Below, one piece after another: positions 1-64,000 of a stretch of DNA of 64,000 nucleotides; within the stretch, counting starts at the first letter, position 1; the number at the start of each line of letters is the position of its first letter. Under the pieces are notes generated by a model. It was not told the origin of the DNA. It was given only the letters and a program-made list of their open reading frames with translations, and did not search any database. The position numbers were made by a program, and so were the translations under genes. This stretch comes from Akkermansia sp. GTDB taxonomy: Bacteria; Verrucomicrobiota; Verrucomicrobiia; Verrucomicrobiales; Akkermansiaceae. The stretch lies in contig JAFUQZ010000021.1 of assembly GCA_017472085.1 (NCBI GenBank), positions 52,078-116,077 of the forward strand, written 5' to 3'.

Positions 1-2
1 GC

Positions 3-1694
3 GGTGGTCAGACCACGCTGGATTCCGCCGGGCAGGACGGCAGCATGGACTTCCTGCGCGTGGGCGAATCGCCGATGGCCCGTGTGATGAGTGTCGGCTC
101 TGCCACGCTGAACCTCCTGAACACGACTGCAACGGATGACGGCATACGCCACAGCACGATTACCCTCACCTCCGATGAAGGAAACTACATCAACAAGTCG
201 GTGGTCACGCTGTCGCTCGGTGCGGCAGAGACCGCCCGCACCCTCAGCACCCCCGGCAGCCCCGTGGTGATTGATGGCCCGGTAGATGTGACCGCATCCT
301 CCATCGTGGTCAATATGCTGGGTGATACCGTGAAGAACGGCGTGCTGGAGGTCAATACCGGGTCCGACAGTAATCTGACGCTGGCCCGTTTCGTGACCGG
401 CGGCAATGTGGAGGGCAACACGGTGACCCTGACCGGCACCCCTGAGATGCAGGCCCTGCTCAACAAGTACTACACCAATGCCCGCCTGGACAGCAAGGGC
501 GCCATCAAGGTGGACCGCGTGACGGATTACTACGGCTCCCGCATGCAGCTGAGCGACAATGCCCGGGTGGGTATCGGCATGGCCGATGCCGCTCTGGTGA
601 AGCTCAACCCGCAGGCCAACCGCAGCGAGTACACCGAGCTGGCCGGAGTGCTGGACTCTCTGGATGCTGCCGTGGCTACCGGCAATAGGCAGGCTGCCGA
701 TGAGCTGGGCGCTGCCGTGAGCGGTGCTTCCGTGGCTGCCCTGGGTGCTGCCGTGGCCGGTGATGTGGAACGCCAGTTGACGGGAATCCGCAACCGCACC
801 ACCACCATGGGTGTGGACCAGACGCAGGTGAATGAGAATATGCCCTACTTCAACGCCTGGATTAACGCCGAGGGTGACTTCCGCCGTCTGGATGAGGATG
901 GTACGGCTGCCGGCTACGAACTCACCTCCTGGGGCGGTACTGTCGGCTTCGATGTGGATATGACTCCGCGTCTGACCATGGGTCTGGCTGCCACCGCCAT
1001 GTATGGGGACTTCACCGCCAAGTCTGCCGACCATGCAGAGGGTGATCTGGACACCTACTACGTGACGGCCTTTGCCCGGTATGCCGCCAATCGCTGGTCG
1101 CACACCTTCGTGGCAACCGCCGGCATGGCGGACACCTCGCTCAAGCGCACGGTGACACATGCCAACGGCAGTTACAGCACAGAGGGTGATGCAGAGGCCA
1201 TCAGCTTCGGCTTCCTGTACGAGTTGGGCTATGTGGTGGCCATGAACGAGAGCGCCACCGCCTGCCTGCAGCCCGTGTTCAACGTGATGCTGGCTCACAG
1301 CTCGCTGGATGGTTACTCTGAGGAAGGTCGCGATGCTGCGCTTCGGATGGGCGGTGTGGATATGACCACCGTCACCTTCGGCATGGGTGCCCGCGCTCAG
1401 GCCATTATGGGGACGAACCTCTATAACCGCTCCTCCCTGGTGGAAGGTCGCGCCCTGCTCAAGGTGCGCACCGGCGATACTGAGGCTGAGGCAGAGAACA
1501 CCCTCGGTGCCGTTCCCGGTGCCATGGGCAGCGTCAAGGCCGCAGAGATGGGCACCATCGGTGCCGAGCTGGGTGTGGGTCTGACCGTGCCCATGGGTGC
1601 CGCCGGCGGCGCCATCTTCGCGGATGCCTCTCTGGAGGTGAGCAGCGGCTATACCAACATCAACGGTACGGTCGGCTATCGCATCAACTTCTGA
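3..1694 (+). CDS. Autotransporter, C-terminal part (partial at window start)
   Basis: The frame is open from the first bases of the window, so the true start lies upstream. The visible 564 residues end in a type V (autotransporter) translocation unit: roughly the last 285 residues alternate aromatic and small residues as outer-membrane beta strands do and finish with Gly-Tyr-Arg-Ile-Asn-Phe, a typical C-terminal aromatic signal for BAM insertion. The preceding part is Thr/Val/Gly-rich, like a beta-helical passenger, followed by an Ala-rich linker around residues 190-260. The protein should be anchored in the outer membrane with its passenger exposed or released. Two stop codons (TGA TAA) stand in tandem. 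The passenger function cannot be read from this fragment. Confidence 0.85.
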   Translation, partial: GGQTTLDSAGQDGSMDFLRVGESPMARVMSVGSATLNLLNTTATDDGIRHSTITLTSDEGNYINKSVVTLSLGAAETARTLSTPGSPVVIDGPVDVTASSIVVNMLGDTVKNGVLEVNTGSDSNLTLARFVTGGNVEGNTVTLTGTPEMQALLNKYYTNARLDSKGAIKVDRVTDYYGSRMQLSDNARVGIGMADAALVKLNPQANRSEYTELAGVLDSLDAAVATGNRQAADELGAAVSGASVAALGAAVAGDVERQLTGIRNRTTTMGVDQTQVNENMPYFNAWINAEGDFRRLDEDGTAAGYELTSWGGTVGFDVDMTPRLTMGLAATAMYGDFTAKSADHAEGDLDTYYVTAFARYAANRWSHTFVATAGMADTSLKRTVTHANGSYSTEGDAEAISFGFLYELGYVVAMNESATACLQPVFNVMLAHSSLDGYSEEGRDAALRMGGVDMTTVTFGMGARAQAIMGTNLYNRSSLVEGRALLKVRTGDTEAEAENTLGAVPGAMGSVKAAEMGTIGAELGVGLTVPMGAAGGAIFADASLEVSSGYTNINGTVGYRINF

Positions 1695-1718
1695 TAAGCG
1701 CTCTCCGCAGCACATTTC

Positions 1719-1756
1719 CCGGGCAACAACGGCCATTTGCCGTTGTTGCCCGGTTT
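1719..1756 (+). terminator. Terminator after the autotransporter gene
   Basis: A perfect 15-bp stem (1719-1733 with 1739-1753) closes a 5-nt loop and is followed by a short T run. It lies 25 nt after the autotransporter stop. The T tract is short, so termination strength is uncertain. Confidence 0.7.
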
Positions 1757-1849
1757 GATTCAGAAAAGAGAACATTTGTTTTTCCCTCTCCCATTGCTTT
1801 CACATGTGTCCCTAATCTTCTGGACACGTATGCATGGCTCTTTTTCGCA

Positions 1850-1878
1850 TTGCCAGATGAGGTGAAGAGGCGTATACT
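1850..1878 (+). promoter_or_regulatory. Sigma70-type promoter of pepP
   Basis: TTGCCA (1850-1855), a 17-nt spacer and TATACT (1873-1878). The start codon follows at 1908, giving a leader of about 20 nt. Confidence 0.65.
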
Positions 1879-1907
1879 TTCCGGCAGAGAAAACCCATCC
1901 ACGCTAT

Positions 1908-3212
1908 ATGAATCACACGCTGCGATACGAACCGATTCCCGCTTCTTTCTACACCCGCACCCGCGATAAGCTGGCGGCTCAGTTGCCCGCCGGCAGTCTG
2001 GTGATAGTGCATGCCAACGATATTTACCCGACCAATGCGGACGGAACGCTGGCGCACCATCAGAATGCCAATCTGTTCTACCTGACCGGCATCGACCAGG
2101 AGGAAACGGTGCTGCTGATGCGTGTGGGGGAAAACGGCAGCCATGAGGACACGCTGCTGTTGCGGGAGACCAATGAGCATATCGTCATCTGGGAGGGAGC
2201 CCGCCTCACCCGCGAAACGGCTACGGAGCTCTCCGGGGTGCAGGATGTGCGCTGGACGGATGAATACAATGCTCTGCTGGCCGCCTGGGTGCCGGCAGCA
2301 AAGGAGCTGTGGCTGGAGACAGATAATCACCCGCGCCGTCTCACCTATGTGCAGACCCGCAATGAGCGCATGGCAGCCGCGTTGAAGGCCTCCTATCCGG
2401 ATGCAAAGACGAGCAGTGTCTACCCCCTGTTGGCCGCGATGCGTCTGGTCAAGGAACCGGAGGAGCTGGAGCAGCTGCGCCGCGCCTGCCGTATCACCGG
2501 CGAGGGATTCACGGAAATCCTGCCCGGCATCCATCCCGGCATGGGTGAGTGGGAGATGGAGGCCGCTCTGAGCGCCGCCTACATCCGCCGCCGCGCCCGC
2601 AAGTTCTCCTTCCATCCCATCATTGCCTCCGGCGCGGATACCTGCGTGCTGCACTACATCACCAACCACAAAGAATGCCGGGACGGTGATTTGATTCTCT
2701 TCGACATCGGCGCGGAATACGGTGGCTACGCCGGCGATATGACCCGCACCGTGCCCGCCAACGGTCAATTTACCCCCCGCCAGCGTGCCGTATACGAGGC
2801 GGTGCTGGCTGCCCACCGCTATGCGGTTTCCATCATGCGTCCCGGTGTGGATAAGATGGACTATGAACGGCGTGTACGCGTGTTCATGGCGGGTGAGCTG
2901 GTGAAGCTCGGCCTGCTCACGCAGGAGGAAGTGGATGCCCAACCGGAAAACCCGCTCTGTGTCCGCAAGTATTTCATGCACGGCACCTCGCATTCACTGG
3001 GGCTGGATGTGCATGATGTCACCCCCGATGCGCCGGTCTTTGCCGCCGGTCAGGTGTGGACCGTGGAACCCGGTATCTACATCCCTGCGGAAAACATCGG
3101 TATACGCATCGAGACGGATATCCTCATCCTGGAGGACGGCGCGGAAGACCTCATCCCCAATGCCCCGCTGGACGTGGAAGATATCGAGCGCCTCATGGGG
3201 AAGTGTGATTGA
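1908..3212 (+). CDS. pepP: Xaa-Pro aminopeptidase (M24 family)
   Basis: Cytosolic dinuclear-metal aminopeptidase that removes N-terminal residues preceding proline. The 434-residue length matches bacterial PepP: an N-terminal creatinase-like domain (about 1-175) and a C-terminal pita-bread fold. Metal ligands are visible: two Asp in FDIGAEYGGYAGDMTRT (about 266 and 277), His in HGTSHSLGLDVHD (about 360), Glu in VEPGIYIP (about 387) and Glu in GIRIETD. The ATG at 1908 sits about 30 nt below a good promoter. The gene stands alone between the autotransporter terminator and a repeat region. Confidence 0.95.
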   Translation: MNHTLRYEPIPASFYTRTRDKLAAQLPAGSLVIVHANDIYPTNADGTLAHHQNANLFYLTGIDQEETVLLMRVGENGSHEDTLLLRETNEHIVIWEGARLTRETATELSGVQDVRWTDEYNALLAAWVPAAKELWLETDNHPRRLTYVQTRNERMAAALKASYPDAKTSSVYPLLAAMRLVKEPEELEQLRRACRITGEGFTEILPGIHPGMGEWEMEAALSAAYIRRRARKFSFHPIIASGADTCVLHYITNHKECRDGDLILFDIGAEYGGYAGDMTRTVPANGQFTPRQRAVYEAVLAAHRYAVSIMRPGVDKMDYERRVRVFMAGELVKLGLLTQEEVDAQPENPLCVRKYFMHGTSHSLGLDVHDVTPDAPVFAAGQVWTVEPGIYIPAENIGIRIETDILILEDGAEDLIPNAPLDVEDIERLMGKCD

Positions 3213-3218
3213 CGTCGT

Positions 3219-3444
3219 GTGATACCCACCGTACCACCCACGCAGCGCGGGTGGTTTTCGCAGAAAGGCCGTTCAGGCCTTTCTTTTCACCCCGGCAGAG
3301 CCGGTTTTCACAAGCCTGCGCGAGCAGGCTTTTTTCATCCGATGCTGCATTTTGCAAGCCGCAGATGAAAAAGCTCCCTTGACGGGAGCGATGAAAACAA
3401 GGCTGTCGCCATGAGTGAAAACGCACGGCGTGCGGGTGAAAAAT
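3219..3444 (+). repeat. TTTTCAC-linked hairpin array, copy 1
   Basis: About 226 bp repeated almost exactly 242 bp further on (3461-3685), with a diverged inverted copy at 5387-5577. It is built from small hairpins joined by a recurring linker. Left half: 9-bp stem AGAAAGGCC/GGCCTTTCT (3262-3284), TTTTCAC, CCGGC/GCCGG (3292-3304), TTTTCAC (3305-3311), 8-bp stem AAGCCTGC/GCAGGCTT (3312-3331), TTTTTTCATC. After a central stretch the linkers appear in reverse complement: GATGAAAA (3364-3371), GCTCCC/GGGAGC (3373-3389), GATGAAAAC, then GTGAAAAC. The whole unit can thus also fold as one long branched stem. No coding sequence is supported here. Confidence 0.85.
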
Positions 3445-3460
3445 ATTTCTGCCGGAATAG

Positions 3461-3685
3461 GTGATACCCACCGTACCACCTGCGCAGCGCGGGTGGTTTT
3501 CGCAGAAAGGCCGTTCAGGCCTTTCTTTTCATCCCGGCAGAGCCGGTTTTCACAAGCCTGCGCGAGCAGGCTTTTTTCATCCGATGCTGCATTTTGCAAG
3601 CCGCAGATGAAAAAGCTCCCTTGACGGGAGCGATGAAAACAGGGCTGTCGCCTTGAGTGAAAACGCACTGCGTGCGGGTGAAAAA
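3461..3685 (+). repeat. TTTTCAC-linked hairpin array, copy 2
   Basis: Direct repeat of 3219-3444 with only scattered substitutions, most of them outside the hairpin stems (for example ACCACCC versus ACCACCT near the start, and GCACGGCG versus GCACTGCG near the end). It abuts the 3' end of the minus-strand transporter gene, so it may also serve as that gene's terminator region. The near identity of copies 1 and 2 suggests a recent tandem duplication. Confidence 0.85.
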
Positions 3686-3695
3686 CGACGGCGAA

Positions 3696-5297
3696 TCAGA
3701 GTAACTCAAGGAGCAGGCGGGAGAGCAGGGTCATGATGATGAGGGCGGCGGGATAGGCTGTGGCATAGGCAATCACCGGTTCCTGGCGGTCGGTTTTGGC
3801 CGTGATGGCTCCCAGTGCCGGGGTGGAGGTGGAGCTGCCGCAGATAGCCCCCAGCGCTTCTGCTAGGGGCATTCGCATGAGCTTTGCCGCCACAAAATAG
3901 CCCACCACCAGCGGCACGAGTGTGATGCCTGCGCCGATAAGGAAGAGGGAGATGCCCTCCTGCATGAGTGTTTCTACCAGCTTTTCGCCGCCGGCCACTC
4001 CTGCCCCGGCCAGAAACAGCATCAACGCCAACTCCATCACCAACACACGCCCGGGGCGTGGCATATAGCCCAGAATGGGGCCGATTTTGCCGAAATGCCC
4101 CAGAATGAGTGCCACCAGCAGAGGCCCTCCGGCCATGCCCAGCGAGAAATCGCTGTCGCCACCCAGGCTGATGTGGATGTTACCCACCAGAATTCCCAGA
4201 CACACGCCGCCCGCCAGCGAGAGCAAATCCGTGACGCCGATGGCACTGCTGCGATGGCCGCAGGCATCAGAAAAGGCGCGAATGGCAGCCGGGGTGCCCA
4301 CGACGCGCAGGATATCATTGCGCATCGGCTCCGTATCGCCCGTTGGCACAAAGGTATTACCCAGTCGGTTGATGCGTGTCACCAGAATACCATGATTTTC
4401 CAACAGGCGGAGCTCGCTGAGGGGTTTGTTGCAGAATGCGGGAGCCAGCAGAATCAACTCGGCCGTTTCATCGCCGAAGGTACGCGGCAGGGGTGAGATG
4501 CGGGACAGATGCCCCAGCAATCCGGCATCGTGTTTCAGGTGGCGGCGCTCACCCACCAGCATCACAATCTCACCCTCCTCGAAACAGTCCCCCGGCGAGA
4601 GCGGCATCAGGATGTCGCCGCGCAGCACACGGGTGATGCGGCAGTGCATCCGCCCCTGTTCCATGAAATCTGCCATGTTTCTTCCCTGTACCTCCGGGTT
4701 GCTGATACGCACGGGGCGCGTGATAATCTGCTGCGGGTCCTTGTCGGCAGTTTCGGGGGGCGCTTCATCCAGATTTTTTTTCAGCAGTCGCGGCAGCAGC
4801 TGGACAAACAGGACAATTCCAATCACCCCGAAGGGATAGGCAATGCCGTAGCCGATGTTGATGAGCGCTTCACCCCCCGGAATGTCGCCGACACTTTCCA
4901 TGGCCGCTGCCAGTGCCGGGGTGCTGGTATTCGCGCCGGAAAACAGCCCGGCCGCCAATGCCGGATTGATACCGCAGACCCGGCACAGAGCCCAGGCGGT
5001 GACGGCTCCGGCCAGACTGATGAGCAGCGCCAGCAGCACAAGCCTGCTCCCCTTGCTGCGCAAAGAGGCAAAAAAGCGGTTTCCCACACCCAGTCCCACG
5101 CAGTACACGAACAGGGCTGTTCCGATACCGCTGACTCCCTCCGGTACTTTCAGGCCGAAATGACCTGCCGCCAGAGCCACAAACAGCACCCCGGAACTGC
5201 CGAAAGCAATTCCTTTCACAGAGATATTTCCCAGAGCCATCCCCAGAAACAGAATGGCAAAGAGGACGAACGTGGGATTAGTGAGTATCTGCTCCAT
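3696..5297 (-). CDS. AspT/YbjL-family membrane transporter with two RCK_C domains
   Basis: Integral inner-membrane transporter of 533 residues in the duplicated fold of the aspartate:alanine exchanger (AAEx) family. Five or so hydrophobic helices (about 1-165) come first, then a cytoplasmic middle (about 190-345) with two TrkA-C/RCK_C-like ligand-binding domains, then a second helical half (about 350-533). The paired signature GANTSTPALAAAME in the first half and CGSSTSTPALGAIT in the second marks the family. Substrate is not readable; family members exchange dicarboxylates or amino acids. The gene is monocistronic and flanked on both sides by copies of the same hairpin-array repeat, with the upstream copy inverted. 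Confidence 0.88.
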   Translation of the reverse strand: MEQILTNPTFVLFAILFLGMALGNISVKGIAFGSSGVLFVALAAGHFGLKVPEGVSGIGTALFVYCVGLGVGNRFFASLRSKGSRLVLLALLISLAGAVTAWALCRVCGINPALAAGLFSGANTSTPALAAAMESVGDIPGGEALINIGYGIAYPFGVIGIVLFVQLLPRLLKKNLDEAPPETADKDPQQIITRPVRISNPEVQGRNMADFMEQGRMHCRITRVLRGDILMPLSPGDCFEEGEIVMLVGERRHLKHDAGLLGHLSRISPLPRTFGDETAELILLAPAFCNKPLSELRLLENHGILVTRINRLGNTFVPTGDTEPMRNDILRVVGTPAAIRAFSDACGHRSSAIGVTDLLSLAGGVCLGILVGNIHISLGGDSDFSLGMAGGPLLVALILGHFGKIGPILGYMPRPGRVLVMELALMLFLAGAGVAGGEKLVETLMQEGISLFLIGAGITLVPLVVGYFVAAKLMRMPLAEALGAICGSSTSTPALGAITAKTDRQEPVIAYATAYPAALIIMTLLSRLLLELL

Positions 5298-5324
5298 AAT
5301 GCGCGCGTATCTGTACCTGCCGCC

Positions 5325-5353
5325 CCAATATCATACCCGGCCCTTTTTGTCAA
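5325..5353 (-). promoter_or_regulatory. Promoter of the AspT/YbjL-type gene
   Basis: Reading the minus strand, TTGACA (5348-5353) is followed about 16-17 nt later by a GATATT/TATTGG-like -10, about 30 nt before the ATG at 5297. The -35 is a perfect consensus; the -10 is poor. Confidence 0.5.
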
Positions 5354-5386
5354 GCTCCGTCTGTTCTCGTACTATTCCTGCGGAAT

Positions 5387-5577
5387 GGTTTTACATCCGC
5401 ATGCAGTGCGTTTTCGCGCAAGGCGCCAGTCTTGTTTTCGCAGCTTCCGAAAGGGAGCTTTTTCATCTGAGGCTTTATTGAGCGAGCATCGGATGAAAAA
5501 AGCCTGCCTGCGCAGGGGTGAAAAAGAAATGCCTGTCCGGCCTTTCTGCGAAAACCACCCGCTGCGCCGGTTGGTAT
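5387..5577 (-). repeat. TTTTCAC-linked hairpin array, inverted third copy
   Basis: Read on the minus strand this has the same order of modules as 3219-3444: the GGGTGGTTTTCGCAGAAAGG start, TTTTTCACCC, the GCAGGC/GCCTGC-type module, TTTTTTCATCCGATGC, then GATGAAAAAGCTCCC and its partner. It is more diverged and shorter. Together with copies 1 and 2 it brackets the transporter gene as inverted repeats. The rest of the 5298-5672 gap holds the transporter promoter and a terminator (5618-5646). Confidence 0.75.
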
Positions 5578-5617
5578 GAAATGCATCATTTATTCCTGCG
5601 GGGTATGAATGAGATGC

Positions 5618-5646
5618 AAAAAATCGCGCCCGGTGTTCCCGGGCGC
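5618..5646 (-). terminator. Rho-independent terminator of the small lipoprotein gene
   Basis: On the minus strand an 8-bp GC stem (5626-5633 with 5639-5646, 5-nt loop) is followed by six T (5618-5623). It lies about 27 nt after the stop of the 42-residue lipoprotein gene. Confidence 0.85.
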
Positions 5647-5672
5647 GTGAATGAATTGTCTGTGAAGGTCTC

Positions 5673-5801
5673 TTACTTCTTCACGGGGGCCACCACGATG
5701 GGTTCCACAGGAGTATCAACAGCGGGAGGAGTCTGCTGTTGCTGCTGCTGGCAGGACACGAATGCGGCGGCGGTAAGAGCGAGAACGGTGATGTACTTCA
5801 T
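5673..5801 (-). CDS. Small lipoprotein, 42 residues
   Basis: Short reading frame starting MKYITVLALTAAAFVSC, a textbook lipoprotein signal with lipobox Phe-Val-Ser-Cys (Cys17). After the lipidated Cys the mature peptide is only about 25 residues: a run of six Gln, then Pro/Val-rich sequence ending in Lys-Lys. It has its own strong terminator just downstream, which supports a real gene despite the size. The likely location is an envelope membrane. The function is unknown; the tail resembles small entericidin-like or PT-linker lipoproteins only in character. Confidence 0.7.
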   Translation of the reverse strand: MKYITVLALTAAAFVSCQQQQQQTPPAVDTPVEPIVVAPVKK

Positions 5802-5938
5802 ATCGGTTGTCTTTCTTGGTTGCTGATTTACTGAAAAAGCCTATGACTACAGGTCTTTCAGCTAATATCCTATATATAACTTTTGAAATAATAAAGCAAG
5901 CTTAAATTTCAAGAAAGGTGATAAAAAGTAAGGAAAAG

Positions 5939-6109
5939 TCACCATTCCTGGTCGGAGAATGGGGTGGGAGAGACATTCCAGCCACCGCTGCCGCCGCAAT
6001 AGGGGCAGGCACCCTTGGAGGTTTCGCCGGTACCGAGGCATTGGCCGCAGCAGCAGGAGCCGAACAGGAGGGCGGTGGCCGCGGCGGTAAGATAGAAGTA
6101 GCGATTCAT
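5939..6109 (-). CDS. Small Cys-rich lipoprotein with a DnaJ-type zinc-binding motif, 56 residues
   Basis: Starts MNRYFYLTAAATALLFGSC, a lipoprotein signal with a Cys cluster at residues 19-21. The mature part carries CGQCLGTGETSKGACPYCGGSGGW, in which CxxCxGTG and CPYCGGSGGW match the CxxCxGxG zinc-knuckle pairs of the DnaJ central domain. This suggests a membrane-tethered peptide that binds zinc or thiols. It lies upstream of and in the same direction as the 42-residue lipoprotein gene (137 nt apart, AT-rich between) and diverges from mnmE. I do not know a named family. Confidence 0.65.
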   Translation of the reverse strand: MNRYFYLTAAATALLFGSCCCGQCLGTGETSKGACPYCGGSGGWNVSPTPFSDQEW

Positions 6110-6213
6110 AACAGATGCTTTTTAGCATACGGGTGGCATTGCTGCAAGGTATTTCAACGTCCACAGGAGCAAAAAGTATTGCAAAACGGGGCTGAGTGTG
6201 AGAGGATGCAGCC

Positions 6214-7545
6214 ATGCTGAACACCGACACAATAGCTGCCATGGCTACCTCGCCCGGAACGGGGGCGCTGGCGGTTCTGCGCATCAGTGGCCCGGAGGCC
6301 ATGGAGGTCCTGCAACGCTGCACGAGGGGGGGCCGGGTGCCGGAGCCGCGCCGCGCCACGCTGGTGCGTGTGCGGGATGCGGAGGGGCGGGTGCTGGATG
6401 AAGCGGTGGCAACGTATTTTGCCGCACCTGCCAGTTTCACCGGTGAGGATGTGGTAGAGTTGAGCTGCCATGGCGGAATGCTGGTGAGCCGTCGGGTGCT
6501 GGAGCGGGCATTGGCCTGTGGGGCGCGCCCGGCAGAGGCGGGGGAATTTTCCCGCCGGGCCTTTGAGAACGGGCGGATGGATTTGACGCAGGCAGAGGCC
6601 ATCATGGATATCATCTCTGCGGGCAGCGATTTGGCGCTGCGGGCAGCGCAGAACCAGCTGCAGGGGGCGATTCGGCACCGGGTGGAGGAGATAGCGCAGC
6701 AGCTCATTGCCGTAACGGCGCATGTGGAGGCCTATATCGATTTCCCGGAAGAAGATATTACCCCGGATACCATGCAGGAGCTTACTGCCGGGCTGGATAA
6801 TGCCGCAGCACAGCTGCGCCGGTTGCTGGATACGGCTGATGAGGGGCGTATTCTGCGTGAGGGCATACGCACGGCCATCGTGGGGGCTCCGAATGTGGGT
6901 AAATCCAGCCTGCTGAACATGCTTCTGGGGTACGAGCGCGCCATTGTCAGCAATACCGCCGGTACTACCCGTGATACTATTGAGGAAAGCGTGACCGTGG
7001 GGGGGCTCTGCCTGCGCCTGATTGACACAGCGGGGCTGCACCACAGCGAGGATGCGCTGGAGCAGGCCGGCATGGAGCGTAGTCGCCGCGCCGGAGCGGA
7101 GGCTGACCTGCTGCTGGTGGTGGCGGATGCCTCTGCACCATGCGCGGAACTCCCGCTGGAGCAGACCGGGGCTCACCGCCTCTGCATCCTCAACAAGGCT
7201 GATTTGCCGGAGCATCCTGATTGGAAAGAGCGCGCTGCGCTGCGTATCTCATGCCGCACCGGACAGGGACGTGAGGAGCTGGAAGCGGCGATAGGAGAGC
7301 TCTTCCTGCATCAACGCGCTGAAACCGACACCCTTGCCGCCATCAACCTGCGCCACCGTCATGCCCTGCAGGCGGCGCTGGAAGCCACTCTGCACGCCCG
7401 CGATGCCATACTGAGCGGGGTATCACCGGAGTTCGTCTCCGTGGACTTGCGCGAGGCGCTGGAGGCGGTGGGCGAAATCACCGGTCGCATTGATACGGAA
7501 GATATCCTCGACCATGTGTTCTCCACTTTCTGTCTGGGGAAATGA
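6214..7545 (+). CDS. mnmE: tRNA modification GTPase MnmE (TrmE)
   Basis: With MnmG this enzyme installs the aminomethyl-type modification at the wobble uridine (U34) of several tRNAs. The 443 residues show the folate-binding N-terminal domain (about 1-120), a helical domain, and an inserted G domain: GAPNVGKSSLLN P-loop near residue 224, GTTRDTIEE (G2), DTAG near 270 (G3) and NKAD (G4). The last four residues are CLGK, the conserved C-terminal motif needed for the modification chemistry. The start ATG at 6214 gives the canonical N terminus (DTIAAMATSPG). The next downstream element is a hairpin array, not a gene. Confidence 0.96.
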   Translation: MLNTDTIAAMATSPGTGALAVLRISGPEAMEVLQRCTRGGRVPEPRRATLVRVRDAEGRVLDEAVATYFAAPASFTGEDVVELSCHGGMLVSRRVLERALACGARPAEAGEFSRRAFENGRMDLTQAEAIMDIISAGSDLALRAAQNQLQGAIRHRVEEIAQQLIAVTAHVEAYIDFPEEDITPDTMQELTAGLDNAAAQLRRLLDTADEGRILREGIRTAIVGAPNVGKSSLLNMLLGYERAIVSNTAGTTRDTIEESVTVGGLCLRLIDTAGLHHSEDALEQAGMERSRRAGAEADLLLVVADASAPCAELPLEQTGAHRLCILNKADLPEHPDWKERAALRISCRTGQGREELEAAIGELFLHQRAETDTLAAINLRHRHALQAALEATLHARDAILSGVSPEFVSVDLREALEAVGEITGRIDTEDILDHVFSTFCLGK

Positions 7546-7880
7546 TGTGTGCCTCCGTCGGGAGGCACATGCTCGGCGTTTGTGTAGACAAGTTTCGCAA
7601 GGCGCGAGGCGAAATTCTGCCGAGTCAGCTGCCGCTTCCACGGCAGAGCGAAATTCCGCTTCGCGGAGCGAAATTAACAGCATGCGCTGTCAGCGAAATT
7701 GCTGCCTACGGCAGCAGTGGTGGAGTACCGCAGCCCTTTGGGCTGCCGAATTCAGTCACTACCGCCGTTCCGGCGGTAATTTCGCTATCTTCGCAGAGGA
7801 TAATTTCGCTCATGGCGATAGCCATGAATTTCGTTCGAGCGGAGCGAGAATTTCGCGTGCCTCCGTCGGGAGGCACACTG
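7546..7880 (+). repeat. Mirror-symmetric hairpin array with GCGAAATT / AATTTCGC linkers
   Basis: Intergenic block between mnmE and ndk. Identical terminal hairpins (stem GTGCCTCC/GGAGGCAC, loop GTCG) sit at 7548-7569 and 7857-7876. In the left half the linker GCGAAATT occurs at 7609, 7648, 7668 and 7693; in the right half its reverse complement AATTTCGC occurs at 7778, 7802, 7827 (AATTTCGT) and 7849. Between linkers lie hairpins of differing stem: CTGCCG/CGGCAG, TCCGC-TTCG-CGGA, ACAGC/GCTGT, GCTGCC/GGCAGC, CAGCCC/GGGCTG at the centre, ACCGCC/GGCGGT, CATGGC/GCCATG. Left and right linkers can pair, so the array may fold as one long rod with side hairpins. No gene is supported inside. Confidence 0.88.
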
Positions 7881-7916
7881 TATCATCGTTAAATAGGTCT
7901 CCATCCCATAATCTTC

Positions 7917-7945
7917 TTGACATTTTGGGATGTGGGGCGTATGAA
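7917..7945 (+). promoter_or_regulatory. Promoter of ndk
   Basis: TTGACA (7917-7922), 17-nt spacer, TATGAA (7940-7945). The ndk ATG follows at 7971, so the transcribed leader is about 20 nt. Confidence 0.75.
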
Positions 7946-7970
7946 TGTGCCAACACAATTTCATAAGATT

Positions 7971-8423
7971 ATGTACAATCGCGACGAAAAGACTCTGATT
8001 CTGTTCAAGCCGGACTGCGTCCGCAAGAACCTCTCCGGTGTGATTCTGCAGCGTCTGCTGGCTGAGGGCTTCCGCCTGCGCGGCATGAAGATGATGCAGC
8101 TGAATGATGAACTGCTGCGTGAGCACTATGGCCACATCATTGACCTGGTGATTGACGGCAAGCCGCTGTTCCCCACGCTCAATGCTTTCATGCAGAGCAG
8201 CCCCGTGGTGGCTCTGGTGCTTTCCGGTCCCGGGGTCATCACCCGCGTGCGCACCATCCTGGGGCCGACCAACTCCATGAAGGCCGACAAGGGCACTATC
8301 CGTGGTGATTTCGGTACGAACAGCATGCTGAATATCTGCCACGCATCCGATTCTCCCGAGAGCGCCGAGGTGGAAATCAAGCGCTTCTTCGCTGACAGTG
8401 AGCTTTTTGACAACGTGGACTGA
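7971..8423 (+). CDS. ndk: Nucleoside diphosphate kinase
   Basis: Transfers the gamma phosphate from NTPs to NDPs through a phospho-histidine. The 150-residue protein opens with DEKTLILFKPDCVRKN, contains GTIRGDFG and the active-site NICHASDS with catalytic His near residue 124. An in-frame extension upstream to 7917 exists but would overlap the promoter, so I place the start at the ATG at 7971. Convergent with the amidase pair; a shared terminator lies between. Confidence 0.96.
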   Translation: MYNRDEKTLILFKPDCVRKNLSGVILQRLLAEGFRLRGMKMMQLNDELLREHYGHIIDLVIDGKPLFPTLNAFMQSSPVVALVLSGPGVITRVRTILGPTNSMKADKGTIRGDFGTNSMLNICHASDSPESAEVEIKRFFADSELFDNVD

Positions 8424-8447
8424 CAGGTCTTCGTTCAGTTAATGACC

Positions 8448-8488
8448 AAAAAACCGCCCGTATCTCAGGATATCGGCGGTTTTTTTTG
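8448..8488. terminator. Bidirectional terminator between ndk and the amidase pair
   Basis: A GC-rich stem (ACCGCC at 8453-8458 with GGCGGT at 8475-8480, plus inner pairs) is flanked by six A on the left and eight T on the right, so it can terminate transcription in both directions. Confidence 0.88.
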
Positions 8489-8491
8489 CAA

Positions 8492-9604
8492 CTACCGCTT
8501 CCGGCGCCGCGAATTGGACTTTTTGCGTTGCGCCGGACGGCGTTTGCGGGGAGTGGATTTTTTGACGGATTCTGCCTTCTTTTTGGGCGGTTCCACCTTG
8601 GCCGGTTCGGCAGGGGGAGGAGGCGGCGGTGGGAGGGCTTTGAGCTGCGTTTCCGGGTTCATGACGGCGGCAAAGGCAGCAATACCATCGGCCAGTGCCA
8701 GAGCAAGCTTGCTCTGGTACTCATCGGAGTTGAGGCTCTCGGCTTCTTCCCTGTTGGTGGCATATCCCAGCTCCACCAGAGCCGCCGGGCAGCGCAATGA
8801 GCTGAGCAGGCTGTAGTTTACACGGCGGCAGCCTCCGTCCTTTGCTCCGGCCTTGCGGACGAGTGAGGATTGAAGCGCAGCGGAGAGAGCAGCATTGGCC
8901 GCATCATGTTCATTGGCGGGGCGTTCCGTTTCTCCGGGGGCTGCGGGGGCCACGGTGTAGGTTTCTATCCCGCTCACATCACTACGGCCGCAGTTGAGGT
9001 GGAGGCTGAGGAAAAGAGCATCCGTTGCCTGATTTGCCAGGTCTACACGGGATTGGTCTGATACGTGCTGATTCACCTCGCGGGTGAGTTTTACTTCTAA
9101 CCCCCGCTGGCGAAGTTCTCCGGCCAGCTTGCCCGCCACCATGAGCGCGACATGGGCTTCGCGCGCATAGTCGGTGACGGTGCCCGAATCATGTCCGCCG
9201 TGGCCGGGGTCAATGACCACGGTTTTGATGGCGCGTCTGTTCGCGATATAGGTGGGGCGAAGCACCGGGTCTATCAGCTTCAGCAAGTCTGTTTTGGAAA
9301 CGAGAATATCGCCCTTGTCATCCGGCCGTGTGGGGTGGCTGAGGGTACAGCGCAGTCCGTGGATACTTACTACCCGCGGACCGGGCCCGAAAATGAGGGT
9401 GACAGTTCCGTTGCCGACGGCTCGTGTGCCGCTGCCTTTCGGCTGGGCAATCGGCATGAGTTTGTAGAAGCTGCGGATGTCTTCCAGGGAGACGTAGCCT
9501 ACGTTTTCCACGCTGGTGGTGCTCCACATGCCACCATCAGCTGTCACAGCAGAGCCGGGCAGTATCAGACCTGCCAGACCGAGAAGCAGAAAGATCGATT
9601 TCAT
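8492..9604 (-). CDS. N-acetylmuramoyl-L-alanine amidase (Amidase_3), second of a tandem pair, with Pro-rich basic tail
   Basis: Periplasmic zinc amidase that cleaves the lactyl-amide bond between MurNAc and the stem peptide. The 370 residues begin with a signal peptide (MKSIFLLLGLAGL...), then a domain of about 100 residues shared with its neighbour, then the catalytic domain: DPGHGGHDSG (zinc His), REAHVAL (zinc Glu), LSLHLN (zinc His) and VELGYATN (catalytic Glu). After the catalytic core comes a run of seven Pro and a highly basic Lys/Arg tail of about 35 residues, unusual for this family and possibly an anionic-polymer (wall or DNA) anchor. The start overlaps the stop of the upstream amidase by 4 nt, so the two are translationally coupled. 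Confidence 0.9.
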   Translation of the reverse strand: MKSIFLLLGLAGLILPGSAVTADGGMWSTTSVENVGYVSLEDIRSFYKLMPIAQPKGSGTRAVGNGTVTLIFGPGPRVVSIHGLRCTLSHPTRPDDKGDILVSKTDLLKLIDPVLRPTYIANRRAIKTVVIDPGHGGHDSGTVTDYAREAHVALMVAGKLAGELRQRGLEVKLTREVNQHVSDQSRVDLANQATDALFLSLHLNCGRSDVSGIETYTVAPAAPGETERPANEHDAANAALSAALQSSLVRKAGAKDGGCRRVNYSLLSSLRCPAALVELGYATNREEAESLNSDEYQSKLALALADGIAAFAAVMNPETQLKALPPPPPPPAEPAKVEPPKKKAESVKKSTPRKRRPAQRKKSNSRRRKR

Positions 9605-10710
9605 CCCCGCTTGTTCCCTTTCTTGTTGCGGGAACCAATGGTGGCGTTGCCCATCCGTGAGCCGGATACACTGGTGCGGACGCGACCGCTGCTGCTTTTC
9701 CGGGAGGAGGCAACGCGGCTGTTGCTGCCGGGACTCTTTCGGCAGACGACGCTGCTGTAGCCCAGAATACCCTCGCAAATGCTTTTCGCCAGCTTGTCCT
9801 GGTATTTGGAGCTGGAGATGAGACGCCCCTCCTCCGGGTTGGAGACAAAGCCTCCTTCAAAGAGGATGGCCGGTCGCTCAATTGTGCAGAGTACGGAGAA
9901 GCGGGCGCGCTGGATGCCGCGGTCGGTGGCTTTGGTGCTCTTGATGGCGCGGCTGTGGATGGCCGTTGCCAGCGCGATGTTCTCACTGTCCTGGTCGTTG
10001 CCGGCCAAATCGGCCATGCGGCGGGTACGGGCAAAGGGAGAGGTGGTACCGTGCGGTGCCAGGGTGAAAGTCTCTATGCCCTCTGCTGCGCGCCGGCCGG
10101 AGTTGTGGTGGATGCTCACAAAGATGGAGTCCGGGCAACGGTTGGCAATGGCAACACGCTGCTGGAGGGTCAGGAACACATCTGTATCGCGGGTCATGAC
10201 AACCCGATATCCCTGTTCGCGGAGAAGTTTACGCAGCTTCAGGGCCACCGCCAGATTGCAGTCCTTTTCCCGGGCGTAGGGACTCACGGCTCCGGCATCG
10301 TGCCCGCCGTGACCGGGGTCAATCACCACGGTTCGCAGAATCCCGGCGTTTTTGGAAAAGCGCGGCCGCAGCACCGGATCCACCAGCTTGCTCACATCCG
10401 TGCTGGATATCATCAGTCGCCCTGCGTAGGTGCGAATCGGGTAGGAAAGCACATACCGATAATTATTCACATAGAAATCCTGGTGGTTGTTGCGCAGGGA
10501 AATGCGGTGTTCACCCTGATAGGCCAGCATGTTTCCCTTGGCTGCAGCGGGACGCAGATTGTAATTGCGACACACATCTGAAAGTCGTACATATTCCACA
10601 CCGTCAATGGATTCTGTATTGTAGACATCCTGTGCTGCGACACGCCCGCACAGACACACCAGCAGTGCCAGTGTGACCATCAGCCATTGCTTCATGTGAT
10701 GAAATCCCAT
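9601..10710 (-). CDS. N-acetylmuramoyl-L-alanine amidase (Amidase_3), first of a tandem pair
   Basis: Paralogue of the downstream amidase with the same plan: signal peptide, a roughly 100-residue N-terminal region (VEYVRLSDVCRNYNLRP..., SYPIRTYAGRLMISSTDVSKLVDPVLRP shared with the neighbour), and the catalytic domain with DPGHGGHDAG, EKDCNLAVALKL, SIHHN and FEGGFVSN. The C-terminal tail of about 45 residues is Ser/Arg/Gly-rich and basic. The ATG at 10710 lies only 11 nt below a -10 box; an internal ATG at 10695 gives a cleaner signal peptide, so the start is open between the two. Probably a cell-division or wall-remodelling enzyme. Confidence 0.9.
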   Translation of the reverse strand: MGFHHMKQWLMVTLALLVCLCGRVAAQDVYNTESIDGVEYVRLSDVCRNYNLRPAAAKGNMLAYQGEHRISLRNNHQDFYVNNYRYVLSYPIRTYAGRLMISSTDVSKLVDPVLRPRFSKNAGILRTVVIDPGHGGHDAGAVSPYAREKDCNLAVALKLRKLLREQGYRVVMTRDTDVFLTLQQRVAIANRCPDSIFVSIHHNSGRRAAEGIETFTLAPHGTTSPFARTRRMADLAGNDQDSENIALATAIHSRAIKSTKATDRGIQRARFSVLCTIERPAILFEGGFVSNPEEGRLISSSKYQDKLAKSICEGILGYSSVVCRKSPGSNSRVASSRKSSSGRVRTSVSGSRMGNATIGSRNKKGNKRG

Positions 10711-10721
10711 AGGTTATTTTC

Positions 10722-10750
10722 AGTCTAGCATTTTCATCCCCATGGCACAA
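10722..10750 (-). promoter_or_regulatory. Promoter of the amidase pair
   Basis: On the minus strand TTGTGC (10745-10750), 17-nt spacer, TAGACT (10722-10727). The -10 ends 11 nt before the ATG at 10710, so the mRNA would be nearly leaderless. Confidence 0.6.
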
Positions 10751-10826
10751 GCGGAAAATCTGCAATGACGGAAAGAAAAACCGCCGATTTCCGAAGAAAT
10801 CGACGGTGAAGTGCATTACCTTGAAG

Positions 10827-10914
10827 CGGAGAGAGTGGGATTCGAACCCACGGTGACATCTCTGCCACGCTCGATTTCGAGTCGAGTGCCTTAGACCAAC
10901 TCAGCCATCTCTCC
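10827..10914 (-). tRNA. tRNA-Ser, anticodon CGA
   Basis: The minus strand folds as an 88-nt class II tRNA: acceptor GGAGAGA/TCTCTCC, D arm TGGCTGAGTTGG, anticodon stem CTCGA/TCGAG around loop CTCGAAA (anticodon CGA, reading UCG), a long variable arm and the T arm GTGGGTTCGAATCCCAC. The discriminator is G, as in serine tRNAs. The 3' CCA is not encoded. Confidence 0.95.
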
Positions 10915-11018
10915 TTGCCCTTGTCTTGAGGGGCTGCAGAAGCAGCGCGGGGATTTTGCCTTTTTCTTTCTCATCTGTCAAGCAAAATTGCTTGAAAAAG
11001 CCAATAAGATAAGAGAAA

Positions 11019-11047
11019 GCACCTGCGCCGCAGTTGCGGGCAGGTGC
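11019..11047 (-). terminator. Terminator of the transketolase gene
   Basis: On the minus strand, stem GCACCTGC/GCAGGTGC (11040-11047 with 11019-11026) followed by TTTCTCTT, about 22 nt after the tkt stop. Confidence 0.7.
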
Positions 11048-11069
11048 GGAAAGAACTCGTCGGATGAAA

Positions 11070-13079
11070 TCAGGCCAGGGATTTGGCGGTGGCCACAATG
11101 TTGTCCACATTCATGCCGAGGTCGTGCAGAACGACATCACCGGGGGCAGAGAAGCCGAAATCATCAATGCTGATGATGGCGCCCTGCGGGCCGACGTAGC
11201 GATACCAGAGGTCGCGCTTGCCGGCTTCCACGGAGATGCGGCGGGTGCAGGCCGCCGGCAGGATTTCTTCCTGATACTCCGGGGTCTGCAGGTTGAAGCG
11301 GAACATGGAGGGCATGGAGACCACGCGCACGTCATCACCCAGCTGCTGTGCGGCCTGAAGCGCGAGGATGACCTCTGAGCCGGAGGCAATGATGATGAGG
11401 CCGGGTTTCTCGGTCTTTTCCTTCAGGGCGATGTAGGCACCCTTGCGTACACCCTTGCGGCGCACATCGGCGGGAATCTCGGCCACGGAGGCCAGGCTGG
11501 GCACGTTCTGGCGGGTGAGGATGAGGGCGGTCGGCCCCTGGCGGCGGCGCATGGCGCACATCCAGGCTCCGGCGGTTTCCTCTTCATCAGCGGGTCGGAT
11601 GACGTCCAGATTCGGGATGACGCGCAGGCCGGTGACGGTTTCCACGGGCTGGTGGGTGGGGCCGTCCTCGCCCACGGCCACGGAATCGTGGGTCAGCACG
11701 TAGGTGACGGGCAGGTGACTGAGCGCAGCCACGCGGATGGAGGCGCGCATGTAGTCCACAAACACGCAGAAGGTGCCGGCGGAGACGCGGAAGAGGCCGT
11801 CGTAGGCGATGCCGTTGCAGATGGCGCCCATGGCGTGCTCGCGGATGCCGAACCAGAAGTTGCGGCCTGCATAGTTGTCGGCAGAGAAGTCACCGGCACC
11901 CTCCAGATAGTTCTTGTTGGAGGAGAAGAGGTCTGCGCTGGTGGAGAGCAGCCCGGGGCAGGCGGCGCCGATGGCGTTCTGAACCACGGAGCCGGAAGCG
12001 CGGGTGGCCAGTTTTGCACCAGGGGCAAACTCAGGAATCATGTCTCCGCTCTTGCAGCAGCAGAGACCGTTGGCGGCCAAATCAATGCCGGCGTCCAGCT
12101 CGGCAGCTTTGTCCGGGTTGGCGGTGCGCCAGGCTTCGTAGGTGGCTTTCCATTCGGCGTAGGAGGCCTCGCGGGCAGCCTTCACCTCTGCCATGTAGGC
12201 GCGCACCTCGTCAGAGACGTAGTACTGCACATCGGTGGGCAGCCCCCAGTTGGCGTGAGCCTCTGCCCACAGCTTGGCGCCGCCTTCACCATGCCCCTTG
12301 GTTGTGCCTTCGAATCCGGGCACACCCTTGGCGATGATGGTCTTGGCGATGATGAGTTTCGGGCGGCCGTTCTTTTCCAGACTGCACACGCGCAGGGTGC
12401 TGTCCACGGCGGCCATGTCATTGCCGTCGATGGTGAAGGTGTCCCAGCCCTGGGCGGTGAAGCAGGCGGCGATGTCATCCACCTGGGTCTTTTCGATGGG
12501 GGCATCCAGGGTGATGCCGTTGGCATCATAGATGAGGATGAGGTTATCCAGCTTCAGCGTGCCGGCAATGGCGGCAGCCTCACGGCAGATGCCTTCCTGG
12601 ATGCAGCCGTCACCGGCCAGGCAGTAGATGTTCTGGGAGAAGATTTCGTGCTCCGGGGTGTTGTAGCGGGCGGCGGCGTGCTTGGCAGAGATGGCGAAGC
12701 CCACGGCATTGGCCACGCCCTGACCCAGCGGGCCGGTGGTGCATTCCACACCGGGGCAGCATTTGTATTCCGGGTGACCGGGAGTGTTGGAACCCTTGGC
12801 GCGGAATGCCTTCACATCATCCATGGTGACACCGAAACCGCTCAGATGCAGCCAGGCATACAGGAACATGGAGCCGTGACCGCCGGAGAGGATGAATCGG
12901 TCACGATTGATCCAGCGGGGCTCGGAGGGGTTGATGCTGAGGAGGTCGCCGTAGAGCACGGCGCCGATTTCTGCGCAACCCAGAGGCAGCCCCATGTGGC
13001 CGGAAGCTTTGTCGAAAATTGCATCGATGGCAAGACCACGGGCCTGATTGGCTGCTTTCTGTAAAATTTCGGAGTTCAT
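11070..13079 (-). CDS. tkt: Transketolase
   Basis: Thiamine-diphosphate enzyme that moves two-carbon ketol units in the non-oxidative pentose phosphate pathway. The 669-residue length matches full-size transketolases. Visible features: SGHMGLPLGCAEIGAVLY near the N terminus, GHGSMFLYAWLHLSG, the ThDP/Mg motif GDGCIQEGICREAAAIAG...YDANGITLD near residues 155-190, the Pyr-domain region FGIREHAMGAICNG, and HDSVAVGEDGPTHQPVE. It is monocistronic, with a strong promoter whose -10 lies only 9 nt before the ATG and a terminator downstream. Confidence 0.96.
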   Translation of the reverse strand: MNSEILQKAANQARGLAIDAIFDKASGHMGLPLGCAEIGAVLYGDLLSINPSEPRWINRDRFILSGGHGSMFLYAWLHLSGFGVTMDDVKAFRAKGSNTPGHPEYKCCPGVECTTGPLGQGVANAVGFAISAKHAAARYNTPEHEIFSQNIYCLAGDGCIQEGICREAAAIAGTLKLDNLILIYDANGITLDAPIEKTQVDDIAACFTAQGWDTFTIDGNDMAAVDSTLRVCSLEKNGRPKLIIAKTIIAKGVPGFEGTTKGHGEGGAKLWAEAHANWGLPTDVQYYVSDEVRAYMAEVKAAREASYAEWKATYEAWRTANPDKAAELDAGIDLAANGLCCCKSGDMIPEFAPGAKLATRASGSVVQNAIGAACPGLLSTSADLFSSNKNYLEGAGDFSADNYAGRNFWFGIREHAMGAICNGIAYDGLFRVSAGTFCVFVDYMRASIRVAALSHLPVTYVLTHDSVAVGEDGPTHQPVETVTGLRVIPNLDVIRPADEEETAGAWMCAMRRRQGPTALILTRQNVPSLASVAEIPADVRRKGVRKGAYIALKEKTEKPGLIIIASGSEVILALQAAQQLGDDVRVVSMPSMFRFNLQTPEYQEEILPAACTRRISVEAGKRDLWYRYVGPQGAIISIDDFGFSAPGDVVLHDLGMNVDNIVATAKSLA

Positions 13080-13088
13080 GCTGGTGGG

Positions 13089-13118
13089 ATTATACCAGAA
13101 TAGAGCCGGATTTGTAAA
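13089..13118 (-). promoter_or_regulatory. Promoter of tkt
   Basis: On the minus strand TTTACA (13113-13118), 18-nt spacer, perfect TATAAT (13089-13094). Only 9 nt separate the -10 from the ATG at 13079, so the transcript should start at or next to the start codon. Confidence 0.75.
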
Positions 13119-13214
13119 GTAAAATGCCTGTTATATCGGGCATTTCGGGGGAAAAAGCACCCCGGCTGCGCCTTGTCGGGCAGTCGAGGTGTGAAAATGA
13201 GGTGGTTTGCAGAA

Positions 13215-15269
13215 TCAGTCTTTCTTTTTGTCCTGCTTCGGGGCAGGAGCGGCGTAGACCTTGATTTCTGCTGCGGAGACACCCTTGCCCTCCACGGAGC
13301 GGGTGCCGGTGAAGCGGATGTAGCGGGCTTTTCTGGTCTTGAACTGCTCCGTCAGCTCGATGGGATTGGCGCGCAGGTTGGAGAACTCGCCCTCTGCCAC
13401 TGTGGTCCATTTTTTGCCGTGAAGGCTCACCTCGCAGATGAAGCGATCCGTCATGTCCTGCACGCTGCCATCCTGGCGGGGGAGGTAGGAGAAAGCGTTG
13501 ATGAAGAAAGGCTCCTGCATGTCGATGGTGATGGAGGCCGGGGCTTTGGCCGCCTCCCAGATGGTGGAGGGGTCACCGTCTATGGATTCTTTGCCCGGGC
13601 CTTCACAGCTCCATCCGCTGCGGTTGATGCCGAAGAGGACGGAGGTCACGGAGGAGACGTTGCCCTCTGCATCCACATAAACAGCCTTGACGGGGTGTGT
13701 AGGGGCTTTGTCCAACCGGGCTTCGCCTGTGAACACCGGGGAATTCGGCCCGGGGTTGCTGCCATCGGTGGTGTAGTGGATGGTCATACCCTCCTGCGGG
13801 GTGATGAGGAGCTTGTTGTCCTCGCGGGAAATTTCCGGCTTGGGCATTTGAACGGGCATGCGCAGCAGGGAGAGTTCGCTGATGCAGGGGCAGGCGCGGG
13901 AGCCGGTGATGGTGAGCCGCACGGCATCAGCCGTGACCGGGGCAGCGAGCTTTCGCATGACCTGGTTGCCGATGGTCTGACCGGCATCGTCTATCACCTG
14001 CCACTGTCCGTTCACGCGGGCTTCCAGTTTGAAGCCGGTGACGCGCTGGCCCAGTCGAATCTGCTCGCGGAGGCGCACCACATCAAAGGTGGTGGGCTTT
14101 TGCAGCGTGATTTCCAGCGAGCCTGTGGTGGTGCCGTCATTCGGGCACCAGTAGCTCTCAATATCACCGTCCGTGAGGCGGTCTGCACCGAACTGCGGGT
14201 CGTTGCCGCGCACCTCGGAGGCGGTGGCTGCAGCGCCCAGCGCGTAGTCCGTGGCCAGGAGACGCCGCCGGTTCTCGCCAAAGGTGAGCAGGCTTTCCAC
14301 ATCTGCGGGGTCGAGTCTGCCCTCGCGGTTGGGGGCTACATTGAGGATGAGGTTGGCTCCGCGGCCCACGCTGTCCAGGTACACCTGCATGAGATGCTCC
14401 GGAGTCTTGACCCGGGTTTCCTGGCCGGGGTGCCAGAACCATCCGGCATGGTTGATGGGTGTATCACCCTCCAGCGACAGCCACTTTTCCTGTGGGGTGT
14501 CTTTGTTGATGAGATTCCAGCAGGGGTATTTCACGTGGCCCTTTTCCGAGCCGCCCCAGGTGACGTCTCCCCGGCTCGCGGCGCCCCAGATGATGCAGTC
14601 CGGCTGCAGGCGGCGGATGAGCTTGACGACGCGGGCGAAATCATAGTAATCGTCGGCCTTGCCGATGTTGCGGTGTTCGCGGGCGCCACCGTAGTAGCCA
14701 TCGCCGCCGTTGGCGCCGTCGAACCAGATTTCAAAGATGGGACCGTAGTTGGTGAGGAGCTCTGTAATCTGTTTGTAGTAAACATTCAGGTAGCCCTTTT
14801 TGCCGTATTCACCACAGTTGCGATCCCAGGGGGAGAGGTAGGTGCCGAACTTGATGCCGTATTTTTTGCATGCGGCGGCAAACTCTTTCACCACATCGCC
14901 CTTACCGTTTTTCCAGGGGGACTGGGTGATGTTGTGCTTTGTGGATTTGGTGGGCCATGCGCACCAGCCGTCATGGTGCTTGGCGGTGTAAATCATGCCC
15001 GTCATGCCCGCATCCCGGAAGGTGCGGATGATGGGGTCGGCATCAAATTGGGTCGGGTTGAACAGCTGCGGGCTTTCGTCTCCGTAGCCCCATTCCTTGT
15101 TGGTATAGGTGTTGAGGCTGAAGTGAACGAAGGCATACCATTCCATCCTCAGCCAGTCAACCTGTTGGTTGGTGGGGGTGGCACCGCAGGGTTTGGGCGG
15201 GGTGGCAGCTGTGGTGGTCTGGCCGCAAAGAGCGGCCAGCAGGGCCAAGGGCATGAGGAGTTTCTTCAT
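13215..15269 (-). CDS. Secreted alpha-L-fucosidase (GH29) with carbohydrate-binding modules
   Basis: Removes alpha-linked fucose from glycans, here plausibly host mucin. The 684 residues comprise a signal peptide (1-20), a GH29 catalytic barrel (about 25-345) with YTAKHHDGWCAWPTKST and the nucleophile Asp in EIWFDGANG (about residue 184), a F5/8-type discoidin module (about 350-470), a beta-hexosaminidase-C-like module (NKLLITPQEGMTIHYTTDGSNPG, about 480-550) and a second F5/8 module (about 560-675). The C terminus is Lys/Asp-rich. Transcription starts from its own promoter with a 60-nt leader containing a hairpin. The periplasm or cell surface is the expected location. Confidence 0.93.
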   Translation of the reverse strand: MKKLLMPLALLAALCGQTTTAATPPKPCGATPTNQQVDWLRMEWYAFVHFSLNTYTNKEWGYGDESPQLFNPTQFDADPIIRTFRDAGMTGMIYTAKHHDGWCAWPTKSTKHNITQSPWKNGKGDVVKEFAAACKKYGIKFGTYLSPWDRNCGEYGKKGYLNVYYKQITELLTNYGPIFEIWFDGANGGDGYYGGAREHRNIGKADDYYDFARVVKLIRRLQPDCIIWGAASRGDVTWGGSEKGHVKYPCWNLINKDTPQEKWLSLEGDTPINHAGWFWHPGQETRVKTPEHLMQVYLDSVGRGANLILNVAPNREGRLDPADVESLLTFGENRRRLLATDYALGAAATASEVRGNDPQFGADRLTDGDIESYWCPNDGTTTGSLEITLQKPTTFDVVRLREQIRLGQRVTGFKLEARVNGQWQVIDDAGQTIGNQVMRKLAAPVTADAVRLTITGSRACPCISELSLLRMPVQMPKPEISREDNKLLITPQEGMTIHYTTDGSNPGPNSPVFTGEARLDKAPTHPVKAVYVDAEGNVSSVTSVLFGINRSGWSCEGPGKESIDGDPSTIWEAAKAPASITIDMQEPFFINAFSYLPRQDGSVQDMTDRFICEVSLHGKKWTTVAEGEFSNLRANPIELTEQFKTRKARYIRFTGTRSVEGKGVSAAEIKVYAAPAPKQDKKKD

Positions 15270-15300
15270 GGTTGGTCGTTATTCGGGGATTCGGTGGTGT

Positions 15301-15361
15301 GATGCCGTACCGCGCGGCATCACCTGTTGCGGCTTATAGCATATTATTAACCACAGGTCAA
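15301..15361 (-). promoter_or_regulatory. Promoter and leader hairpin of the GH29 gene
   Basis: On the minus strand TTGACC (15356-15361), 17-nt spacer, TATAAG (15333-15338). The leader contains the stem GATGCCG/CGGCATC (15301-15307 with 15315-15321), which might be a regulatory or mRNA-stabilising structure. Confidence 0.65.
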
Positions 15362-15382
15362 GTAGGTAATTCCGGATATCAC

Positions 15383-17608
15383 TTACTTTTTCAGCGCCTC
15401 GACAGCTGTTTTGTAGCAGAGCGGGTAATCAAGCTTGCCGTTGGCCAGCTCCGGGATGGAGGGGACGGGAAGGATGCGATCCGGACACCAGAGGGCGGGG
15501 TAGCCTTCGTTCATGATGCCGTAGCGGATGGTGATGAGGTCGTGCGGGTGCGAGATTTTGTGCACTGTGGATAGCAGGATGAGCTTTTCTCCCTTGGCAG
15601 AGTCCGGCACTCCGACCACGGCGATGCGGCGGGCGGGTTCACCGGAGGCGGAAGGCTTGATTTTGAGGACACGGGTGAGCACCTGTTCCACGTGCTCGTG
15701 GGATATCATCTCGCCGCCGATTTTGGAGAATCGGGTGCGGCGTCCCAGAATGGTCAACATGCCATCGGCATCCAGCTTGCCGATATCGCCGGTGCAGAAC
15801 CAGGCCCCGCGGGTGCGTTCGCGGGTGGCATCCTCATCCTCCAGATAGGCTTTCAGGATGGAGGGGCCCTTGAGCCAAATCATACCCGCCGTTCCGAGGG
15901 GTTGAATCTGGTCCTCGCGGGTGGCATCCATGATCCGCACGGCGACGCCGGGCAGGGGGGCTCCCACGCTGCCGCCACGCGCAGAGGGGATGGAGCTCTC
16001 GCCCTCCGGAGAGATGGGAGCCGGGAGGTTGACGGAAACAACAGGGGAAGCCTCCGTTAGTCCGTACCCTTCCAGCAGGTTGAGCCTGAATCGCTGACGA
16101 GCCTCTGCTGCCAGATCCGGGGAAAGCCGCTCCGCGCCGGTGATGAAATAATCCAGCGTTTCGAAGGTCTCCGGTGTGGCCAGGTGAAACATGTGACGCG
16201 CCAAGGTGGGTGTGGCCACGGTGAGGCGTACCTTATACCGGCGAATGAGCTCACAGAGACGCCGGGCAGCCAGCGGGCTGGGGTAGGTGACCATGTCGTA
16301 GCCGTAGACCAGGGGCATGAGCATGCCGATAGTCAGCCCGAAGGAATGGAAGATGGGCAGAGAGGAGAGGAAGCGGTCACCGATGGTGAGGTCGATACGG
16401 CTCTGCGACATGACGAGGTTGGCCGTCAGCATGCGGTGGGTGAGGGGAACACTCTTGATAGTGCCGGAGGAACCGCTGGTAAAGAGAATGGCTGCTTCGG
16501 CATCCGGGGTGGGGGTGTCCGGCAGGCGGAGGCGCTTCGCAATCTGCTCCGGCGTGAGCATGCGCAGCAGCATGCGCCACAGACTCAGGCGGCTGCCGCT
16601 CATGTCGGCCAGCTCCTGCTCGATGAAGATGAGGTCGCGGGTGCGCGGCCAGGGGAAGCCCTGCAACTTGGTGACAAAGCGTTCCTCTGTGATGAAACGG
16701 GTGATGCCCGCTTTCTTCACCATGTCGCGAAATACCGGTGCCGGGGCGTTGAAATTGATGTTGACCGGGGAAATGCCGCCCAGGATGCAGGCTGCGTTGG
16801 CAATGGCTGCCAGCTTGCCCGGGGGCAGGATAATGCCCAGTCTGCGGTGGGTAGTGTGGCGCCGCAGCAGCCGGGAGAGCCGGAAGGCATACACCAGCAA
16901 ATCATGGTGGGTCAGTTCCGAATCGTCAATGCCGTCGATGATGCAGGCCTCCGGGTGCGTTTTCAGGGCGCTGACGAGCAGGTGGGGCAGGGAAGCTGTC
17001 TCGATGACGCTGTGGCGGTTCAACAAATCTGCGGAGGCTTCCAGCCAGGCACTCAGCACGCGGGAGCTCTGGGCCGGGCCGGGCTTGACGGGCGGCAGAA
17101 TGCGCAGGTGGGTTGAATCGCAGGGGGCTGCGGTGCAGATGGTGTCATCCGGGCTGTCATGGAACATACCGCAGAATACGGGAAGCGCCGGAATGGGAGA
17201 ATTGTCGAAAAAAGTCAGCAGCTCTGCCGGATAATCGCTGAGGGTGCCCCGCAGCTGTGCCGGCCGCCCCGGCAGGAGGATGATATAGCGGCGCTCTGCT
17301 GCAAAAGGCCGCAGGCGCTCCACGACCTGTGCCTGTGTCTGGCGGCGGGTGGAAAACATCAGGCCGGAAGCACGCGTTTTCTGCAGGTACTCCATGATAG
17401 CCGGCTCCGGCGGCAGTTCATTCTGCACGAGCCAGGATACCCGCCCCGGGCCTCCCAGAGCCTTTTCCAGCTCTTGCATGATGGCGGCATTAACGCGGTT
17501 CGGCAGTACCAGAACCGATTGTTCCGGGATATTGCCGCTACCCTCTGTCACCATTTCTTGCATGTCCGTCACGCGGATATTATTACCATGCGTCGGGGAA
17601 TGTGTCAA
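15383..17608 (-). CDS. AMP-dependent acyl-CoA/acyl-ACP synthetase (Aas-like)
   Basis: ANL-superfamily enzyme that activates a fatty acid through an acyl-adenylate. About 200 N-terminal residues of uncertain fold precede the adenylating domain, which shows FTSGSSGTIKSVPLTHR (P-loop-like A3), GYGLTEASPVVSVN (A5), WFCTGDIGKLDADGMLTILGRRTRFSKIGGE (A7/A8). The size (741) and order resemble Aas-type lysophospholipid acyltransferase/acyl-ACP synthetases, but I cannot see a clear acyltransferase HxxxxD, so the N-terminal part may be degenerate. A TTG start at 17608 overlaps the ribE stop; an ATG at 17563 is the alternative. It forms an operon with ribE. Confidence 0.82.
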   Translation of the reverse strand: MTHSPTHGNNIRVTDMQEMVTEGSGNIPEQSVLVLPNRVNAAIMQELEKALGGPGRVSWLVQNELPPEPAIMEYLQKTRASGLMFSTRRQTQAQVVERLRPFAAERRYIILLPGRPAQLRGTLSDYPAELLTFFDNSPIPALPVFCGMFHDSPDDTICTAAPCDSTHLRILPPVKPGPAQSSRVLSAWLEASADLLNRHSVIETASLPHLLVSALKTHPEACIIDGIDDSELTHHDLLVYAFRLSRLLRRHTTHRRLGIILPPGKLAAIANAACILGGISPVNINFNAPAPVFRDMVKKAGITRFITEERFVTKLQGFPWPRTRDLIFIEQELADMSGSRLSLWRMLLRMLTPEQIAKRLRLPDTPTPDAEAAILFTSGSSGTIKSVPLTHRMLTANLVMSQSRIDLTIGDRFLSSLPIFHSFGLTIGMLMPLVYGYDMVTYPSPLAARRLCELIRRYKVRLTVATPTLARHMFHLATPETFETLDYFITGAERLSPDLAAEARQRFRLNLLEGYGLTEASPVVSVNLPAPISPEGESSIPSARGGSVGAPLPGVAVRIMDATREDQIQPLGTAGMIWLKGPSILKAYLEDEDATRERTRGAWFCTGDIGKLDADGMLTILGRRTRFSKIGGEMISHEHVEQVLTRVLKIKPSASGEPARRIAVVGVPDSAKGEKLILLSTVHKISHPHDLITIRYGIMNEGYPALWCPDRILPVPSIPELANGKLDYPLCYKTAVEALKK

Positions 17609-18201
17609 GAGCGCGGCACATGCAGCCGTTCAATGTACTTGGCAATCATGTCCACCTCGATGTCCGTGATGCTGCCGGGGGCATAGGTGTGCATGATGGT
17701 GCGCTGCCAGGTGTGCGGCGTAATCCAGAACTCCAGCACATCCTCCTCCGGGATGGAGGCAATGGTGAGTGATACGCCGTCTATGGCGATGCTGCCTTTG
17801 TCGATGGTGTAGCGCATGTAATCCTTCGGGATGCGGATGCGCACCATGTGGTCCTGCCCCACGGGAGTGATGGAGATGACCTCGCCAACGGTGTCCACAT
17901 GACCCATGACGAAATGCCCGCCGAAGCGGCCGCCGCCGCCCATGGCTCGCTCCAGATTGCAGAGGGAGCCGGGTTTAAGGTGTCCGAGCGAGGTGACGCG
18001 CATGGTCTGGGTGAGCAGGTCGAACTCCACCCTGTTTCCCCCCGGCAGTCTGTCCACCGTCAGACAGCAGCCGTTCACCGCCACGGAATCGCCCAATGCC
18101 AGCTCTGCGGCAAAGGGAATGTCAATGGCACAGCGTGCTCCGCTTTCAACAGGCTGCAGCTCCAGTACCCGTCCTGTGCATTCCACTAATCCGGTAAACA
18201 T
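17605..18201 (-). CDS. ribE: Riboflavin synthase, alpha chain
   Basis: Dismutates two 6,7-dimethyl-8-ribityllumazines to riboflavin, the last step of vitamin B2 synthesis. The 198 residues hold two tandem lumazine-binding barrels: MFTGLVECTGRV at the start and NLERAMGGGGRFGGHFVMGHVDTVG in the middle, each with its own VNGCCLTVD / IDGVSLTIAS substrate loop. It lies between the antiporter gene (12 nt upstream) and the acyl synthetase (4-nt overlap), in one minus-strand operon. Confidence 0.96.
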   Translation of the reverse strand: MFTGLVECTGRVLELQPVESGARCAIDIPFAAELALGDSVAVNGCCLTVDRLPGGNRVEFDLLTQTMRVTSLGHLKPGSLCNLERAMGGGGRFGGHFVMGHVDTVGEVISITPVGQDHMVRIRIPKDYMRYTIDKGSIAIDGVSLTIASIPEEDVLEFWITPHTWQRTIMHTYAPGSITDIEVDMIAKYIERLHVPRS

Positions 18202-18213
18202 AGAGCCCTCCTG

Positions 18214-20115
18214 TCAGCGAATGAAGTTGAAGATGAGGAAGATGAGCACCGTGGGGCCGATGGCCCACAGGAAGAGCTTCAGGGCGCTGATACCCTTGAA
18301 GTACTTGCCCAGGATGGCCTGCCCCGCCGGGTTGGGAGCGTTGGCAATGACGGTGAGACCGCCGCCGGTCACGGCACCCGCCACGATGGCGTAGCGAATT
18401 TCCTCCGGCAGGTTGGGTACGGTGCTGGACAGGAACGTGACGGAGGCATTGTCGTTGAACGCCGTCAGGATGCTGGCCAGACCCATGGTGGTGGCAGCTC
18501 CCAGCTCCGCGAGTGCCTGCAGCACCGGTTGCATCCACCAGCCCTGGCAGCCGCCCAGAATCAGCAGCCCTGCCAGGAAGAAGGCCACCAGCAGCGGCAC
18601 TTTGATGGAGAAGGCATTCTGGTACTGCGGTGTGGCCATGGTGAAGCCCAGGAAGAAGAGGAAGCCGCCGATGAAGATGGCCGGATGGTGGGCGAAATAA
18701 ACCGTCCAGGCCAGGAAGAAGATGGACACGCCGTATACCCAGGGCGGGATGACATCCTGGCGGTCTTCCCAGGTGGTGGGGACGGAGCCGTCAAAGGCGC
18801 TGTTGATGCGCTGTACTTCCTCCAGACGCCGGAATTCTTTCTTGAAGATGATGAAATAGGTGATGTTGGAGAGGAAGATGCCCAGCATGGCTTTCCAGCC
18901 GAATGCGGTGAACATGTGCGCCATGTCCCAGTCCCATTTGCCGGCCACCATCACAATGGGCGGCGCGGCAAAGTGAGTGAGCGTGCCGCCCACGGACACA
19001 TTCACGAAGAGCAGGGCGATGGTGGCATAGCGCAGGCTCATGCTCGGCTTGAGCTGGTAGAACTTCTTGGAGAGCAGGATGGCAGCCAGGGTCATGGCGG
19101 CAGGCTCCGTGATGAATGACCCCAGCAGCGGAGCGATGCACAGCACGGAGAGCCACCAGGCGGCAGGCGTTCCCTTGCCGATGGAGGCGCCGAACTTCAG
19201 CGTGTTCTCCGCCAGGCGGTAAATCGGGCGGGAGGAGGCAATCACCATGATGACCGCCACGAACAGGGGCTCAGTGAAGCTGGTGTCGCGGTCAATGTAG
19301 AGCAGAAAGTCCTCCATGGAGTAGTAGTGATTGCAAATGAAAGCGAACGGAATAATCCACAGCCCGAATACCACTTCCACCTCACCCAGGAAATGGCAGA
19401 GGGTGGAGGCGAAGGAGACGGGCATGCGCTGCTCCGGGTGCAGGATGCGGAATTTTTCCTCCTTGAGTTTCTGGCGGTGCTCCTGTTCCAGATGGTGAGC
19501 CAGCTGCTGGAACTTCGGGGCAATGAAAGTGTGCAGAATGGCCAGCACAAAGATGAGCGTGGCGGCCAGGTTGAACGGGTCAACGTCCACGCGGTGTTTC
19601 AGTTTGGCCCAGAGCCCCATGCCTTTTTCCGCCGGGGCATACACCTTCAGCGGGATGGGAAAACGGCTGTACTGCGGGTTGCCGTTGGTGTAGTGGTGTG
19701 TCCAGGCGGGGAAAGGACCGTCCGGGCTGATGTTGTGGGTCACCTCCCCGCAGTCCGGGCAGGGCCACAGATTCATCGGCGGGCGGAATCCCTCTTTCAG
19801 ACGGGCGTGCTCCAGCACGCTGTGCCCGTCATAGGCATGGTGGTCTGCCTGGAGATATTCTCTCATCCCCTGCACACTGGTGGCGCCGGAGGCCCAGAGC
19901 AGGGCGTCGCGCGTCTTTTTTGGCAGGTTCAGAGAATCAATAATCTGTTCTTTTTCCCGGACATCCTGCTGAATTTTCTCAAGAGAGAGCGGGGTAACAT
20001 GATTTTCAGCTGTGGCGGGCACGTCTGTTGCCGGTGCAGTCGATTCCTGTCCGAATGCCAGGCCATACAAGCATATTGCGCCGAAAAGTACAGATTGGAA
20101 AAGTGTTCTGAACAT
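18214..20115 (-). CDS. Putative Na+/H+ antiporter (Na_H_antiport_3-like)
   Basis: Large membrane protein of 633 residues. An N-terminal signal sequence and a periplasmic or soluble segment (about 20-150) with CPDCGEVTHN precede about ten hydrophobic helices. Loop sequences such as FITEPAAMTLAAILL, GGTLTHFAAPPIVMVA and LTAFNDNASVTFL contain the acidic and Asn residues typical of ion-coupled antiporters of the ArsB/NhaD superfamily. I chose the ATG at 20115 because it gives the hydrophobic leader and follows a TATAAT box by 19 nt. First gene of the antiporter-ribE-acyl synthetase operon. Confidence 0.75.
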   Translation of the reverse strand: MFRTLFQSVLFGAICLYGLAFGQESTAPATDVPATAENHVTPLSLEKIQQDVREKEQIIDSLNLPKKTRDALLWASGATSVQGMREYLQADHHAYDGHSVLEHARLKEGFRPPMNLWPCPDCGEVTHNISPDGPFPAWTHHYTNGNPQYSRFPIPLKVYAPAEKGMGLWAKLKHRVDVDPFNLAATLIFVLAILHTFIAPKFQQLAHHLEQEHRQKLKEEKFRILHPEQRMPVSFASTLCHFLGEVEVVFGLWIIPFAFICNHYYSMEDFLLYIDRDTSFTEPLFVAVIMVIASSRPIYRLAENTLKFGASIGKGTPAAWWLSVLCIAPLLGSFITEPAAMTLAAILLSKKFYQLKPSMSLRYATIALLFVNVSVGGTLTHFAAPPIVMVAGKWDWDMAHMFTAFGWKAMLGIFLSNITYFIIFKKEFRRLEEVQRINSAFDGSVPTTWEDRQDVIPPWVYGVSIFFLAWTVYFAHHPAIFIGGFLFFLGFTMATPQYQNAFSIKVPLLVAFFLAGLLILGGCQGWWMQPVLQALAELGAATTMGLASILTAFNDNASVTFLSSTVPNLPEEIRYAIVAGAVTGGGLTVIANAPNPAGQAILGKYFKGISALKLFLWAIGPTVLIFLIFNFIR

Positions 20116-20134
20116 GGTTTCGAGATGATACCGG

Positions 20135-20140
20135 ATTATA
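20135..20140 (-). promoter_or_regulatory. -10 box upstream of the antiporter operon
   Basis: Perfect TATAAT on the minus strand, 19 nt before the ATG at 20115. No convincing -35 at the standard distance, so activator dependence is possible. Confidence 0.45.
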
Positions 20141-20227
20141 CTATCACAGAGAGCCTGCTTTGGCGAGTTCAAAATGCCGTCATTTTCACCGGATTGCGGC
20201 ATGGTTGGACGTGATGAGTTTTTCTGC

Positions 20228-20256
20228 TTGATTTCGTGGGGTAGGCTTGCTAATAT
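20228..20256 (+). promoter_or_regulatory. Promoter of the 20.3-23.1 kb operon
   Basis: TTGATT (20228-20233), 17-nt spacer, TAATAT (20251-20256), 20 nt before the ATG at 20277. It diverges from the antiporter promoter. Confidence 0.6.
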
Positions 20257-20276
20257 CATCGGGTAAGATAGAAGTC

Positions 20277-21068
20277 ATGAAAATCGCTACATTTGTTGCC
20301 TGTTGTGCCGCCATGTTGGTGGCTGCCCCGTTGCACGCCCAGAGTCGGGGAGGTTCTGCTGATGCGCTCAAGGAAGATGTTGCTCCCAAGTCCGGGGTGC
20401 GTTTCGTTATTTGTTCTCCCTCCAATGCTCAGCTTCCTTCTCCTCTGTACTACAAGGCCGGCAAGGAGTTCAAAACGGTGAACATCAGCAGCCGTATTCC
20501 CAGTCGCCGCATTCGTCCCGAGGGTGGCAAGGTGGAATTCTGGGATGAGGATCCGGGAGAGGCCGCTGCCGCCGAAAAGGGTAAGGAAAAGGGTGGCAAG
20601 AAGAAAATGCCGGAGCCCGTACTGTCTGTCCCGGTACCGTCAGGCAGCGGAAAGATGCTCTGCATCGTTGTGCCGGGCAAGGAAGTTTCCCGGACGCAGA
20701 CGTATTTCCTGAAAGAGAGTGATTTTCCGAAGAAAGGAATGCACATCATCAACTTCTCTTCCTATCCTCTCAAGATGATTACCTCGGACAAGGGAGATTT
20801 CTCTGATTCGGTGGAAAAGACCATCGGCGTGTTCCGTCGGGATGAGGGTATCTCTGCCAACAATACCTGGTCCTACGTGGGTGAGGAAGTGGGCAAGAGC
20901 GTGGCCTTTGCTCTCATGTACAAGGATAAGGATGCCAAGGAGTTCAAGCGTCTCAAGGCATCCATGTTCTCCATTTCCGGCCGGCAGGCCCAGATTAACA
21001 TGGTGGTGAAGGATGCTTCCCGCAATGCTCCCAAGCTGTTATCCATTCAGCTGATGGAGGATAAGTAA
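20277..21068 (+). CDS. Secreted protein of unknown function, 263 residues
   Basis: I do not recognise the family. A signal peptide (MKIATFVACCAAMLVAAPLHAQ) is followed by a domain with many beta-prone segments (GVRFVICSPSNAQLPSPLYYKAGKEF), a Lys/Glu/Gly-rich low-complexity loop (about residues 90-115) and a C-terminal beta-rich part. It should be periplasmic or exported. It is the first gene of a plus-strand run that continues with the sugar kinase only 24 nt later, so a link to envelope or sugar handling is possible but not shown. Confidence 0.75.
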   Translation: MKIATFVACCAAMLVAAPLHAQSRGGSADALKEDVAPKSGVRFVICSPSNAQLPSPLYYKAGKEFKTVNISSRIPSRRIRPEGGKVEFWDEDPGEAAAAEKGKEKGGKKKMPEPVLSVPVPSGSGKMLCIVVPGKEVSRTQTYFLKESDFPKKGMHIINFSSYPLKMITSDKGDFSDSVEKTIGVFRRDEGISANNTWSYVGEEVGKSVAFALMYKDKDAKEFKRLKASMFSISGRQAQINMVVKDASRNAPKLLSIQLMEDK

Positions 21069-21092
21069 CATCATAAAAATCTCTCTCCGATT

Positions 21093-22262
21093 ATGCCTCA
21101 CAGTAAGCATGCAACAGGTGCCGTTGCTGAGCGTATTGCCCGTATCGGAAATCAGTTTGCCATCAGCGGAGATTTCCTGTACGGCGAGGAGCTCTGCAAC
21201 GGACATATCAATACGACGTATCGAGCCTGTTATCGTTCGGAGGATGGGCTGGAGGAGCGCTATATCCTGCAGCGCATCAATGACTACGTGTTCAAAGAAC
21301 CGGCACAGGTGATGCGGAATGTGGAAAAGGTCACACGCCACATCACCTGGAAACTCATGCGGCGGCGCGGGCGCTGCAATGCCGGGCAGATTCTCACCCT
21401 GTATCCGGCACGTGGAGGCCGCAGCTATATCGTGCTGCCGGACGAGGGTGGCATGTGGCGGTGCTACAACAACATTGAGGGGACTCACACCTACGATGTG
21501 GTGGAGAATACCCGCCAGGCATACCAGGCCGGTTATGCTTTCGGTTCTTTCCAGGAACTGGTCAGCGATATGAACCCGGACGATATCAAGGAGTCCATTC
21601 CCGATTTCCACAATACAGCCAAGCGTTATGAAAAACTTCTGGGAAGCGTGGCGGCAGATGTGAAAGGGCGCGCTGCTGATTGTCAGGCAGAGCTGGAACT
21701 GCTGGCCGGCTGGGCGGATCGTTACAGCAAACTGACGGATATGCAGGCCCGTGGGGAAATCCCTACCCGCATCACACACAATGATACCAAAATCAACAAC
21801 GTGATGCTGGATGAGGAGTCTGACCAGGCGGTGTGTGTCATTGACCTGGACACGGTCATGCCGGGGCTCTCCCTCTATGACTTTGGCGACATGGTGCGCA
21901 CGGCCACCTGCGAGGCAGAGGAAGATGAGAAGGACCTCAGCAAAGTGAAGCTGGAAATGCCGTTCTTTGAATCTCTGGCCGAGGGGTATCTGGATGCAAC
22001 CAACGAGTTCCTGACACAGAGTGAGATTGATAATCTGGCTTTTGCCGGATGGCTGATTACCACGGAAATCGGTATCCGCTTCCTGACGGATTATCTGGAC
22101 GGCGATTTATATTTCCGCACGGAATACCCGGAGCATAACCTCGTGCGTGCCCGTAACCAGCTGAAGCTGGCGCAGAGTATTGACGAGAAGCTGCCGCGCA
22201 TGCAGCGCTATATTAACCGATTGATTAAATCCTACAAGACCCAGTATAAAAAAGCGCGATGA
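21093..22262 (+). CDS. Phosphotransferase-family kinase, N-acetylhexosamine 1-kinase (NahK)-like
   Basis: Cytosolic kinase of the APH/choline-kinase fold, 389 residues. The Brenner-type catalytic motif reads ITHNDTKINNVMLDEES (catalytic Asp) and the metal-binding motif VIDLDTVMPGLSLYDFGD; this HNDTKxNNV...DLDTVMPG wording is what I know from NahK, which phosphorylates GlcNAc/GalNAc at C1 in the galacto-/lacto-N-biose pathway. That would fit a mucin-sugar forager with GH29 and GH-D glycosidases nearby. The substrate assignment is inference; the kinase fold is secure. It overlaps the next gene by 4 nt. Confidence 0.8.
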   Translation: MPHSKHATGAVAERIARIGNQFAISGDFLYGEELCNGHINTTYRACYRSEDGLEERYILQRINDYVFKEPAQVMRNVEKVTRHITWKLMRRRGRCNAGQILTLYPARGGRSYIVLPDEGGMWRCYNNIEGTHTYDVVENTRQAYQAGYAFGSFQELVSDMNPDDIKESIPDFHNTAKRYEKLLGSVAADVKGRAADCQAELELLAGWADRYSKLTDMQARGEIPTRITHNDTKINNVMLDEESDQAVCVIDLDTVMPGLSLYDFGDMVRTATCEAEEDEKDLSKVKLEMPFFESLAEGYLDATNEFLTQSEIDNLAFAGWLITTEIGIRFLTDYLDGDLYFRTEYPEHNLVRARNQLKLAQSIDEKLPRMQRYINRLIKSYKTQYKKAR

Positions 22263-23143
22263 TGGCAAGCGCGTTCAGGCGGGGCTGCAAATTGGCAGCG
22301 ATGCTCCTGACAGGGAGTGTTGTGATGGCTGAGCCGTTGACTCCGACCGAGCTGGCCATGCAGGTGAAGCCCGCCCGGGTACAGGGCGGGCATCTCGCTT
22401 TCCGTACGGAGCATTGCCGGGTGCTGGTTCTGCAATCGGGGCATGACAGCATCTTGCTGGTGCTGCCGGAGGGGGTGGAGCATGCTGCGCGTGTGGCACG
22501 TGTGGCGGAGCGGCTTTCGGAGCTTCTCTTTGACCGGCAGGCGGATGAACCGCAGGTCATATCGCTCGGCGAGGGAAAGCTGGTGCTGTCAGCATCTCTC
22601 CGCCAACGGATGAAAGAGGCGGATTGTCTGAGCGGTTCCGGAGTACAGGCACTTGTTGCGTTGATATTGAGTGGAGAGTTCAATCAAGCCGCGTTGAATG
22701 AGCGTGGACGCCTGGTGCTGAGTTTTGAGAACGGAAGCGGTCTCGGTCTGCAATTTTATCCGGCGGTGGCCAGGCTTGACGTGTTGGAGATAGCGGGAAA
22801 GTTCTCCGGGCAACAGGATGCGTCTCGCATCGCCGAAGTGCTGGGTTATGGAGATTCGGCTTCCCGCAGCACCAGGGAGCGTCTGTCGCGCAATCTTCAG
22901 TGCCGGGTGTGGTTTTACAATTCGGATGATGAGGCCCTGATGGCCGAGCGCGGAGGCCGGATATACGTGGGGCAGCGGGATGCCGTGCGTAAACTGTTGG
23001 AGGGAGGGAAAGCCCCCCGGGCCATTCTGCGCCTGCCGGAGGAGATGGCCGCCCTGCCCAAGCCCGTTGTTCCTCCTCCGCCACCCATGCCCGGTGCAGC
23101 TGAGGCGCTGGAGGCGTATCTGAAGTATCTTCGTACTCTTTGA
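22259..23143 (+). CDS. Secreted protein of unknown function, 294 residues
   Basis: Starts with ATGATG overlapping the kinase stop, so it is translationally coupled. The N terminus (basic, then LAAMLLTGSVVMA) looks like a signal peptide. The rest is Leu/Val/Arg-rich without a motif I know; a Pro-rich stretch (VVPPPPPMPG) precedes a short C-terminal helix. A shared terminator with metK follows immediately. Confidence 0.7.
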   Translation: MMASAFRRGCKLAAMLLTGSVVMAEPLTPTELAMQVKPARVQGGHLAFRTEHCRVLVLQSGHDSILLVLPEGVEHAARVARVAERLSELLFDRQADEPQVISLGEGKLVLSASLRQRMKEADCLSGSGVQALVALILSGEFNQAALNERGRLVLSFENGSGLGLQFYPAVARLDVLEIAGKFSGQQDASRIAEVLGYGDSASRSTRERLSRNLQCRVWFYNSDDEALMAERGGRIYVGQRDAVRKLLEGGKAPRAILRLPEEMAALPKPVVPPPPPMPGAAEALEAYLKYLRTL

Positions 23144-23152
23144 ATGGTATAA

Positions 23153-23181
23153 AAAAGAGCCGCTGTTTCAGCGGCTCTTTT
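23153..23181. terminator. Bidirectional terminator between the kinase operon and metK
   Basis: Perfect 13-bp stem AAAAGAGCCGCTG/CAGCGGCTCTTTT with a TTT loop, A run on the left and T run on the right. It serves both convergent transcription units. Confidence 0.93.
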
Positions 23182-23203
23182 GATAAGGAGAGGGAATGAA
23201 GCG

Positions 23204-24382
23204 TTATTCGCCCTTGAGGATGCTCAGACGGGTGGGGTCGAGCTGTTCCCAGGGCAGCTCATCCTTGGCAAAGTGGCCGTAGTTGGTGGAGTCGCGGAAG
23301 ATGGGACGGCGCAGCCCCAGCACGCTTTCCATATCAGCCGGTTTGAAGGAGAATGCCTTCTTGATGCGCTCGATGATGACCTCATCGTCCACCGTGGCGG
23401 TGCCGTAGGTCTCCACATCTATCATGATGGAGACCGGGCTGGCCTTGCCGATGGCATAGGCCACCTGCAGCTCGCAGCGGTCTGCCAGACCGGCGGCCAC
23501 CACATGCTTGGCAACCCAGCGGCACATGTAGGCGCCGGAGCGGTCCACCTTGCTGCAGTCCTTGCCGGAGAAAGCGCCGCCGCCGTGGCGTCCCATGCCG
23601 CCGTAGGTATCCACGATGATTTTGCGGCCGGTGAGGCCGGAGTCGCCGTGCGGGCCGCCCACCACGAAGCGACCGGTGGGGTTGATGAAGTATTCCGTTT
23701 CCGGGGTAATCAGCTCTGCGGGCAGTACATCAATAATCAGCTGTCGGCAGTAGGCGCGGATGGTTTCGATATCCGCATCCTCCGTGTGCTGGGTGCTGAG
23801 CACCACATTGAGAATGCGCACAGGTTTGCCGTTTGCGCCATATTCCACGGCCACCTGGCTCTTGCTGTCCGGGCGCAGCCAGGCCACCTCGCCGGCGTGG
23901 CGGCGGCGAGCCAGTTCGCGCATGATGCGGTGGGAGAACATGATGGGAGCGGGCATCAGCTCCGGGGTCTCGTTAGAGGCATAGCCGAACATGATACCCT
24001 GGTCACCGGCGCCCTGTTCACAGCCGTCCTTACCCTCTGCGGCGCGGGCATCCACCCCCTGGGCGATATCCGGGCTCTGGGTGGAGAGGTAGTTGACCAC
24101 ATGCAGGGTCTCGGCATTGAATACATCATCGTCTGCTGCCGTGCGGTAGCCGATTTCATTCACCGTGTCGCGCACAATCTTCTCATAATCCAGCACGGCC
24201 TGGGTGGTGATTTCGCCGGCCAGTACCACATGGTTGTCCTTCACCAGAGTTTCGCAGGCCACGCGGCTGGACGGATCCTGCGCCAGGCAGGCGTCCACGA
24301 TGGAGTCCGAGATGAGGTCGGCCACTTTGTCAGGATGGCCTTCGCCCACGGATTCAGAGGTGAATATATGCAGGTGTTTCAT
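23204..24382 (-). CDS. metK: S-adenosylmethionine synthetase
   Basis: Makes S-adenosylmethionine from methionine and ATP. The 392 residues carry [20 protein letters not shown] (ATP/Mg site), the hexapeptide region [12 protein letters not shown], and [26 protein letters not shown] (P-loop-like), in the usual order and length. It is the last gene of a minus-strand operon with two paralogous U32-like proteins, 15 nt after the second of them. Confidence 0.97.
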
Positions 24383-24397
24383 AATGTGATGCGGGGG

Positions 24398-25441
24398 TTA
24401 TTCGTAATTTGAAAAGGAAAAGCGCTTCAGCCCGCTGGGCAGGGTAAAGCTTGCTTTGCCGAACTCAGCCATGACGGATGTGGCAATGAGGGCGGCTTTG
24501 TTGGAAGTTTCCGGTGTGTCATTCTGGAGGCAGCGCAGGATATCCCACAGCAGGGTCATCTCATTGCGGAATTGGCTGCCACGGATAATGAAACTGCGGA
24601 ATCCGGCCCGGTGCAGTGCCTGTGCTTCGCTGCGGGTGAGGTTGCAGGTGGCTTTCTGTTGCAGAGAATGGGCGTTGATTATCCGGCAGGCAGTACGGGA
24701 GATGAGGTTGCTGCGTTGTGTCATCAGCTCCGGGTTATAGGGCTCTCGCCGCATCTGTGCCAGTAGCCGCAGGTGATCGCGCCGCACCGGACAGGTGCGC
24801 AGACAGGGGTCATTCATCACCACCTCAAACTTGCCCGCTTGTTCCAGGGCTTCGTAGATGGAGGGACGGGTGGCATCCGTGGGATGCAGCCGCACGCGGT
24901 CATAAACGGCAGCCAGTTTGTTGTACAGAGCCGGGGTGCGCTTGCCCATTTCTGCGGACAGCCGGTTATCGTGGCAGTATAGGGGTAATTTGGGGCAGAT
25001 GGTGCGAATGCGCGCGGCCATCTTGTCCGAGGCGACGCAGACGGCATTCTTGCGAATGCGGTCGCGGTTGTACAGCTCATGGACCAGCAGAGGGATGTAG
25101 GAGTCCTCCAGAAGTTCGTCCGGCAGGAAGGGATTGTCGAATACCAGGACAACACCCAGCCCCATCCGGGCGTATGTTTCCAGGGTGTTGGTGTAGTCAC
25201 TCAGCGGAATCGGTCGGCGCTGTGCCACCCAGTCCAGCGACCAGCTGCAGGGCATGACGCCTGCCACGTGAGAGACAGGGAATATGTTGCCGATTTGCAG
25301 CAGCGTCTTCAGGATGACCTGCAAGGAATGGTCAAAGCGAAAGGCGCCGCCCACAGTCCAGGAGGCCTGCGTCAGATAGTCGCCGCGCAGCCGGTCGAGC
25401 GCGGCGGCTATATTCGTCTGTTGTGCAGATTCCGTATTCAT
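24398..25441 (-). CDS. U32-like TIM-barrel protein B (paralogue of the upstream gene)
   Basis: A 347-residue soluble protein without signal peptide. It parallels its upstream neighbour in order: an alternating beta/alpha pattern, a segment with VRLHPTDATRP, the cysteine signature NDPCLRTCPVRRDHLRLL (about residues 210-228) and a final FRSFIIRGSQFRNE strand-loop. These features resemble peptidase U32 / UbiU-UbiV proteins, where a Cys cluster can hold an Fe-S centre and a late strand ends in a KxxGR motif. I infer a U32-type barrel. The two genes overlap by 4 nt and probably act as a heterodimer. Confidence 0.6.
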   Translation of the reverse strand: MNTESAQQTNIAAALDRLRGDYLTQASWTVGGAFRFDHSLQVILKTLLQIGNIFPVSHVAGVMPCSWSLDWVAQRRPIPLSDYTNTLETYARMGLGVVLVFDNPFLPDELLEDSYIPLLVHELYNRDRIRKNAVCVASDKMAARIRTICPKLPLYCHDNRLSAEMGKRTPALYNKLAAVYDRVRLHPTDATRPSIYEALEQAGKFEVVMNDPCLRTCPVRRDHLRLLAQMRREPYNPELMTQRSNLISRTACRIINAHSLQQKATCNLTRSEAQALHRAGFRSFIIRGSQFRNEMTLLWDILRCLQNDTPETSNKAALIATSVMAEFGKASFTLPSGLKRFSFSNYE

Positions 25442-26406
25442 GTCTCGGAGGAAGGAGTGAGAGATTCCCAGAACATCTGGCCGACAAAATGCATGGCGTT
25501 TTCGTCTGCCGCATCGCTTCTGAGCGCCAGTCGCAGCAGGTCAAAGAGGATGGAGGAGGCGTTGTTATGGCCGCGACCCTGCAGCTTGAAATGCCGGAAA
25601 CCCATCTCGCGCAGACGCTGAATCTCCGGGGTGTTCAGGCACAGAACGCCTCGTTTCGGGTCGGCCAGCAGAGTAAGTAAATCCTGGCAGCCGTTGGTGG
25701 ATTGGCGCTTTTCAAATTCCGAACTGTCGTAGCTCAGGAAATTGAAAGCACTTTCCGAGAGGGTTTTGTAGTGATAGGCCCTCATGGGACAGTTGCGGAT
25801 GCAGTATTCATTCACCAGCAGGATGTGCCGCTCCTTATCCTCAATTTGCTCCAACAGCCCGTAGTTTAATACGTCATCCGGATGCACCATTACCTCATCG
25901 TACTCCTCTGCCAGCTTTTTATAAACATCAATTTTTCCTTTCCCGCCGCCATTCGTGATTTTCAGGATGGACGATACGAGCTTCAGGGTGGGGAATTCGC
26001 GGCGGATGTGCTGCCGCAGCACATCGGAAGCGGCGATGATGGCATTGCGCCCGGTGGGGTTGTGGCGGCTCAGGAAGGTACACATTGCATTGCCGAGCCG
26101 GTCCTTCATGTGCCGCTCCTCCAGGTAGAGGTTGGTAAAGGTGGCGTAGACGGCGATGTTGCGCTTCTCATACTCCAATCCGGCGGTGCGAATCTCCTCT
26201 GCGGTGCGAATGAGCTGAGTGAGCACACGCCCGCTGTTCCATTCGCAGAGCGGGGCACCGTGCACGATGTGGAAAGGCTCGAATCCCAGCACCATCCGGC
26301 AGTAATCGAAGAATGACACCAGCTCGCGGTCGTTGACGAACGCGCCGGAAACATCCCACTCGGCATCAGGCCAGAGCGGATTCGGATATGGATTGATGGA
26401 TTGCAT
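25438..26406 (-). CDS. U32-like TIM-barrel protein A
   Basis: A 322-residue soluble protein and the first gene of the metK operon. It contains the cysteine signature NEYCIRNCPMRAYHYKTL (about residues 197-214), an MVHPDDVLNYG segment before it, and MGFRHFKLQGRGHNN near residue 280, all matching positions in the downstream paralogue. The CxxxCPxRxxH pattern followed by FKLQGR resembles U32-family barrels such as RlhA/UbiU, in which cysteines bind a 4Fe-4S cluster used for O2-independent hydroxylation or tRNA/rRNA modification. The exact reaction is unknown. The ATG at 26406 is 11 nt below a -10 box. Confidence 0.6.
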   Translation of the reverse strand: MQSINPYPNPLWPDAEWDVSGAFVNDRELVSFFDYCRMVLGFEPFHIVHGAPLCEWNSGRVLTQLIRTAEEIRTAGLEYEKRNIAVYATFTNLYLEERHMKDRLGNAMCTFLSRHNPTGRNAIIAASDVLRQHIRREFPTLKLVSSILKITNGGGKGKIDVYKKLAEEYDEVMVHPDDVLNYGLLEQIEDKERHILLVNEYCIRNCPMRAYHYKTLSESAFNFLSYDSSEFEKRQSTNGCQDLLTLLADPKRGVLCLNTPEIQRLREMGFRHFKLQGRGHNNASSILFDLLRLALRSDAADENAMHFVGQMFWESLTPSSET

Positions 26407-26417
26407 GAAGCCGCCAC

Positions 26418-26446
26418 AGTTTAGCAGTTATCGGCGCCGGGTTCAA
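26418..26446 (-). promoter_or_regulatory. Promoter of the U32-like/metK operon
   Basis: On the minus strand TTGAAC (26441-26446), 17-nt spacer, TAAACT (26418-26423), then 11 nt to the ATG at 26406, so a nearly leaderless transcript is predicted. Confidence 0.65.
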
Positions 26447-26500
26447 GCGCGAATTCCCCTGCGTGTGATTTTACGCGCGCGACGTGTCATTCATTTGTGC

Positions 26501-26529
26501 TTGACAGGTAAGGATTTGCCTGCCAGAAT
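26501..26529 (+). promoter_or_regulatory. Promoter of the alpha/beta hydrolase gene
   Basis: TTGACA (26501-26506), 17-nt spacer, CAGAAT (26524-26529). An in-frame GTG lies 9 nt and an ATG 15 nt beyond the -10. Confidence 0.65.
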
Positions 26530-26544
26530 CTCCCGAAAGTGCGT

Positions 26545-27369
26545 ATGAAAAAATCCCGACTTCTGAAGATGGTACTCATCATCCTGCTGCTGCTCATTCC
26601 CGCTGTGTATCTGGTGCGGCTGAGCATTTTTCCCGGATTCTTCGCAGACCGGCCGGATGCAACATACGGTTATGAGGGTTATCGGACAGAGTTTGCGGCG
26701 GCGGATGGGACTACTCTGCGCGGCTGGTTTTTCAACCGCGGGCCGGGCAGCCCGCTGGTGGCGGTCTATACCGGCAACAACATGAATGTGGGTGGAGTGC
26801 TGGCTCTGGCCCTGGCGGATGCGAGCCGCTCATACCTGATGCTCAATTATCGGGGCTATGGGGATAGTGAGGGTGTGCCCTCCGAATCCCGTCTGGTGGC
26901 AGATGCGCGGCATTGTATCGCAGAAGCCCGCCGTCGCATCGGGGGGCAGGCATCCTCTCTGCACATCATCGGCTACAGCATCGGTTCCGGGGTGGCCAAT
27001 CAGGTGGCTGCGGCGGAATCCCCCGCCACGCTGACCCTGGTATGCCCCTTCGACAGCATCACGGAGGTTGCCTGTGACTTTGTGCCCCTGCTGCCGCGCC
27101 TGTTGCTGCCGAATACCTTTGTGTCAACGGATTTTGCTCCGCGCATTACCTGCCCGGTCACGGTGCTGAGAGCGGAGAATGATGCGCTGGTGACGGCTCC
27201 GCACACGGCGGCTCTTCTGCAGGCATATCCGACTCCACCCCGCGAGCATGTGCTGCCCGCAGACCATAACTCCGTCTTTTTTTGTCCCGAATTCATTCCG
27301 CTGGTGCTTGAATCGCTGGAAAACAACTCTTTTTCCGAAGATTTGCCGCCCGTCGCTGCGGGGAAATAA
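26545..27369 (+). CDS. Membrane-anchored alpha/beta hydrolase
   Basis: A 274-residue protein with an N-terminal hydrophobic anchor (LLKMVLIILLLLIPAVYLV) and a periplasm-facing alpha/beta hydrolase fold. The oxyanion region LNYRGYGDSEG, the nucleophile elbow GYSIGSG (Ser about 143), an acidic residue in RAENDALV and the catalytic His in PADHNSVFF (about 241) make a complete triad. It belongs with the BAAT/abhydrolase_1 type 'YGDSEG' hydrolases found anchored in envelopes. The substrate is unknown. An in-frame GTG at 26539 would add two residues and suit a leaderless mRNA. Confidence 0.85.
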   Translation: MKKSRLLKMVLIILLLLIPAVYLVRLSIFPGFFADRPDATYGYEGYRTEFAAADGTTLRGWFFNRGPGSPLVAVYTGNNMNVGGVLALALADASRSYLMLNYRGYGDSEGVPSESRLVADARHCIAEARRRIGGQASSLHIIGYSIGSGVANQVAAAESPATLTLVCPFDSITEVACDFVPLLPRLLLPNTFVSTDFAPRITCPVTVLRAENDALVTAPHTAALLQAYPTPPREHVLPADHNSVFFCPEFIPLVLESLENNSFSEDLPPVAAGK

Positions 27370-27379
27370 TCTTTTAAGC

Positions 27380-27408
27380 TTGACTTAACACTAGCTTTTG
27401 GCTAACAT
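27380..27408 (+). promoter_or_regulatory. Promoter of fabF
   Basis: TTGACT (27380-27385), 17-nt spacer, TAACAT (27403-27408); the fabF ATG follows 13 nt later. Confidence 0.65.
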
Positions 27409-27421
27409 GCAGACATAAGCT

Positions 27422-28675
27422 ATGACTGACCGCCGAATCGTTATCACAGGTATGGGCGCTCTTTCTCCCCTCGGTAACACCGTGGAGGAGAACTGGGATG
27501 CCATGAAGAACGGCCGTTCCGGTATTCGCAAGATTGAGAATATCGACTCGGAGACGTATGCCGTCCATATTGGCGGCGAGGTGCGTAATTACGACCCTTC
27601 CCCCTATTTCAAGAAAGACCCCAAGGCCGTGCGTCGCTGCGACCGCTTTGAGCAGCTCGCCATGGGCGCTGCCGCTCAGGCTCTGGAGAATGCCGGTATC
27701 GACCCGGAGAAGGTGGACGGCACCCGTGTGGGTGTGATGATTGGCTCCGGTATCGGCGGTCTGGGCATTCACGGTGATAACTGCGAGACACTCATCAAGA
27801 GCGGTCCCCGTCGCGTGTCTCCCTTCTGCATCCCCTACATGATTACCAACATGGCCGCCGGCATGATCAGTATTGAGTACGGCTTCGGCGGCCCCAACAT
27901 GAGCATATCCACTGCCTGTGCCACGGCCAACCACTCCATTGGTGAAGCCTGGCGTATCATGAAGTTCGGCGATGCGGACGTGATGATTTGCGGTGGTGCA
28001 GAGGCCGCCATTCTGCCCATCGGTATCACCGGTTTCGCCAACATGAAGGCCCTTTCCACCCGCAATGACGACCCCGCCACGGCTTCCCGCCCGTATGATA
28101 TCGACCGCGATGGCTTCGTGATGGCTGAGGGTGCCGGTGTCATCGTGCTGGAAACGCTGGAACACGCCAAGGCTCGCGGCGCCAACATTCTGGCAGAACT
28201 GGTGGGCTACGGCCTCAGCTCTGATGCCTACCACCTGACCTCTCCCATGCCGGAGGGTGAGGGTGCCAGCCGCTGCATGCAGATGGCTCTCGACCACGCC
28301 GGCCTCAAGCCCGAGGATGTGGACTACATCAACACCCACGGCACCTCCACCACGCTGGGCGACATCTGCGAAACCCGCGCCATCAAGCGCACCTTTGGTG
28401 ACTATGCCAAGAACGGTCTGGTGGTGAGCTCCACCAAGTCCATGACGGGTCACCTGCTGGGTGCAGCCGGTGCGATTGAGCTGCTGGCCTGCGTCATGGC
28501 CATCAAGGACAACTTCATCCCGCCCACCATCAACGTGTTCAACCAGGATCCCGAGTGCGACCTGGATGTCTGCCCGAACGTGGGCCGCGCCAAGCAGGTG
28601 GACGTTGCCCTCAGCAATTCCTTCGGCTTCGGCGGTCACAACGCTTCCCTCATCGTGAAGCGCTATGTGGACTGA
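27422..28675 (+). CDS. fabF: Beta-ketoacyl-ACP synthase II
   Basis: Condenses malonyl-ACP with acyl-ACP in fatty-acid elongation. The 417 residues have the thiolase fold with the catalytic triad Cys-His-His: Cys in STACATANHS (about 165), His in NTHGTSTTLGD (about 305) and His in STKSMTGHLLGAAGAIE (about 342), and the glycine-rich NSFGFGGHNASL near the C terminus. Its own promoter lies between it and the hydrolase gene. Codon use is strongly biased to C/G-ending codons, as expected for high expression. Confidence 0.97.
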   Translation: MTDRRIVITGMGALSPLGNTVEENWDAMKNGRSGIRKIENIDSETYAVHIGGEVRNYDPSPYFKKDPKAVRRCDRFEQLAMGAAAQALENAGIDPEKVDGTRVGVMIGSGIGGLGIHGDNCETLIKSGPRRVSPFCIPYMITNMAAGMISIEYGFGGPNMSISTACATANHSIGEAWRIMKFGDADVMICGGAEAAILPIGITGFANMKALSTRNDDPATASRPYDIDRDGFVMAEGAGVIVLETLEHAKARGANILAELVGYGLSSDAYHLTSPMPEGEGASRCMQMALDHAGLKPEDVDYINTHGTSTTLGDICETRAIKRTFGDYAKNGLVVSSTKSMTGHLLGAAGAIELLACVMAIKDNFIPPTINVFNQDPECDLDVCPNVGRAKQVDVALSNSFGFGGHNASLIVKRYVD

Positions 28676-28698
28676 TTTCTGAACAGTCAATTTCTCGT

Positions 28699-28731
28699 GG
28701 CGGCGGATGTTTCGGCAGTCCGTCGCCACGC
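28699..28731 (+). terminator. Possible terminator or attenuator after fabF
   Basis: Stem GTGGCGGCGGA pairing with TCCGTCGCCAC (one G-T pair) with a loop of about 10 nt and the weak T stretch GCTTTCG after it. It lies just before the small membrane protein gene. Confidence 0.4.
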
Positions 28732-28744
28732 TTTCGTTCAAGTG

Positions 28745-29227
28745 ATGAAGCTTCCATCTGTTTTCCATCCCGGCCGCCTCAGTGCCGCAGACTACGGACT
28801 GCTGCGCTGGGTGGTCATCTGTCTGCTGGTGCTGGTGAGCGTTCTGGTGCTCATGCAGACCGGCATGTTGTATGAGATAGAGCTGGAACAGGTGCGTTTC
28901 CTGGGTGGTTCACCCTTCTTCATCAGCGCAGAGGAAGCCCAGGTATCCCTGCTGGGAATAGGGGGCATCTTCAGTATCTGCATCATCACCACTCTGTACC
29001 TGAGCCTCGTGTACCTGCGAGAACCCCGCTTCTCCGGGCGGTTGCAGGTGGCTGTCATCTCCACCGCTGCTCTGGCGCTGCCGGGAATACTCTGTGTGCT
29101 CTGGGGCGGCGTGCTGAACATGGCGGCACCCATCATCTGCTCGCTGGGCTGCTGGGGGTTGGCAGAGCTGGACTGGCTTGCCCGCTGGTATATCCGTCAC
29201 CGCCGAAAGAACCGCCCCGCCGCATGA
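28745..29227 (+). CDS. Small integral membrane protein, 160 residues
   Basis: Three or four hydrophobic helices (WVVICLLVLVSVLVLMQTGMLY, LLGIGGIFSICIITTLYLSLVYL, VAVISTAALALPGILCVLWGGVL, and a short fourth) and a basic C-terminal tail RWYIRHRRKNRP. No family recognised. The ATG at 28745 is preferred over an upstream in-frame start because it avoids the hairpin. Its stop overlaps the recR start by 4 nt, so the two are co-translated. Confidence 0.7.
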   Translation: MKLPSVFHPGRLSAADYGLLRWVVICLLVLVSVLVLMQTGMLYEIELEQVRFLGGSPFFISAEEAQVSLLGIGGIFSICIITTLYLSLVYLREPRFSGRLQVAVISTAALALPGILCVLWGGVLNMAAPIICSLGCWGLAELDWLARWYIRHRRKNRPAA

Positions 29228-29832
29228 AAGCCCAGGATTATCCCCCCGCCGTATTGGAGCTGATAGCCTCCCTCAAACGCATGCCCGGCGTGGGAAGCCG
29301 CGGGGCAGAGCGGCTCGCCCTCTGGTTTCTGCAGCATGGTCGCAACGATGCCTGCCGACTCTCTGCTGCGCTGACCTCTGCCGCGCAAGACATCTCCACC
29401 TGCCCGGAGTGCGGCTTCTTTACCACCGCCGGGGAACGCTGCACCGCCTGCGATGACCCCACCCGCCGCGCAGACCTCTTCTGCGTGGTGGAACAGCCCA
29501 CGGATGTGCTGCCCATTGAGCGCTGCGGTACTTTCCGCGGACTCTACCATTGCCTGGGTGGCAAAATATCCCCGCTCGACGGCGTCATGCCGGAGGATTT
29601 GAGCGTGGAAAAACTCCTGACCCGCGTCCGGTCCGCACCCGGTTGTGAGGTCATTCTGGCCGTCGGCAGTGATGTGGAGGGTGAGGCCACCGCCCTCTAT
29701 CTGGCAGAGCAGCTCGCTGCCCTCAACTGCACCGTCACCCGCATTGCCCAGGGTATGCCCGCCGGTGCCGGACTCGGCCATGCCGACCCCATCACCCTCA
29801 TGCGCGCCCTCGAAGGCCGCCGCGGGTTGTAA
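29224..29832 (+). CDS. recR: Recombination mediator RecR
   Basis: Works with RecO (and RecF) to load RecA at SSB-coated gaps. The 202 residues show the helix-hairpin-helix LKRMPGVGSRGAERLALW, a C4 zinc finger CPECGFFTTAGERCTAC (about 59-75), a Toprim domain (LFCVVEQPTDVLPIE... AVGSDVEGEATALYLA) and the C-terminal Walker-like GLGHADPITLMRALEGR. All landmarks are in place and the length is normal. Confidence 0.96.
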   Translation: MKAQDYPPAVLELIASLKRMPGVGSRGAERLALWFLQHGRNDACRLSAALTSAAQDISTCPECGFFTTAGERCTACDDPTRRADLFCVVEQPTDVLPIERCGTFRGLYHCLGGKISPLDGVMPEDLSVEKLLTRVRSAPGCEVILAVGSDVEGEATALYLAEQLAALNCTVTRIAQGMPAGAGLGHADPITLMRALEGRRGL

Positions 29833-29883
29833 TTTCCCCGGCCGGAGCCCCAAGAGCCCGGTACAGCCGGCAAAAGCGCCTGT

Positions 29884-30999
29884 TCACACCCGCAGAAAGG
29901 CCTTGTGGCGATAGAGGAAGAGGAGGGTAAGCCAGAGGAGCAGGAGACTGAGCGCAGCGTGTGCCAATGGTGCGCTATTGCCGTAGAGGTTGGCCGGCCC
30001 ATAGATGAGGGGATGCACAGCAGCATGCCAGATGCTGTGGCCTCCCGGGCCGTGGATTTCGGTGAGCAGGTAGGCGAGCAGCGCATTACAACCGATGACC
30101 CGGAGGGGAAAGGCCGGGCCGGTCATGCGCGGGCCGCAGCAGTCGAAGAGCAGATGAAAGAGCGCGAGCAGCAGGATGCACCACCCGCCGCTCCACAGGA
30201 CGGCGGTGGTGGTGTAGATATGCTTGATGAGGGGAGTATCGGCTTCCAGCAGCAGCGCAGCGAGCAGACAGCCCGCCCCGCAGATACTCAGGAGCCCAAC
30301 GGTGCGAAGCCCGCGCCGGGCGCGGATGAGACTGCCGCAGATGCTGCCCATGAGGGTGAGCGCGCCGAAGGAGAGAGCAGTGAGAATCCAGGTGTAGGGC
30401 GTGCCGTCCTGCCAGGAGCCCTGGAGCAGAAGGTCGATGTGGAGAGCCAGGTTGTTGTCCGGCCGGAAGAGCCCGCCGGGATTCCCGGCATAGGGAACAA
30501 AGCGCAACAGTGCCCAATAGCTGACCAGGCAGAGGAGACAGCTGATGATTTGTCCCCGCAGGTGGCAGAACATCAGGACAACGGAGGCGATGAGGTAGCC
30601 CTCTGCGATGGCCTGCAGCGTGTTGCAGAAGAGGCTCATCTGCGCCGGAACGGCGCTTGCCAGATTCCCCTGCACCAGCATGCCCAGCACAAAGAGAAGG
30701 GCTACGCGCCGCAGAACGCGCCGGGCGGTGCTGAATCGCCAGCGCGAGCCGCCCTTCTCCCGGTATCTGGCGAAGGCAAAGGGCATACTGGCGCCGGTGA
30801 TGAAGATGAAGAGCGGCATGACCAGATCCCAGCAGGTGAATGCACCACCCCATTCGGCATGCCGGAACTGTTGCAGGAGCCACCCCGGTGCGCTGCCGGT
30901 GTTTTCCAGCAGAAGCTGCAGCACCGCCGCGCCACCGCAGAGCAGAAGCATGTCCAGCCCGCGCAGGGCGTCTATGCTGGTGATTCGGAAATCCGCCAT
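29884..30999 (-). CDS. DUF5009-type integral membrane acyltransferase (NagX / heparan N-acetyltransferase-like)
   Basis: A 371-residue protein with about ten hydrophobic helices. The opening RITSIDALRGLDMLLLCGGA and the following WDLVMPLFIFITGASMPFAFARYREKG are typical of the DUF5009/COG4299 family related to heparan-alpha-glucosaminide N-acetyltransferase; a GPGGHSIWHAAVHPLIYG loop near the C terminus supplies conserved His. It probably acetylates an amino sugar across the inner membrane, which would fit mucin-glycan use. It follows the GH-D glycosidase gene on the same strand, separated by a terminator. Confidence 0.85.
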   Translation of the reverse strand: MADFRITSIDALRGLDMLLLCGGAAVLQLLLENTGSAPGWLLQQFRHAEWGGAFTCWDLVMPLFIFITGASMPFAFARYREKGGSRWRFSTARRVLRRVALLFVLGMLVQGNLASAVPAQMSLFCNTLQAIAEGYLIASVVLMFCHLRGQIISCLLCLVSYWALLRFVPYAGNPGGLFRPDNNLALHIDLLLQGSWQDGTPYTWILTALSFGALTLMGSICGSLIRARRGLRTVGLLSICGAGCLLAALLLEADTPLIKHIYTTTAVLWSGGWCILLLALFHLLFDCCGPRMTGPAFPLRVIGCNALLAYLLTEIHGPGGHSIWHAAVHPLIYGPANLYGNSAPLAHAALSLLLLWLTLLFLYRHKAFLRV

Positions 31000-31011
31000 A
31001 ATGTTTGGAAA

Positions 31012-31056
31012 TAAAAACAGGAAGGACGAAAGAGTTGCCTCTATCGTCCTTCGTTC
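31012..31056 (-). terminator. Terminator between the GH-D glycosidase and DUF5009 genes
   Basis: On the minus strand, a long stem GAAGGACGA.AGAG/CTCT.TCGTCCTTC with a GCAA loop is followed by CTGTTTTTATTT. Partial read-through could still feed the DUF5009 gene, which starts 10-15 nt after the T tract. Confidence 0.8.
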
Positions 31057-31065
31057 CTTATCGTT

Positions 31066-33621
31066 TTACTGTTGGTGGCTGCATGTGCCTTCCATGGCGA
31101 CCACATCGAAAGGTTTCAGTGTGATTTCGAGGGGCGTGTCCACATCAATGGGCTTGTTCATGATGGGGAGCCGGGTCTGGTCCTCGAAACTGCTGCGCAG
31201 GACAATGCTGCCCCTGATTCCGGCCGGAATGTCCAGAATGCTGCGCAGTGTGCCCTTGAGAGTTTTCTCATTTTTGGAGGAATTGCGCAGGGAAAGGGTG
31301 CATTTTTCCTTGTTCCATGAGGCCCAGCCATAGATGTCGCCATCCTTCGTCTGTTTATTCCAGGGCTTGCCGCCCACCCAGTGGGTATCTGCCAGCACAT
31401 CTGCGTTGCGGCGCACCCAGGCGATGCAGCGTGCCAGCTCATCCCAGAGGAGGCCGTTCTCCTGCGACATGAGGTCTGCATCCGCATATATCTCCTGCAA
31501 CCCGGAGCCGCAGGTGAAAGCCGTGCGCATTTCCTTGATGCAGTTGGCGGGCTCCTTGCTCATGACGCGGGGCGGGCCGTTCTTCGTGATGATGGTTCCG
31601 TGAACCATGAGGGCATTGATGGGGAAGAGCGGAGCCCCCTCCACAAAGACCTCGTGCACGAGTCGGTCGCGGTAGGTAATCCAGCGGTCGCGGGCGTCGC
31701 CCATGTTGCCAATCTGGTCGAAATCATTTTCCTGACGCCAGATGGAGTCCGCATGCATGAACCAGAACGGGCTGGCCCAGGTGCCCACGGTGGTGTTGAT
31801 GTAGATGTCCGGGCGAGCCTCGCGCAGAGCTGCCAGCACACGCAGGATGCCCTCCGCATCTTCCAGTGCTCCGGGTCCCTTGGCGTGGAACTTGGTGGAG
31901 ATGCCGTCGAACTTGAAGTAGCGCATGTCGTAGTTCTTCACCATGTCTGTGCAACGCTTTACAAAAGCGTTGAAGTACAAGGGGTTGGAGAGCTCGAGGT
32001 TTGCGATGCGATTGTGCGGGTGCACCTTGTTCCAATAGGCAATACGCATGCGTTTGGACGCGCCGTAGCCACCCACCGGGCCCAGCCAGGTGCCCATGCC
32101 GCAGCCCATGGAGGTGGCCACCTCATTCAGTTTGGAGAAACCGTTGGGGAAACCGACGTGGAAGTCCCACAGGCTGTTGAAATCATCCCAGCCGTCATCA
32201 ATGACGAAAGCATCGATTTTGGTGCCGCGCTTTTCAAAGAGCTCTTTCTTCCATGTCTTGAGGATGTCCATGGAAATCTGCTCGCTGGTGCGCTTTTTCG
32301 GATCCTGGTAGTCGTGCAGCACGATACCCACCTCATACCAGTCGTTGTAATGCACCATGGTGCGGTAGGGAACAGGCTTCTCTCGCTCCAGATAGGCCAG
32401 GAAGGAGCGGCGCTGCTGCCCGGGGGCGAACAGACCGATGACGGAGTTGACTTTCCAGGGGGATTCCGGGGTGAGCTTCGCTTTGCGAACCCAGTTGCCG
32501 CGCACCATATCCTCCGGAATCGGAGCGGCGCTTTCTTCCGGATTACCCATGGCCAGGGAGACAGAGATGCGCCCGTTGCTGGTGACGGGTTCGGTCTTCT
32601 TTTCAATCCAGTAGCGCAGGTGATAAGTGCCGGCCACGGGAACGGTTACGTGGTATGCGGCATTTTCGGATTTATGCCCGGTGTAGCCGGGGTGTATGTC
32701 CTCACTGAGAACCTGTCCGGCGGTGGTTACCAGCTGCACACCCACAATGTTGAGCCGGTGATTGCCGCTCTCATACTCGAAATCAATTTCACAGTCGCCG
32801 GGTTCCAGGAAATTCACCGGGCCTTCTGCCACCAGCAAATCGCGTACGGTGGGGCCGATTTTGGCATCAAATCGGTTGCCGTATACCGGGTGGAAACTCT
32901 CCGGCACCGCAAACACGCTGCCGAACATATTCGGAGTCCAGCTCTCCGCGCTCCAGGCTTCTTGCTGAGCGGCGTCGTGCAGTCCCACAGACATGGCAGA
33001 CATGGGGGTTTCCAACCCCATGAACAACTTATCCGTCACCGCCACGGTGCCGTGAGTCGTATTGCCGGAGATGGTGGGAATGCCGGCGGCGGGCGCGGGA
33101 ATCACCTGCAGCGGGGTGATGGTGTTGAAGGGAACAGGCCTGTCCTTGGCCTTCAGGGTGTATTCCTGGCGCAGATAGTGCGAGCCATCGCGCAGCACGG
33201 CGCGCCACTGCACGCTGAAAGAGGCATCCGGTGCGGTGAACGTGGCGCTGATAGCCTTGCCCGGCAGCTGTTCGGAAATGCGCAGAGCGGTCTTGTCGCC
33301 GCTCAGCGTCTCCACCTGCGGCGCATCCGCCGTCATGTCCGTGGAACTCATTTTGCTGCCGTCGGCCAGCTGGAGGCTGAACACCGGGCCGCCGCCGTTT
33401 ACCAGTAGTGTCCCATCGGCAGCTTTCATCCCGCCGAAGGTGACACCGTTGTTCTTCCATTCAAAATCAGCGGATATGAGATTATTACTCAGGCTGTATG
33501 AGGAGCCGGTATGTGCTGCCCTTGCCTTGCCGGGTGCATCCCCGGGATAGTCTACCGCGGCAGTGTGTCCGCACACAGCTGCTGCTGCCATTATCGAAAT
33601 CAGAAACAGATTATTTCGCAT
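31066..33621 (-). CDS. Secreted clan GH-D glycosidase (GH36/GH27-like alpha-galactosidase or alpha-N-acetylgalactosaminidase)
   Basis: An 851-residue exported enzyme. After a signal peptide (about 1-22) comes a large N-terminal beta-sandwich domain with an inserted beta-rich segment (about 225-365), then a TIM barrel (about 400-720) and a C-terminal beta domain. Barrel landmarks include DAFVIDDGWDDFNSLWDF, the nucleophile Asp in YFKFDGIS (about 570), and WRQENDFDQIGN / DRWITYRDRL further on, where the acid-base residue is expected. The arrangement matches retaining alpha-galactosidases; with GH29 and a NahK-like kinase nearby I favour a role on mucin or blood-group alpha-Gal/alpha-GalNAc. Its exact substrate cannot be read. 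Confidence 0.82.
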   Translation of the reverse strand: MRNNLFLISIMAAAAVCGHTAAVDYPGDAPGKARAAHTGSSYSLSNNLISADFEWKNNGVTFGGMKAADGTLLVNGGGPVFSLQLADGSKMSSTDMTADAPQVETLSGDKTALRISEQLPGKAISATFTAPDASFSVQWRAVLRDGSHYLRQEYTLKAKDRPVPFNTITPLQVIPAPAAGIPTISGNTTHGTVAVTDKLFMGLETPMSAMSVGLHDAAQQEAWSAESWTPNMFGSVFAVPESFHPVYGNRFDAKIGPTVRDLLVAEGPVNFLEPGDCEIDFEYESGNHRLNIVGVQLVTTAGQVLSEDIHPGYTGHKSENAAYHVTVPVAGTYHLRYWIEKKTEPVTSNGRISVSLAMGNPEESAAPIPEDMVRGNWVRKAKLTPESPWKVNSVIGLFAPGQQRRSFLAYLEREKPVPYRTMVHYNDWYEVGIVLHDYQDPKKRTSEQISMDILKTWKKELFEKRGTKIDAFVIDDGWDDFNSLWDFHVGFPNGFSKLNEVATSMGCGMGTWLGPVGGYGASKRMRIAYWNKVHPHNRIANLELSNPLYFNAFVKRCTDMVKNYDMRYFKFDGISTKFHAKGPGALEDAEGILRVLAALREARPDIYINTTVGTWASPFWFMHADSIWRQENDFDQIGNMGDARDRWITYRDRLVHEVFVEGAPLFPINALMVHGTIITKNGPPRVMSKEPANCIKEMRTAFTCGSGLQEIYADADLMSQENGLLWDELARCIAWVRRNADVLADTHWVGGKPWNKQTKDGDIYGWASWNKEKCTLSLRNSSKNEKTLKGTLRSILDIPAGIRGSIVLRSSFEDQTRLPIMNKPIDVDTPLEITLKPFDVVAMEGTCSHQQ

Positions 33622-33646
33622 AGGTTAACGTTTTTACGTTCCTCCC

Positions 33647-33675
33647 AGTCTACCATGTTCCGCTCCGCAAGACAA
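33647..33675 (-). promoter_or_regulatory. Promoter of the GH-D glycosidase gene
   Basis: On the minus strand TTGTCT (33670-33675), 17-nt spacer, TAGACT (33647-33652). The 25-nt leader holds a small AACGT/ACGTT hairpin next to a GGGAGG sequence. Confidence 0.6.
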
Positions 33676-33757
33676 GCAGAAAAACCAGGCTTCCTTTTTG
33701 CCATAGCGGTGGCGGTGGCGCGACATTAGCAGGCCCGCTAGTGTGGCACAAGGTCCG

Positions 33758-34510
33758 TCACTCCTCGTATGTTCCGCCGGTGCGGATGTCGAAGGTGATG
33801 GTTTTTCCGCTTTTCAGGGAAGTGACGGAATAGATGCCGTTGCGGAGGGTGGGCTCGGAAAAATCCGTGCGGGAGGAGTAGCGGATGCGGCTCAGTTTTC
33901 GGTAGCTGTCTTCCGTCAACTCGTAACAATCGGCGGTGTAATACAGAGCCCCCATGGCATCGGCATGCACAGCCACGATGCAGTTGCCTTCATGCAGGGT
34001 ATAGGCCCATATAGAGGATGACTCCCCGGCCTCGTATTTGAGGGTGTTCAGCAGATGCAGCCAACTGAGGGAATGCGGGATGCTTTTCGGTAGGTCGGGG
34101 ATGGAGAAGGCGCTCTGTTCTGCCTTTTCCCGGGGGGTGACGATATCTCCGATGATGATGTGGCAAGGAGAATGGGGGGGAAACAGGTAATTGCCGACGG
34201 AAGGGACTGTGCCCGGCGGGCAGCGGAGCTCGCAGGTGAGCGTCCCTTCCTCGTTGACGCTCAGCGGTGGAAGCGGATTCCCTGCCGCATCTTTCAGTTC
34301 TTCCGGCAGAAAAGAGCAATCCGTGGGTTCACCATGCCGGAGGGTATGGGCCAGCCAGGCCAACCCGGCCTTTTGATAGACGGCAAACGCCTCTGTCCGC
34401 TCCACGCTCAGCGCATCATGCCGGATGTGCATGACAGTCGCACCCAACACCGCCCCGGCGGCAAAGAGAATCAGTAGTTTTAGTTTTCGGAGGTTCATGG
34501 GGAATTCCAT
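33758..34510 (-). CDS. Membrane-anchored protein of unknown function, 250 residues
   Basis: Last gene of the six-gene ankyrin operon; its start abuts the stop of the lipoprotein gene (1-nt overlap). One hydrophobic segment near the N terminus (LKLLILFAAGAVLGATVM) anchors it, with the remainder probably periplasmic: Cys pairs (DCSFLPEE..., TCELRCPPG, SPCH, DCYELT) suggest disulfides. No known motif. An in-frame ATG four codons in (MNLRK) is the likelier start. Confidence 0.7.
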   Translation of the reverse strand: MEFPMNLRKLKLLILFAAGAVLGATVMHIRHDALSVERTEAFAVYQKAGLAWLAHTLRHGEPTDCSFLPEELKDAAGNPLPPLSVNEEGTLTCELRCPPGTVPSVGNYLFPPHSPCHIIIGDIVTPREKAEQSAFSIPDLPKSIPHSLSWLHLLNTLKYEAGESSSIWAYTLHEGNCIVAVHADAMGALYYTADCYELTEDSYRKLSRIRYSSRTDFSEPTLRNGIYSVTSLKSGKTITFDIRTGGTYEE

Positions 34511-34971
34511 TACTTGATATGGGGAGTTGAGACGTGCTTCATGAGCTCGATATGGGAAACATACTGATGGCTTGTGGGTTCGTCGGTTGTGTGAACTGTG
34601 AACTGCCGGTCATCGATGTCAATTTTCCGGGTTTGACTGAGGATAAAACGGGCCTCTCCGATAACATCATCATAGAGAGTATGATGTTTGTTGACGGTAA
34701 TGTAATGCTCCTGCCGAACCTCTATGCCCAGCTCCGAGCCGGAAAGGAAGCAGAAGGTCAGCTCTTCGTCAATTTTGTCTCCTTTTTTGAAAGGGATGGT
34801 GCAGATGGGTTTCATGATGTAACCGGATAATGTTCCGTTGTCCCGCTGTTGAAAAAATATCCGTTTAGGTTTTGTAATGTCGATCCGCTCATTACAGGGC
34901 GCTGTGCCCTGTAAAGAGACAGTGCTGCATGAGGCCGGGAGGAGCGGGACGATAAGCAGGAGTTTGTACAT
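34510..34971 (-). CDS. Lipoprotein of unknown function, 153 residues
   Basis: Lipoprotein signal MYKLLLIVPLLPASC with lipobox Leu-Pro-Ala-Ser-Cys. The mature part is a mix of beta-prone segments (YIMKPICTIPFKKGDKIDEELTF...). It lies 12 nt after the split ankyrin gene and overlaps the next gene by one base, so it belongs to the same operon. No known family. Confidence 0.72.
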   Translation of the reverse strand: MYKLLLIVPLLPASCSTVSLQGTAPCNERIDITKPKRIFFQQRDNGTLSGYIMKPICTIPFKKGDKIDEELTFCFLSGSELGIEVRQEHYITVNKHHTLYDDVIGEARFILSQTRKIDIDDRQFTVHTTDEPTSHQYVSHIELMKHVSTPHIK

Positions 34972-34983
34972 GACGGGCCGGTT

Positions 34984-37900
34984 TCACGATTTTTTGCGGT
35001 ATTCGCGGAGGATTTTTTCGACTTCCGGGCAGAATTCGATGTTGATGGTCGGGGTGTAGACTTTTTTGAGTCGGTCCAACAGCGGGGGGAAGCCGCCGGC
35101 GGTTTCCTCCGGGTCGGCCCCGAGGTCGATGAGCTCTTTCATGGCATCCAGCAGGGGTGGCACACGTTTGGGCTCACAGTTATAGTTATCTGCGGCGCAT
35201 CTGGCGATGCCGTAGAGTACGCTTTTGCCCATGTTATCCGTGGCGTTGATATCCAGCCCGGCGGCAATTGCCCCCCGTGCTGTGGCCATGAACTGATCCA
35301 CCTTCAGCAGCATGTTGCCGTCCAGCATGGAATGCAGGAGGTTTTCGCCCAGTTCGTTGCGGAGGTTGGGGTCGATACCCGACTCCACCAGCACCTTGAA
35401 CACCTCGGGCTTGTTGGTGCAGGCAAAGAGGGGCAGATTGGCTCTCCCCAGCAGGTCGAGGGAGGGCATATCGTGCCGCGCACCGTGGGCCAGCAGGATG
35501 CGCACGAGCTCCGGGCTGTTCCGGCAGACGGCGGTATAGAGCATGGTATGCCCGTCGCAGTTGCGGTCATTGGGGTTGGCGCCGAGTTTCAGCATGGTTT
35601 CCGCCATGCGCGGGCGCGTGTTCAGGATGGCGGCCAGCAGGGCAGAGGACATGCCTTGGTACGGTGCATGCATCTTCAGCAGCTCCGGGCGTTCGGTCAT
35701 GATGCGTTCCGCCTCTTCGCGCCTGCCGGCACGTATGGCGCCGATGAGGGCTTTGTAGTTTTCATCTTTCCAGGCATCTCTGCCGTATTTGTAGAGGAAA
35801 ACACGGGGACGCGACGGCCGGTTGCCGGGGTGACGGGAGACGTCAATCATGAAGCCGCCGTCCAGGTGGCTTTCACCGGGTGTTTGGTAGAACTCCGGCG
35901 TGGCATTGAGCAGCTGCATGGCGGCGCGTCCGGCTTCATCCCATTCTCCCTTGTCATCCTTGTAGCATACCAGCAGGGCGTTGTATTCCTGGAAGCTGGC
36001 GCCGGATTCAGCCAGTTCTTTCCGGAAATCGGCTTCTTCCGGACCGCCGCGTTTGCCGAGCATGAAGATACGGAGAGTCACATTGCGGCGCACGGCATCG
36101 GCCTCTGCTTCCGACAGGGAGGTGTGCAGATGCGGGGCTGATTTTTCCTTGCGGGGGAATTGCTCGATGCAGGAGACGGCTTCGTCATCCAGCAGATTGA
36201 CATGCAGTTTAAGATAAGTACCGTCTGTAAGGGTGAATTCCGCCAGTCTTCCGTCAGAAACATCTATTCCGTTGCGCAGGTGTTTCCCGCCGGATTTTCC
36301 CTGCACCATGCGGTCAAGTCGTGCATCGAAAGGGGGCTTTCCTGTGTATTTGGTCTTGCGGTAGACCCATGTGCGGATGTTGTTACGCTCTTTCCAATCA
36401 ATGATGTTGGCGAGGTCATCGGCCTGTAAATCATCGAACAGTACCTTTATTTTGCGTCCTGTTTCCGTTTCCAGCTCTACTTGAGGAGATACCCCCGGCT
36501 GACCGTATACGGTGGAGATGATGCGGGCATCGATAGTGACACGGGTGGCGGTGCGTTCATCCTGCTCGTCTTCTTCATCGGTGTCTCCCTGTTTTTGCAG
36601 ATGCCAGGTGTAGTAAGGGGATTCCAGAGGCTTGATACCCTCCGGCTTCCGCAGTTTTTGCAGCACAGCCACCTCGGCGCTTTCATCCGCGGTGGGCAGG
36701 TCTGTCTGCGGTACTTGTTTCATGATTGCGAGGGCGGCGGGGTGCGATGTCGCGCCCCGCAGAAGCCGCTCGCGGTAGCTTTGTCGGGTGTAGGCGGGGA
36801 TATCCGCACAGGTGAGCAGCGCGGGGGCCAGCAGGGCTGCTGCGGCCGGCATGCGCTCCAGCTGAGCCATGGCGGTGTTCAGGAGTGTTTCTGCGGCTTC
36901 CTTATTGCCCTGTTGCAGCAGGGCGAGCGCATGGTACACATCTGCCTGAAGTCGCCAGGTAATCAAATCAGCATGGGTTCCCAGTCCGGTAAAGGGTGCA
37001 GCATAACTGCAGAATTTTGCCAGCAGCAGCTCCATGGTAAAGGCGGCACTGCGGAATTTTCTCTGCTCTGCCAGTTTTTCTGCCAGATACGGAAGGATAT
37101 AGTTCAATTCCCGGTCAGGAGTCAGCCTCAAGAGGCGTTCGCTTGCGTGTGTGAAGCCGTGCTCCAGCAGGAGGCGGTGTGCATCTGTACAATGGAAAAT
37201 GTAGCAGGAAAACTGCTGCATGGCAGCCTGGGTGATTCCCAATCGCTCGTGTTCACGTGCAACAGCTTCATCTCCTTCGGCTCGTGCCACTAGTGCTGCC
37301 GCCAACCGGGTGCCGAGGTGACGGTACATTTTCGGATCTGCCGTCATACCGGATAACAGCTTTTTGGCTGTGGCCAAATCTCCCTTCTTGAGTGCATGAC
37401 TGATGAGAAAATAGCCGCGTCGGCTGCTTTCGCCGGAGAAACGATAAGGTTCAATGGAAGGGCTGTACATGGTTTCATTCATGCGCCCCGGTCTGAATAG
37501 TGATACGGTGATGCTCTTTTTGGGAAAGCGGTCATCAATCTCCATCCATCGTTTCTGCATATCTGTCAACTGTTCCGGGGTAAAGAGAAGGGGTGCGTTG
37601 TCAATAAGGCAATCCCGCAGGAATGAGGCTAACAGTGCAGGTTCCGGGTCGGGTTTGTTATCTTCATCCCGGCGTTGAGTGACCAGTTGAGCCAGGTCGT
37701 AAATCACGTCTGCACTTCCCCCTGAAGAGATATTCACCATGCTGCGCAGAATATTGCCACCGGCTTTGCAGTGCTTCAGGAGCAGCACCTTGCATTCCGG
37801 GCTGAGTTCGCGCAGTGCGATTTCATTGAGCAGCAGCGGCCAGATGCGGTGGCGGTTCAGCAGTTCTGCCAGCGCGGCACAGTATTTGGTCAGCTCCTCT

Positions 37901-39246
37901 GTTTTGCCATCGCGTTCCAGCAGCGCGAGTCGGAGCGCACAGCGGTGCAGCGAGACATTCAACAGATGGCTGCGATGGCGCATTTCCTCATCCTTGCGGG
38001 CAAAGCGAGGTCCCTTTTCATCAATGAGAACATCAATGCCGTTTTCTGAGATTTCCACATCAAAGGAAGAGAATATGCGGAAATGTCCCTGCGTGGGGAT
38101 TTCTCTGTTGAGGTCGTTATCCTTGCGGGTGCGGGCTCCTTCTGCCAGCGTGAACAGTACCAGTGAGGAAAGCATGTCTTCCTCCTGCTCCTGGGCGGTC
38201 AGCGCATCCAGAGCTGCAAGGTCTGCTTCGATGCTCTGAGTCTCTCCCAGAAGAGAATCGTCCCATTGAGCCGTGCGGACAGCGGAGCAATCCGGCATTT
38301 CCGCCAGCGTGGCATCAGGGTCATCCAGCTTTTTCCAAGGCATGCAGGTGGGGTCTGCTACCAGCATGTTACGGACAATGAAACTTTGCATTTCCTGTGG
38401 CAGTCCCTCTGCTGACTGACGGATGGTGTTTAGTTCCTCTTTGGTGGGAAGAAATCCGGTATTTCGCTTCTGCATCAGCTGGAGCCCCTGCGCTATCGGT
38501 TCCGGCAAATCCTTGCCCTAGGTGTAGTTCCAACAGGTCAGTCCACTATGCCGGGCACTTTCATAGATTGCAGTGCTGTCATGCAGCAGGAAACGCAGCG
38601 TGTGCCGGGCAAAGCTACTGCCATGATGCATGATGAAAGGGGCATGTGCCACAGGGTCACTCCAGAGACGATTGATCTCTGCCGGCAGATAGGTGGTTCG
38701 GGTGAAAGGGTTGACCCGCTCGATGAGGGTGGCAGGAATGCCGCGCTGCGCACTAACGATTCCCTGCAGGTAGGGAGTCTTGAAATCCGGATGATAACTC
38801 AGTGCTTCCAGCCATTTAAGCTGGTGCGGCAGTTCCTGTGGTTTTTCCTGTTCGTAGGGCTTGAGCAGGTGGGAGAAGAAGAGGCGACGATCGACCTTGC
38901 AGCTGTGATTCAGCCAGATGCTGTTAGCTCGAATCAGCATCCATGTGTTCATATCCGTGGTGTTGCCGTTTTTCATCAGCATGAGCATATGGTAGTGCTG
39001 TCGTCCGCTTCGTTTGTAATAGGAATCCATCTTCCAGGTGCTGCGCAGCATGTCGTAGGTGGCCATCGTTACGGCCCCGGGAGGATAGCCCAGGGCGCGA
39101 ACGGCCTGTTGAAAATCCCAGGTGTCGAACTTGCGCTGCGAGATGGGTTTGCAGATGCCGGCGGAGTAGGGAGAGGCTATTTCTTCGATGGCCGATGTCG
39201 GCAGGATGCCCAGCAGAAAAAGGAGGGAAAGGGTATGATATTTCAT
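34984..39246 (-). pseudogene. Giant secreted ankyrin-repeat protein, interrupted by an amber codon
   Basis: Two frames in the same phase, 38518-39246 (242 residues with signal peptide) and 34984-38508 (about 1174 residues), are separated by a TAG at 38518-38520. The downstream paralogous gene reads GLTCWHYTWGKD where this one reads GLTCWNYT-stop-GKD, so one base change (TGG to TAG) splits an otherwise full-length gene of about 1420 codons. The C-terminal fragment has four to six ankyrin repeats (about its residues 950-1170) ending EVEKILREYRKKS. Everything downstream of the stop is still intact and well conserved with the paralogue, so the event is recent, tolerated by read-through, or an error in the sequence. 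Confidence 0.82.
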
Positions 39247-39266
39247 GAAAAGCGGGAAGTGAGAGA

Positions 39267-42200
39267 TTATTGTTTCCAGACGGTGATGGTGATGACGGGT
39301 GCCGGAGGTGTGGACGGCAGGCGGAAGGTCCAGCGGCTGCCTTTGGGGATGCGGTCCCCCATGTCGTGAATGGCTTTCGGCAGCTTATCCCAGGTCATGG
39401 GGGTGGTTCTGCTGCTGTTGACCGGGCCTTCGATGGTGAAGGTGGCGTGGGTCATCCGGCGGATATCGTCATCTCCCGGCTCCACCTGCATGTCGATACC
39501 ACCGGGAGTCTGAGCTTTCTTCTCTGCCGAGGGCGGGGTGTCCCCGCCGGCTCCGTGTTCGCGGAGCAGTTGCCCGACTTCGGGGTGAATCTTCCTGTCT
39601 GCCAGGCGGGAGAGGAGGGAGGGCGAACCGCCTGCCGTCTCCTGCACATCCGCTCCCAGCTCGATAAGCGTTTTCATGGCGCGCAGCAGGTTGGCGAGCC
39701 GCTGCGGGTTCTTGCCGTATTTATCGAGGGAGGAGCAGAGCGCCAGGCTGAACAGGATGCTCTGTCCCTGTTTGTTGCGGAGGTTGAGTGGCAGCCCCTT
39801 CGGCACCAGCAGCCGCGCATTCGCCTCCAGCCGCAGGAAATCCGCATCCGGCTCCTGAGCGGTGAGCCGGAAGAGGGCATGCTCTCCGTCCTCGTTCAGC
39901 CGGTCAACCTGTACCCCGTGCTCCAGCAGGGCATTCAGCATCTGCGGGCGGCGCTGCGCGGCAAACAGCGGGTAGGTGATGCGGCCATCGTGGGTCAGCG
40001 AGGGGCGGTTGGGGTCTGCCCCATGTTTCAGCAACAGCCGCACCATCTCCGGCGTGCGACTTTGGATAGCACTATGCAGCAGCGTCATGCCGCTGTAGTT
40101 GCGGGTGTCGGGGCTCGCCCCGCGCTTCAACAGCAGTTCTGCGATACCTGCCTTGCCGCTGCGGATGGCTATTTGCAGCGGGCAGCAGCCGGAATAATCC
40201 ACCGTGCGCGTGTGCAGCAGTTGCGGGTGGGCATCCAGCAGACGCGTGACCTCTGCTGCATCACCGCGATTGATGGCCTGCGTCAGCGTTTTGTATTCCG
40301 GGGGAAGCGCCCCGCGGAATCGGTGGGCAATGAGATACGGCCTCTGGTCGAGCCTGATGCTGAAGCCGGAGTCCAGCATGCGGTCGTGTTCGGGAGTGCC
40401 GGGCGGGTCAACCACGGCGGCCTCGCGCTCGATGATGCGCATGATTTGCTGACCTGTCCGCTCCCACTGTCCCTGCTCGTCCTTGTAGCAGACCAGCAGC
40501 ACATAGCCGGCGGCCCAGCTCTTGCCCTCTGCATCATTCAGCGTGCGCAGGAATTCCTTTTCCTCCGGGCCGCCGCGCTTGCCCAGCATGAAGACCATGA
40601 TGGCATCCTTGCGTTGGTAGGCTTCTGCCTCTGCTGCCGGCAGGGAGGTATGGAGGGTGGCCTGCCGCGGCTCCAGGGGGAGCTCCTGTTCTATCCGGCG
40701 GCGGGATTCCTCATCCAGCATATTCGCATAGATTTTCTGCGGTTCGCCATTGGAGGTGGTGAATTCCACCACGCGCCCGTCCGTCACGTCCACCCCGTCC
40801 AGGATGAATCGGGCACCGTTCGTGCTTTCCTGAATATAGCGGTCGGGGCGGGCTTCCAGCGGGCGTCTGTCGTAGACTTTTTTCTCGTTGATTTTCCAGG
40901 TTTGGATGTTGTTGCGCTCTTTCCAGTCAATGAGGTTTTGCAGGTCATCCGGTTCCAGCTCCTCCAGAGGGACGCTCAGCTGCCGCCTGCTTTCCGTCTC
41001 CAGCACCACACGCAGGGGCAGGTTTTTCTGATGGTAGTTGGCGCGGATGAGGCGCGCCTGCACCGTGCTGCGGGTGATGCGGCGTTCATCCTCCGGGGCG
41101 GCCTCCCCGGCCTCCTCTTTTTTCAGATGCCAGGTGTAGAGGGGCGATTCGAAAGGCCGCGGTTTCCGCACTCCCTCGGCATCGGCAGAGGTGGTGCTTT
41201 CATCTGCTGTGGGGCAGTCGGCAATGGTCAGATTCCCGTGCTGCGACTCGGGGAGGATCTTCATCAGCTGTCGGCGGAACTTCTCGCGGTCGGCGGTGGG
41301 GAGGTCGGCACATTGCAGGATGGCGGGAGCCAGTTCTGCCGCCGTTTCCGGCATCTTTTCCAGCATCGGCAGGGCGTGTTGCAGGAGGCTCATGCCGGCC
41401 GCGGTCTGATTCTGCTGCAGCAGGTCCAGCGCCCGATACACATCCGCCATGAGTCGCCAGCGAACCAGATCGGCCTGCGTACCCATGCTGTAGGTGGGGG
41501 TGGCGGTGCTGAGGTAGTCCACCAGGTTGAACTCCAGCCAGAAAGCGGCGCTGCGGAAGCGTTTCTGTGCCGCCAGACAGCGCACCAGTTCCGGGCGCAT
41601 GAAGCGCATCTCATGGTTCGGCAGCAGCAGGAACAGCCGCTCCGATTCCTTCACGAGGCCGTGCTCCAGCAGCAGTCGGTGCGCGTCTTCCCGGTAATAG
41701 ACATTGCGGGAATTCAGGTGGATGGCGGCCAGCGTGATACCCAGACGCTCCTGCTCGCGGGCGGTGGCTTCATCGCCTTTCGCGCGAGCCACCAGCGCCG
41801 CAGCCAGCCTGGTGCCCACATAGCTGTAGTGCTTCGGGGCGGCAGTCATGCGGGCGAGTATGTTCTCCGCCGTGGGCAAATCACCTTTGCGAAGGGCGTG
41901 GCGCACCAGGAGGTAGCCGTAGCGGCTCTTGTTGCCGGAAATCTGCTCTGCGGGGGACTCCGGCAGGTACAGCAGGTCGTTCATGCGCCCGACCCGCAGC
42001 AGCTCCATGACGGTCAGACTGTCGGGGTGCTGCGCCACGCGCCGGAGGAAGCGGCGCTGCACCTCCTGCAACTGCTCCGGGCTGTGGGACATGAGGTCGC
42101 GGTTGATGAGCACATCCCGCAGGCCGGCGGCCAGCAACTCCGGCTCCGGGTCGGGGTTGCCGGATTCGTCCGTGCGTCCGGTTTCCGGATTGGCCCACAC

Positions 42201-43745
42201 ATGGGGAGCGGAGGAGACGGAGTTGGTGAAGCGGCGTCCCATGCACTTGAGCACGCGGCTGTCTGCCCGGCAGTGGTGCATGAGCTGAACCATGGTTTCC
42301 GCGCCCAGATGCCGCATGCCGTACTGGCTGATGAGCAGGGGCCAGAGGCGGTGGAGGTTGAGGATATCGGCCAATGCGGCGGCGTGGGTTCTGACATCGT
42401 CCGTTTTTCCTTTCTTCTCCAGCAGAGCGAGTTGGAGCGCGCAGCGGTGCAGAGCCACCGTCAGGTCGCGGCAGCGGCGGCGCATTTCCTCATCATCGCG
42501 GGCAAAGCGGGGGCCTCGTTCATCGATGAGCACGTCAATGCCGTTTTCCGACACCTCCACATCGAAGGTGGAGGAGCTGCGGAAGTGTCCCTGCGTGGGA
42601 ATGTCGTGCGTGTGGACATCATCCGGCAGAAGCCGGGCATCCTGAGCCAGCGTGAACAGCACCAGAGAGGAAAGCCTGTCGGCGGCGGCTTCCTCCTGCA
42701 CCCGCTGTTCCAGCGCAGCGAGGTCCTGTGCAACCGTGGTCGGCCTGCCCAGCCATTCATCGCTCCATTGCGGGAGCAGGACGGCGGTGCAGTCCGGCAT
42801 TTCCTCCGGCGCGGCCGTGGGATCGTCCAGCTTCTTCCAGGGGGTGCTGTCCGGTGCAGCCGCCAGCAGGTTGCGCACGGCAAAGGCTTTCATTTCCGCC
42901 GGGAGTCCGTCGGCGGCGCTGCGCATCTGTTGCAGTTCCTCCGGGGTGGGCAGATGGCCGAGACTGCGGCGCTGCATGATGCGCAGCCCGAGCTCCAGCG
43001 GGAGCGGGAGGTCTTTGCCCCAGGTATAGTGCCAGCAGGTGAGACCGCTGCGGGTGACCTTGTCGTACAGCACAGAGCTGTCATGCAGCAGGCAGCGCAG
43101 CATCCGCCGTGCCCAGGAGGAACCGCAGGCTGTCAGCAGGGCGGCATTTTCCTGCGGTGCGCTCCACAGGCGGTTCACCTCTGCGGCGCGCCGCTGGCGC
43201 ATCTTGTACAGAGTGTAGCGCTTTTCCGTGAGGCGGGCGGGGATGCCGAGCTGGGCATCCGTGATACCCAGCATGTATTCGGCATGGAAATCCCCGACGA
43301 AGCAGAGGGAACCGAGCCAGTTCTGCCGGTGGGGCAGCTCCTGCGGCTTCTCGGTCTCATAGGGCTTGAGCATGTGGGTGACGTAGAGGGCGCGGTCGCG
43401 GTGGCTCAGGTACTCGAACCAGAGTCGGTTGGAGAGGATGAGCATGAAGGTGTTCATATCCGTGGTGCGCCCATCGTTCACCAGCTGCTCCATTTGCCGG
43501 TGGCGGTGCTTCAGGCGCTCATCCTCCGGCTGTTTCCACGTCTCTGCCAGCATATCGAGGGTGGCCTGCGCGGGGGCTCCGGGCATGGGCCCCAGCGCCT
43601 TGATGGCCTCCTGCGGCGACCACTTTTCCCGCTGTTCATCGGAAATGTCGCGGATGTAGGGATAGAGGCTCAGCTCCATCTCCTCTGCGGCAGTGGTCAC
43701 CATGCTCCCCATCAGCAGGAGCAGCGAAAGACAAGCTTTTTTCAT
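39267..43745 (-). CDS. Giant secreted ankyrin-repeat protein (intact paralogue)
   Basis: A 1492-residue exported protein: signal peptide (MKKACLSLLLLMGSMVTTAAEE), a helical N-terminal region of about 800 residues with TPR-like character (repeated ALVARAKGDEATAREQERLG-type helices), a small beta-rich segment with VQARLIRANYHQKNLPLRVVLETESRRQLSVPLEEL... resembling SHD1 domains (about 920-990), a segment with FMLGKRGGPEEKEF, ankyrin repeats (about 1190-1400; ADAHPQLLHTRT..., LLLKRGASPDTRNYSGMTLLHSAI, LLLKHGADPNRPS) and a C-terminal domain also found in the next gene upstream in the operon. An ATG at 43745 is preferred to a TTG at 43757. Probably periplasmic or surface scaffold; function unknown. 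Confidence 0.82.
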   Translation of the reverse strand: MKKACLSLLLLMGSMVTTAAEEMELSLYPYIRDISDEQREKWSPQEAIKALGPMPGAPAQATLDMLAETWKQPEDERLKHRHRQMEQLVNDGRTTDMNTFMLILSNRLWFEYLSHRDRALYVTHMLKPYETEKPQELPHRQNWLGSLCFVGDFHAEYMLGITDAQLGIPARLTEKRYTLYKMRQRRAAEVNRLWSAPQENAALLTACGSSWARRMLRCLLHDSSVLYDKVTRSGLTCWHYTWGKDLPLPLELGLRIMQRRSLGHLPTPEELQQMRSAADGLPAEMKAFAVRNLLAAAPDSTPWKKLDDPTAAPEEMPDCTAVLLPQWSDEWLGRPTTVAQDLAALEQRVQEEAAADRLSSLVLFTLAQDARLLPDDVHTHDIPTQGHFRSSSTFDVEVSENGIDVLIDERGPRFARDDEEMRRRCRDLTVALHRCALQLALLEKKGKTDDVRTHAAALADILNLHRLWPLLISQYGMRHLGAETMVQLMHHCRADSRVLKCMGRRFTNSVSSAPHVWANPETGRTDESGNPDPEPELLAAGLRDVLINRDLMSHSPEQLQEVQRRFLRRVAQHPDSLTVMELLRVGRMNDLLYLPESPAEQISGNKSRYGYLLVRHALRKGDLPTAENILARMTAAPKHYSYVGTRLAAALVARAKGDEATAREQERLGITLAAIHLNSRNVYYREDAHRLLLEHGLVKESERLFLLLPNHEMRFMRPELVRCLAAQKRFRSAAFWLEFNLVDYLSTATPTYSMGTQADLVRWRLMADVYRALDLLQQNQTAAGMSLLQHALPMLEKMPETAAELAPAILQCADLPTADREKFRRQLMKILPESQHGNLTIADCPTADESTTSADAEGVRKPRPFESPLYTWHLKKEEAGEAAPEDERRITRSTVQARLIRANYHQKNLPLRVVLETESRRQLSVPLEELEPDDLQNLIDWKERNNIQTWKINEKKVYDRRPLEARPDRYIQESTNGARFILDGVDVTDGRVVEFTTSNGEPQKIYANMLDEESRRRIEQELPLEPRQATLHTSLPAAEAEAYQRKDAIMVFMLGKRGGPEEKEFLRTLNDAEGKSWAAGYVLLVCYKDEQGQWERTGQQIMRIIEREAAVVDPPGTPEHDRMLDSGFSIRLDQRPYLIAHRFRGALPPEYKTLTQAINRGDAAEVTRLLDAHPQLLHTRTVDYSGCCPLQIAIRSGKAGIAELLLKRGASPDTRNYSGMTLLHSAIQSRTPEMVRLLLKHGADPNRPSLTHDGRITYPLFAAQRRPQMLNALLEHGVQVDRLNEDGEHALFRLTAQEPDADFLRLEANARLLVPKGLPLNLRNKQGQSILFSLALCSSLDKYGKNPQRLANLLRAMKTLIELGADVQETAGGSPSLLSRLADRKIHPEVGQLLREHGAGGDTPPSAEKKAQTPGGIDMQVEPGDDDIRRMTHATFTIEGPVNSSRTTPMTWDKLPKAIHDMGDRIPKGSRWTFRLPSTPPAPVITITVWKQ

Positions 43746-43763
43746 CGGTGTCGGCAATGGGGG

Positions 43764-44717
43764 TTAAATCATGTCGGTCACCACATCCAGCAGGGTTTCC
43801 ACCGGGGTATTCGGGTCATCTTTCCAGACCTTGATTTTCTGCATCACCGGCTCTTCTTCCGGGAGCTGCGGGCGGCGGTGGGATGTTTTCTTCTTCTTGC
43901 CGGAGCTGATGACGGCACCGACTCCGCCGTGGGCACCCATGAGCTTCTGCATCAGCTCGGCGCGGCGGTTATCCTCGCTCTCTTCCTGTTTCTGCTTGAA
44001 TTCTTCCACTTGAGCGGCGGCCTCGGCGGGCACCCAGAAGGTCCAGCTGCGGGCTTTCGGCAGTTTGGATTCCAGCAGGCGGATGGCCTCCGGCAGGTCG
44101 GACCACTCCATGCGGCGGGTGGTGCGGGTGTAGAAAGCCACCCCGGTTTCGGTGGTGCCGCGGTTGATGCTGCGGATATCATCGCCGCCGGCTTCCGCTT
44201 CCATCTGCACGCCGAAATCCAGCGTGACAACGCCCGCCCGGCCGGCATTGCCGCGCAGTATTTCGTCCTCTTTCGCCTTTTCACGGGCACGGAGCACCGG
44301 GCGATAGGCTCCGGCCACTTTCTCGTAGAGCTTCATTCGCTCCTTCATGGCCTTTTCCTCGTCCTCGGGCGGCGGGGCGGCCAGGTGTTCCTCCATGCGG
44401 GAGAGGACGTATTGCACATCGAAATCGCGGGGCTCGAATTGCTTCAGGATGCTGCCGGCGCGACCCACCGCCATGGGGCAGTCCGTCTTTTCCGGTTCAT
44501 CCACGGGTTTTCCGCTCAGGAGGGTGGCCCGGAAATGCTCGCGGTAGACCTGCGGCACAAAGGCTTTGCCGAGGGATTCGCTCACGCTGCGCAGGCCGTC
44601 GGCGGCACGCAGGGAGATGAGTTCGGAGATATCGCTGCGCAGTTCCGGGGAAACATCCTGAGCCGGAGCGGGCATCAGGGCGGCGGGAATCAGGAGGAGG
44701 GAGAGTAGCTGTTTCAT
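43764..44717 (-). CDS. Secreted protein sharing a C-terminal domain with the ankyrin giants, 317 residues
   Basis: Signal peptide MKQLLSLLLIPAALMPAPAQ. Helical N-terminal part to about residue 165, then a domain (about 165-245) reading VQMEAEAGGDDIRSINRG...MEWSDLPEAIRLLESKLP...SWTFWVP. The same wording closes the intact ankyrin giant (IDMQVEPGDDDIRRMTH...MTWDKLPKAIHDMGDRIP...RWTFRLP), so it is a shared module. A basic KKKKTSHRR stretch and MQKIKVWKDD at the end complete the protein. It overlaps the PDZ gene stop by 4 nt and precedes the ankyrin gene by about 20 nt. Confidence 0.75.
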   Translation of the reverse strand: MKQLLSLLLIPAALMPAPAQDVSPELRSDISELISLRAADGLRSVSESLGKAFVPQVYREHFRATLLSGKPVDEPEKTDCPMAVGRAGSILKQFEPRDFDVQYVLSRMEEHLAAPPPEDEEKAMKERMKLYEKVAGAYRPVLRAREKAKEDEILRGNAGRAGVVTLDFGVQMEAEAGGDDIRSINRGTTETGVAFYTRTTRRMEWSDLPEAIRLLESKLPKARSWTFWVPAEAAAQVEEFKQKQEESEDNRRAELMQKLMGAHGGVGAVISSGKKKKTSHRRPQLPEEEPVMQKIKVWKDDPNTPVETLLDVVTDMI

Positions 44718-45484
44718 TGTTTTTCGCGGAGGTGAAGGGAGAAATGGTATTGGAAGTCGGGGAGGGTTTCGAGCTGGTAGCGGATGCGCTTGCGGAGGTG
44801 CTCCGGCAGAAAGGGCACGGCTCCGCGCCCGCTCAGGCGGTATTTTTCATCCGGTTTGTCTTTGTCGAAAAATACTTCGGTGGCAACGAGTGTATCTTCA
44901 TTGCCACGGATGTACAGGAGGCTCTTGCTGCCCCAGAAAAACAGGTGGCAGCACTCGCCGCTCCAATCCTCGCTCCGCAGATTGCGGATTTCGGCAAAGG
45001 CGGCGGCGATGGCGGCAGTATCCGGCGTTTCCGTGGCCAGCTGGGCGGCAATGAGCCGCTGTTGGTGCTCCAGCGCATCCCATTCCTCATCGCTCAGGTG
45101 CTTGTCGGACGGCCGGAACACAGCCTGCGGCTCCAGCCGGTTGCTGATGGTGATGGTGCGGGTGAGCTGCAGATGCCGCCGCTGCACCACCAGCTTTACC
45201 TTGTCGCCGGGGCGGGTGGCGGTAAGCGCGGACTGCAGCTCCTCTCTGCCGCTGATGGGACGGTCGTTGAGGCTCAGAACGGTATCACCCGCATTTACCC
45301 CGCCGCGATCTGCCGGACCGTAATGCGCCACAGAGGTGACGATAGCACCGCCGCCCTCCGCATCAGCTGCCGCCAGACCGGCGTAGGGCACACCCGGCGG
45401 TTCATCCACAGCAAATACGCCCGCTGAACCCAACAGCACGGAAACGATGATGTGAAACACTTTTCGCATGGTATCTGTAAACAT
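44714..45484 (-). CDS. Secreted PDZ-domain protein, 256 residues
   Basis: First gene of the ankyrin operon. Signal peptide MRKVFHIIVSVLLGSAGVFA, then a PDZ domain (about 30-125): GGAIVTSVAHYGPADRGGVNAGDTVLSLNDRPISGREELQ and GDKVKLVVQR, the form seen in DegS/HtrA-type PDZ domains. The C-terminal half (WSGECCHLFFWGSKSLLYI...) has no known motif; no protease triad is visible. GGAGGAG 8 nt before the ATG at 45484 favours that start. PDZ domains bind exposed C termini, so it may deliver or sense the other operon products. Confidence 0.78.
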   Translation of the reverse strand: MFTDTMRKVFHIIVSVLLGSAGVFAVDEPPGVPYAGLAAADAEGGGAIVTSVAHYGPADRGGVNAGDTVLSLNDRPISGREELQSALTATRPGDKVKLVVQRRHLQLTRTITISNRLEPQAVFRPSDKHLSDEEWDALEHQQRLIAAQLATETPDTAAIAAAFAEIRNLRSEDWSGECCHLFFWGSKSLLYIRGNEDTLVATEVFFDKDKPDEKYRLSGRGAVPFLPEHLRKRIRYQLETLPDFQYHFSLHLREKQ

Positions 45485-45595
45485 TAATCCATCTCCTCCG
45501 CAAATCCGCAAGTTTTTTTGAAAAAAAGATAAAATAAGTGGGACGAAAAGCAACAAAACGCTGAAATAAAAGGGAGAATAAAAGCCAAAAGAGGG

Positions 45596-45624
45596 TTGAC
45601 TTGGCGGGGGAAAGCCTGTATACT
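45596..45624 (+). promoter_or_regulatory. Promoter of prfB
   Basis: TTGACT (45596-45601), 17-nt spacer, TATACT (45619-45624). The prfB ATG is only 10 nt beyond the -10, so a leaderless mRNA is expected. Confidence 0.8.
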
Positions 45625-45634
45625 CCGCGCCCGT

Positions 45635-46748
45635 ATGGAAAACCAGACCACCAATTTTGATCTCTCGGCGCTCGACACGGCCGCTATGCGCAGCCGTCTT
45701 TCCGAGCTCGGGAGCTATCTTTGACCTCGCTAACCTGGAAGAACGAGTAGCAGAACTGGATGCCCGCATGAGTGCGCCGGATTTCTGGGATAATCCCACG
45801 GCCGCCCGCGAGCTGATGAATGAGGTGAACCCACTCAAACGCCGCCTGGAAAAGTTCCACGAGCTGGAATCCGGGCTGGAAAATGTGGAGGTAGCCATTG
45901 AGATGGCCGATGAGGAGCCGGAAATGGCGGATGAGGCCCACTCGGAGTACAATGCCTGGGTGAAGAGCCTGGAGGAGTTCGAGCTGCTCACGCTGCTGAA
46001 CGGACCGCACGACAATGCCGGGTGCTATATCACCATCCACGCCGGTGCCGGCGGTACGGAGGCCTGCGACTGGGCCAGCATGCTCATGCGTATGTACCTC
46101 CGTTACTGCGAACGCCACGGTTTCAGCACGGAAATCATGGAAAGCACGGATGGCGATGAAGCCGGTATCCGCTCCGTGACCATCAAGATTGACGGCGAGT
46201 ATGCCTACGGCTATCTGAAGAATGAGCGCGGTATTCACCGTCTGGTGCGCATGAGCCCCTTTGATGCCGCCGGCAAGCGGCACACCTCGTTCTGCTCTCT
46301 GGATGCCACGCCCGATATCTCTGATGATGTGGAGATTGAGGTGAAGGAGGCCGATGTGAAGATGGACACCTACCGCTCCGGCGGTAAAGGCGGGCAGAAC
46401 GTGAACAAGGTGGAAACCGCCGTGCGTCTGACACACCTTCCCACCGGTATCATTGTGGCCTGCCAGACCCAGCGCTCCCAGCTCCGCAACCGAGAGGAAG
46501 CCATGCGCATGCTCAAGGCACGTCTCATCCAGCTGGAGGAGGACCGCAAACGCGCCGAGGCCGACCGCCAGTATTCCGAGAAGGGTGATATCGCCTGGGG
46601 TAACCAGATTCGCTCCTACGTGTTCCAGCCTTACCAGATGGTGAAGGACCTGCGCACCGGCTTTGAATCCGGCAATATCCAGGACGTGATGGATGGCAAC
46701 ATCGACGGCTATGTCGAGGCCATGCTCCGCCATAATGCCAATGCCTAA
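45635..46748 (+). CDS. prfB: Peptide chain release factor 2, with programmed +1 frameshift
   Basis: Ends translation at UGA and UAA. The first frame runs from ATG 45635 to CTT TGA C at 45719-45725; a Shine-Dalgarno-like CGGGAG lies a few bases earlier. Skipping one T (45722) joins it to the main frame GAC CTC GCT AAC CTG GAA, the classic RF2 autoregulatory slip: scarce RF2 lets the ribosome pause at UGA and shift. The protein then shows the RF2 tripeptide SPF in [14 protein letters not shown] and the peptidyl-tRNA hydrolysis motif GGQ in [21 protein letters not shown]. The total is about 370 residues. It lies divergent to the ankyrin operon. Confidence 0.96.
45710..45725 (+). promoter_or_regulatory. 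prfB programmed +1 frameshift site
   Basis: GGGAGC (45710-45715), TAT, then the slippery CTT followed by TGA C (45719-45725). Same layout as in other bacterial prfB genes, so this in-frame stop is functional and not a mutation. Confidence 0.95.
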
Positions 46749-46755
46749 AATGGAG

Positions 46756-46820
46756 TGACGATTGACGAATTACGATTGACGAATAAGAATTCGTAAGTCG
46801 TCAATCGTAATTCGTAATTC
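46756..46820. repeat. Heptad element between prfB and trmD, folding as a perfect hairpin
   Basis: ACGA recurs every 7 nt with variable triplets between. The arms ACGAATTACGATTGACGA (46765-46782) and its exact complement (46798-46815) form an 18-bp stem with a 15-nt loop. Only 7 nt follow before the trmD ATG, so the hairpin could gate trmD translation or end prfB transcripts. The same family of repeats fills the prophage 7 kb to the right. Confidence 0.9.
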
Positions 46821-46825
46821 CTTTC

Positions 46826-47623
46826 ATGCTTGAGATTGACGTACTGACTCTGTTTCCGGAGATGATAACGGGGCCGCTTTCCCAGAGTATCATGGGGCGG
46901 GCGGCTGAGAGTGGTATCATCTCTGTGCGGGCGCACCAGCTGCGCGACTGGACGCACGACAAGTACCGCCGCACGGACGATTATCTCTGCGGCGGGGGAC
47001 AGGGCATGCTCATGAAGTGTGAGCCGATTTTCGAGGCTATCGAGGAGCTGCGGCGGGACAATACCCGTGTGATTCTCATGACACCGCAGGGGCGGGTGTT
47101 CCGCCAGCCGGTGGCGGAGGAACTGGCCGCTCCCTGTGCGGAGGGAGGTGATGCCCACTACATCATCCTCTGCGGGCATTATGAGGGGGTGGATTATCGT
47201 GTCATCGAGACGCTGGTGGACATGGAGCTGTCCATCGGTGATTATATCCTGACCAACGGCGCGATTGCTGCTGTGGTGGTGATAGATGCCGTGGCACGAT
47301 TGTTGCCCGGTGCGCTGGGCGATGCCCGCAGCAGCGTGGAGGAATCATTCTCCGACGGCCTGCTGGAGGCACCCGCTTATACCAAGCCCAATGTGTTCCG
47401 CGGCATGGAGGTGCCGGCGGTCTTCCTCTCCGGCAACCACAAGGCCATGGCCGAGTGGAAGCTGGAGAAATCTCTGGAGCGCACCAAAGCTAATCGACCG
47501 GATTTGTATGAGGCCTGGGCAGCGGCTCACCCGGAGCATTTTGCCCCGAAAAAGAAGCGCCGCAAGACCCCGCTGACCGGCTACAAGCCCCGCAAGGTTC
47601 AGGAAGACGGAGCGTCAACCTGA
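46826..47623 (+). CDS. trmD: tRNA (guanine-N1-)-methyltransferase
   Basis: Methylates G37 next to the anticodon to prevent +1 frameshifts, using SAM. The 265 residues show the SPOUT trefoil-knot landmarks: LTLFPEM at the start, GGGQGMLMK (about 57-65), LCGHYEGVDYRVIE (about 110-125) and LSIGDYILTNGAIAAVV (about 135-150). The C-terminal 20 residues are basic. Its start lies immediately after the heptad hairpin; no obvious Shine-Dalgarno is left free. Confidence 0.96.
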   Translation: MLEIDVLTLFPEMITGPLSQSIMGRAAESGIISVRAHQLRDWTHDKYRRTDDYLCGGGQGMLMKCEPIFEAIEELRRDNTRVILMTPQGRVFRQPVAEELAAPCAEGGDAHYIILCGHYEGVDYRVIETLVDMELSIGDYILTNGAIAAVVVIDAVARLLPGALGDARSSVEESFSDGLLEAPAYTKPNVFRGMEVPAVFLSGNHKAMAEWKLEKSLERTKANRPDLYEAWAAAHPEHFAPKKKRRKTPLTGYKPRKVQEDGAST

Positions 47624-47836
47624 CGGCACGGATGGCTTATTTCTGACATTTTTTCACTTTTTTTCAGAAAAAGTGCTCCTGCGCAAGAGTGTTGAGGAGG
47701 GATGAAAGAGGGGTGAAAAGCCTTGAAACGCAGGGGATACGGGCGCGATTAGCGGTTGAGGAAGTAAGTGCGGAATGCACCCGGTAAAAGCGGCGAGACT
47801 GTCGCATAGGTGAGGAAGAGCATCGGCAGAGGGCGG
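47624..47836. other. Host-prophage junction region without genes
   Basis: About 210 nt between trmD and the first phage gene. It contains a T/A-rich hairpin (CACTTTTT with GAAAAAGTG, 47655-47675) that may terminate trmD. No gene is visible. The left prophage end should lie here, but I cannot identify a Mu-type TG...CA terminus or a 5-bp target duplication without the other end, which lies outside the window. Confidence 0.5.
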
Positions 47837-47866
47837 AAAAAAAACGCCCCGGCATTGAAGCGGGGC
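47837..47866 (-). terminator. Terminator of the leftward phage early operon
   Basis: On the minus strand CGCCCC/GGGGCG stem (47845-47850 with 47861-47866) followed by eight T (47837-47844), 20 nt after the last early gene. Confidence 0.88.
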
Positions 47867-47886
47867 GGATGGAAAAATGGACGGCA

Positions 47887-48504
47887 TCAGGGCTGTGGAA
47901 CCGGCGCCGATTTTTTGCGGCGGCGGGGTTTAACGGTGGGCGTGGCCACTATGTCCCCGTGGTACTCTGCCAAGCGTTCAGGCGGCACGGTGGAGCGGCT
48001 GACATGGACGCGGGCGGGGGCATCAATGCCCAGGGCTGCGGATTCTTTTTTGTTGATTCTGCGCCCGCGATTTTCCAGGGTGATGAGGATGTCGCGGATG
48101 ATTTTTTCAGGCAAGCCGGTGAGCATGGCATCAAGATTCATGTCCGGAGTTACCCATGGGCGGCGGGCTTTGCCCGCCACCACCTTGGCAACGTAGGCGC
48201 GCGGGAGTTCCCAGTAGCGCACAACGTTGCGGATTTCATAGATGAGCGCATCGGCGTCACTTTTCGGCGTGTTGTCTTCCTTTTGCGTGCCTCCATAACA
48301 GGCGGCAAACGCATTCAGGAGGGGCACATAGTCCGTTTGATAGAGTGTGCGCCATGAGGTGCGCCCGCCACAGTGCAAGCCGGTGAACTCATGCCGCCAT
48401 TCAACGTATGAGCCCAGCGGCATGCCAGAGCCCTGGAGGTGCTTGTAAGCGCGAGAGCTGACAGCACCCAGGGTGGCAAGCTGCTTTTTGGAAAGCGTCT
48501 TCAT
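47887..48504 (-). CDS. Phage early protein in the GemA (Mu gp16) position, 205 residues
   Basis: Starts MKTLSKKQLATLGAVSSRAYKHLQG; the middle has DADALIYEIRNVVRYWELPRAYVAKVVAGKARRPWV and the C terminus is strongly basic (VKPRRRKKSAPVPQ). Its N-terminal helix pair and position at the end of the Mu-like early operon, directly after gam (4-nt overlap), recall GemA/gp16, a modulator of host gyrase and gene expression. Sequence support for that family is weak. The ATG at 48504 is chosen for the overlap with gam. Confidence 0.6.
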   Translation of the reverse strand: MKTLSKKQLATLGAVSSRAYKHLQGSGMPLGSYVEWRHEFTGLHCGGRTSWRTLYQTDYVPLLNAFAACYGGTQKEDNTPKSDADALIYEIRNVVRYWELPRAYVAKVVAGKARRPWVTPDMNLDAMLTGLPEKIIRDILITLENRGRRINKKESAALGIDAPARVHVSRSTVPPERLAEYHGDIVATPTVKPRRRKKSAPVPQP

Positions 48505-49031
48505 GCCTTGGCGGTGGTGGCTCCGGTGACGATGCCGTTGGTGGGTTCGATAAAGAAGTTTGTTTTTACCTCCCAACGCATGCCGAGGTCGGCGAGGGCT
48601 CCGGTGCCGAGGTCGGCGGCTTTGACGGCGGGGATGTTGATGGATACTTTTGGTTCTTCGATGGTGAGATATTCTTTCTTGCCCTGAGCATAAAGGCTTG
48701 CTGCCACATCGGTGAGCTTGCCTTTCATGGCTTTGAGGGACGGGGCAGAATCGCGGTAGCCGAAAGTGGCGAGTGTGGAGTGGCCGGAGCGGTTGCCCTC
48801 ATCGAATAGCGCGGTCTGGTTGGCGGCTTTTTTGAGGTATTTCTGGAATGCGGCTTGCAGCTCTTTCTTCTCGGCTTCGAGGGTATCGATGACGGCGGCA
48901 TAGCGGGCATCTACGGCGTTTTTTTCTCGTTCGAGGGCTGATTCCTGCTCGGTGATGGAGGTCATCAGGGTTACGATTTTATCGGCAACCTTGCGGGCGG
49001 TTTCGGTATCGGTTATGGTTATTGTTGTCAT
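48501..49031 (-). CDS. gam: Host-nuclease inhibitor Gam (Mu Gam-like)
   Basis: Mu Gam binds double-strand ends and shields phage DNA from exonucleases such as RecBCD. This 176-residue protein has a long N-terminal coiled coil (about 10-70, TLMTSITEQESALEREKNAVDARYAAVIDTLEAEKKELQAAF) and a small C-terminal beta part (KEYLTIEEPKVSINIPAVKAAD...), which is the Gam plan (a Ku-like dimer). It follows the MuB-like gene and an unknown small gene in the early operon. Confidence 0.82.
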   Translation of the reverse strand: MTTITITDTETARKVADKIVTLMTSITEQESALEREKNAVDARYAAVIDTLEAEKKELQAAFQKYLKKAANQTALFDEGNRSGHSTLATFGYRDSAPSLKAMKGKLTDVAASLYAQGKKEYLTIEEPKVSINIPAVKAADLGTGALADLGMRWEVKTNFFIEPTNGIVTGATTAKA

Positions 49032-49088
49032 GGTTTGTGTGTGTTGTTAAGGAAAGGTGTGTGAGGGACTGAAGTCCCGCGCTGCGAT

Positions 49089-49427
49089 TTAATCCGGCAT
49101 CATGGCGCGGCGGGCAGCCGGTGCCAATGAGCCCAAGGGAAGCAGCTCTTGCTGCACCGGTGTGCGGCGTTCCTCTTTCTTGTCAAGGATGGCAAGGAAG
49201 CGCACCCAGGCACCTTGCTTGCTGGCATTCTCTTTGAGCCAACGCATGAGGGCGAGAGCGTCACAGACTACCACGCGGCAGCAGCCGTGCTGCTCGCTTT
49301 TGTACTGGATGGCCACCTCTGCGGGCTCACTGCCCGCCGTGACATAGATGCCACGGCGGTGCCATTGCAGGCGGCTGAAGATGTCACCCAGCTGCTGGGC
49401 GGCGGCTACGCTTTTGGCGTTTGTCAC
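49089..49427 (-). CDS. Phage early protein of unknown function, 112 residues
   Basis: GTG start overlapping the stop of the MuB-like gene by 4 nt. Soluble, with a central beta-rich piece (RGIYVTAGSEPAEVAIQYKSEQHGCCRVVVCDALALMRWLKE). No family recognised. Confidence 0.65.
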   Translation of the reverse strand: MTNAKSVAAAQQLGDIFSRLQWHRRGIYVTAGSEPAEVAIQYKSEQHGCCRVVVCDALALMRWLKENASKQGAWVRFLAILDKKEERRTPVQQELLPLGSLAPAARRAMMPD

Positions 49428-50401
49428 GCAAGCCCCCTTCCCATGCGGCTGAGTGCCGCGCTGAAGTGTTGCAAATCCACGGCGGCACCATTGAGGCGAG
49501 CCTCGGCCACGGCCAGGCGCACAATGGCCAGCAGTGTGCCGAAGCAGTTTTTCCGGGCGAGAGCGTGGACGGTGCGCTGAATGTCCTGTGTGGGTGCGGG
49601 CAGCCGGAAGGCTTGCCAGATAGCGGCGATATCTTGCTGCGTAGGGGTACTCGGCAGGATTTCGGGCAGGCCGCGGCGCAGAAGTTGGTCGAGCTGCTCA
49701 GCAAAGGGAGAAGTGCGCACGCGGTCTGTGTTGGAGTGTTTTTCCAGATTGGTGATGATGAATACCACGGCACAGCCGGAGAGGTCCGCAACGCGCCGCA
49801 CCACATCCAGCGCATCTGCCCCCTGTTGGCGGGTAAGGGCGAGGTGCGCTTCGTCCACGATGATGAGGTGGCGGGGCGAGAGCGCAGCACAGAGCAAGCG
49901 CATGAGGGCTGCTACGCTGTGACGCGCCGTTGGGATTTTAAGGGCAGCTGCAAGGTCGCGGACAATGGAGCTGATGGTTACGCCGGGCAGCAGTTCCAGC
50001 AGGATGGTCGTTTCCGGATAGCGGCGCCGGTATTCACGGGCGGCGGTTGTTTTTCCGCTTTGGGACACACCGTAAATGCCGTGGCAGCCGTGGGTGATTT
50101 TTGCCTGGTGGCAGGTGTTGAGCACGCGCTGACCCAGCTCTGTGGGGATGTAGCCGCCGGGGGATGCCGTGACCGGCCGGGCAGAGAGTCTCGCGGCGTG
50201 CAGGCCGCGCTGCTCTTCCAGCTTGGCGAGCTGACGGGCGGCGTTGCCTTCATAATTGCCGCGGATGAGCCCGCGCAGTACTTTTTCTGAGAGGCCGAGG
50301 CGGCGTTCTGCTTCCGTGAGTTTCCCTCCGACGGAGGGGAGGAAGTCATCGACAAGCCAACGGACGGCGGGGTGTTGCAGTTGAGTATCGTTCATGGTCA
50401 T
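49424..50401 (-). CDS. Transposition ATPase, MuB-like
   Basis: AAA+ ATPase of 325 residues that, as in Mu, should coat target DNA and activate the transposase. An N-terminal HTH-like part (about 20-75, RRLGLSEKVLRGLIRGNYEGNAARQLAKLE) precedes Walker A GVSQSGKTT (111-119) and Walker B HLIIVDEAH (178-186), with sensor region FIITNLEKH after. It follows the MuA-like gene by 15 nt. Confidence 0.88.
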   Translation of the reverse strand: MTMNDTQLQHPAVRWLVDDFLPSVGGKLTEAERRLGLSEKVLRGLIRGNYEGNAARQLAKLEEQRGLHAARLSARPVTASPGGYIPTELGQRVLNTCHQAKITHGCHGIYGVSQSGKTTAAREYRRRYPETTILLELLPGVTISSIVRDLAAALKIPTARHSVAALMRLLCAALSPRHLIIVDEAHLALTRQQGADALDVVRRVADLSGCAVVFIITNLEKHSNTDRVRTSPFAEQLDQLLRRGLPEILPSTPTQQDIAAIWQAFRLPAPTQDIQRTVHALARKNCFGTLLAIVRLAVAEARLNGAAVDLQHFSAALSRMGRGLA

Positions 50402-50416
50402 GAGTATGGTTTGGGA

Positions 50417-52498
50417 TTAGAGGAAAGTGGGTTCATCGTAGGATTCCGGCAGCCCCATTCCGGCGAATTCCTCGGTCGGCAGGGCGTCCGGCAGGGGGGC
50501 GGCTGCGCGGCGGCGGGGTTTCCGCAGCTGTGCGGCATCTGTCACGGCGAGTGGGTCAATCTGTTCACCTGCCAGGAGGCGGCGGTTGTAGTCCATTTGG
50601 ATGCGATGCTCGGCGGTATCGGGGGCAACCATGTTATCAATGCGGGCCAGCTCCTCCGCACGGCGCTGCACCATATCACCGAACATGCGCAGGCGGGCGG
50701 CTTCATCCTGGTACTTCACTCGGGTGAGGCGTTGGGCGACCCCTTTCACGATGTTTTTTTCATCCAGCACAAAGAGGGATTCCGCCAATGGGTTGAGCAC
50801 CCCGTACCATGTTTCTCCGGCAGGGAGCGGCACCTTGTATCCCTCTGCATCCAGCACCACGTCAGAGAAGAGCAGCTCGCGGTGGTGGCGCGATTTCCCG
50901 TCCACGATGAGAGCCCCTCCCCTGCGGGTCAACTTGAATTTGCGGTGCGCGCCCATGAGGGCGACACACTGTGCCGGCGTGAAGCGGATGAGCTCATTGC
51001 CCGGCCGCGCCAGCGATTGCATCCAGGCCTCATCGGGAGAGAACACGCGCTCGCGCAGGCGGGAGGGCACCCGCCGGGCCAGCATCAGCGCCTCCTCGGC
51101 CTCCTCCGGCTCCATGAGGGAGAGCAGCTTCCAATCCTGCCCGGTGAAGGAGAATTCCGGCTGGATGAATCCGCATTCCTTCCAGCCTTGCAGCTTGTGG
51201 TCGGTGCGCTTGTTGATACCTCCCACCACTTGCACCAGCATGTCTGCCAGCTGGCCGAGCGGCGGCGCAAAGGTAGCCAGCCCGGCCACCTGTGCCTTGC
51301 TCAGCTGTTTATTGTGCAGCCCCTTGCCGGTGTTGACCGCCTTGACGATGGCGGCATCATGCTTTTCCGTGATACCGTAGAGACGCTCCGGCTCCGTGCG
51401 GTTTTTGCCGGTCTGGGTGAGCACGCCGTCCATGCGGTTATGCAGCAGGTTGTGCCAGCTTTCCAGCTCTGCCTTGAAGCGGGGATTGCCCACGGCGCGC
51501 CCCTCAAAAGCACCCACCTGCCGCATGCCGGTCATGCCGCTGCGAGAGACGCTGATTTTCCCGTCGGAGAGCATGGAAAGCGCATCCTCCACCTGCGGAG
51601 AGATGGCCGCCGTGCCGTGCTCACACACAAACACGGTACCGCGCGGCGAATAGCCCACATTGAGCAACAGGTCGCAAATGAGGTAGAGCATTTCATCCTC
51701 CGTCAGTTGCAGACTTTTGCCATCTTCTCCTTTAGTGCGCAGCTTGGTGAACCAGCTGAGCCGCTTGCCGGTGAACCGGTCCAGGCAGCCCAGCTGCAGC
51801 GGGCGGTCAATGTGCATGCGCCCGTTGCCGTCATAGCCCTGCACCTTACAATCCAGCCACACGTCATCGAATGAGTAGACCGCCCCCGGCCACATCCCCT
51901 CGCGCGTGGAGAACGCCTGCGCCAGGTAGTTGTAGCCTGTGCGTGTGCCGCCGTGTATGATGGTGAGGGCGGCGCGGTCAGGCATCAGGCGGTAGAGCCG
52001 CTCCTTGCTCCACCCGGCGGGGTAAGGCTCGCGCCCTGTGGGGTTCATGCCCTCGTAGCCGGGGATTGCCTTGCCCGACTCCCACTCGGCATAGAGCTCC
52101 TGTATGGCGGTGGTCAGCGAGCGCGGGTGGCGGCTGGCCAGCAGGGCCAGGTGCGCGCGGAAACAGGGCTGCGCTGTGCGCACCTGCCGGCGGTTGGCGG
52201 CCACGGTGCGGCCATCGAACACGGCCTGCCAGCAGCGCGGGGCGGTCACGCGCTGCCCTCGCTTATCCTTCTTGCCACCCTTCCAGTTGTAATAATAGCG
52301 CTCCATGCTCTTGGCAGAGACGGGGCGCGCCGCCGCGCCGGAGAGCCCGGCCAGCCGCAGCGTGAGCGCCGCCGCCATCTCTGCAAAATGCTGCGTGGGG
52401 AACTGCTCCTGCTCCAGGCTCTTGCAGGCCGCCACCAGGTAGCGCACCCGCGCCGCATCCTCCAGCGGCAGATCATCCAGGCGTACATTCTCGTGCAT
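50417..52498 (-). CDS. DDE-type transposase, MuA-like
   Basis: A 693-residue transposase that would integrate and replicate the phage. After an N-terminal DNA-binding region (about 1-190) the RNase H-like core begins at AVYSFDDVWLD (Asp 211/212). The expected second Asp position reads FVCEHGTAAI (Glu 293), and the third acidic residue lies in ELESWHNLLHNRMD (Glu 346). The C-terminal part includes a beta-barrel-like domain, as in MuA. Whether Glu 293 truly replaces the second catalytic Asp needs an alignment. A C10 tract on the coding strand lies 10 nt upstream of the ATG. Confidence 0.87.
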   Translation of the reverse strand: MHENVRLDDLPLEDAARVRYLVAACKSLEQEQFPTQHFAEMAAALTLRLAGLSGAAARPVSAKSMERYYYNWKGGKKDKRGQRVTAPRCWQAVFDGRTVAANRRQVRTAQPCFRAHLALLASRHPRSLTTAIQELYAEWESGKAIPGYEGMNPTGREPYPAGWSKERLYRLMPDRAALTIIHGGTRTGYNYLAQAFSTREGMWPGAVYSFDDVWLDCKVQGYDGNGRMHIDRPLQLGCLDRFTGKRLSWFTKLRTKGEDGKSLQLTEDEMLYLICDLLLNVGYSPRGTVFVCEHGTAAISPQVEDALSMLSDGKISVSRSGMTGMRQVGAFEGRAVGNPRFKAELESWHNLLHNRMDGVLTQTGKNRTEPERLYGITEKHDAAIVKAVNTGKGLHNKQLSKAQVAGLATFAPPLGQLADMLVQVVGGINKRTDHKLQGWKECGFIQPEFSFTGQDWKLLSLMEPEEAEEALMLARRVPSRLRERVFSPDEAWMQSLARPGNELIRFTPAQCVALMGAHRKFKLTRRGGALIVDGKSRHHRELLFSDVVLDAEGYKVPLPAGETWYGVLNPLAESLFVLDEKNIVKGVAQRLTRVKYQDEAARLRMFGDMVQRRAEELARIDNMVAPDTAEHRIQMDYNRRLLAGEQIDPLAVTDAAQLRKPRRRAAAPLPDALPTEEFAGMGLPESYDEPTFL

Positions 52499-52507
52499 GG
52501 CAAGCGT

Positions 52508-52517
52508 GGGGGGGGGG
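52508..52517. repeat. Homopolymer of ten G next to the transposase start
   Basis: Ten consecutive G on the plus strand (C on the transposase strand), placed between the upstream gene's stop and the transposase ATG. Slippage would change the spacing of the translation start region. Confidence 0.9.
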
Positions 52518-52526
52518 CTTGGTTTA

Positions 52527-53369
52527 TTATGCCGTCGGCGGCAGCATCGGGCGGGTTTTAGCGGCGCGGATTCGGGCGGCCAGCGCCTCCAGCTTTGTGG
52601 CCACCGTTTCCCGCTCCTGCGCCGTCACCCGCCCTGCCATTTCATCCACATAGCCGGAGAACGAATCCAGCCACCCGCCGCTCTTGCTCAGGAAAGCCGC
52701 CCGCAGCGCCTCCAGAGAGACCGGCTCTGCCGCATCTGCTGCCGCATCCAGCTTTTCCCCGGCGGGCAGCTGCGGTTTCTCCGGTGCCAGCTCCAGGTAG
52801 GCCTCGCGCAGGGAGCCGGCGGTGAGCCATCGGCTCCACATCAGCTCCGTGGCCTCCTGCGGGTCATCATAGGCACCGGTCAGCAGGGCGGCCGTGTGGT
52901 CGCTGAGGCTCTGCGCCACCACCGCCGGTGTCAGCCCGCCCGCCTCCTGCATGCGCTGCATCACCGCTTCCAGCACTTTGGTGTAGTTGCGCGCCGTGGC
53001 ATAAGTGAACGGAAAGCCGCCGCTGCCGCTGATTTCCAGCGCGGCCTCGCGGGCTTTCATGTTGCCTTTGTAGCCGGCAAACAGCGCGCCGAAGGCCACC
53101 CGCCCCACCGCGCAGCGCAGTGAGATCTGCTTGAGCACACAGGCCAGATTCAGCGTGGCCAGCAGGTGGGTGCGCGCGGCCTCCCGCGCTGTTTCTGCCG
53201 CGCGGGTCAGCGCCCCGTGCAGCGTGCCGCACAGCAGCACCGCCTCGTGCAGCTCGCGGTCAGCCTCGCGGCTCAGCTCCGCGCGCTCTGTTCTCCCCAC
53301 CACCTGCACGGGGGCAAAGGTGGCGGGCTCAGCATATTCACCGGGCAAGCCGGTCAGTTCAGTATTCAT
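52527..53369 (-). CDS. Phage early protein of unknown function, 280 residues
   Basis: Between the sigma-like gene (4-nt overlap at its start) and the transposase gene. Mostly helical, Ala/Glu-rich: HEAVLLCGTLHGALTRAAETAREAARTHLLATLNLACVLKQISLRCAVGRVAFGALFAGYKGNMKA. It also includes a segment GGFPFTYATARNYTKVLEAVMQRM that could be a helix-turn-helix. It may be a DNA-binding accessory of transposition; no family is recognised. Confidence 0.7.
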   Translation of the reverse strand: MNTELTGLPGEYAEPATFAPVQVVGRTERAELSREADRELHEAVLLCGTLHGALTRAAETAREAARTHLLATLNLACVLKQISLRCAVGRVAFGALFAGYKGNMKAREAALEISGSGGFPFTYATARNYTKVLEAVMQRMQEAGGLTPAVVAQSLSDHTAALLTGAYDDPQEATELMWSRWLTAGSLREAYLELAPEKPQLPAGEKLDAAADAAEPVSLEALRAAFLSKSGGWLDSFSGYVDEMAGRVTAQERETVATKLEALAARIRAAKTRPMLPPTA

Positions 53370-53644
53370 TTGTGTGATGTGTCTTTGGTTGATGGGTTAA
53401 AGTTGACGAAGGGGGCCAGCGCTTGCCGCATTTCGGGGTTATCCAGCACGGCGCGGCGGATTTTATGGAGCGCTTTGGCTTCTATCTGTCGCACGCGCTC
53501 GCGGCTCATGCCCAGCAGCGTGCCGATGGTTTGCAGCGTATCGCCGCAGCCGGGCATGCGCGGGGGCAGCCCCGCTTTTTCCCGGAACTCCGGCACACCC
53601 AGCAGCGCCAGCATGATAAGCTCTTCGGATGGACGATTGACCAT
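53366..53644 (-). CDS. Sigma70 region 4-like phage regulator, 92 residues
   Basis: The core (about residues 36-66) reads TLQTIGTLLGMSRERVRQIEAKALHKIRRAV, which is nearly the wording of RpoD region 4.2, the helix-turn-helix that contacts the -35 box. Regions 1-3 are absent. It could redirect host RNA polymerase or act as a stand-alone -35 binder, like the middle regulator Mor in role but not in fold. The first codons (ATG GTC AAT CGT) lie against a heptad element. Confidence 0.78.
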   Translation of the reverse strand: MVNRPSEELIMLALLGVPEFREKAGLPPRMPGCGDTLQTIGTLLGMSRERVRQIEAKALHKIRRAVLDNPEMRQALAPFVNFNPSTKDTSHK

Positions 53645-53697
53645 TGTCGATTGACGATTTTTGAATTCGTACTTCGTAACTCGTACTTCGTACTTTA
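53629..53697. repeat. Heptad element, spanning the ends of two early genes
   Basis: TCGT/ACGA every 7 nt across about 65 nt, first as ACGA-type and then as TCGT-type (inverted arms). It contains the start region of the sigma-like gene and the stop codon of the 60-residue membrane protein gene. Confidence 0.85.
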
Positions 53698-53877
53698 GTA
53701 GTCGGAGGGCGGGAGGCTGTTTTCGGCGGTCGGGCTGTCCGGGCAGAAGCCGCTGTGCTGCCAGCGGGGCTCTGCGCTGCCCTGTTCCCAGACAAGCGCG
53801 GCTGCCAGAGCCAGCAGCGGCAGCCCGGGTATGGCCAGCACCCCGGTGCAGATGATTTTTTCGCGGAGAGAAAGCAT
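53695..53877 (-). CDS. Small membrane protein, 60 residues
   Basis: One hydrophobic segment (ICTGVLAIPGLPLLALAAALVW) with a basic N terminus and a short polar tail. The stop codon lies in a heptad element. It might be a holin-like or membrane-signalling peptide; it could also be chance. Position and direction match the operon. Confidence 0.5.
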   Translation of the reverse strand: MLSLREKIICTGVLAIPGLPLLALAAALVWEQGSAEPRWQHSGFCPDSPTAENSLPPSDY

Positions 53878-53882
53878 GATGG

Positions 53883-53953
53883 GGAATTGACGATTGACGA
53901 ATTACGATTGACCCGTCTTCGCCTCTCCGTGGCTACGCCGAGGCAGGCGAATG
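53883..53953. repeat. Heptad element fused to a palindrome module
   Basis: Heptads ACGATTG-ACGAATT-ACGATTG are followed by the palindromic module CGCCTC...GGCTACGCCGAGGCAGGCG. An almost identical heptad-plus-palindrome combination occurs at 61923-62012. The copy supplies the last residues and the TAA of the 127-residue gene. Confidence 0.85.
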
Positions 53954-54285
53954 GAAATATCGCTGAGGGTGAGGATGGCTTCTGCGATGGCAGCACCGGC
54001 GGTGGTCAGGTGCTCCGGCAGGTTTTGCTGCTCATGCAGCAGGCATGCCAGCATCAGGTACTGCGCCAGCTCGGCATCGGTTTCGGTATCAACGGCTGCA
54101 TCCACGAGAAAACGCAGCAGCTTCCGCTGTATCTCTCGCCGTCTGCCGGTGCAGTTGATGCGCCGCAGAGAGGCGAAGTAGCCCAGGAAGTGCTGCCGGA
54201 CGTCGGCCAGCTGCTCACTGCTCAGCGCGGCGGCTGCGGCGCGGGCTTGTTCGTCCAAGCCGGGGGTAGTAGGAAATGATTTCAT
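53902..54285 (-). CDS. Phage early protein of unknown function, 127 residues
   Basis: I take the ATG at 54283-54285 (MKSFPTTPGLDEQ...) because upstream codons overlap the neighbouring gene in another frame. Largely helical: DEQARAAAAALSSEQLADVRQHFLGYFASLRR and DAELAQYLMLACLLHEQQNLPEHL. The last residues (RLPRRSHGEAKTGQS) and stop are encoded by the palindrome-heptad element. No family recognised. Confidence 0.65.
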   Translation of the reverse strand: MKSFPTTPGLDEQARAAAAALSSEQLADVRQHFLGYFASLRRINCTGRRREIQRKLLRFLVDAAVDTETDAELAQYLMLACLLHEQQNLPEHLTTAGAAIAEAILTLSDISIRLPRRSHGEAKTGQS

Positions 54286-54305
54286 TGACGATTGACGATT
54301 TTTGA
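54284..54305. repeat. Short heptad element upstream of the 127-residue gene
   Basis: TTGACGATTGACGATTTTTGA: two to three heptads directly against the ATG, between two early genes. Confidence 0.7.
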
Positions 54306-54319
54306 AGTTCGGTGTGAGC

Positions 54320-54742
54320 TCAGCGGGTGACGGTGGCGAGGTAGTAGCCCAGCAACACACCGCACAGGGGCAAAAGCAGCAGCAGAACAACTGCCGACAC
54401 CGTGTTGAAACGGTCTTTCTTTTCGGCGGTTTGGGCGGTTTGGGCGGTTTGGAGTTTTTTGTGCCAGGCCTCAAGGATGGCTTCACAGCGAGGATTACAA
54501 TGTTGATTTTTAATCGTGCGGGTTTGAAGCTTCTTCAGTATGCCTATGCGCTCTACTCTTTCAAAGTCCCATAATTCCAACATAGAATTGCCTATTGTCC
54601 CTTTTGTCACATAAAGCTCGGGCAGACTTTTGCCGCCAAATAGATCTATGAGGTAGGCGTATTCAAAGCCATCAGAACACAAGAAGACGATGTTCGGAGG
54701 GGTGGCTTGAGTGGTCTCGCTTTTTTGGTGTAATCTTATCAT
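54320..54742 (-). CDS. Phage protein with C-terminal membrane anchor, 140 residues
   Basis: Soluble N-terminal part (NIVFLCSDGFEYAYLIDLFGGKSLPELY), a KKLQTAQTAQTAEKK linker with three 9-nt repeats, then a single C-terminal helix (VSAVVLLLLLPLCGVLLGYYLATV). Tail-anchored in the inner membrane, N terminus in the cytosol. Unknown function; a superinfection-exclusion role is only a thought. Confidence 0.65.
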   Translation of the reverse strand: MIRLHQKSETTQATPPNIVFLCSDGFEYAYLIDLFGGKSLPELYVTKGTIGNSMLELWDFERVERIGILKKLQTRTIKNQHCNPRCEAILEAWHKKLQTAQTAQTAEKKDRFNTVSAVVLLLLLPLCGVLLGYYLATVTR

Positions 54743-54754
54743 TGTCGGTGGGAG

Positions 54755-54961
54755 TTAGCGGGTTACTCGCTCGCGGAACTGGAGGTTCGGGTTAAATGGT
54801 AATTGCCGAAGGGCTCGCAAAACTTCACCGCTTTCTCTTTTTCCGCTGAGCACCATATTCACATGCGCAGCACTACGACCTATGCGGCGGGCTGCTCCGG
54901 CGATGGTATAGCCATGGTTATAAAGCCATGTTTTCGTTATCGTATTACCTTGCGTTTTCAT
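54755..54961 (-). CDS. Ner/Cro-like DNA-binding regulator, 68 residues
   Basis: First gene of the leftward early operon, diverging from the repressor. The helix-turn-helix reads LYNHGYTIAGAARRIGRSAAHVNMVLSGKRESGEVLRALRQL. The size and place match Mu Ner, which turns down early and repressor transcription. The likely -10 TATTCT lies about 12 nt before the ATG and close to an operator-like palindrome. Confidence 0.72.
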   Translation of the reverse strand: MKTQGNTITKTWLYNHGYTIAGAARRIGRSAAHVNMVLSGKRESGEVLRALRQLPFNPNLQFRERVTR

Positions 54962-54987
54962 GGTTTTTGTGATAGAATATTCGCGTA

Positions 54988-55002
54988 ACAGATGTTCTGT
55001 AC
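54988..55002. promoter_or_regulatory. Operator-like site in the ner-repressor intergenic region
   Basis: ACAGA-TGT-TCTGT followed by AC. The half site TCTGTAC recurs in the large palindrome after the repressor gene (55398-55454), which suggests one regulator binds both regions. Confidence 0.5.
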
Positions 55003-55032
55003 GAGATAAAAGTTAAACATAATGGAAAGAAA

Positions 55033-55395
55033 ATGGCAAGCGAAAACTTAAAGAAAAAAGAAATTTCTGCACGTATTGCTCTCGCCGTTGAACGGAGCGG
55101 CCGCAAAGCTAAGGATATAGCAGCGGCTCTTGGAGTTTCCGAAGTAACTATGTCTAAGTATGTAAACGGAGTTTCTACTCCAAAAAATGATTACCTTATA
55201 TCCTTGTCTCAAGAATTAAATGTTTCGGTAAGTTGGATATTGAGCGGCAAAGATGAGCCCTTTCCTGCCGACACATCCCCCTCGTACGAAGAATGGAAAA
55301 GGAGAGCTTTAGAAGCCGAAAAGAAGCTGGCTATTTTACGGGGGGTTATTCCCATGTTGAATGAAGTCAATAATGTGCTGTCAAAAAATTTGTAA
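55033..55395 (+). CDS. XRE-family phage repressor (CI-like), 120 residues
   Basis: N-terminal HTH (about residues 10-66): ISARIALAVERSGRKAKDIAAALGVSEVTMSKYVNGVSTPKNDYLISLSQELNVSVSWILSG is a classic Cro/CI domain. The C-terminal half (about 75-120) is a coiled-coil-like helix suited to dimerisation, with no LexA-type peptidase. It diverges from ner. The gene and its surroundings are clearly more AT-rich than the rest of the prophage. Confidence 0.85.
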   Translation: MASENLKKKEISARIALAVERSGRKAKDIAAALGVSEVTMSKYVNGVSTPKNDYLISLSQELNVSVSWILSGKDEPFPADTSPSYEEWKRRALEAEKKLAILRGVIPMLNEVNNVLSKNL

Positions 55396-55397
55396 TT

Positions 55398-55454
55398 ATC
55401 TGTACGCGCACAAAACGGGCGCGTACAGATATTAAACGCGTTTAATATCTGTAC
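55398..55454. promoter_or_regulatory. Overlapping palindromes downstream of the repressor
   Basis: A perfect 32-nt palindrome spans 55423-55454 (half site GTACAGATATTAAACG). Its left part also pairs with ATCTGTACGCGC at 55398-55409 (partner GCGCGTACAGAT, 55419-55430), so two hairpins exclude each other. Three copies of the GTACAGA/TCTGTAC motif lie here. No T run follows, so operators or an RNA switch are likelier than a plain terminator. Confidence 0.75.
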
Positions 55455-55486
55455 ACGTGCATAAAATAGCCTCCAAAAAGGAAATA

Positions 55487-56080
55487 ATGAGCATAGAGGA
55501 ATTACAGAAGTGGCAAGAGGTGATTTATGCGGTTACGAGGGGGAGACTGAGCTCCGTGCAGGCTCGAGAGGAAATGCGGCGGTATCTGGAGAGGACAGGC
55601 TACACGCCCGATCCGGGGTTGGAGGGGACAATAAGAGATCGTAGTTCAGTAGAGGGAATGAAACATATCATTGACACGAATGTGGCGATGGCAAGGGGCT
55701 GGGCGCAACGGCAGGAGATGCTGGGGGATGTGCTGAGTCCCGGGCAGGAGCTGTACCGGCAGCGCAACAGCCGGGTGCCGCGCAACTGGACGCAGCGGTG
55801 GCAGGATGCTGCGGAGGCGGTAGGCTGGGAAGGAGTGGCACGGGGCGGGCAGATGATTGCGCTGGTGACAAGTCCGATATGGGTGGAGCTGTCTGCGTTT
55901 GATAATCCGTACCCGCCGTTTGATTACAACAGCGGGATGCGGGTGCGCCCGGTGGATTTTGAGGTGTGCGAGGAGCTTGGGTTGGTGAGCCTTGATGATA
56001 TCGATGCGCTGGAGGAGGAGATGCAGGCGCAAAAGAGAATCTTATCACCTCCTGTACTTATGTTAGGGGAATACGATTAA
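55487..56080 (+). CDS. Phage protein, possibly head-morphogenesis (Mu F-like) related, 197 residues
   Basis: AAGGAAATA before the ATG gives a fair ribosome site. The sequence IDTNVAMARGWAQRQEMLGD, followed by RVPRNWTQRWQDAAEAVGWEGVARGGQMIALVTSPIWVELS and DNPYPPFDYNSGMRV, resembles C-terminal parts of Mu gpF/SPP1 gp7-type minor head proteins. That assignment is tentative. Its place, just after the repressor and far from terminase and portal, would be odd for a head gene. Confidence 0.5.
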   Translation: MSIEELQKWQEVIYAVTRGRLSSVQAREEMRRYLERTGYTPDPGLEGTIRDRSSVEGMKHIIDTNVAMARGWAQRQEMLGDVLSPGQELYRQRNSRVPRNWTQRWQDAAEAVGWEGVARGGQMIALVTSPIWVELSAFDNPYPPFDYNSGMRVRPVDFEVCEELGLVSLDDIDALEEEMQAQKRILSPPVLMLGEYD

Positions 56081-56104
56081 AGTGCTTTTTACAAATAGAT
56101 AGAC

Positions 56105-57136
56105 ATGGCAAAAAAATCAAAGACAGTCAATTACCGGAAAGCTGAGCTCATCGGCAAAGAGGGTGAAGTAATAGAGGAAACTCTGGAATCACTTATAAGG
56201 CGTGCTTTAAAATCAGAGAACGTACCCAGTCCGGTAAAATACGCATACGGCATTGAGGGACAAAACTCGTATCTCTTACTGCACAGTATGAAAAACAAGC
56301 GGCCATATAGTCAAAAAGGTTGTTTATGTGGATGTATTTCATTGTATGATGATGAAACAAAGGTATCATTGGTAGATTCCGAGTACAACGAGGAAAAGGA
56401 CGAAGTATTCAACGAACAAGTGGCTCCAGTTGATTCTAATAATAAATTGAGAAAATTGGAGCAGCAAGCCCACTATTTCGCCATTAGGGGGAATCATGTT
56501 GCTATCATGGCGGCTTCCAGCAAAGGTATTGACATGCTGAAGGATTTCTTTACATGGCTGATTCAGGATATTTCTTGCATTATGCCAACAGTATCGGTAG
56601 ATTTAGTCAATATTCCAACGCAGAATGCCCTTGCCATGCTTACCGAAAAACCCGTTCGTAGCATCAGCTTTAGCTCGTCTGCATATACCCAGCATATTCA
56701 GCCGATGTCGGAGGATGAAATTAAAGAGATAAAAGGAAAAGAAAAAGGAACAAGGAAAGAATATGTGCGAAAAATTTATGAGGAAAAACCTGTTGTGCGA
56801 GCAATTTTAGATGCGATTGGGTGTCCTCCTGTGCTTAATGCCTATACTTCAGCCGAAGATTTGGATGGTCTAAGCGTGGCTATTGAATTTAAATGCAAGC
56901 AAAGAAAAAACGAATCAGGGCAGAATCTGGTGCGCGACATTGCCCGACACGTTGGTGGAATAGAAGAACTTTCCCCTGTTATTAACCTTTCAGGAAAAAG
57001 TTACATATCAAAAGACATGCTGACGGTTAAAGATACGCTTGTGGTAGAGGGGGATGGAAAGAATCTACATCGAACAGGTGCAATGCGTTCCTTGGCCGAC
57101 TGGCTTGTTGAACAAATAGAGAGCGGCCTTGTTTAA
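56105..57136 (+). CDS. AT-rich cargo gene of unknown function, 343 residues
   Basis: Not recognised. Soluble protein: N-terminal KSKTVNYRKAELIGKEGEVIEETLESLIRRAL; a middle part YFAIRGNHVAIMAASSKGIDMLKDFFTWLIQD; a Lys/Glu-rich linker EIKEIKGKEKGTRKEYVRKIYEEKP; and a C-terminal part ending SLADWLVEQIESGLV. Codon use is far more AT-rich than in the flanking phage genes, a sign of separate acquisition. It is paired with a membrane protein gene 43 nt downstream. A sensor-plus-membrane-effector (defence or exclusion) pair is a guess from layout only. Confidence 0.7.
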   Translation: MAKKSKTVNYRKAELIGKEGEVIEETLESLIRRALKSENVPSPVKYAYGIEGQNSYLLLHSMKNKRPYSQKGCLCGCISLYDDETKVSLVDSEYNEEKDEVFNEQVAPVDSNNKLRKLEQQAHYFAIRGNHVAIMAASSKGIDMLKDFFTWLIQDISCIMPTVSVDLVNIPTQNALAMLTEKPVRSISFSSSAYTQHIQPMSEDEIKEIKGKEKGTRKEYVRKIYEEKPVVRAILDAIGCPPVLNAYTSAEDLDGLSVAIEFKCKQRKNESGQNLVRDIARHVGGIEELSPVINLSGKSYISKDMLTVKDTLVVEGDGKNLHRTGAMRSLADWLVEQIESGLV

Positions 57137-57179
57137 GGGATTGCAATTTATGTTGTTCGTGGTATAATGAGGCGATACA

Positions 57180-57719
57180 ATGAAAGGACTCCACATATAC
57201 ATGAAAGAAGGCAGGTATCGGCATGCTGAGGCCATACTCTTGTCTTTGATTTTCTTGTATGTGTTGTATGATGTACTGGAAGAGTCACATCTGAGGGTGA
57301 TTGGCAATTTTTTCAAGGTGTCGGCTGCGGTAGTTACAGCCTCCGGAGTGGTGGCGTACAACCTGCGCAATAGGGTTGTAGACTTCTCAAAATTTTTGAT
57401 TTCCCAGAGTAAAGATTTCGAGGAGATTTCAAGAAAGACAAAGGAATCTTGCCATCGGTTGACCTTTATTGTGTTCTTTAGCTTTATTTCAGGCGTACTG
57501 TGCATGCTTGCAGGTATACATGAACATGTACATATCATGGCCGTGGCCGGGGTGGGATTCATCTTCAGCACAGTATGGTATGCCCATATCATTTTCGCTT
57601 TTGATGAGTTGGAGGAAAAAATGCTGGATACCGCAATGGAAAATCGACAACAGGAAGAAGCGCAAAAACGCAAGCAATTTCTTGAGGCCGGCAAACAAGA
57701 GCATCCTGACAATTTTTGA
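57180..57719 (+). CDS. AT-rich cargo gene: four-helix membrane protein, 179 residues
   Basis: Four hydrophobic segments (AILLSLIFLYVLYDVL, VIGNFFKVSAAVVTASGVVAY, LTFIVFFSFISGVLCMLAGI, HIMAVAGVGFIFSTVWYAHIIF) grouped in two pairs around a cytosolic loop (VVDFSKFLISQSKDFEEISRKTKES), and a charged C-terminal tail (ENRQQEEAQKRKQF). Unknown family. It shares codon bias and direction with the 343-residue gene and is followed by a strong terminator, so the two form one unit. Confidence 0.72.
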   Translation: MKGLHIYMKEGRYRHAEAILLSLIFLYVLYDVLEESHLRVIGNFFKVSAAVVTASGVVAYNLRNRVVDFSKFLISQSKDFEEISRKTKESCHRLTFIVFFSFISGVLCMLAGIHEHVHIMAVAGVGFIFSTVWYAHIIFAFDELEEKMLDTAMENRQQEEAQKRKQFLEAGKQEHPDNF

Positions 57720-57745
57720 TTTTCCAGACCGTACGCAACATTACG

Positions 57746-57767
57746 CCCCGGTGATTCCGGGGCTTTT
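57746..57767. terminator. Terminator of the cargo pair
   Basis: CCCCGG/CCGGGG stem (57746-57751 with 57757-57762, 5-nt loop) followed by CTTTTT. It may also serve the convergent HTH gene that ends at 57773. Confidence 0.85.
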
Positions 57768-57772
57768 TGGTT

Positions 57773-58105
57773 TTACCACACCAAGGGTAGCTCGCCCTGG
57801 AGGAGGGCGGATTGGATGGGGGCGGCTTTGGTGCGGGCAGATTGCACCATGGCGGCCTGGAGGGCGCCGAGGGAAACTTCATCAATGAGCCATTTGCGGC
57901 CCCGTGGGCCGCGTGGTTTCCAGGCCACGAGGGTGCCGTCTGCTATCATGCGCAGGATGGTCATGCGGCTGTAGCGGAGCATGGCGGCGGCGTGTTCTAC
58001 GGTGACGCCGCGCGGCGCCGGCAATTGTTTGGTTTCCACAGGGGGTATTGTAACATGCTTTTTTGAGTTGGCAAGAGGGCGGCGGCTTTTTTGCACATAA
58101 TGCAC
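57773..58105 (-). CDS. Excisionase/MerR-type helix-turn-helix protein, 110 residues
   Basis: The winged-helix DNA-binding core reads VTVEHAAAMLRYSRMTILRMIADGTLVAWKPRGPRGRKWLIDEVSL, the HTH_17 form used by excisionases and small regulators. GTG start at 58103-58105; no nearby ATG. It faces away from the late module and may control it through the repeats upstream. Confidence 0.75.
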   Translation of the reverse strand: MHYVQKSRRPLANSKKHVTIPPVETKQLPAPRGVTVEHAAAMLRYSRMTILRMIADGTLVAWKPRGPRGRKWLIDEVSLGALQAAMVQSARTKAAPIQSALLQGELPLVW

Positions 58106-58143
58106 TTAGTGCACATAAAGAACATAGTGCACATAAAGAACAC
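58092..58143 (+). repeat. Direct repeats upstream of the HTH gene and late module
   Basis: GTGCACATAAAGAACA occurs at 58109-58124 and 58127-58142 (18-nt spacing), with a partial third GCACATAATGCAC copy before it. One and a half to two helical turns of spacing would suit tandem binding of a regulator such as the adjacent HTH protein. Confidence 0.7.
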
Positions 58144-58264
58144 AGCGGGTGGCGGGGCGGTCGTTGTTGTGGTAGGGTATGGGCGTGCCTGCGGGGCGCG
58201 GGCGGTTCGGCGCGGTTGCCTGTTTCCACCATCTACACCGCCCGCCCCGCAGGGAGTTCAGGAA

Positions 58265-58306
58265 GTACGATTTACGCATTTCAAATAATGCCGCCCTGCG
58301 GGCGGG
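58265..58306. repeat. Heptad element with the GCCGCCC palindrome module
   Basis: Two heptads (GTACGATTTACGCATT) followed by TTCAAATAATGCCGCCC and its inverted GGGCGGG. The same tail, ATTCAAATAATGCCGCCC, follows heptads at 63516-63577 in the portal gene. Confidence 0.8.
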
Positions 58307-58313
58307 GGTAGTT

Positions 58314-58850
58314 ATGAGCACGGATAAGCACATAGTGTTGGATGTAGGGCATGCGAATGGCACGGGGGCTTGTGGCCACGGGCTGGAGGAGCATGAGGTG
58401 TGCGCGGAGCTGGCGGTGCTGCTGAAGCGGCTGCTGGTGCTGCGCGGATTCACGGTTTCTGTGATTGATTATCCGGAGCAATCGAATGCCATGGATTTGA
58501 ACCGGACGGTGGCGGCGTGCAATGCGTTGCAGCCGGATTTTATTGTGAGTCTGCACTGTGACTGCTCTGCGAATGAGGCGGCACAGGGGGCGCATGTGTG
58601 CTATCTGAGCCGGAAGGGGCTGACGATGGCGCGCTGTATTGCGGGGCGGCTGTGTGAGCTGCTGCCGGGGCGCGCGGAGTCGGTGGTGCCGAGGGCGAAT
58701 CTGGCGATTCTGCGGCGGACGCATGCGCCGGCGGTGCTGGTGGAGTGCGGGTTTCTGAGCAATGCGGCGGATGCGGCGATGCTGCGGGATAATCTGCCGG
58801 GTGTTGCGGCGGCGATTTCGCAGGGAATCACGGACTACTTTGAGAATTGA
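58314..58850 (+). CDS. Phage endolysin, N-acetylmuramoyl-L-alanine amidase (Amidase_3)
   Basis: First gene of the rightward late module; digests peptidoglycan at lysis. The 178 residues are a bare catalytic domain: HIVLDVGHANG (zinc His), GLEEHEVCAELAVLL (zinc Glu), VSLHCDCSANE (zinc His) and LVECGFLSNAAD (catalytic Glu). No signal peptide, so release depends on a holin. The ATG at 58314 follows the repeat element; upstream codons lie inside repeats and are not used. Confidence 0.9.
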   Translation: MSTDKHIVLDVGHANGTGACGHGLEEHEVCAELAVLLKRLLVLRGFTVSVIDYPEQSNAMDLNRTVAACNALQPDFIVSLHCDCSANEAAQGAHVCYLSRKGLTMARCIAGRLCELLPGRAESVVPRANLAILRRTHAPAVLVECGFLSNAADAAMLRDNLPGVAAAISQGITDYFEN

Positions 58851-58853
58851 CAA

Positions 58854-59360
58854 ATGAGAAAGGTTTTTACAGGTTTGTTTGTAGTCACGCTGGTGCTGGT
58901 GTTGTGCTGCCCGCTGCTGGGTGGTGAGACGCAGCCCGGCTACGTCGGAACGGAGTCCCGTTCCGTCTACGCCGAGGCTCGCCCCTCCGAAACTCCGGGG
59001 CTCGGGGAAGATAGCGGGCTGACGTGGTATCAGGTGGCGGGTATGCTGGCGGCTATCGGCACGGCAACCACGCTGGGCTGGCAGGGGCATAAGAAGATGA
59101 ATGCCATCCGCATTGAGCCGCAGCCGCTGGAAGTGAAGCTGGGCAAGGAGTATGTGACCCGCAGTGAATTTGAGGATTACCGCAAGCAGGTGAGTGATGA
59201 TATTGCGAGTGTCCACAAGCGGCTGGATACGGTGACTCCGGCTGTGGCGCAGATGCAGGGTAAGCTGGATATGATTGCCGCCAACCAGGACAAGATTCTC
59301 AACCTTTTGATGACCGGCCGCGCCGCAGGCGCGGGGAACTCTGCCAATCGTCAATCGTAA
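58854..59360 (+). CDS. Phage membrane protein of the lysis region, 168 residues
   Basis: An N-terminal hydrophobic segment (VFTGLFVVTLVLVLCCPLLG), a second (WYQVAGMLAAIGTATTLGW) and a coiled-coil tail (EFEDYRKQVSDDIASVHKRLDTVTPAVAQMQGKLDMIAANQDKILNLL). This is the shape of holin or spanin-like accessory proteins, 3 nt after the endolysin gene. Residues about 30-50 (PGYVGTESRSVYAEARPSE) come from a palindromic module (CTACGTCGG...CTACGCCGAGGC) of the repeat family. The stop codon lies in a heptad element (TCG TAA). Confidence 0.72.
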   Translation: MRKVFTGLFVVTLVLVLCCPLLGGETQPGYVGTESRSVYAEARPSETPGLGEDSGLTWYQVAGMLAAIGTATTLGWQGHKKMNAIRIEPQPLEVKLGKEYVTRSEFEDYRKQVSDDIASVHKRLDTVTPAVAQMQGKLDMIAANQDKILNLLMTGRAAGAGNSANRQS

Positions 59361-59379
59361 ATCGTACTTTGTAAATCCT
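59343..59379. repeat. Heptad element between two late genes
   Basis: AATCGTCAATCGTAAATCGTACTTTGTAAATC: TCGT every 7 nt. It supplies the TAA of the upstream gene and ends next to the ATG of the following one. Confidence 0.85.
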
Positions 59380-59380
59380 T

Positions 59381-59647
59381 ATGACTGACCAAAAGAAGAG
59401 AGAGCGCACGATACGGCGCACCTTGCTGGAAGACCTGAGCAACACACCGCGCGGGTATATGCAGCCGCAGGAATCGCTGGAAGGCAGCGCGCGCCTTGCG
59501 GTGTGTCCGCCGCCCACGGCTGGGGAGTTCGAGAGTGCTTTCCGGCGTATGGAAGCAGATGCGCTGATACATTGCGAAGTTGACGCCATGGGGGTGAAGC
59601 GATGGAGCATCACGGCAATCGGGCGCGCTGCGCTGGCAGAGTGCTGA
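59381..59647 (+). CDS. Small phage protein, probably winged-helix, 88 residues
   Basis: MTDQKKRERTIRRTLLEDLS..., then AGEFESAFRRMEADALIHCEVDAMGVKRWSITAIGRAALAE, which reads like a small winged helix (helix, helix, wing). In Mu-like phages a similar small gene often lies just before the terminase genes. Function not known. Confidence 0.65.
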   Translation: MTDQKKRERTIRRTLLEDLSNTPRGYMQPQESLEGSARLAVCPPPTAGEFESAFRRMEADALIHCEVDAMGVKRWSITAIGRAALAEC

Positions 59648-59690
59648 AGTACGAATGACGATTGACGAAGTACGAAGTAAAAGCAAGGCG
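59648..59690. repeat. Heptad element containing the start codon of the small terminase gene
   Basis: Triplets between ACGA cores read ATG, TTG, AGT, AGT. The ATG triplet at 59655 is the start codon, and the first eight codons of the gene (MTIDEVRS) are heptad sequence. Confidence 0.85.
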
Positions 59691-60203
59691 GCTAAAGCCG
59701 CAAGGGTCATGAAGAAGTTACGCAAAGACAGCAAATTTGCCCGCCTGACGGAAGAGCAGCGCGGTGAGCTGGCCATGTATCTGGAATGCAACGGCCTGGA
59801 AGACGCCCAGCAATGGCTTGCCGCGCGTGGTGTGGAAGTGAGTCTGCAGAATATCAGCGAGTATTACCGGCTGCATGTGCTGCCCTACAAGTGGGTACGC
59901 ATGGAAACGGCGGCCGCCGTGCTCAGCAAAGTGGGCGGCGATAAAGTGACCGATGCCGCGCACCGCGCTGTGGCACAGCGCGTGTTTGAGCTGAGCACAG
60001 ACCCGAAGGCAGACCCGGAGCTGCTGGCCAGGTTTTACAAGCTCATGAACGATGGGCAGGCCACGGCGCAGAATGAGCGCAAGCTGGCACTGCTGGAGAA
60101 GAAAGCCGCCGCTGCTGATGCCGCCGCTGAGGCGGTGAAAGACGGGTCGCTGAGTCCGGCGGAGAAGGAGGCGAGAATCAGGGAAATCTTTGGATTGAAT
60201 TGA
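59655..60203 (+). CDS. Terminase small subunit, Mu gp27-like (DUF3486)
   Basis: Recognises phage DNA for packaging. The 182 residues include a helical DNA-binding half (LTEEQRGELAMYLECNGLEDAQQWLAARGVEVSLQNISEYYRLHVLP) and a helical C-terminal half with KADPELLARFYKLMNDGQATAQNERKLALLEKKAAAADAAA. Size, order and place before the large terminase match gp27. The N terminus is encoded by a heptad element, so the ancestral start may have been different. Confidence 0.82.
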   Translation: MTIDEVRSKSKAAKAARVMKKLRKDSKFARLTEEQRGELAMYLECNGLEDAQQWLAARGVEVSLQNISEYYRLHVLPYKWVRMETAAAVLSKVGGDKVTDAAHRAVAQRVFELSTDPKADPELLARFYKLMNDGQATAQNERKLALLEKKAAAADAAAEAVKDGSLSPAEKEARIREIFGLN

Positions 60204-60240
60204 CGATTTTTAATTTCAGGCGGCTACGCCGCAAGCAACG
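60204..60240. repeat. Short repeat between terminase genes
   Basis: One heptad (TTGACGATTTTTAATTTC) and the module GGCGGCTACGCCGC, the same module that closes the copy at 63916-63972. Confidence 0.75.
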
Positions 60241-60257
60241 AGAGAATAGCAAGGGAC

Positions 60258-62045
60258 ATGAGGAAACAGGATACACGCACTGCCGGCAACAAAGCGAAGG
60301 CGAAAGCCCCCGCCATGGCGGTGCGTGTGTCTTCCCCGCAGCCGGAGGCTGCCGAGCCCTCAAATCGTAAATCGTACCTCGTAAATCGTAAATTAGTGAA
60401 TCCTTTGGATTCACTCCTGCCGTATCAGCGTGCCTGGTATGAGGACGGTTCTCGCTTTCTGGCGGGTGTATGGAGTCGCCAGACGGGTAAGAGCTTTGCG
60501 ACGGCGGCGATTGTGGCGGCAAGTATGATTGCCGGGAGCAACACCATGTGGATGATTGCCGCGCCCTCTGAGCGCCAGAGCCACGAGGCGCTGGAGAAAG
60601 TGAAGCAATGGTTGCGAGCTTTTGAGTGCGCCTATGCCGAAGAATTGGAAGCCTTGGAGGGTATGGAGAGCAAGGCCGGGGCGGTGCGGCTGGGCAACGG
60701 GAGCCGCTGCATTGCCGTACCCGGCAAGCCGGACACGGTGCGCGGTATGAGCGCCAACGTGTGGCTGGATGAGTTTGCGTTTTTTGAAGACCCGGATGCC
60801 ACGTGGAAAGCGATTCTGCCCTCTATCACGAACCCGCTGAGGGGCGGTGAGAAGCGGGTGATACTGACCTCCACGCCGAACGGCAAAGCCGGGCGAGGGA
60901 AGCGCTTTTTTGACATTTGCTCCGCAAATGCTGATTTACGAGGTACGATTGACGATTTACGAATTGCAGAAAATGGCTCGCCTGCGCTCGCGGGAGAAAG
61001 CGAAGCTAATGCCACCGCTACCGCCCGCGCTTCAGGCGCGGCCACCCCTGCGAGCGATAGCGAGCCGAACTCTATAAATCGTAAATCGTACCTCGTAAAT
61101 CGTAAATCCGGCATGCGTTGGAGTGTTCACCGCATGCCGCTGAGGGATGCTATTGCGGCGGGGCTTCCTGTGGATTATGAGACGCTGGCGGAGGCTATCG
61201 GCGACCCGCTGGCGGTGCGGCAAGAGCTGGATGCGGAGTTCGTGGACACGCAGAGCCAGCTGCTGCCGACGGAGATTATTCTGCGGGCAGAGAGCCCGGA
61301 TGCTTCTTTGCACCCTGCTGCCGAGGTATTCAGCGGCGGGCGCGACCTGCGCGTGGGTGTGGACGTGGGGCGCGTGAGTGATCCGACGGTTATCTGGACG
61401 GCGGAGCGGATGGGCGATGTGCTCTACACGCGGGAGCTGCTGGTGCTGGCGGGCATGAGCCACGCTGACCAATTATCGATTATACGTGCGCGCGTGGGCG
61501 CGTGCACGCGCTGCTGCATGGACTACACGGGCATGGGCATCGGCATGGGGGACATGCTGGTGCGGGAGTTCGGCGAGTACAAGCCGGAGGCTCACAAGTT
61601 CGGGCGTGTGGAGCTGTGTACCTTTTCTGCGGCGTTGAAGCGGGAGATTTTTCCGAAGTTGCGGGAAGCGATGGAGGGGCTGCGGCTGCGGATACCCGCC
61701 GACCCGGCGCTGCGCACCGACCTCTCAGCCATGCAGCAGGTATGCAGCGGTGGCCAGTTCAGCTACGAAGCCCCGCGCACCAAGGACGGCCACTCTGACC
61801 GCTGTACCGCCGCCGCGCTCTGTGTGCGGGCGGGAGAGGGGGCGGCAGCTTGTCTGCATGTGGGTGTCATTCCCCGCACAGCCCCGCGCACAGGCCATCG
61901 GCATGGGTGGAATCATGCCGAGGATTTACGAGGTACGAATTACCCGTCTTCGCCTCTGCGAGGCTACGCCGAGGCAGGCGATTTACGAATTACCGGCTCG
62001 GCATGCCTGCGCATGCAAGAGAGAAAGAAAGGATTCAGGAAATGA
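60258..62045 (+). CDS. Terminase large subunit, Mu gp28-like, with in-frame repeat insertions
   Basis: Packaging motor ATPase and nuclease. Walker A-like GVWSRQTGKSFAT (about 69-81), Walker B VWLDEFAFFED (about 166-176), the coupling motif ILTSTPNGKAGRGKRFF, and nuclease Asp in RVGVDVGRVSDPTV and RCCMDYTGMGIGMGD. Three heptad elements are read in frame: residues 36-45 (NRKSYLVNRK), 226-284 (complete copy, DLRGTIDDLR...SYLVNRKS) and 556 to the end (DLRGTNY..., with the palindrome module). The 226-284 copy falls between the motor-motif strand and GMRWSVHRMPLRDAI, a loop in relatives. The stop overlaps the portal start (ATGA). Confidence 0.9.
   Translation: MRKQDTRTAGNKAKAKAPAMAVRVSSPQPEAAEPSNRKSYLVNRKLVNPLDSLLPYQRAWYEDGSRFLAGVWSRQTGKSFATAAIVAASMIAGSNTMWMIAAPSERQSHEALEKVKQWLRAFECAYAEELEALEGMESKAGAVRLGNGSRCIAVPGKPDTVRGMSANVWLDEFAFFEDPDATWKAILPSITNPLRGGEKRVILTSTPNGKAGRGKRFFDICSANADLRGTIDDLRIAENGSPALAGESEANATATARASGAATPASDSEPNSINRKSYLVNRKSGMRWSVHRMPLRDAIAAGLPVDYETLAEAIGDPLAVRQELDAEFVDTQSQLLPTEIILRAESPDASLHPAAEVFSGGRDLRVGVDVGRVSDPTVIWTAERMGDVLYTRELLVLAGMSHADQLSIIRARVGACTRCCMDYTGMGIGMGDMLVREFGEYKPEAHKFGRVELCTFSAALKREIFPKLREAMEGLRLRIPADPALRTDLSAMQQVCSGGQFSYEAPRTKDGHSDRCTAAALCVRAGEGAAACLHVGVIPRTAPRTGHRHGWNHAEDLRGTNYPSSPLRGYAEAGDLRITGSACLRMQERKKGFRK
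60361..60398 (+). repeat. Right-arm heptad element inside the large terminase gene
   Basis: AATCGTAAATCGTACCTCGT and the next heptads encode NRKSYLVNRK (residues 36-45). The sequence just before it, PQPEAAEPS, matches the sequence before the right arm in the portal gene (PQPEAAENS), so part of the element core came along. Confidence 0.85.
60933..61109 (+). repeat. Complete compound heptad element, in frame in the large terminase gene
   Basis: 177 bp, a multiple of three. Left arm GATTTACGAGGTACGATTGA and onward (DLRGTIDDLR), a core rich in palindromes (encodes NGSPALAGESEANATATARASGAA), right arm reading AATCGTAAATCGTACCTCGT (NRKSYLVNRKS). The arms are inverted repeats of each other. The portal gene carries a similar copy in the same frame at 62516-62689. 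Confidence 0.92.
61923..62012 (+). repeat. Heptad element at the 3' end of the large terminase gene
   Basis: Heptads GATTTACGAGGTACGAATTA, the CCGTCTTCGCCTC...GGCTACGCCGAGGCAGGCG module (as at 53910-53950), another heptad pair and the CGGCATGCCTGCGCATGC palindrome. Together they encode about the last 35 residues of the terminase. Confidence 0.85.
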
Positions 62046-64000
62046 AAAAGCATCGAAAAAATCACACTGCCCGCATACCTGCCCGCGCGGCGGCAGAGAC
62101 GCGCCACCTGAGTGCCCGCAGCGGGCTGGAGGTGCTGCTCTACCAACTGCTGCAGAGCACGCTGGTGCAGAAGGAGCGGCGCAACGACCTGCCGGAGCTG
62201 ACTCCGCAGCGAGCCCGTGAACTGTATGAAGCCTGGCGCCGGGGAGAGATGGCAGACGTGCAGCTGATGTGGGATCAGCTGGAGGAGCGGGACGAAACGC
62301 TTTTCACCGTGCTGCATGCGCGGCTGGGTGCTCTGGCAGAGATGCCGTGGGCGGTCAATATCGATGCCGATCTGGCGGAGGATATACAGCCGCTGGCCGA
62401 GAGCCAGAAGCGGCTGGCCAATGAGCTGCTGGCGGCGGTGGAGAATCTGCCGGAGGCGCTGGTGCACCTGGGCATGGCCGATTTCCGCGGCGTGGCCGCG
62501 CTGGAAATCGTCGGTGATTTACGAGGTACGATTGACGATTTACGAATGGGAAAGAATGGCGAGCCTGCGCTCGCAAGTGAAAGCGAAGCTGATGCCACCG
62601 CTACCGCCCGCGCTTCAGGCGCGGCCATCCCGCAGCCGGAGGCTGCCGAGAATTCAAATCGTACCTCGTACCTCGTCAATCGAAAATCCCCCTTGCGTTG
62701 GGAGGTGATAGAACCCTGGAACCTGTGCCGCCCGGTGCGGCGTGGACCATGGTACTACAATGCGGAGGCCTCTGCCACGCCCACCCGCCCGGAGGAGCTG
62801 GAGGCAGAGCGCGTGATTCTGCGCGAGGCGCAGCCCATCGACTTGCCGGCCATGTTCCTCATCTGCGCCAAGTATCTTTCCGTGCACGCGTGGGATGCCT
62901 TTCTGGAGGTATTCGGCATACCGAATATCTTCCTGGAGATGCCGCCTGCCACGCCGCAGGACAAGGCCATGGAGTTTGATGCCGTGGTGCAGCGGCTCAT
63001 CGGCGAGGGGCGCGGCACAGTGCCCAACGGCGCGAAGTTTCACACCGTGGAGACCAGCAAGGACAATACGCAGAGCTTTGAGGCACGCGCCAAGTGGTGC
63101 AATGAAGCCATCATCCAGCTGGCCACGGGTGGGCTGCTCACCGTCACCACGCAGAGCGGCAGCGGCACGCTGGCGGGGAATGCCCACAGCGACAGTTTCA
63201 GCCGCCTGTGCGCGGCGAGTGCGCGCAGCATCTCTGCTGCCATCAACCGCCAGTTTTTGCGACCTGCGCTGCAAGCGGCCTTTGCCGGGCAGCCGGTGCT
63301 GGTGAAGTTTGAGCTGGCGCCGGAGCCGGTGGACGACCGCAAGCAGATGGCGGAGCTGCTCGCTGCGCTGAACGCCGCAGGCTGGGCTCCCGCTGCGGAG
63401 ACGGTGAGCGAGATGATGAATTTCGAGGTGCAGCGCATCCAACAGCCGCCAACAGACACCAACACGCAGGCGCCGCCTGTGATGAATCGCAGTGGCGAGC
63501 TTCAGCCCGCCCGGGAAAGTACGATTGACGAATTACGAAGTACGAATTCAAATAATGCCGCCCGGCGGGCGGATGAGGAACGCGAGACGACTACTGTCAA
63601 TGACGCTGATCCGCCGCTGAATGCGGAGGAGCTGGCCACGCTGCGATTCCTGGGTGGTGGGCTGAATCCCGGGCAGGTGGGGGCGGATGCGGAGTACACC
63701 GCCGCCGCCCTGCGCGAGGGGTTGGTGATGAACTCCTGCAATCAGTACGGGCATGATGCAGACTGCGACGGCGCAGATGATGATGCTGCTGCTGAGGAGC
63801 GCGAACGCCGAGAGGCGGAGGAGGCCGAACGCCGCGAGCGGGAGATGGATGCCTCCAGTATGGAGTCCGCAGGCTACACCCCGGAGGAGATTGAGCGTGT
63901 GACGGGAATCAAAGAGGATTTACGATTGACGAATGACGATTTACGATTGGAAAATTCGGCGGCTACGCCGCAGGATGAAGAGGATGTGGTGACGAATGCC
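62042..64000 (+). CDS. Portal protein, DUF935 (Mu gp29-like), partial at window end, with in-frame repeat insertions
   Basis: Open to the last base (653 codons visible). Portal landmarks: LQSTLVQKERRNDLPELTPQRARELYEAWRRGE near the start, DAWDAFLEVFGIPNIF-type region (HAWDAFLEVFGIPNIFLEMPPATPQDKAME), and GTLAGNAHSDSFSRLCAASARSISAAINRQFLRP. DUF935 portals form the dodecamer through which DNA enters the head. Three repeat elements are read in frame: residues 159-216 (complete element), about 492-513 (STIDELRSTNSNNAARRAD) and about 625-645 (DLRLTNDDLRLENSAATP). The first interrupts a loop between ALEIVG and PLRWEVIEPW. The ATG overlaps the terminase stop. Confidence 0.88.
   Translation, partial: MKKHRKNHTARIPARAAAETRHLSARSGLEVLLYQLLQSTLVQKERRNDLPELTPQRARELYEAWRRGEMADVQLMWDQLEERDETLFTVLHARLGALAEMPWAVNIDADLAEDIQPLAESQKRLANELLAAVENLPEALVHLGMADFRGVAALEIVGDLRGTIDDLRMGKNGEPALASESEADATATARASGAAIPQPEAAENSNRTSYLVNRKSPLRWEVIEPWNLCRPVRRGPWYYNAEASATPTRPEELEAERVILREAQPIDLPAMFLICAKYLSVHAWDAFLEVFGIPNIFLEMPPATPQDKAMEFDAVVQRLIGEGRGTVPNGAKFHTVETSKDNTQSFEARAKWCNEAIIQLATGGLLTVTTQSGSGTLAGNAHSDSFSRLCAASARSISAAINRQFLRPALQAAFAGQPVLVKFELAPEPVDDRKQMAELLAALNAAGWAPAAETVSEMMNFEVQRIQQPPTDTNTQAPPVMNRSGELQPARESTIDELRSTNSNNAARRADEERETTTVNDADPPLNAEELATLRFLGGGLNPGQVGADAEYTAAALREGLVMNSCNQYGHDADCDGADDDAAAEERERREAEEAERREREMDASSMESAGYTPEEIERVTGIKEDLRLTNDDLRLENSAATPQDEEDVVTNA
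62516..62689 (+). repeat. Complete compound heptad element, in frame in the portal gene
   Basis: 174 bp, a multiple of three. Left arm encodes DLRGTIDDLR, core encodes NGEPALASESEADATATARASGAA then PQPEAAENSN, right arm encodes RTSYLVNRKS. Most of the core matches the copy in the large terminase gene at the base level, including its palindromes. Confidence 0.92.
63516..63577 (+). repeat. Heptad element with GCCGCCC module, in frame in the portal gene
   Basis: Triplets TTG, ATT, AGT, ATT between ACGA cores, then ATTCAAATAATGCCGCCCGG and GGGCGG. The tail matches the copy at 58265-58306. Encodes STIDELRSTNSNNAARRAD. Confidence 0.88.
63916..63972 (+). repeat. Heptad element with GGCGGCTACGCCGC module, in frame in the portal gene
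   Basis: Triplets TTG, ATG, TTT, TTG between ACGA cores, then GGAAAATTC and GGCGGCTACGCCGC (compare 60220-60235). Encodes DLRLTNDDLRLENSAATP. Confidence 0.85.

Follow-up and report, generated by a model that had tools for sequence, protein, structure and literature searches.

Two compound palindromes of similar build lie in the large terminase and portal genes of a prophage-like gene cluster, and the locus raises the question of whether they are original parts of these genes or sequences inserted into them and, if inserted, how such sequences could come to lie in frame in both. The window (the whole stretch of 64,000 nucleotides analysed, G000:C66:52078-116077) is the end of a contig from a genome of 2.45 Mb in 96 contigs, and a Mu-like late gene cluster occupies its last part, on the plus strand. 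The cluster comprises a gp27-like ORF (59655-60203; Pfam Phage_Mu_Gp27), the large terminase gene (60258..62045; Mu gp28-like, 595 aa; Pfam Terminase_6N and Terminase_6C, PHROG terminase large subunit) and the portal protein gene (62042..64000; Mu gp29-like; Pfam Portal_Mu, 2.1e-35), the last open at its 3' side, where it is truncated by the window and contig end. The few named homologues among those listed are from Akkermansia or Akkermansiaceae, as are three of the four portal loci found in a scan of genome contigs (42–51% identity, with the insert sites outside the alignment), and the carrier is likely to be a Mu-like prophage of a probable Akkermansia genome.

Element 1 (60933..61108, plus strand) accounts for 58 inserted terminase residues (226–283) and was delimited from repeats, same-genus loci, RNA folding, the homologue census, reading frame and AlphaFold; element 2 (62516..62688, plus strand) accounts for about 57 inserted portal residues, on the evidence of repeats, same-genus loci, RNA folding, the homologue census and close portal variants. 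Repeat and frame analysis confirmed the first-pass annotation in placing palindromic elements here, in frame in both genes. The cleanest limits are 60933-61106 (174 bp) and 62516-62686 (171 bp), the lengths of 177 and 174 bp reported earlier being these plus one codon (TCC). Both lengths are divisible by three, and neither element contains a stop in the frame of its gene. It had also been claimed that only one frame is free of stops, which holds for element 1, where both other plus-strand frames contain stops, but not for element 2, where one of the two does and the second is stop-free. One minus-strand frame is also open across 60933-61106 and 62516-62686, so that read-through is possible in either orientation. 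Both elements are mosaics of micro-hairpins and arrays of a 7-bp unit, NNNACGA. A stretch of 117 nt is common to the two at 91% identity. Each has heptad arms in inverted orientation, which provide the terminal inverted repeats looked for in a MITE, and the right halves of the two are different modules. The arms of element 1 (62 nt, 74% complementary) consist of NNNACGA units on the left (60933..60965, plus strand; repeat and heptad-array scans) and of TCGTNNN units on the right (61075..61108, plus strand; repeat, heptad-array and tandem-repeat scans). RNA folding gave z scores of -10.8 for element 1 and -5.8 for element 2, with 0 of 200 shuffles folding as well in each case, and the two folds differ in detail.

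That the elements are insertions is seen in related loci. The terminase site carries a short loop without the insert in 12 of 12 same-genus loci (10 genomes), and the insert is likewise missing from the portal site in 12 of 12; these loci are the closer matches; more distant same-genus terminase matches, with E values from 5e-5 to 4e-23, were left out, as was another contig of G054. In the nearest same-genus terminase (G078), where the flanks are 92.6% and 84.8% identical, the length of the joined flanks is exactly that of the window flanks minus 174 bp. No terminase insert is present in two order-level loci and two viral contigs (L062, L067, L025, L026), and none in seven further portal loci, partly from the same genomes; the viral-contig scan yielded three terminase matches and no portal match. 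Protein searches returned 1116 terminase and 141 portal homologues, from which the best 79 of each were aligned, and because such searches return only intact proteins as candidates, in-frame insertions are favoured in this census. Insert classes were assigned by length and by peptide motifs devised for this analysis. On that basis, 72 of the best 79 of 1116 terminases have no heptad-type insert, three have a similar left-arm insert and four the right-arm peptide only; 71 of the 72 have 25–36 residues in the compared stretch, the other (P0024) having an unlike insert. Heptad-type inserts are present in 12 of the best 79 of 141 portal proteins (stretch of 55–107 residues), 66 are empty at 28 residues, and P0169 has no residues there. 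Empty sites, sought as a mark of insertion, were therefore found for both genes, in same-genus loci and in most of the aligned public homologues, and the earlier proposal that these residues are inserted, rather than a constant part of the fold, stands. Two distant terminase matches (G016:C1:1426186-1426809 and G067:C54:95841-96443) contain two and three in-frame TGA codons, respectively, and are either pseudogenes or genes with another reading of TGA.

The AlphaFold model of the terminase is confident except at residues 1–43, 226–283 and 532–595, and pLDDT is below 50 at residues 226–283, exactly the 58 that are inserted. The insert is accordingly predicted to be a disordered, floppy loop, in keeping with the loop location previously suggested for it in the terminase; the portal model (pLDDT 34.5) was unusable, and a related portal structure, 8rka, was identified by sequence. 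Foldseek with the terminase model ranked T4 gp17 first, with low overall TM-scores. D171/E172, D369, D422 and D514, which we take to be the catalytic motifs, are invariant in an alignment of 35 rows that includes the window protein. Compared with G078, dN is 0.046 and dS 0.87 on one side of the insert, and 0.062 and 0.93 on the other; with dN/dS about 0.05–0.07 on both sides, the terminase gene is constrained, in a pairwise estimate that covers both lineages together. We consider it probable that a modular palindromic repeat has been inserted in frame at both places. Each insertion is likely to be translated, as about 58 extra residues for which disorder is predicted in the terminase, and is probably selfish sequence that is tolerated, not a working part. 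We infer that the insert is translated into the mature protein and is neutral there.

The sharp boundaries and strong hairpin could also be expected of a segment that is removed before the protein is made or mature, as an intron, by translational bypass or by protein splicing. Both elements are nevertheless open and in frame, which would be unneeded if they were removed, insert lengths vary, no matching codon pair was seen at the ends of element 2 on reading the alignment, and positions 46000–64000 gave no Rfam match at the gathering threshold; removal is very improbable. On the same search a known RNA family, whether intron or other, was rejected, in a database that may not hold Rickettsia palindromic elements (RPEs).

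Similar inserts are found at the same sites in proteins of different sequence, namely terminases P0003, P0005 and P0073 and portal proteins P0124, P0127, P0129 and P0157, and the insert peptide of P0005 is 84% identical to that of the window. A search with the insert-region peptide found five proteins: P0005, a terminase; P0124 and P0127, portal proteins; and P0241 and P0242, which belong to Mu-like_Pro, a third phage gene with a similar peptide. Insert-bearing rows are interspersed with empty ones on both gene trees, and inserts have been gained or lost repeatedly: on quick trees built without the insert columns (79 portal rows, without P0169; 80 terminase rows, both insert types counted), at least eight gains or losses were counted for the terminase (mean of 50 shuffles 7.7) and at least nine for the portal (mean 12.3). 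The portal insert is somewhat more clustered than in the shuffles (9 vs 12.3), and part of its spread is therefore due to inheritance; recombination between phages could add to the count. Very close relatives also differ. Of 625 residues aligned between portal protein P0121 and its window counterpart, 622 are identical, yet P0121 is 28 residues shorter at the insert, where the right half is absent, and P0122 (592/624) has the P0121-like short insert together with an additional in-frame stretch, ESTIDELRRTNSNNAALRADGNE, resembling a heptad-hairpin module upstream in the same protein. P0121 and P0123 appear in the search results with no source, as proteins encoded by the window itself do, but neither matches the window portal letter for letter; they may come from a very similar strain or from another assembly of identical DNA.

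These variants bear on two other explanations. Repeats might have been misjoined in metagenome assembly, and the contig does end inside the portal gene, while P0121, whose source is not given, differs at the insert and is near-identical elsewhere. Yet separate database proteins of different sequence have similar inserts at these very sites, which argues against such an artefact; we hold it to be highly implausible. Alternatively, the palindrome may be domesticated, with a function for which selection retains it, such as that of an mRNA hairpin tuning terminase and portal synthesis or of a protein linker. The strong predicted hairpins of the two large elements and the retention of an 84%-identical peptide in P0005 are consistent with such a role, but the insert is missing from most aligned homologues, some of them very close, P0121 is without half of it despite its near-identity, insert lengths differ freely, and the terminase insert is predicted to be disordered. 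Domestication is in our judgement unlikely.

The first-pass annotation described the elements as mobile-looking, and their patchy distribution, the variation between near-identical proteins and the occurrence in a third host gene agree with that description, but a mobilising enzyme, sought as Y1_Tnp, and a target duplication were not found. A MITE-like non-autonomous transposon, the palindromes being moved by a transposase or recombinase encoded elsewhere, would have the same protein outcome. Long inverted arms, sharp empty sites, three host genes and scattered presence favour it, and an unknown transposase would fit the scatter equally; inserts could also travel by recombination between phages. 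On the other hand, no direct target duplication is visible beside either element on reading the alignment, in which the nearest orthologue, G078, differs at the junction, and the stretch at one site ranges from 55 to 107 residues, unlike fixed-length MITEs. Y1_Tnp, the only transposase family searched, was not found in the parent genome or in the seven heptad-richest genomes. A transposon is possible but doubtful. REPs and REPINs are small hairpins, often in inverted pairs and mostly extragenic. The present repeats resemble them in these respects but differ in that no RAYT (Y1_Tnp) accompanies them in their own genome or in the seven richest in heptads. As a mover, RAYT/REPIN was rejected: Y1_Tnp had no match in G000, G024, G081-G085 or G087 (the last seven with over 200 heptad matches each), and is present in 50 of 76 genomes, including heptad-free ones.

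Heptads also occur elsewhere in the window, where arrays of at least two units number 16, compared with a mean of 0.65 (maximum 3) in 20 first-order Markov shuffles, and arrays of at least three units number 13, seven of them inside the terminase or portal gene. Across its own genome the three-unit heptad pattern has 61 matches, compared with three for the reversed control. The terminase N-terminus contains an in-frame half-element (60335..60396; repeat scan, G078 comparison and folding), consisting of the micro-hairpin GCAGCC-GGA-GGCTGC and a right heptad arm; this module recurs as the right half of element 2 (88%) and is missing from G078. Heptads and hairpins lie in frame in the C-terminal tail of the terminase (61920..62004; repeat and heptad scans, folding). 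Two further in-frame modules lie in the C-terminal region of the portal, one with the hairpin CCGCCC-GGC-GGGCGG (63518..63578; heptad scan, portal variants, folding), to which a second stretch further on in P0122 is similar, and one with the hairpin GCGGC-TAC-GCCGC (63914..63974; alignments, folding). All are on the plus strand, and modules have been exchanged or duplicated between copies. G060 has two portal genes with heptads in the C-terminal part. Outside the terminase and portal there is a heptad-only palindrome (46756..46820, plus strand; heptad scan, folding), and the gp27-like ORF is bordered by heptads on the plus strand: an array containing its first ATG at 59655 (59648..59678; ORFs, heptad scan) and a heptad with its TGA stop, followed by the hairpin GCGGC-TAC-GCCGC (60199..60236; ORFs, G002 comparison, folding). 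G002 has the same junction of stop and hairpin with more heptads. A 5–6 bp stem with a 3-nt loop adjoins the heptads in five of six smaller stretches folded, and three of the six smaller modules, folded alone, did no better than shuffles (z -0.7, -1.2 and -1.1). A conserved RNA fold across modules is unsupported, these three being like shuffles and elements 1 and 2 differing from each other.

Heptads contain several gene ends in the window, namely the stop of an ORF ending at 59360 (59346-59372) and the first ATG (59648-59678) and stop (60199-60215) of the gp27-like ORF, and by reading several arrays on other contigs begin immediately at a probable stop. The same genome has another prophage-like contig (L122, G000:C40), which carries in-frame heptads encoding GTNDELRST peptides at 991-1022 and 6450-6474, one set near an ORF end and the other in the interior of a 602-aa ORF. 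Gene calls around arrays were based on ORFs and codon scores only; on codon scores, one of 20 arrays outside the window is clearly interior (L122:6450, contig C40), and several near gene ends are ambiguous.

Our working hypothesis for the tolerated insertions is that DNA synthesis jumps between heptad tracts, by template switching or slippage, and so gives rise to new copies. Such jumping would generate both inverted arms and mosaics, with no dedicated transposase needed. Selection would purge the copies that break genes, and survivors would be those at loop or tail sites, with lengths that are multiples of three and an open frame. The 7-bp arm units may themselves help survival in genes; as 7 and 3 have no common divisor, a regular heptad array is translated into one and the same cyclic peptide whichever frame is read. 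All eight coding arrays tested are stop-free, for which the chance is 0.0013 with units drawn from the mix of 17 out-of-window arrays, the eight not being independent. GGT units, which give no stop on either strand, are present in coding arrays of the phage and in none of the 82 units of the 17 out-of-window arrays (C40 left out), a contrast that we do not count as proof of selection, because the elements share descent. It is more speculative, and rather improbable, that this is a living, frame-indifferent repeat system, in which heptad/micro-hairpin cassettes keep copying into packaging genes. Nature would then be carrying out a linker-insertion experiment, with the loops of terminase, portal and head protease diversified as a result in phages of Akkermansia. 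The flanks of element 1 (60914-60930 and 61110-61138) contain short perfect inverted repeats, CATTTGC/GCAAATG and GGCATGCG/CGCATGCC, which on reading the alignment are incomplete in the G078 orthologue; repeats of this kind are what quasi-palindrome template switching would leave.

Among 76 same-genus genomes, 54 have heptad matches, with 0–677 per genome. G087, examined over 400 kb, has 46 arrays of at least three units, of which 43 are intergenic and three lie inside called genes; the plan of heptad plus hairpin is the same there, with another heptad type and other stems. Across the phylum, a four-unit heptad match was found in 27 of 194 genomes, often of other types, and the reversed control is also strong in a few (such as G031 and G261), so that more than one heptad family is present. 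The full-length element core was not found in the 75 other same-genus genomes, seven of which match pieces of 23–63 bp only. The insert peptide, queried in all 76, gave one weak match beyond its own genome, with a stop inside, and element DNA had no match in a named phage collection.

How the elements relate to known repeats was judged from published descriptions. Heptameric tandem repeats of the STRR type in cyanobacteria and Xanthomonas are characterized as degenerate 7-bp units, mostly intergenic and variable among close relatives, for which polymerase slippage has been proposed (PMC4692102). The present heptads share these features, being degenerate tandem 7-bp units that are over-represented, mostly intergenic and variable between close relatives, but they have other unit sequences, are joined with hairpins into compound palindromes and are open in frame in genes. 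Enterobacterial RU-type sequences are presented as small mobile repeats (units of 103, 127 and 168 bp) in genes whose reading frame is kept (PMC2759123). Small repeats inside genes with the frame preserved are common to both. RU-type sequences are not known to have heptad arrays.

RPEs are palindromic, about 150 bp long and in many cases in frame in genes and translated, according to two reports (PMC10969869, PMC3733652). The parallel with them drawn in the first-pass annotation is apt as a way of working rather than as a sign of membership: a palindrome of similar size (about 100–200 bp) lies in frame in a gene that is intact apart from it and has orthologues with empty sites, and it does so in the same orientation and frame in unrelated genes (terminase, portal and Mu-like_Pro). 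The elements differ in having arms of 7-bp tandem arrays and a core that is a micro-hairpin mosaic, in residing in phage morphogenesis genes, and in the widely variable length at one site. RPE-4 and RPE-6 are classed as CGTC-tagged REPs (PMC3733652); Y1_Tnp was not found in the genome studied here. Our best reading is of modular and probably selfish palindromes that code for protein, with an RPE-like way of working but made with STRR-type heptads and of a different build. For Akkermansia and its phages, none of the literature matches listed concerned inserts of heptad or palindromic type. Rickettsia is an obligate intracellular organism, and relaxed selection can be invoked for its protein-coding palindromes. 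The same type of outcome now appears in genes of a phage packaging machine, and with empty, half and full versions among close relatives, both the way in which palindromic repeats are copied and the reason for their settling in frame become open to testing. A further lesson, by way of warning, is that low-confidence segments encoded by repeats in the proteins of gut phages may be repeats that were inserted rather than domains.

Some minor observations concern tandem repeats. Ten consecutive heptad units stand at the end of a contig in G085 (L154, G085:C135, 1-76), an indication that arrays can grow and cause breaks in assemblies. Within the window, a tandem duplication at 3219-3685 has a 242-bp unit in 1.9 copies that are 97% alike, and a tandem array at 58092-58142 has a period of 9/18 bp (TGCACATAAAGAACATAG).
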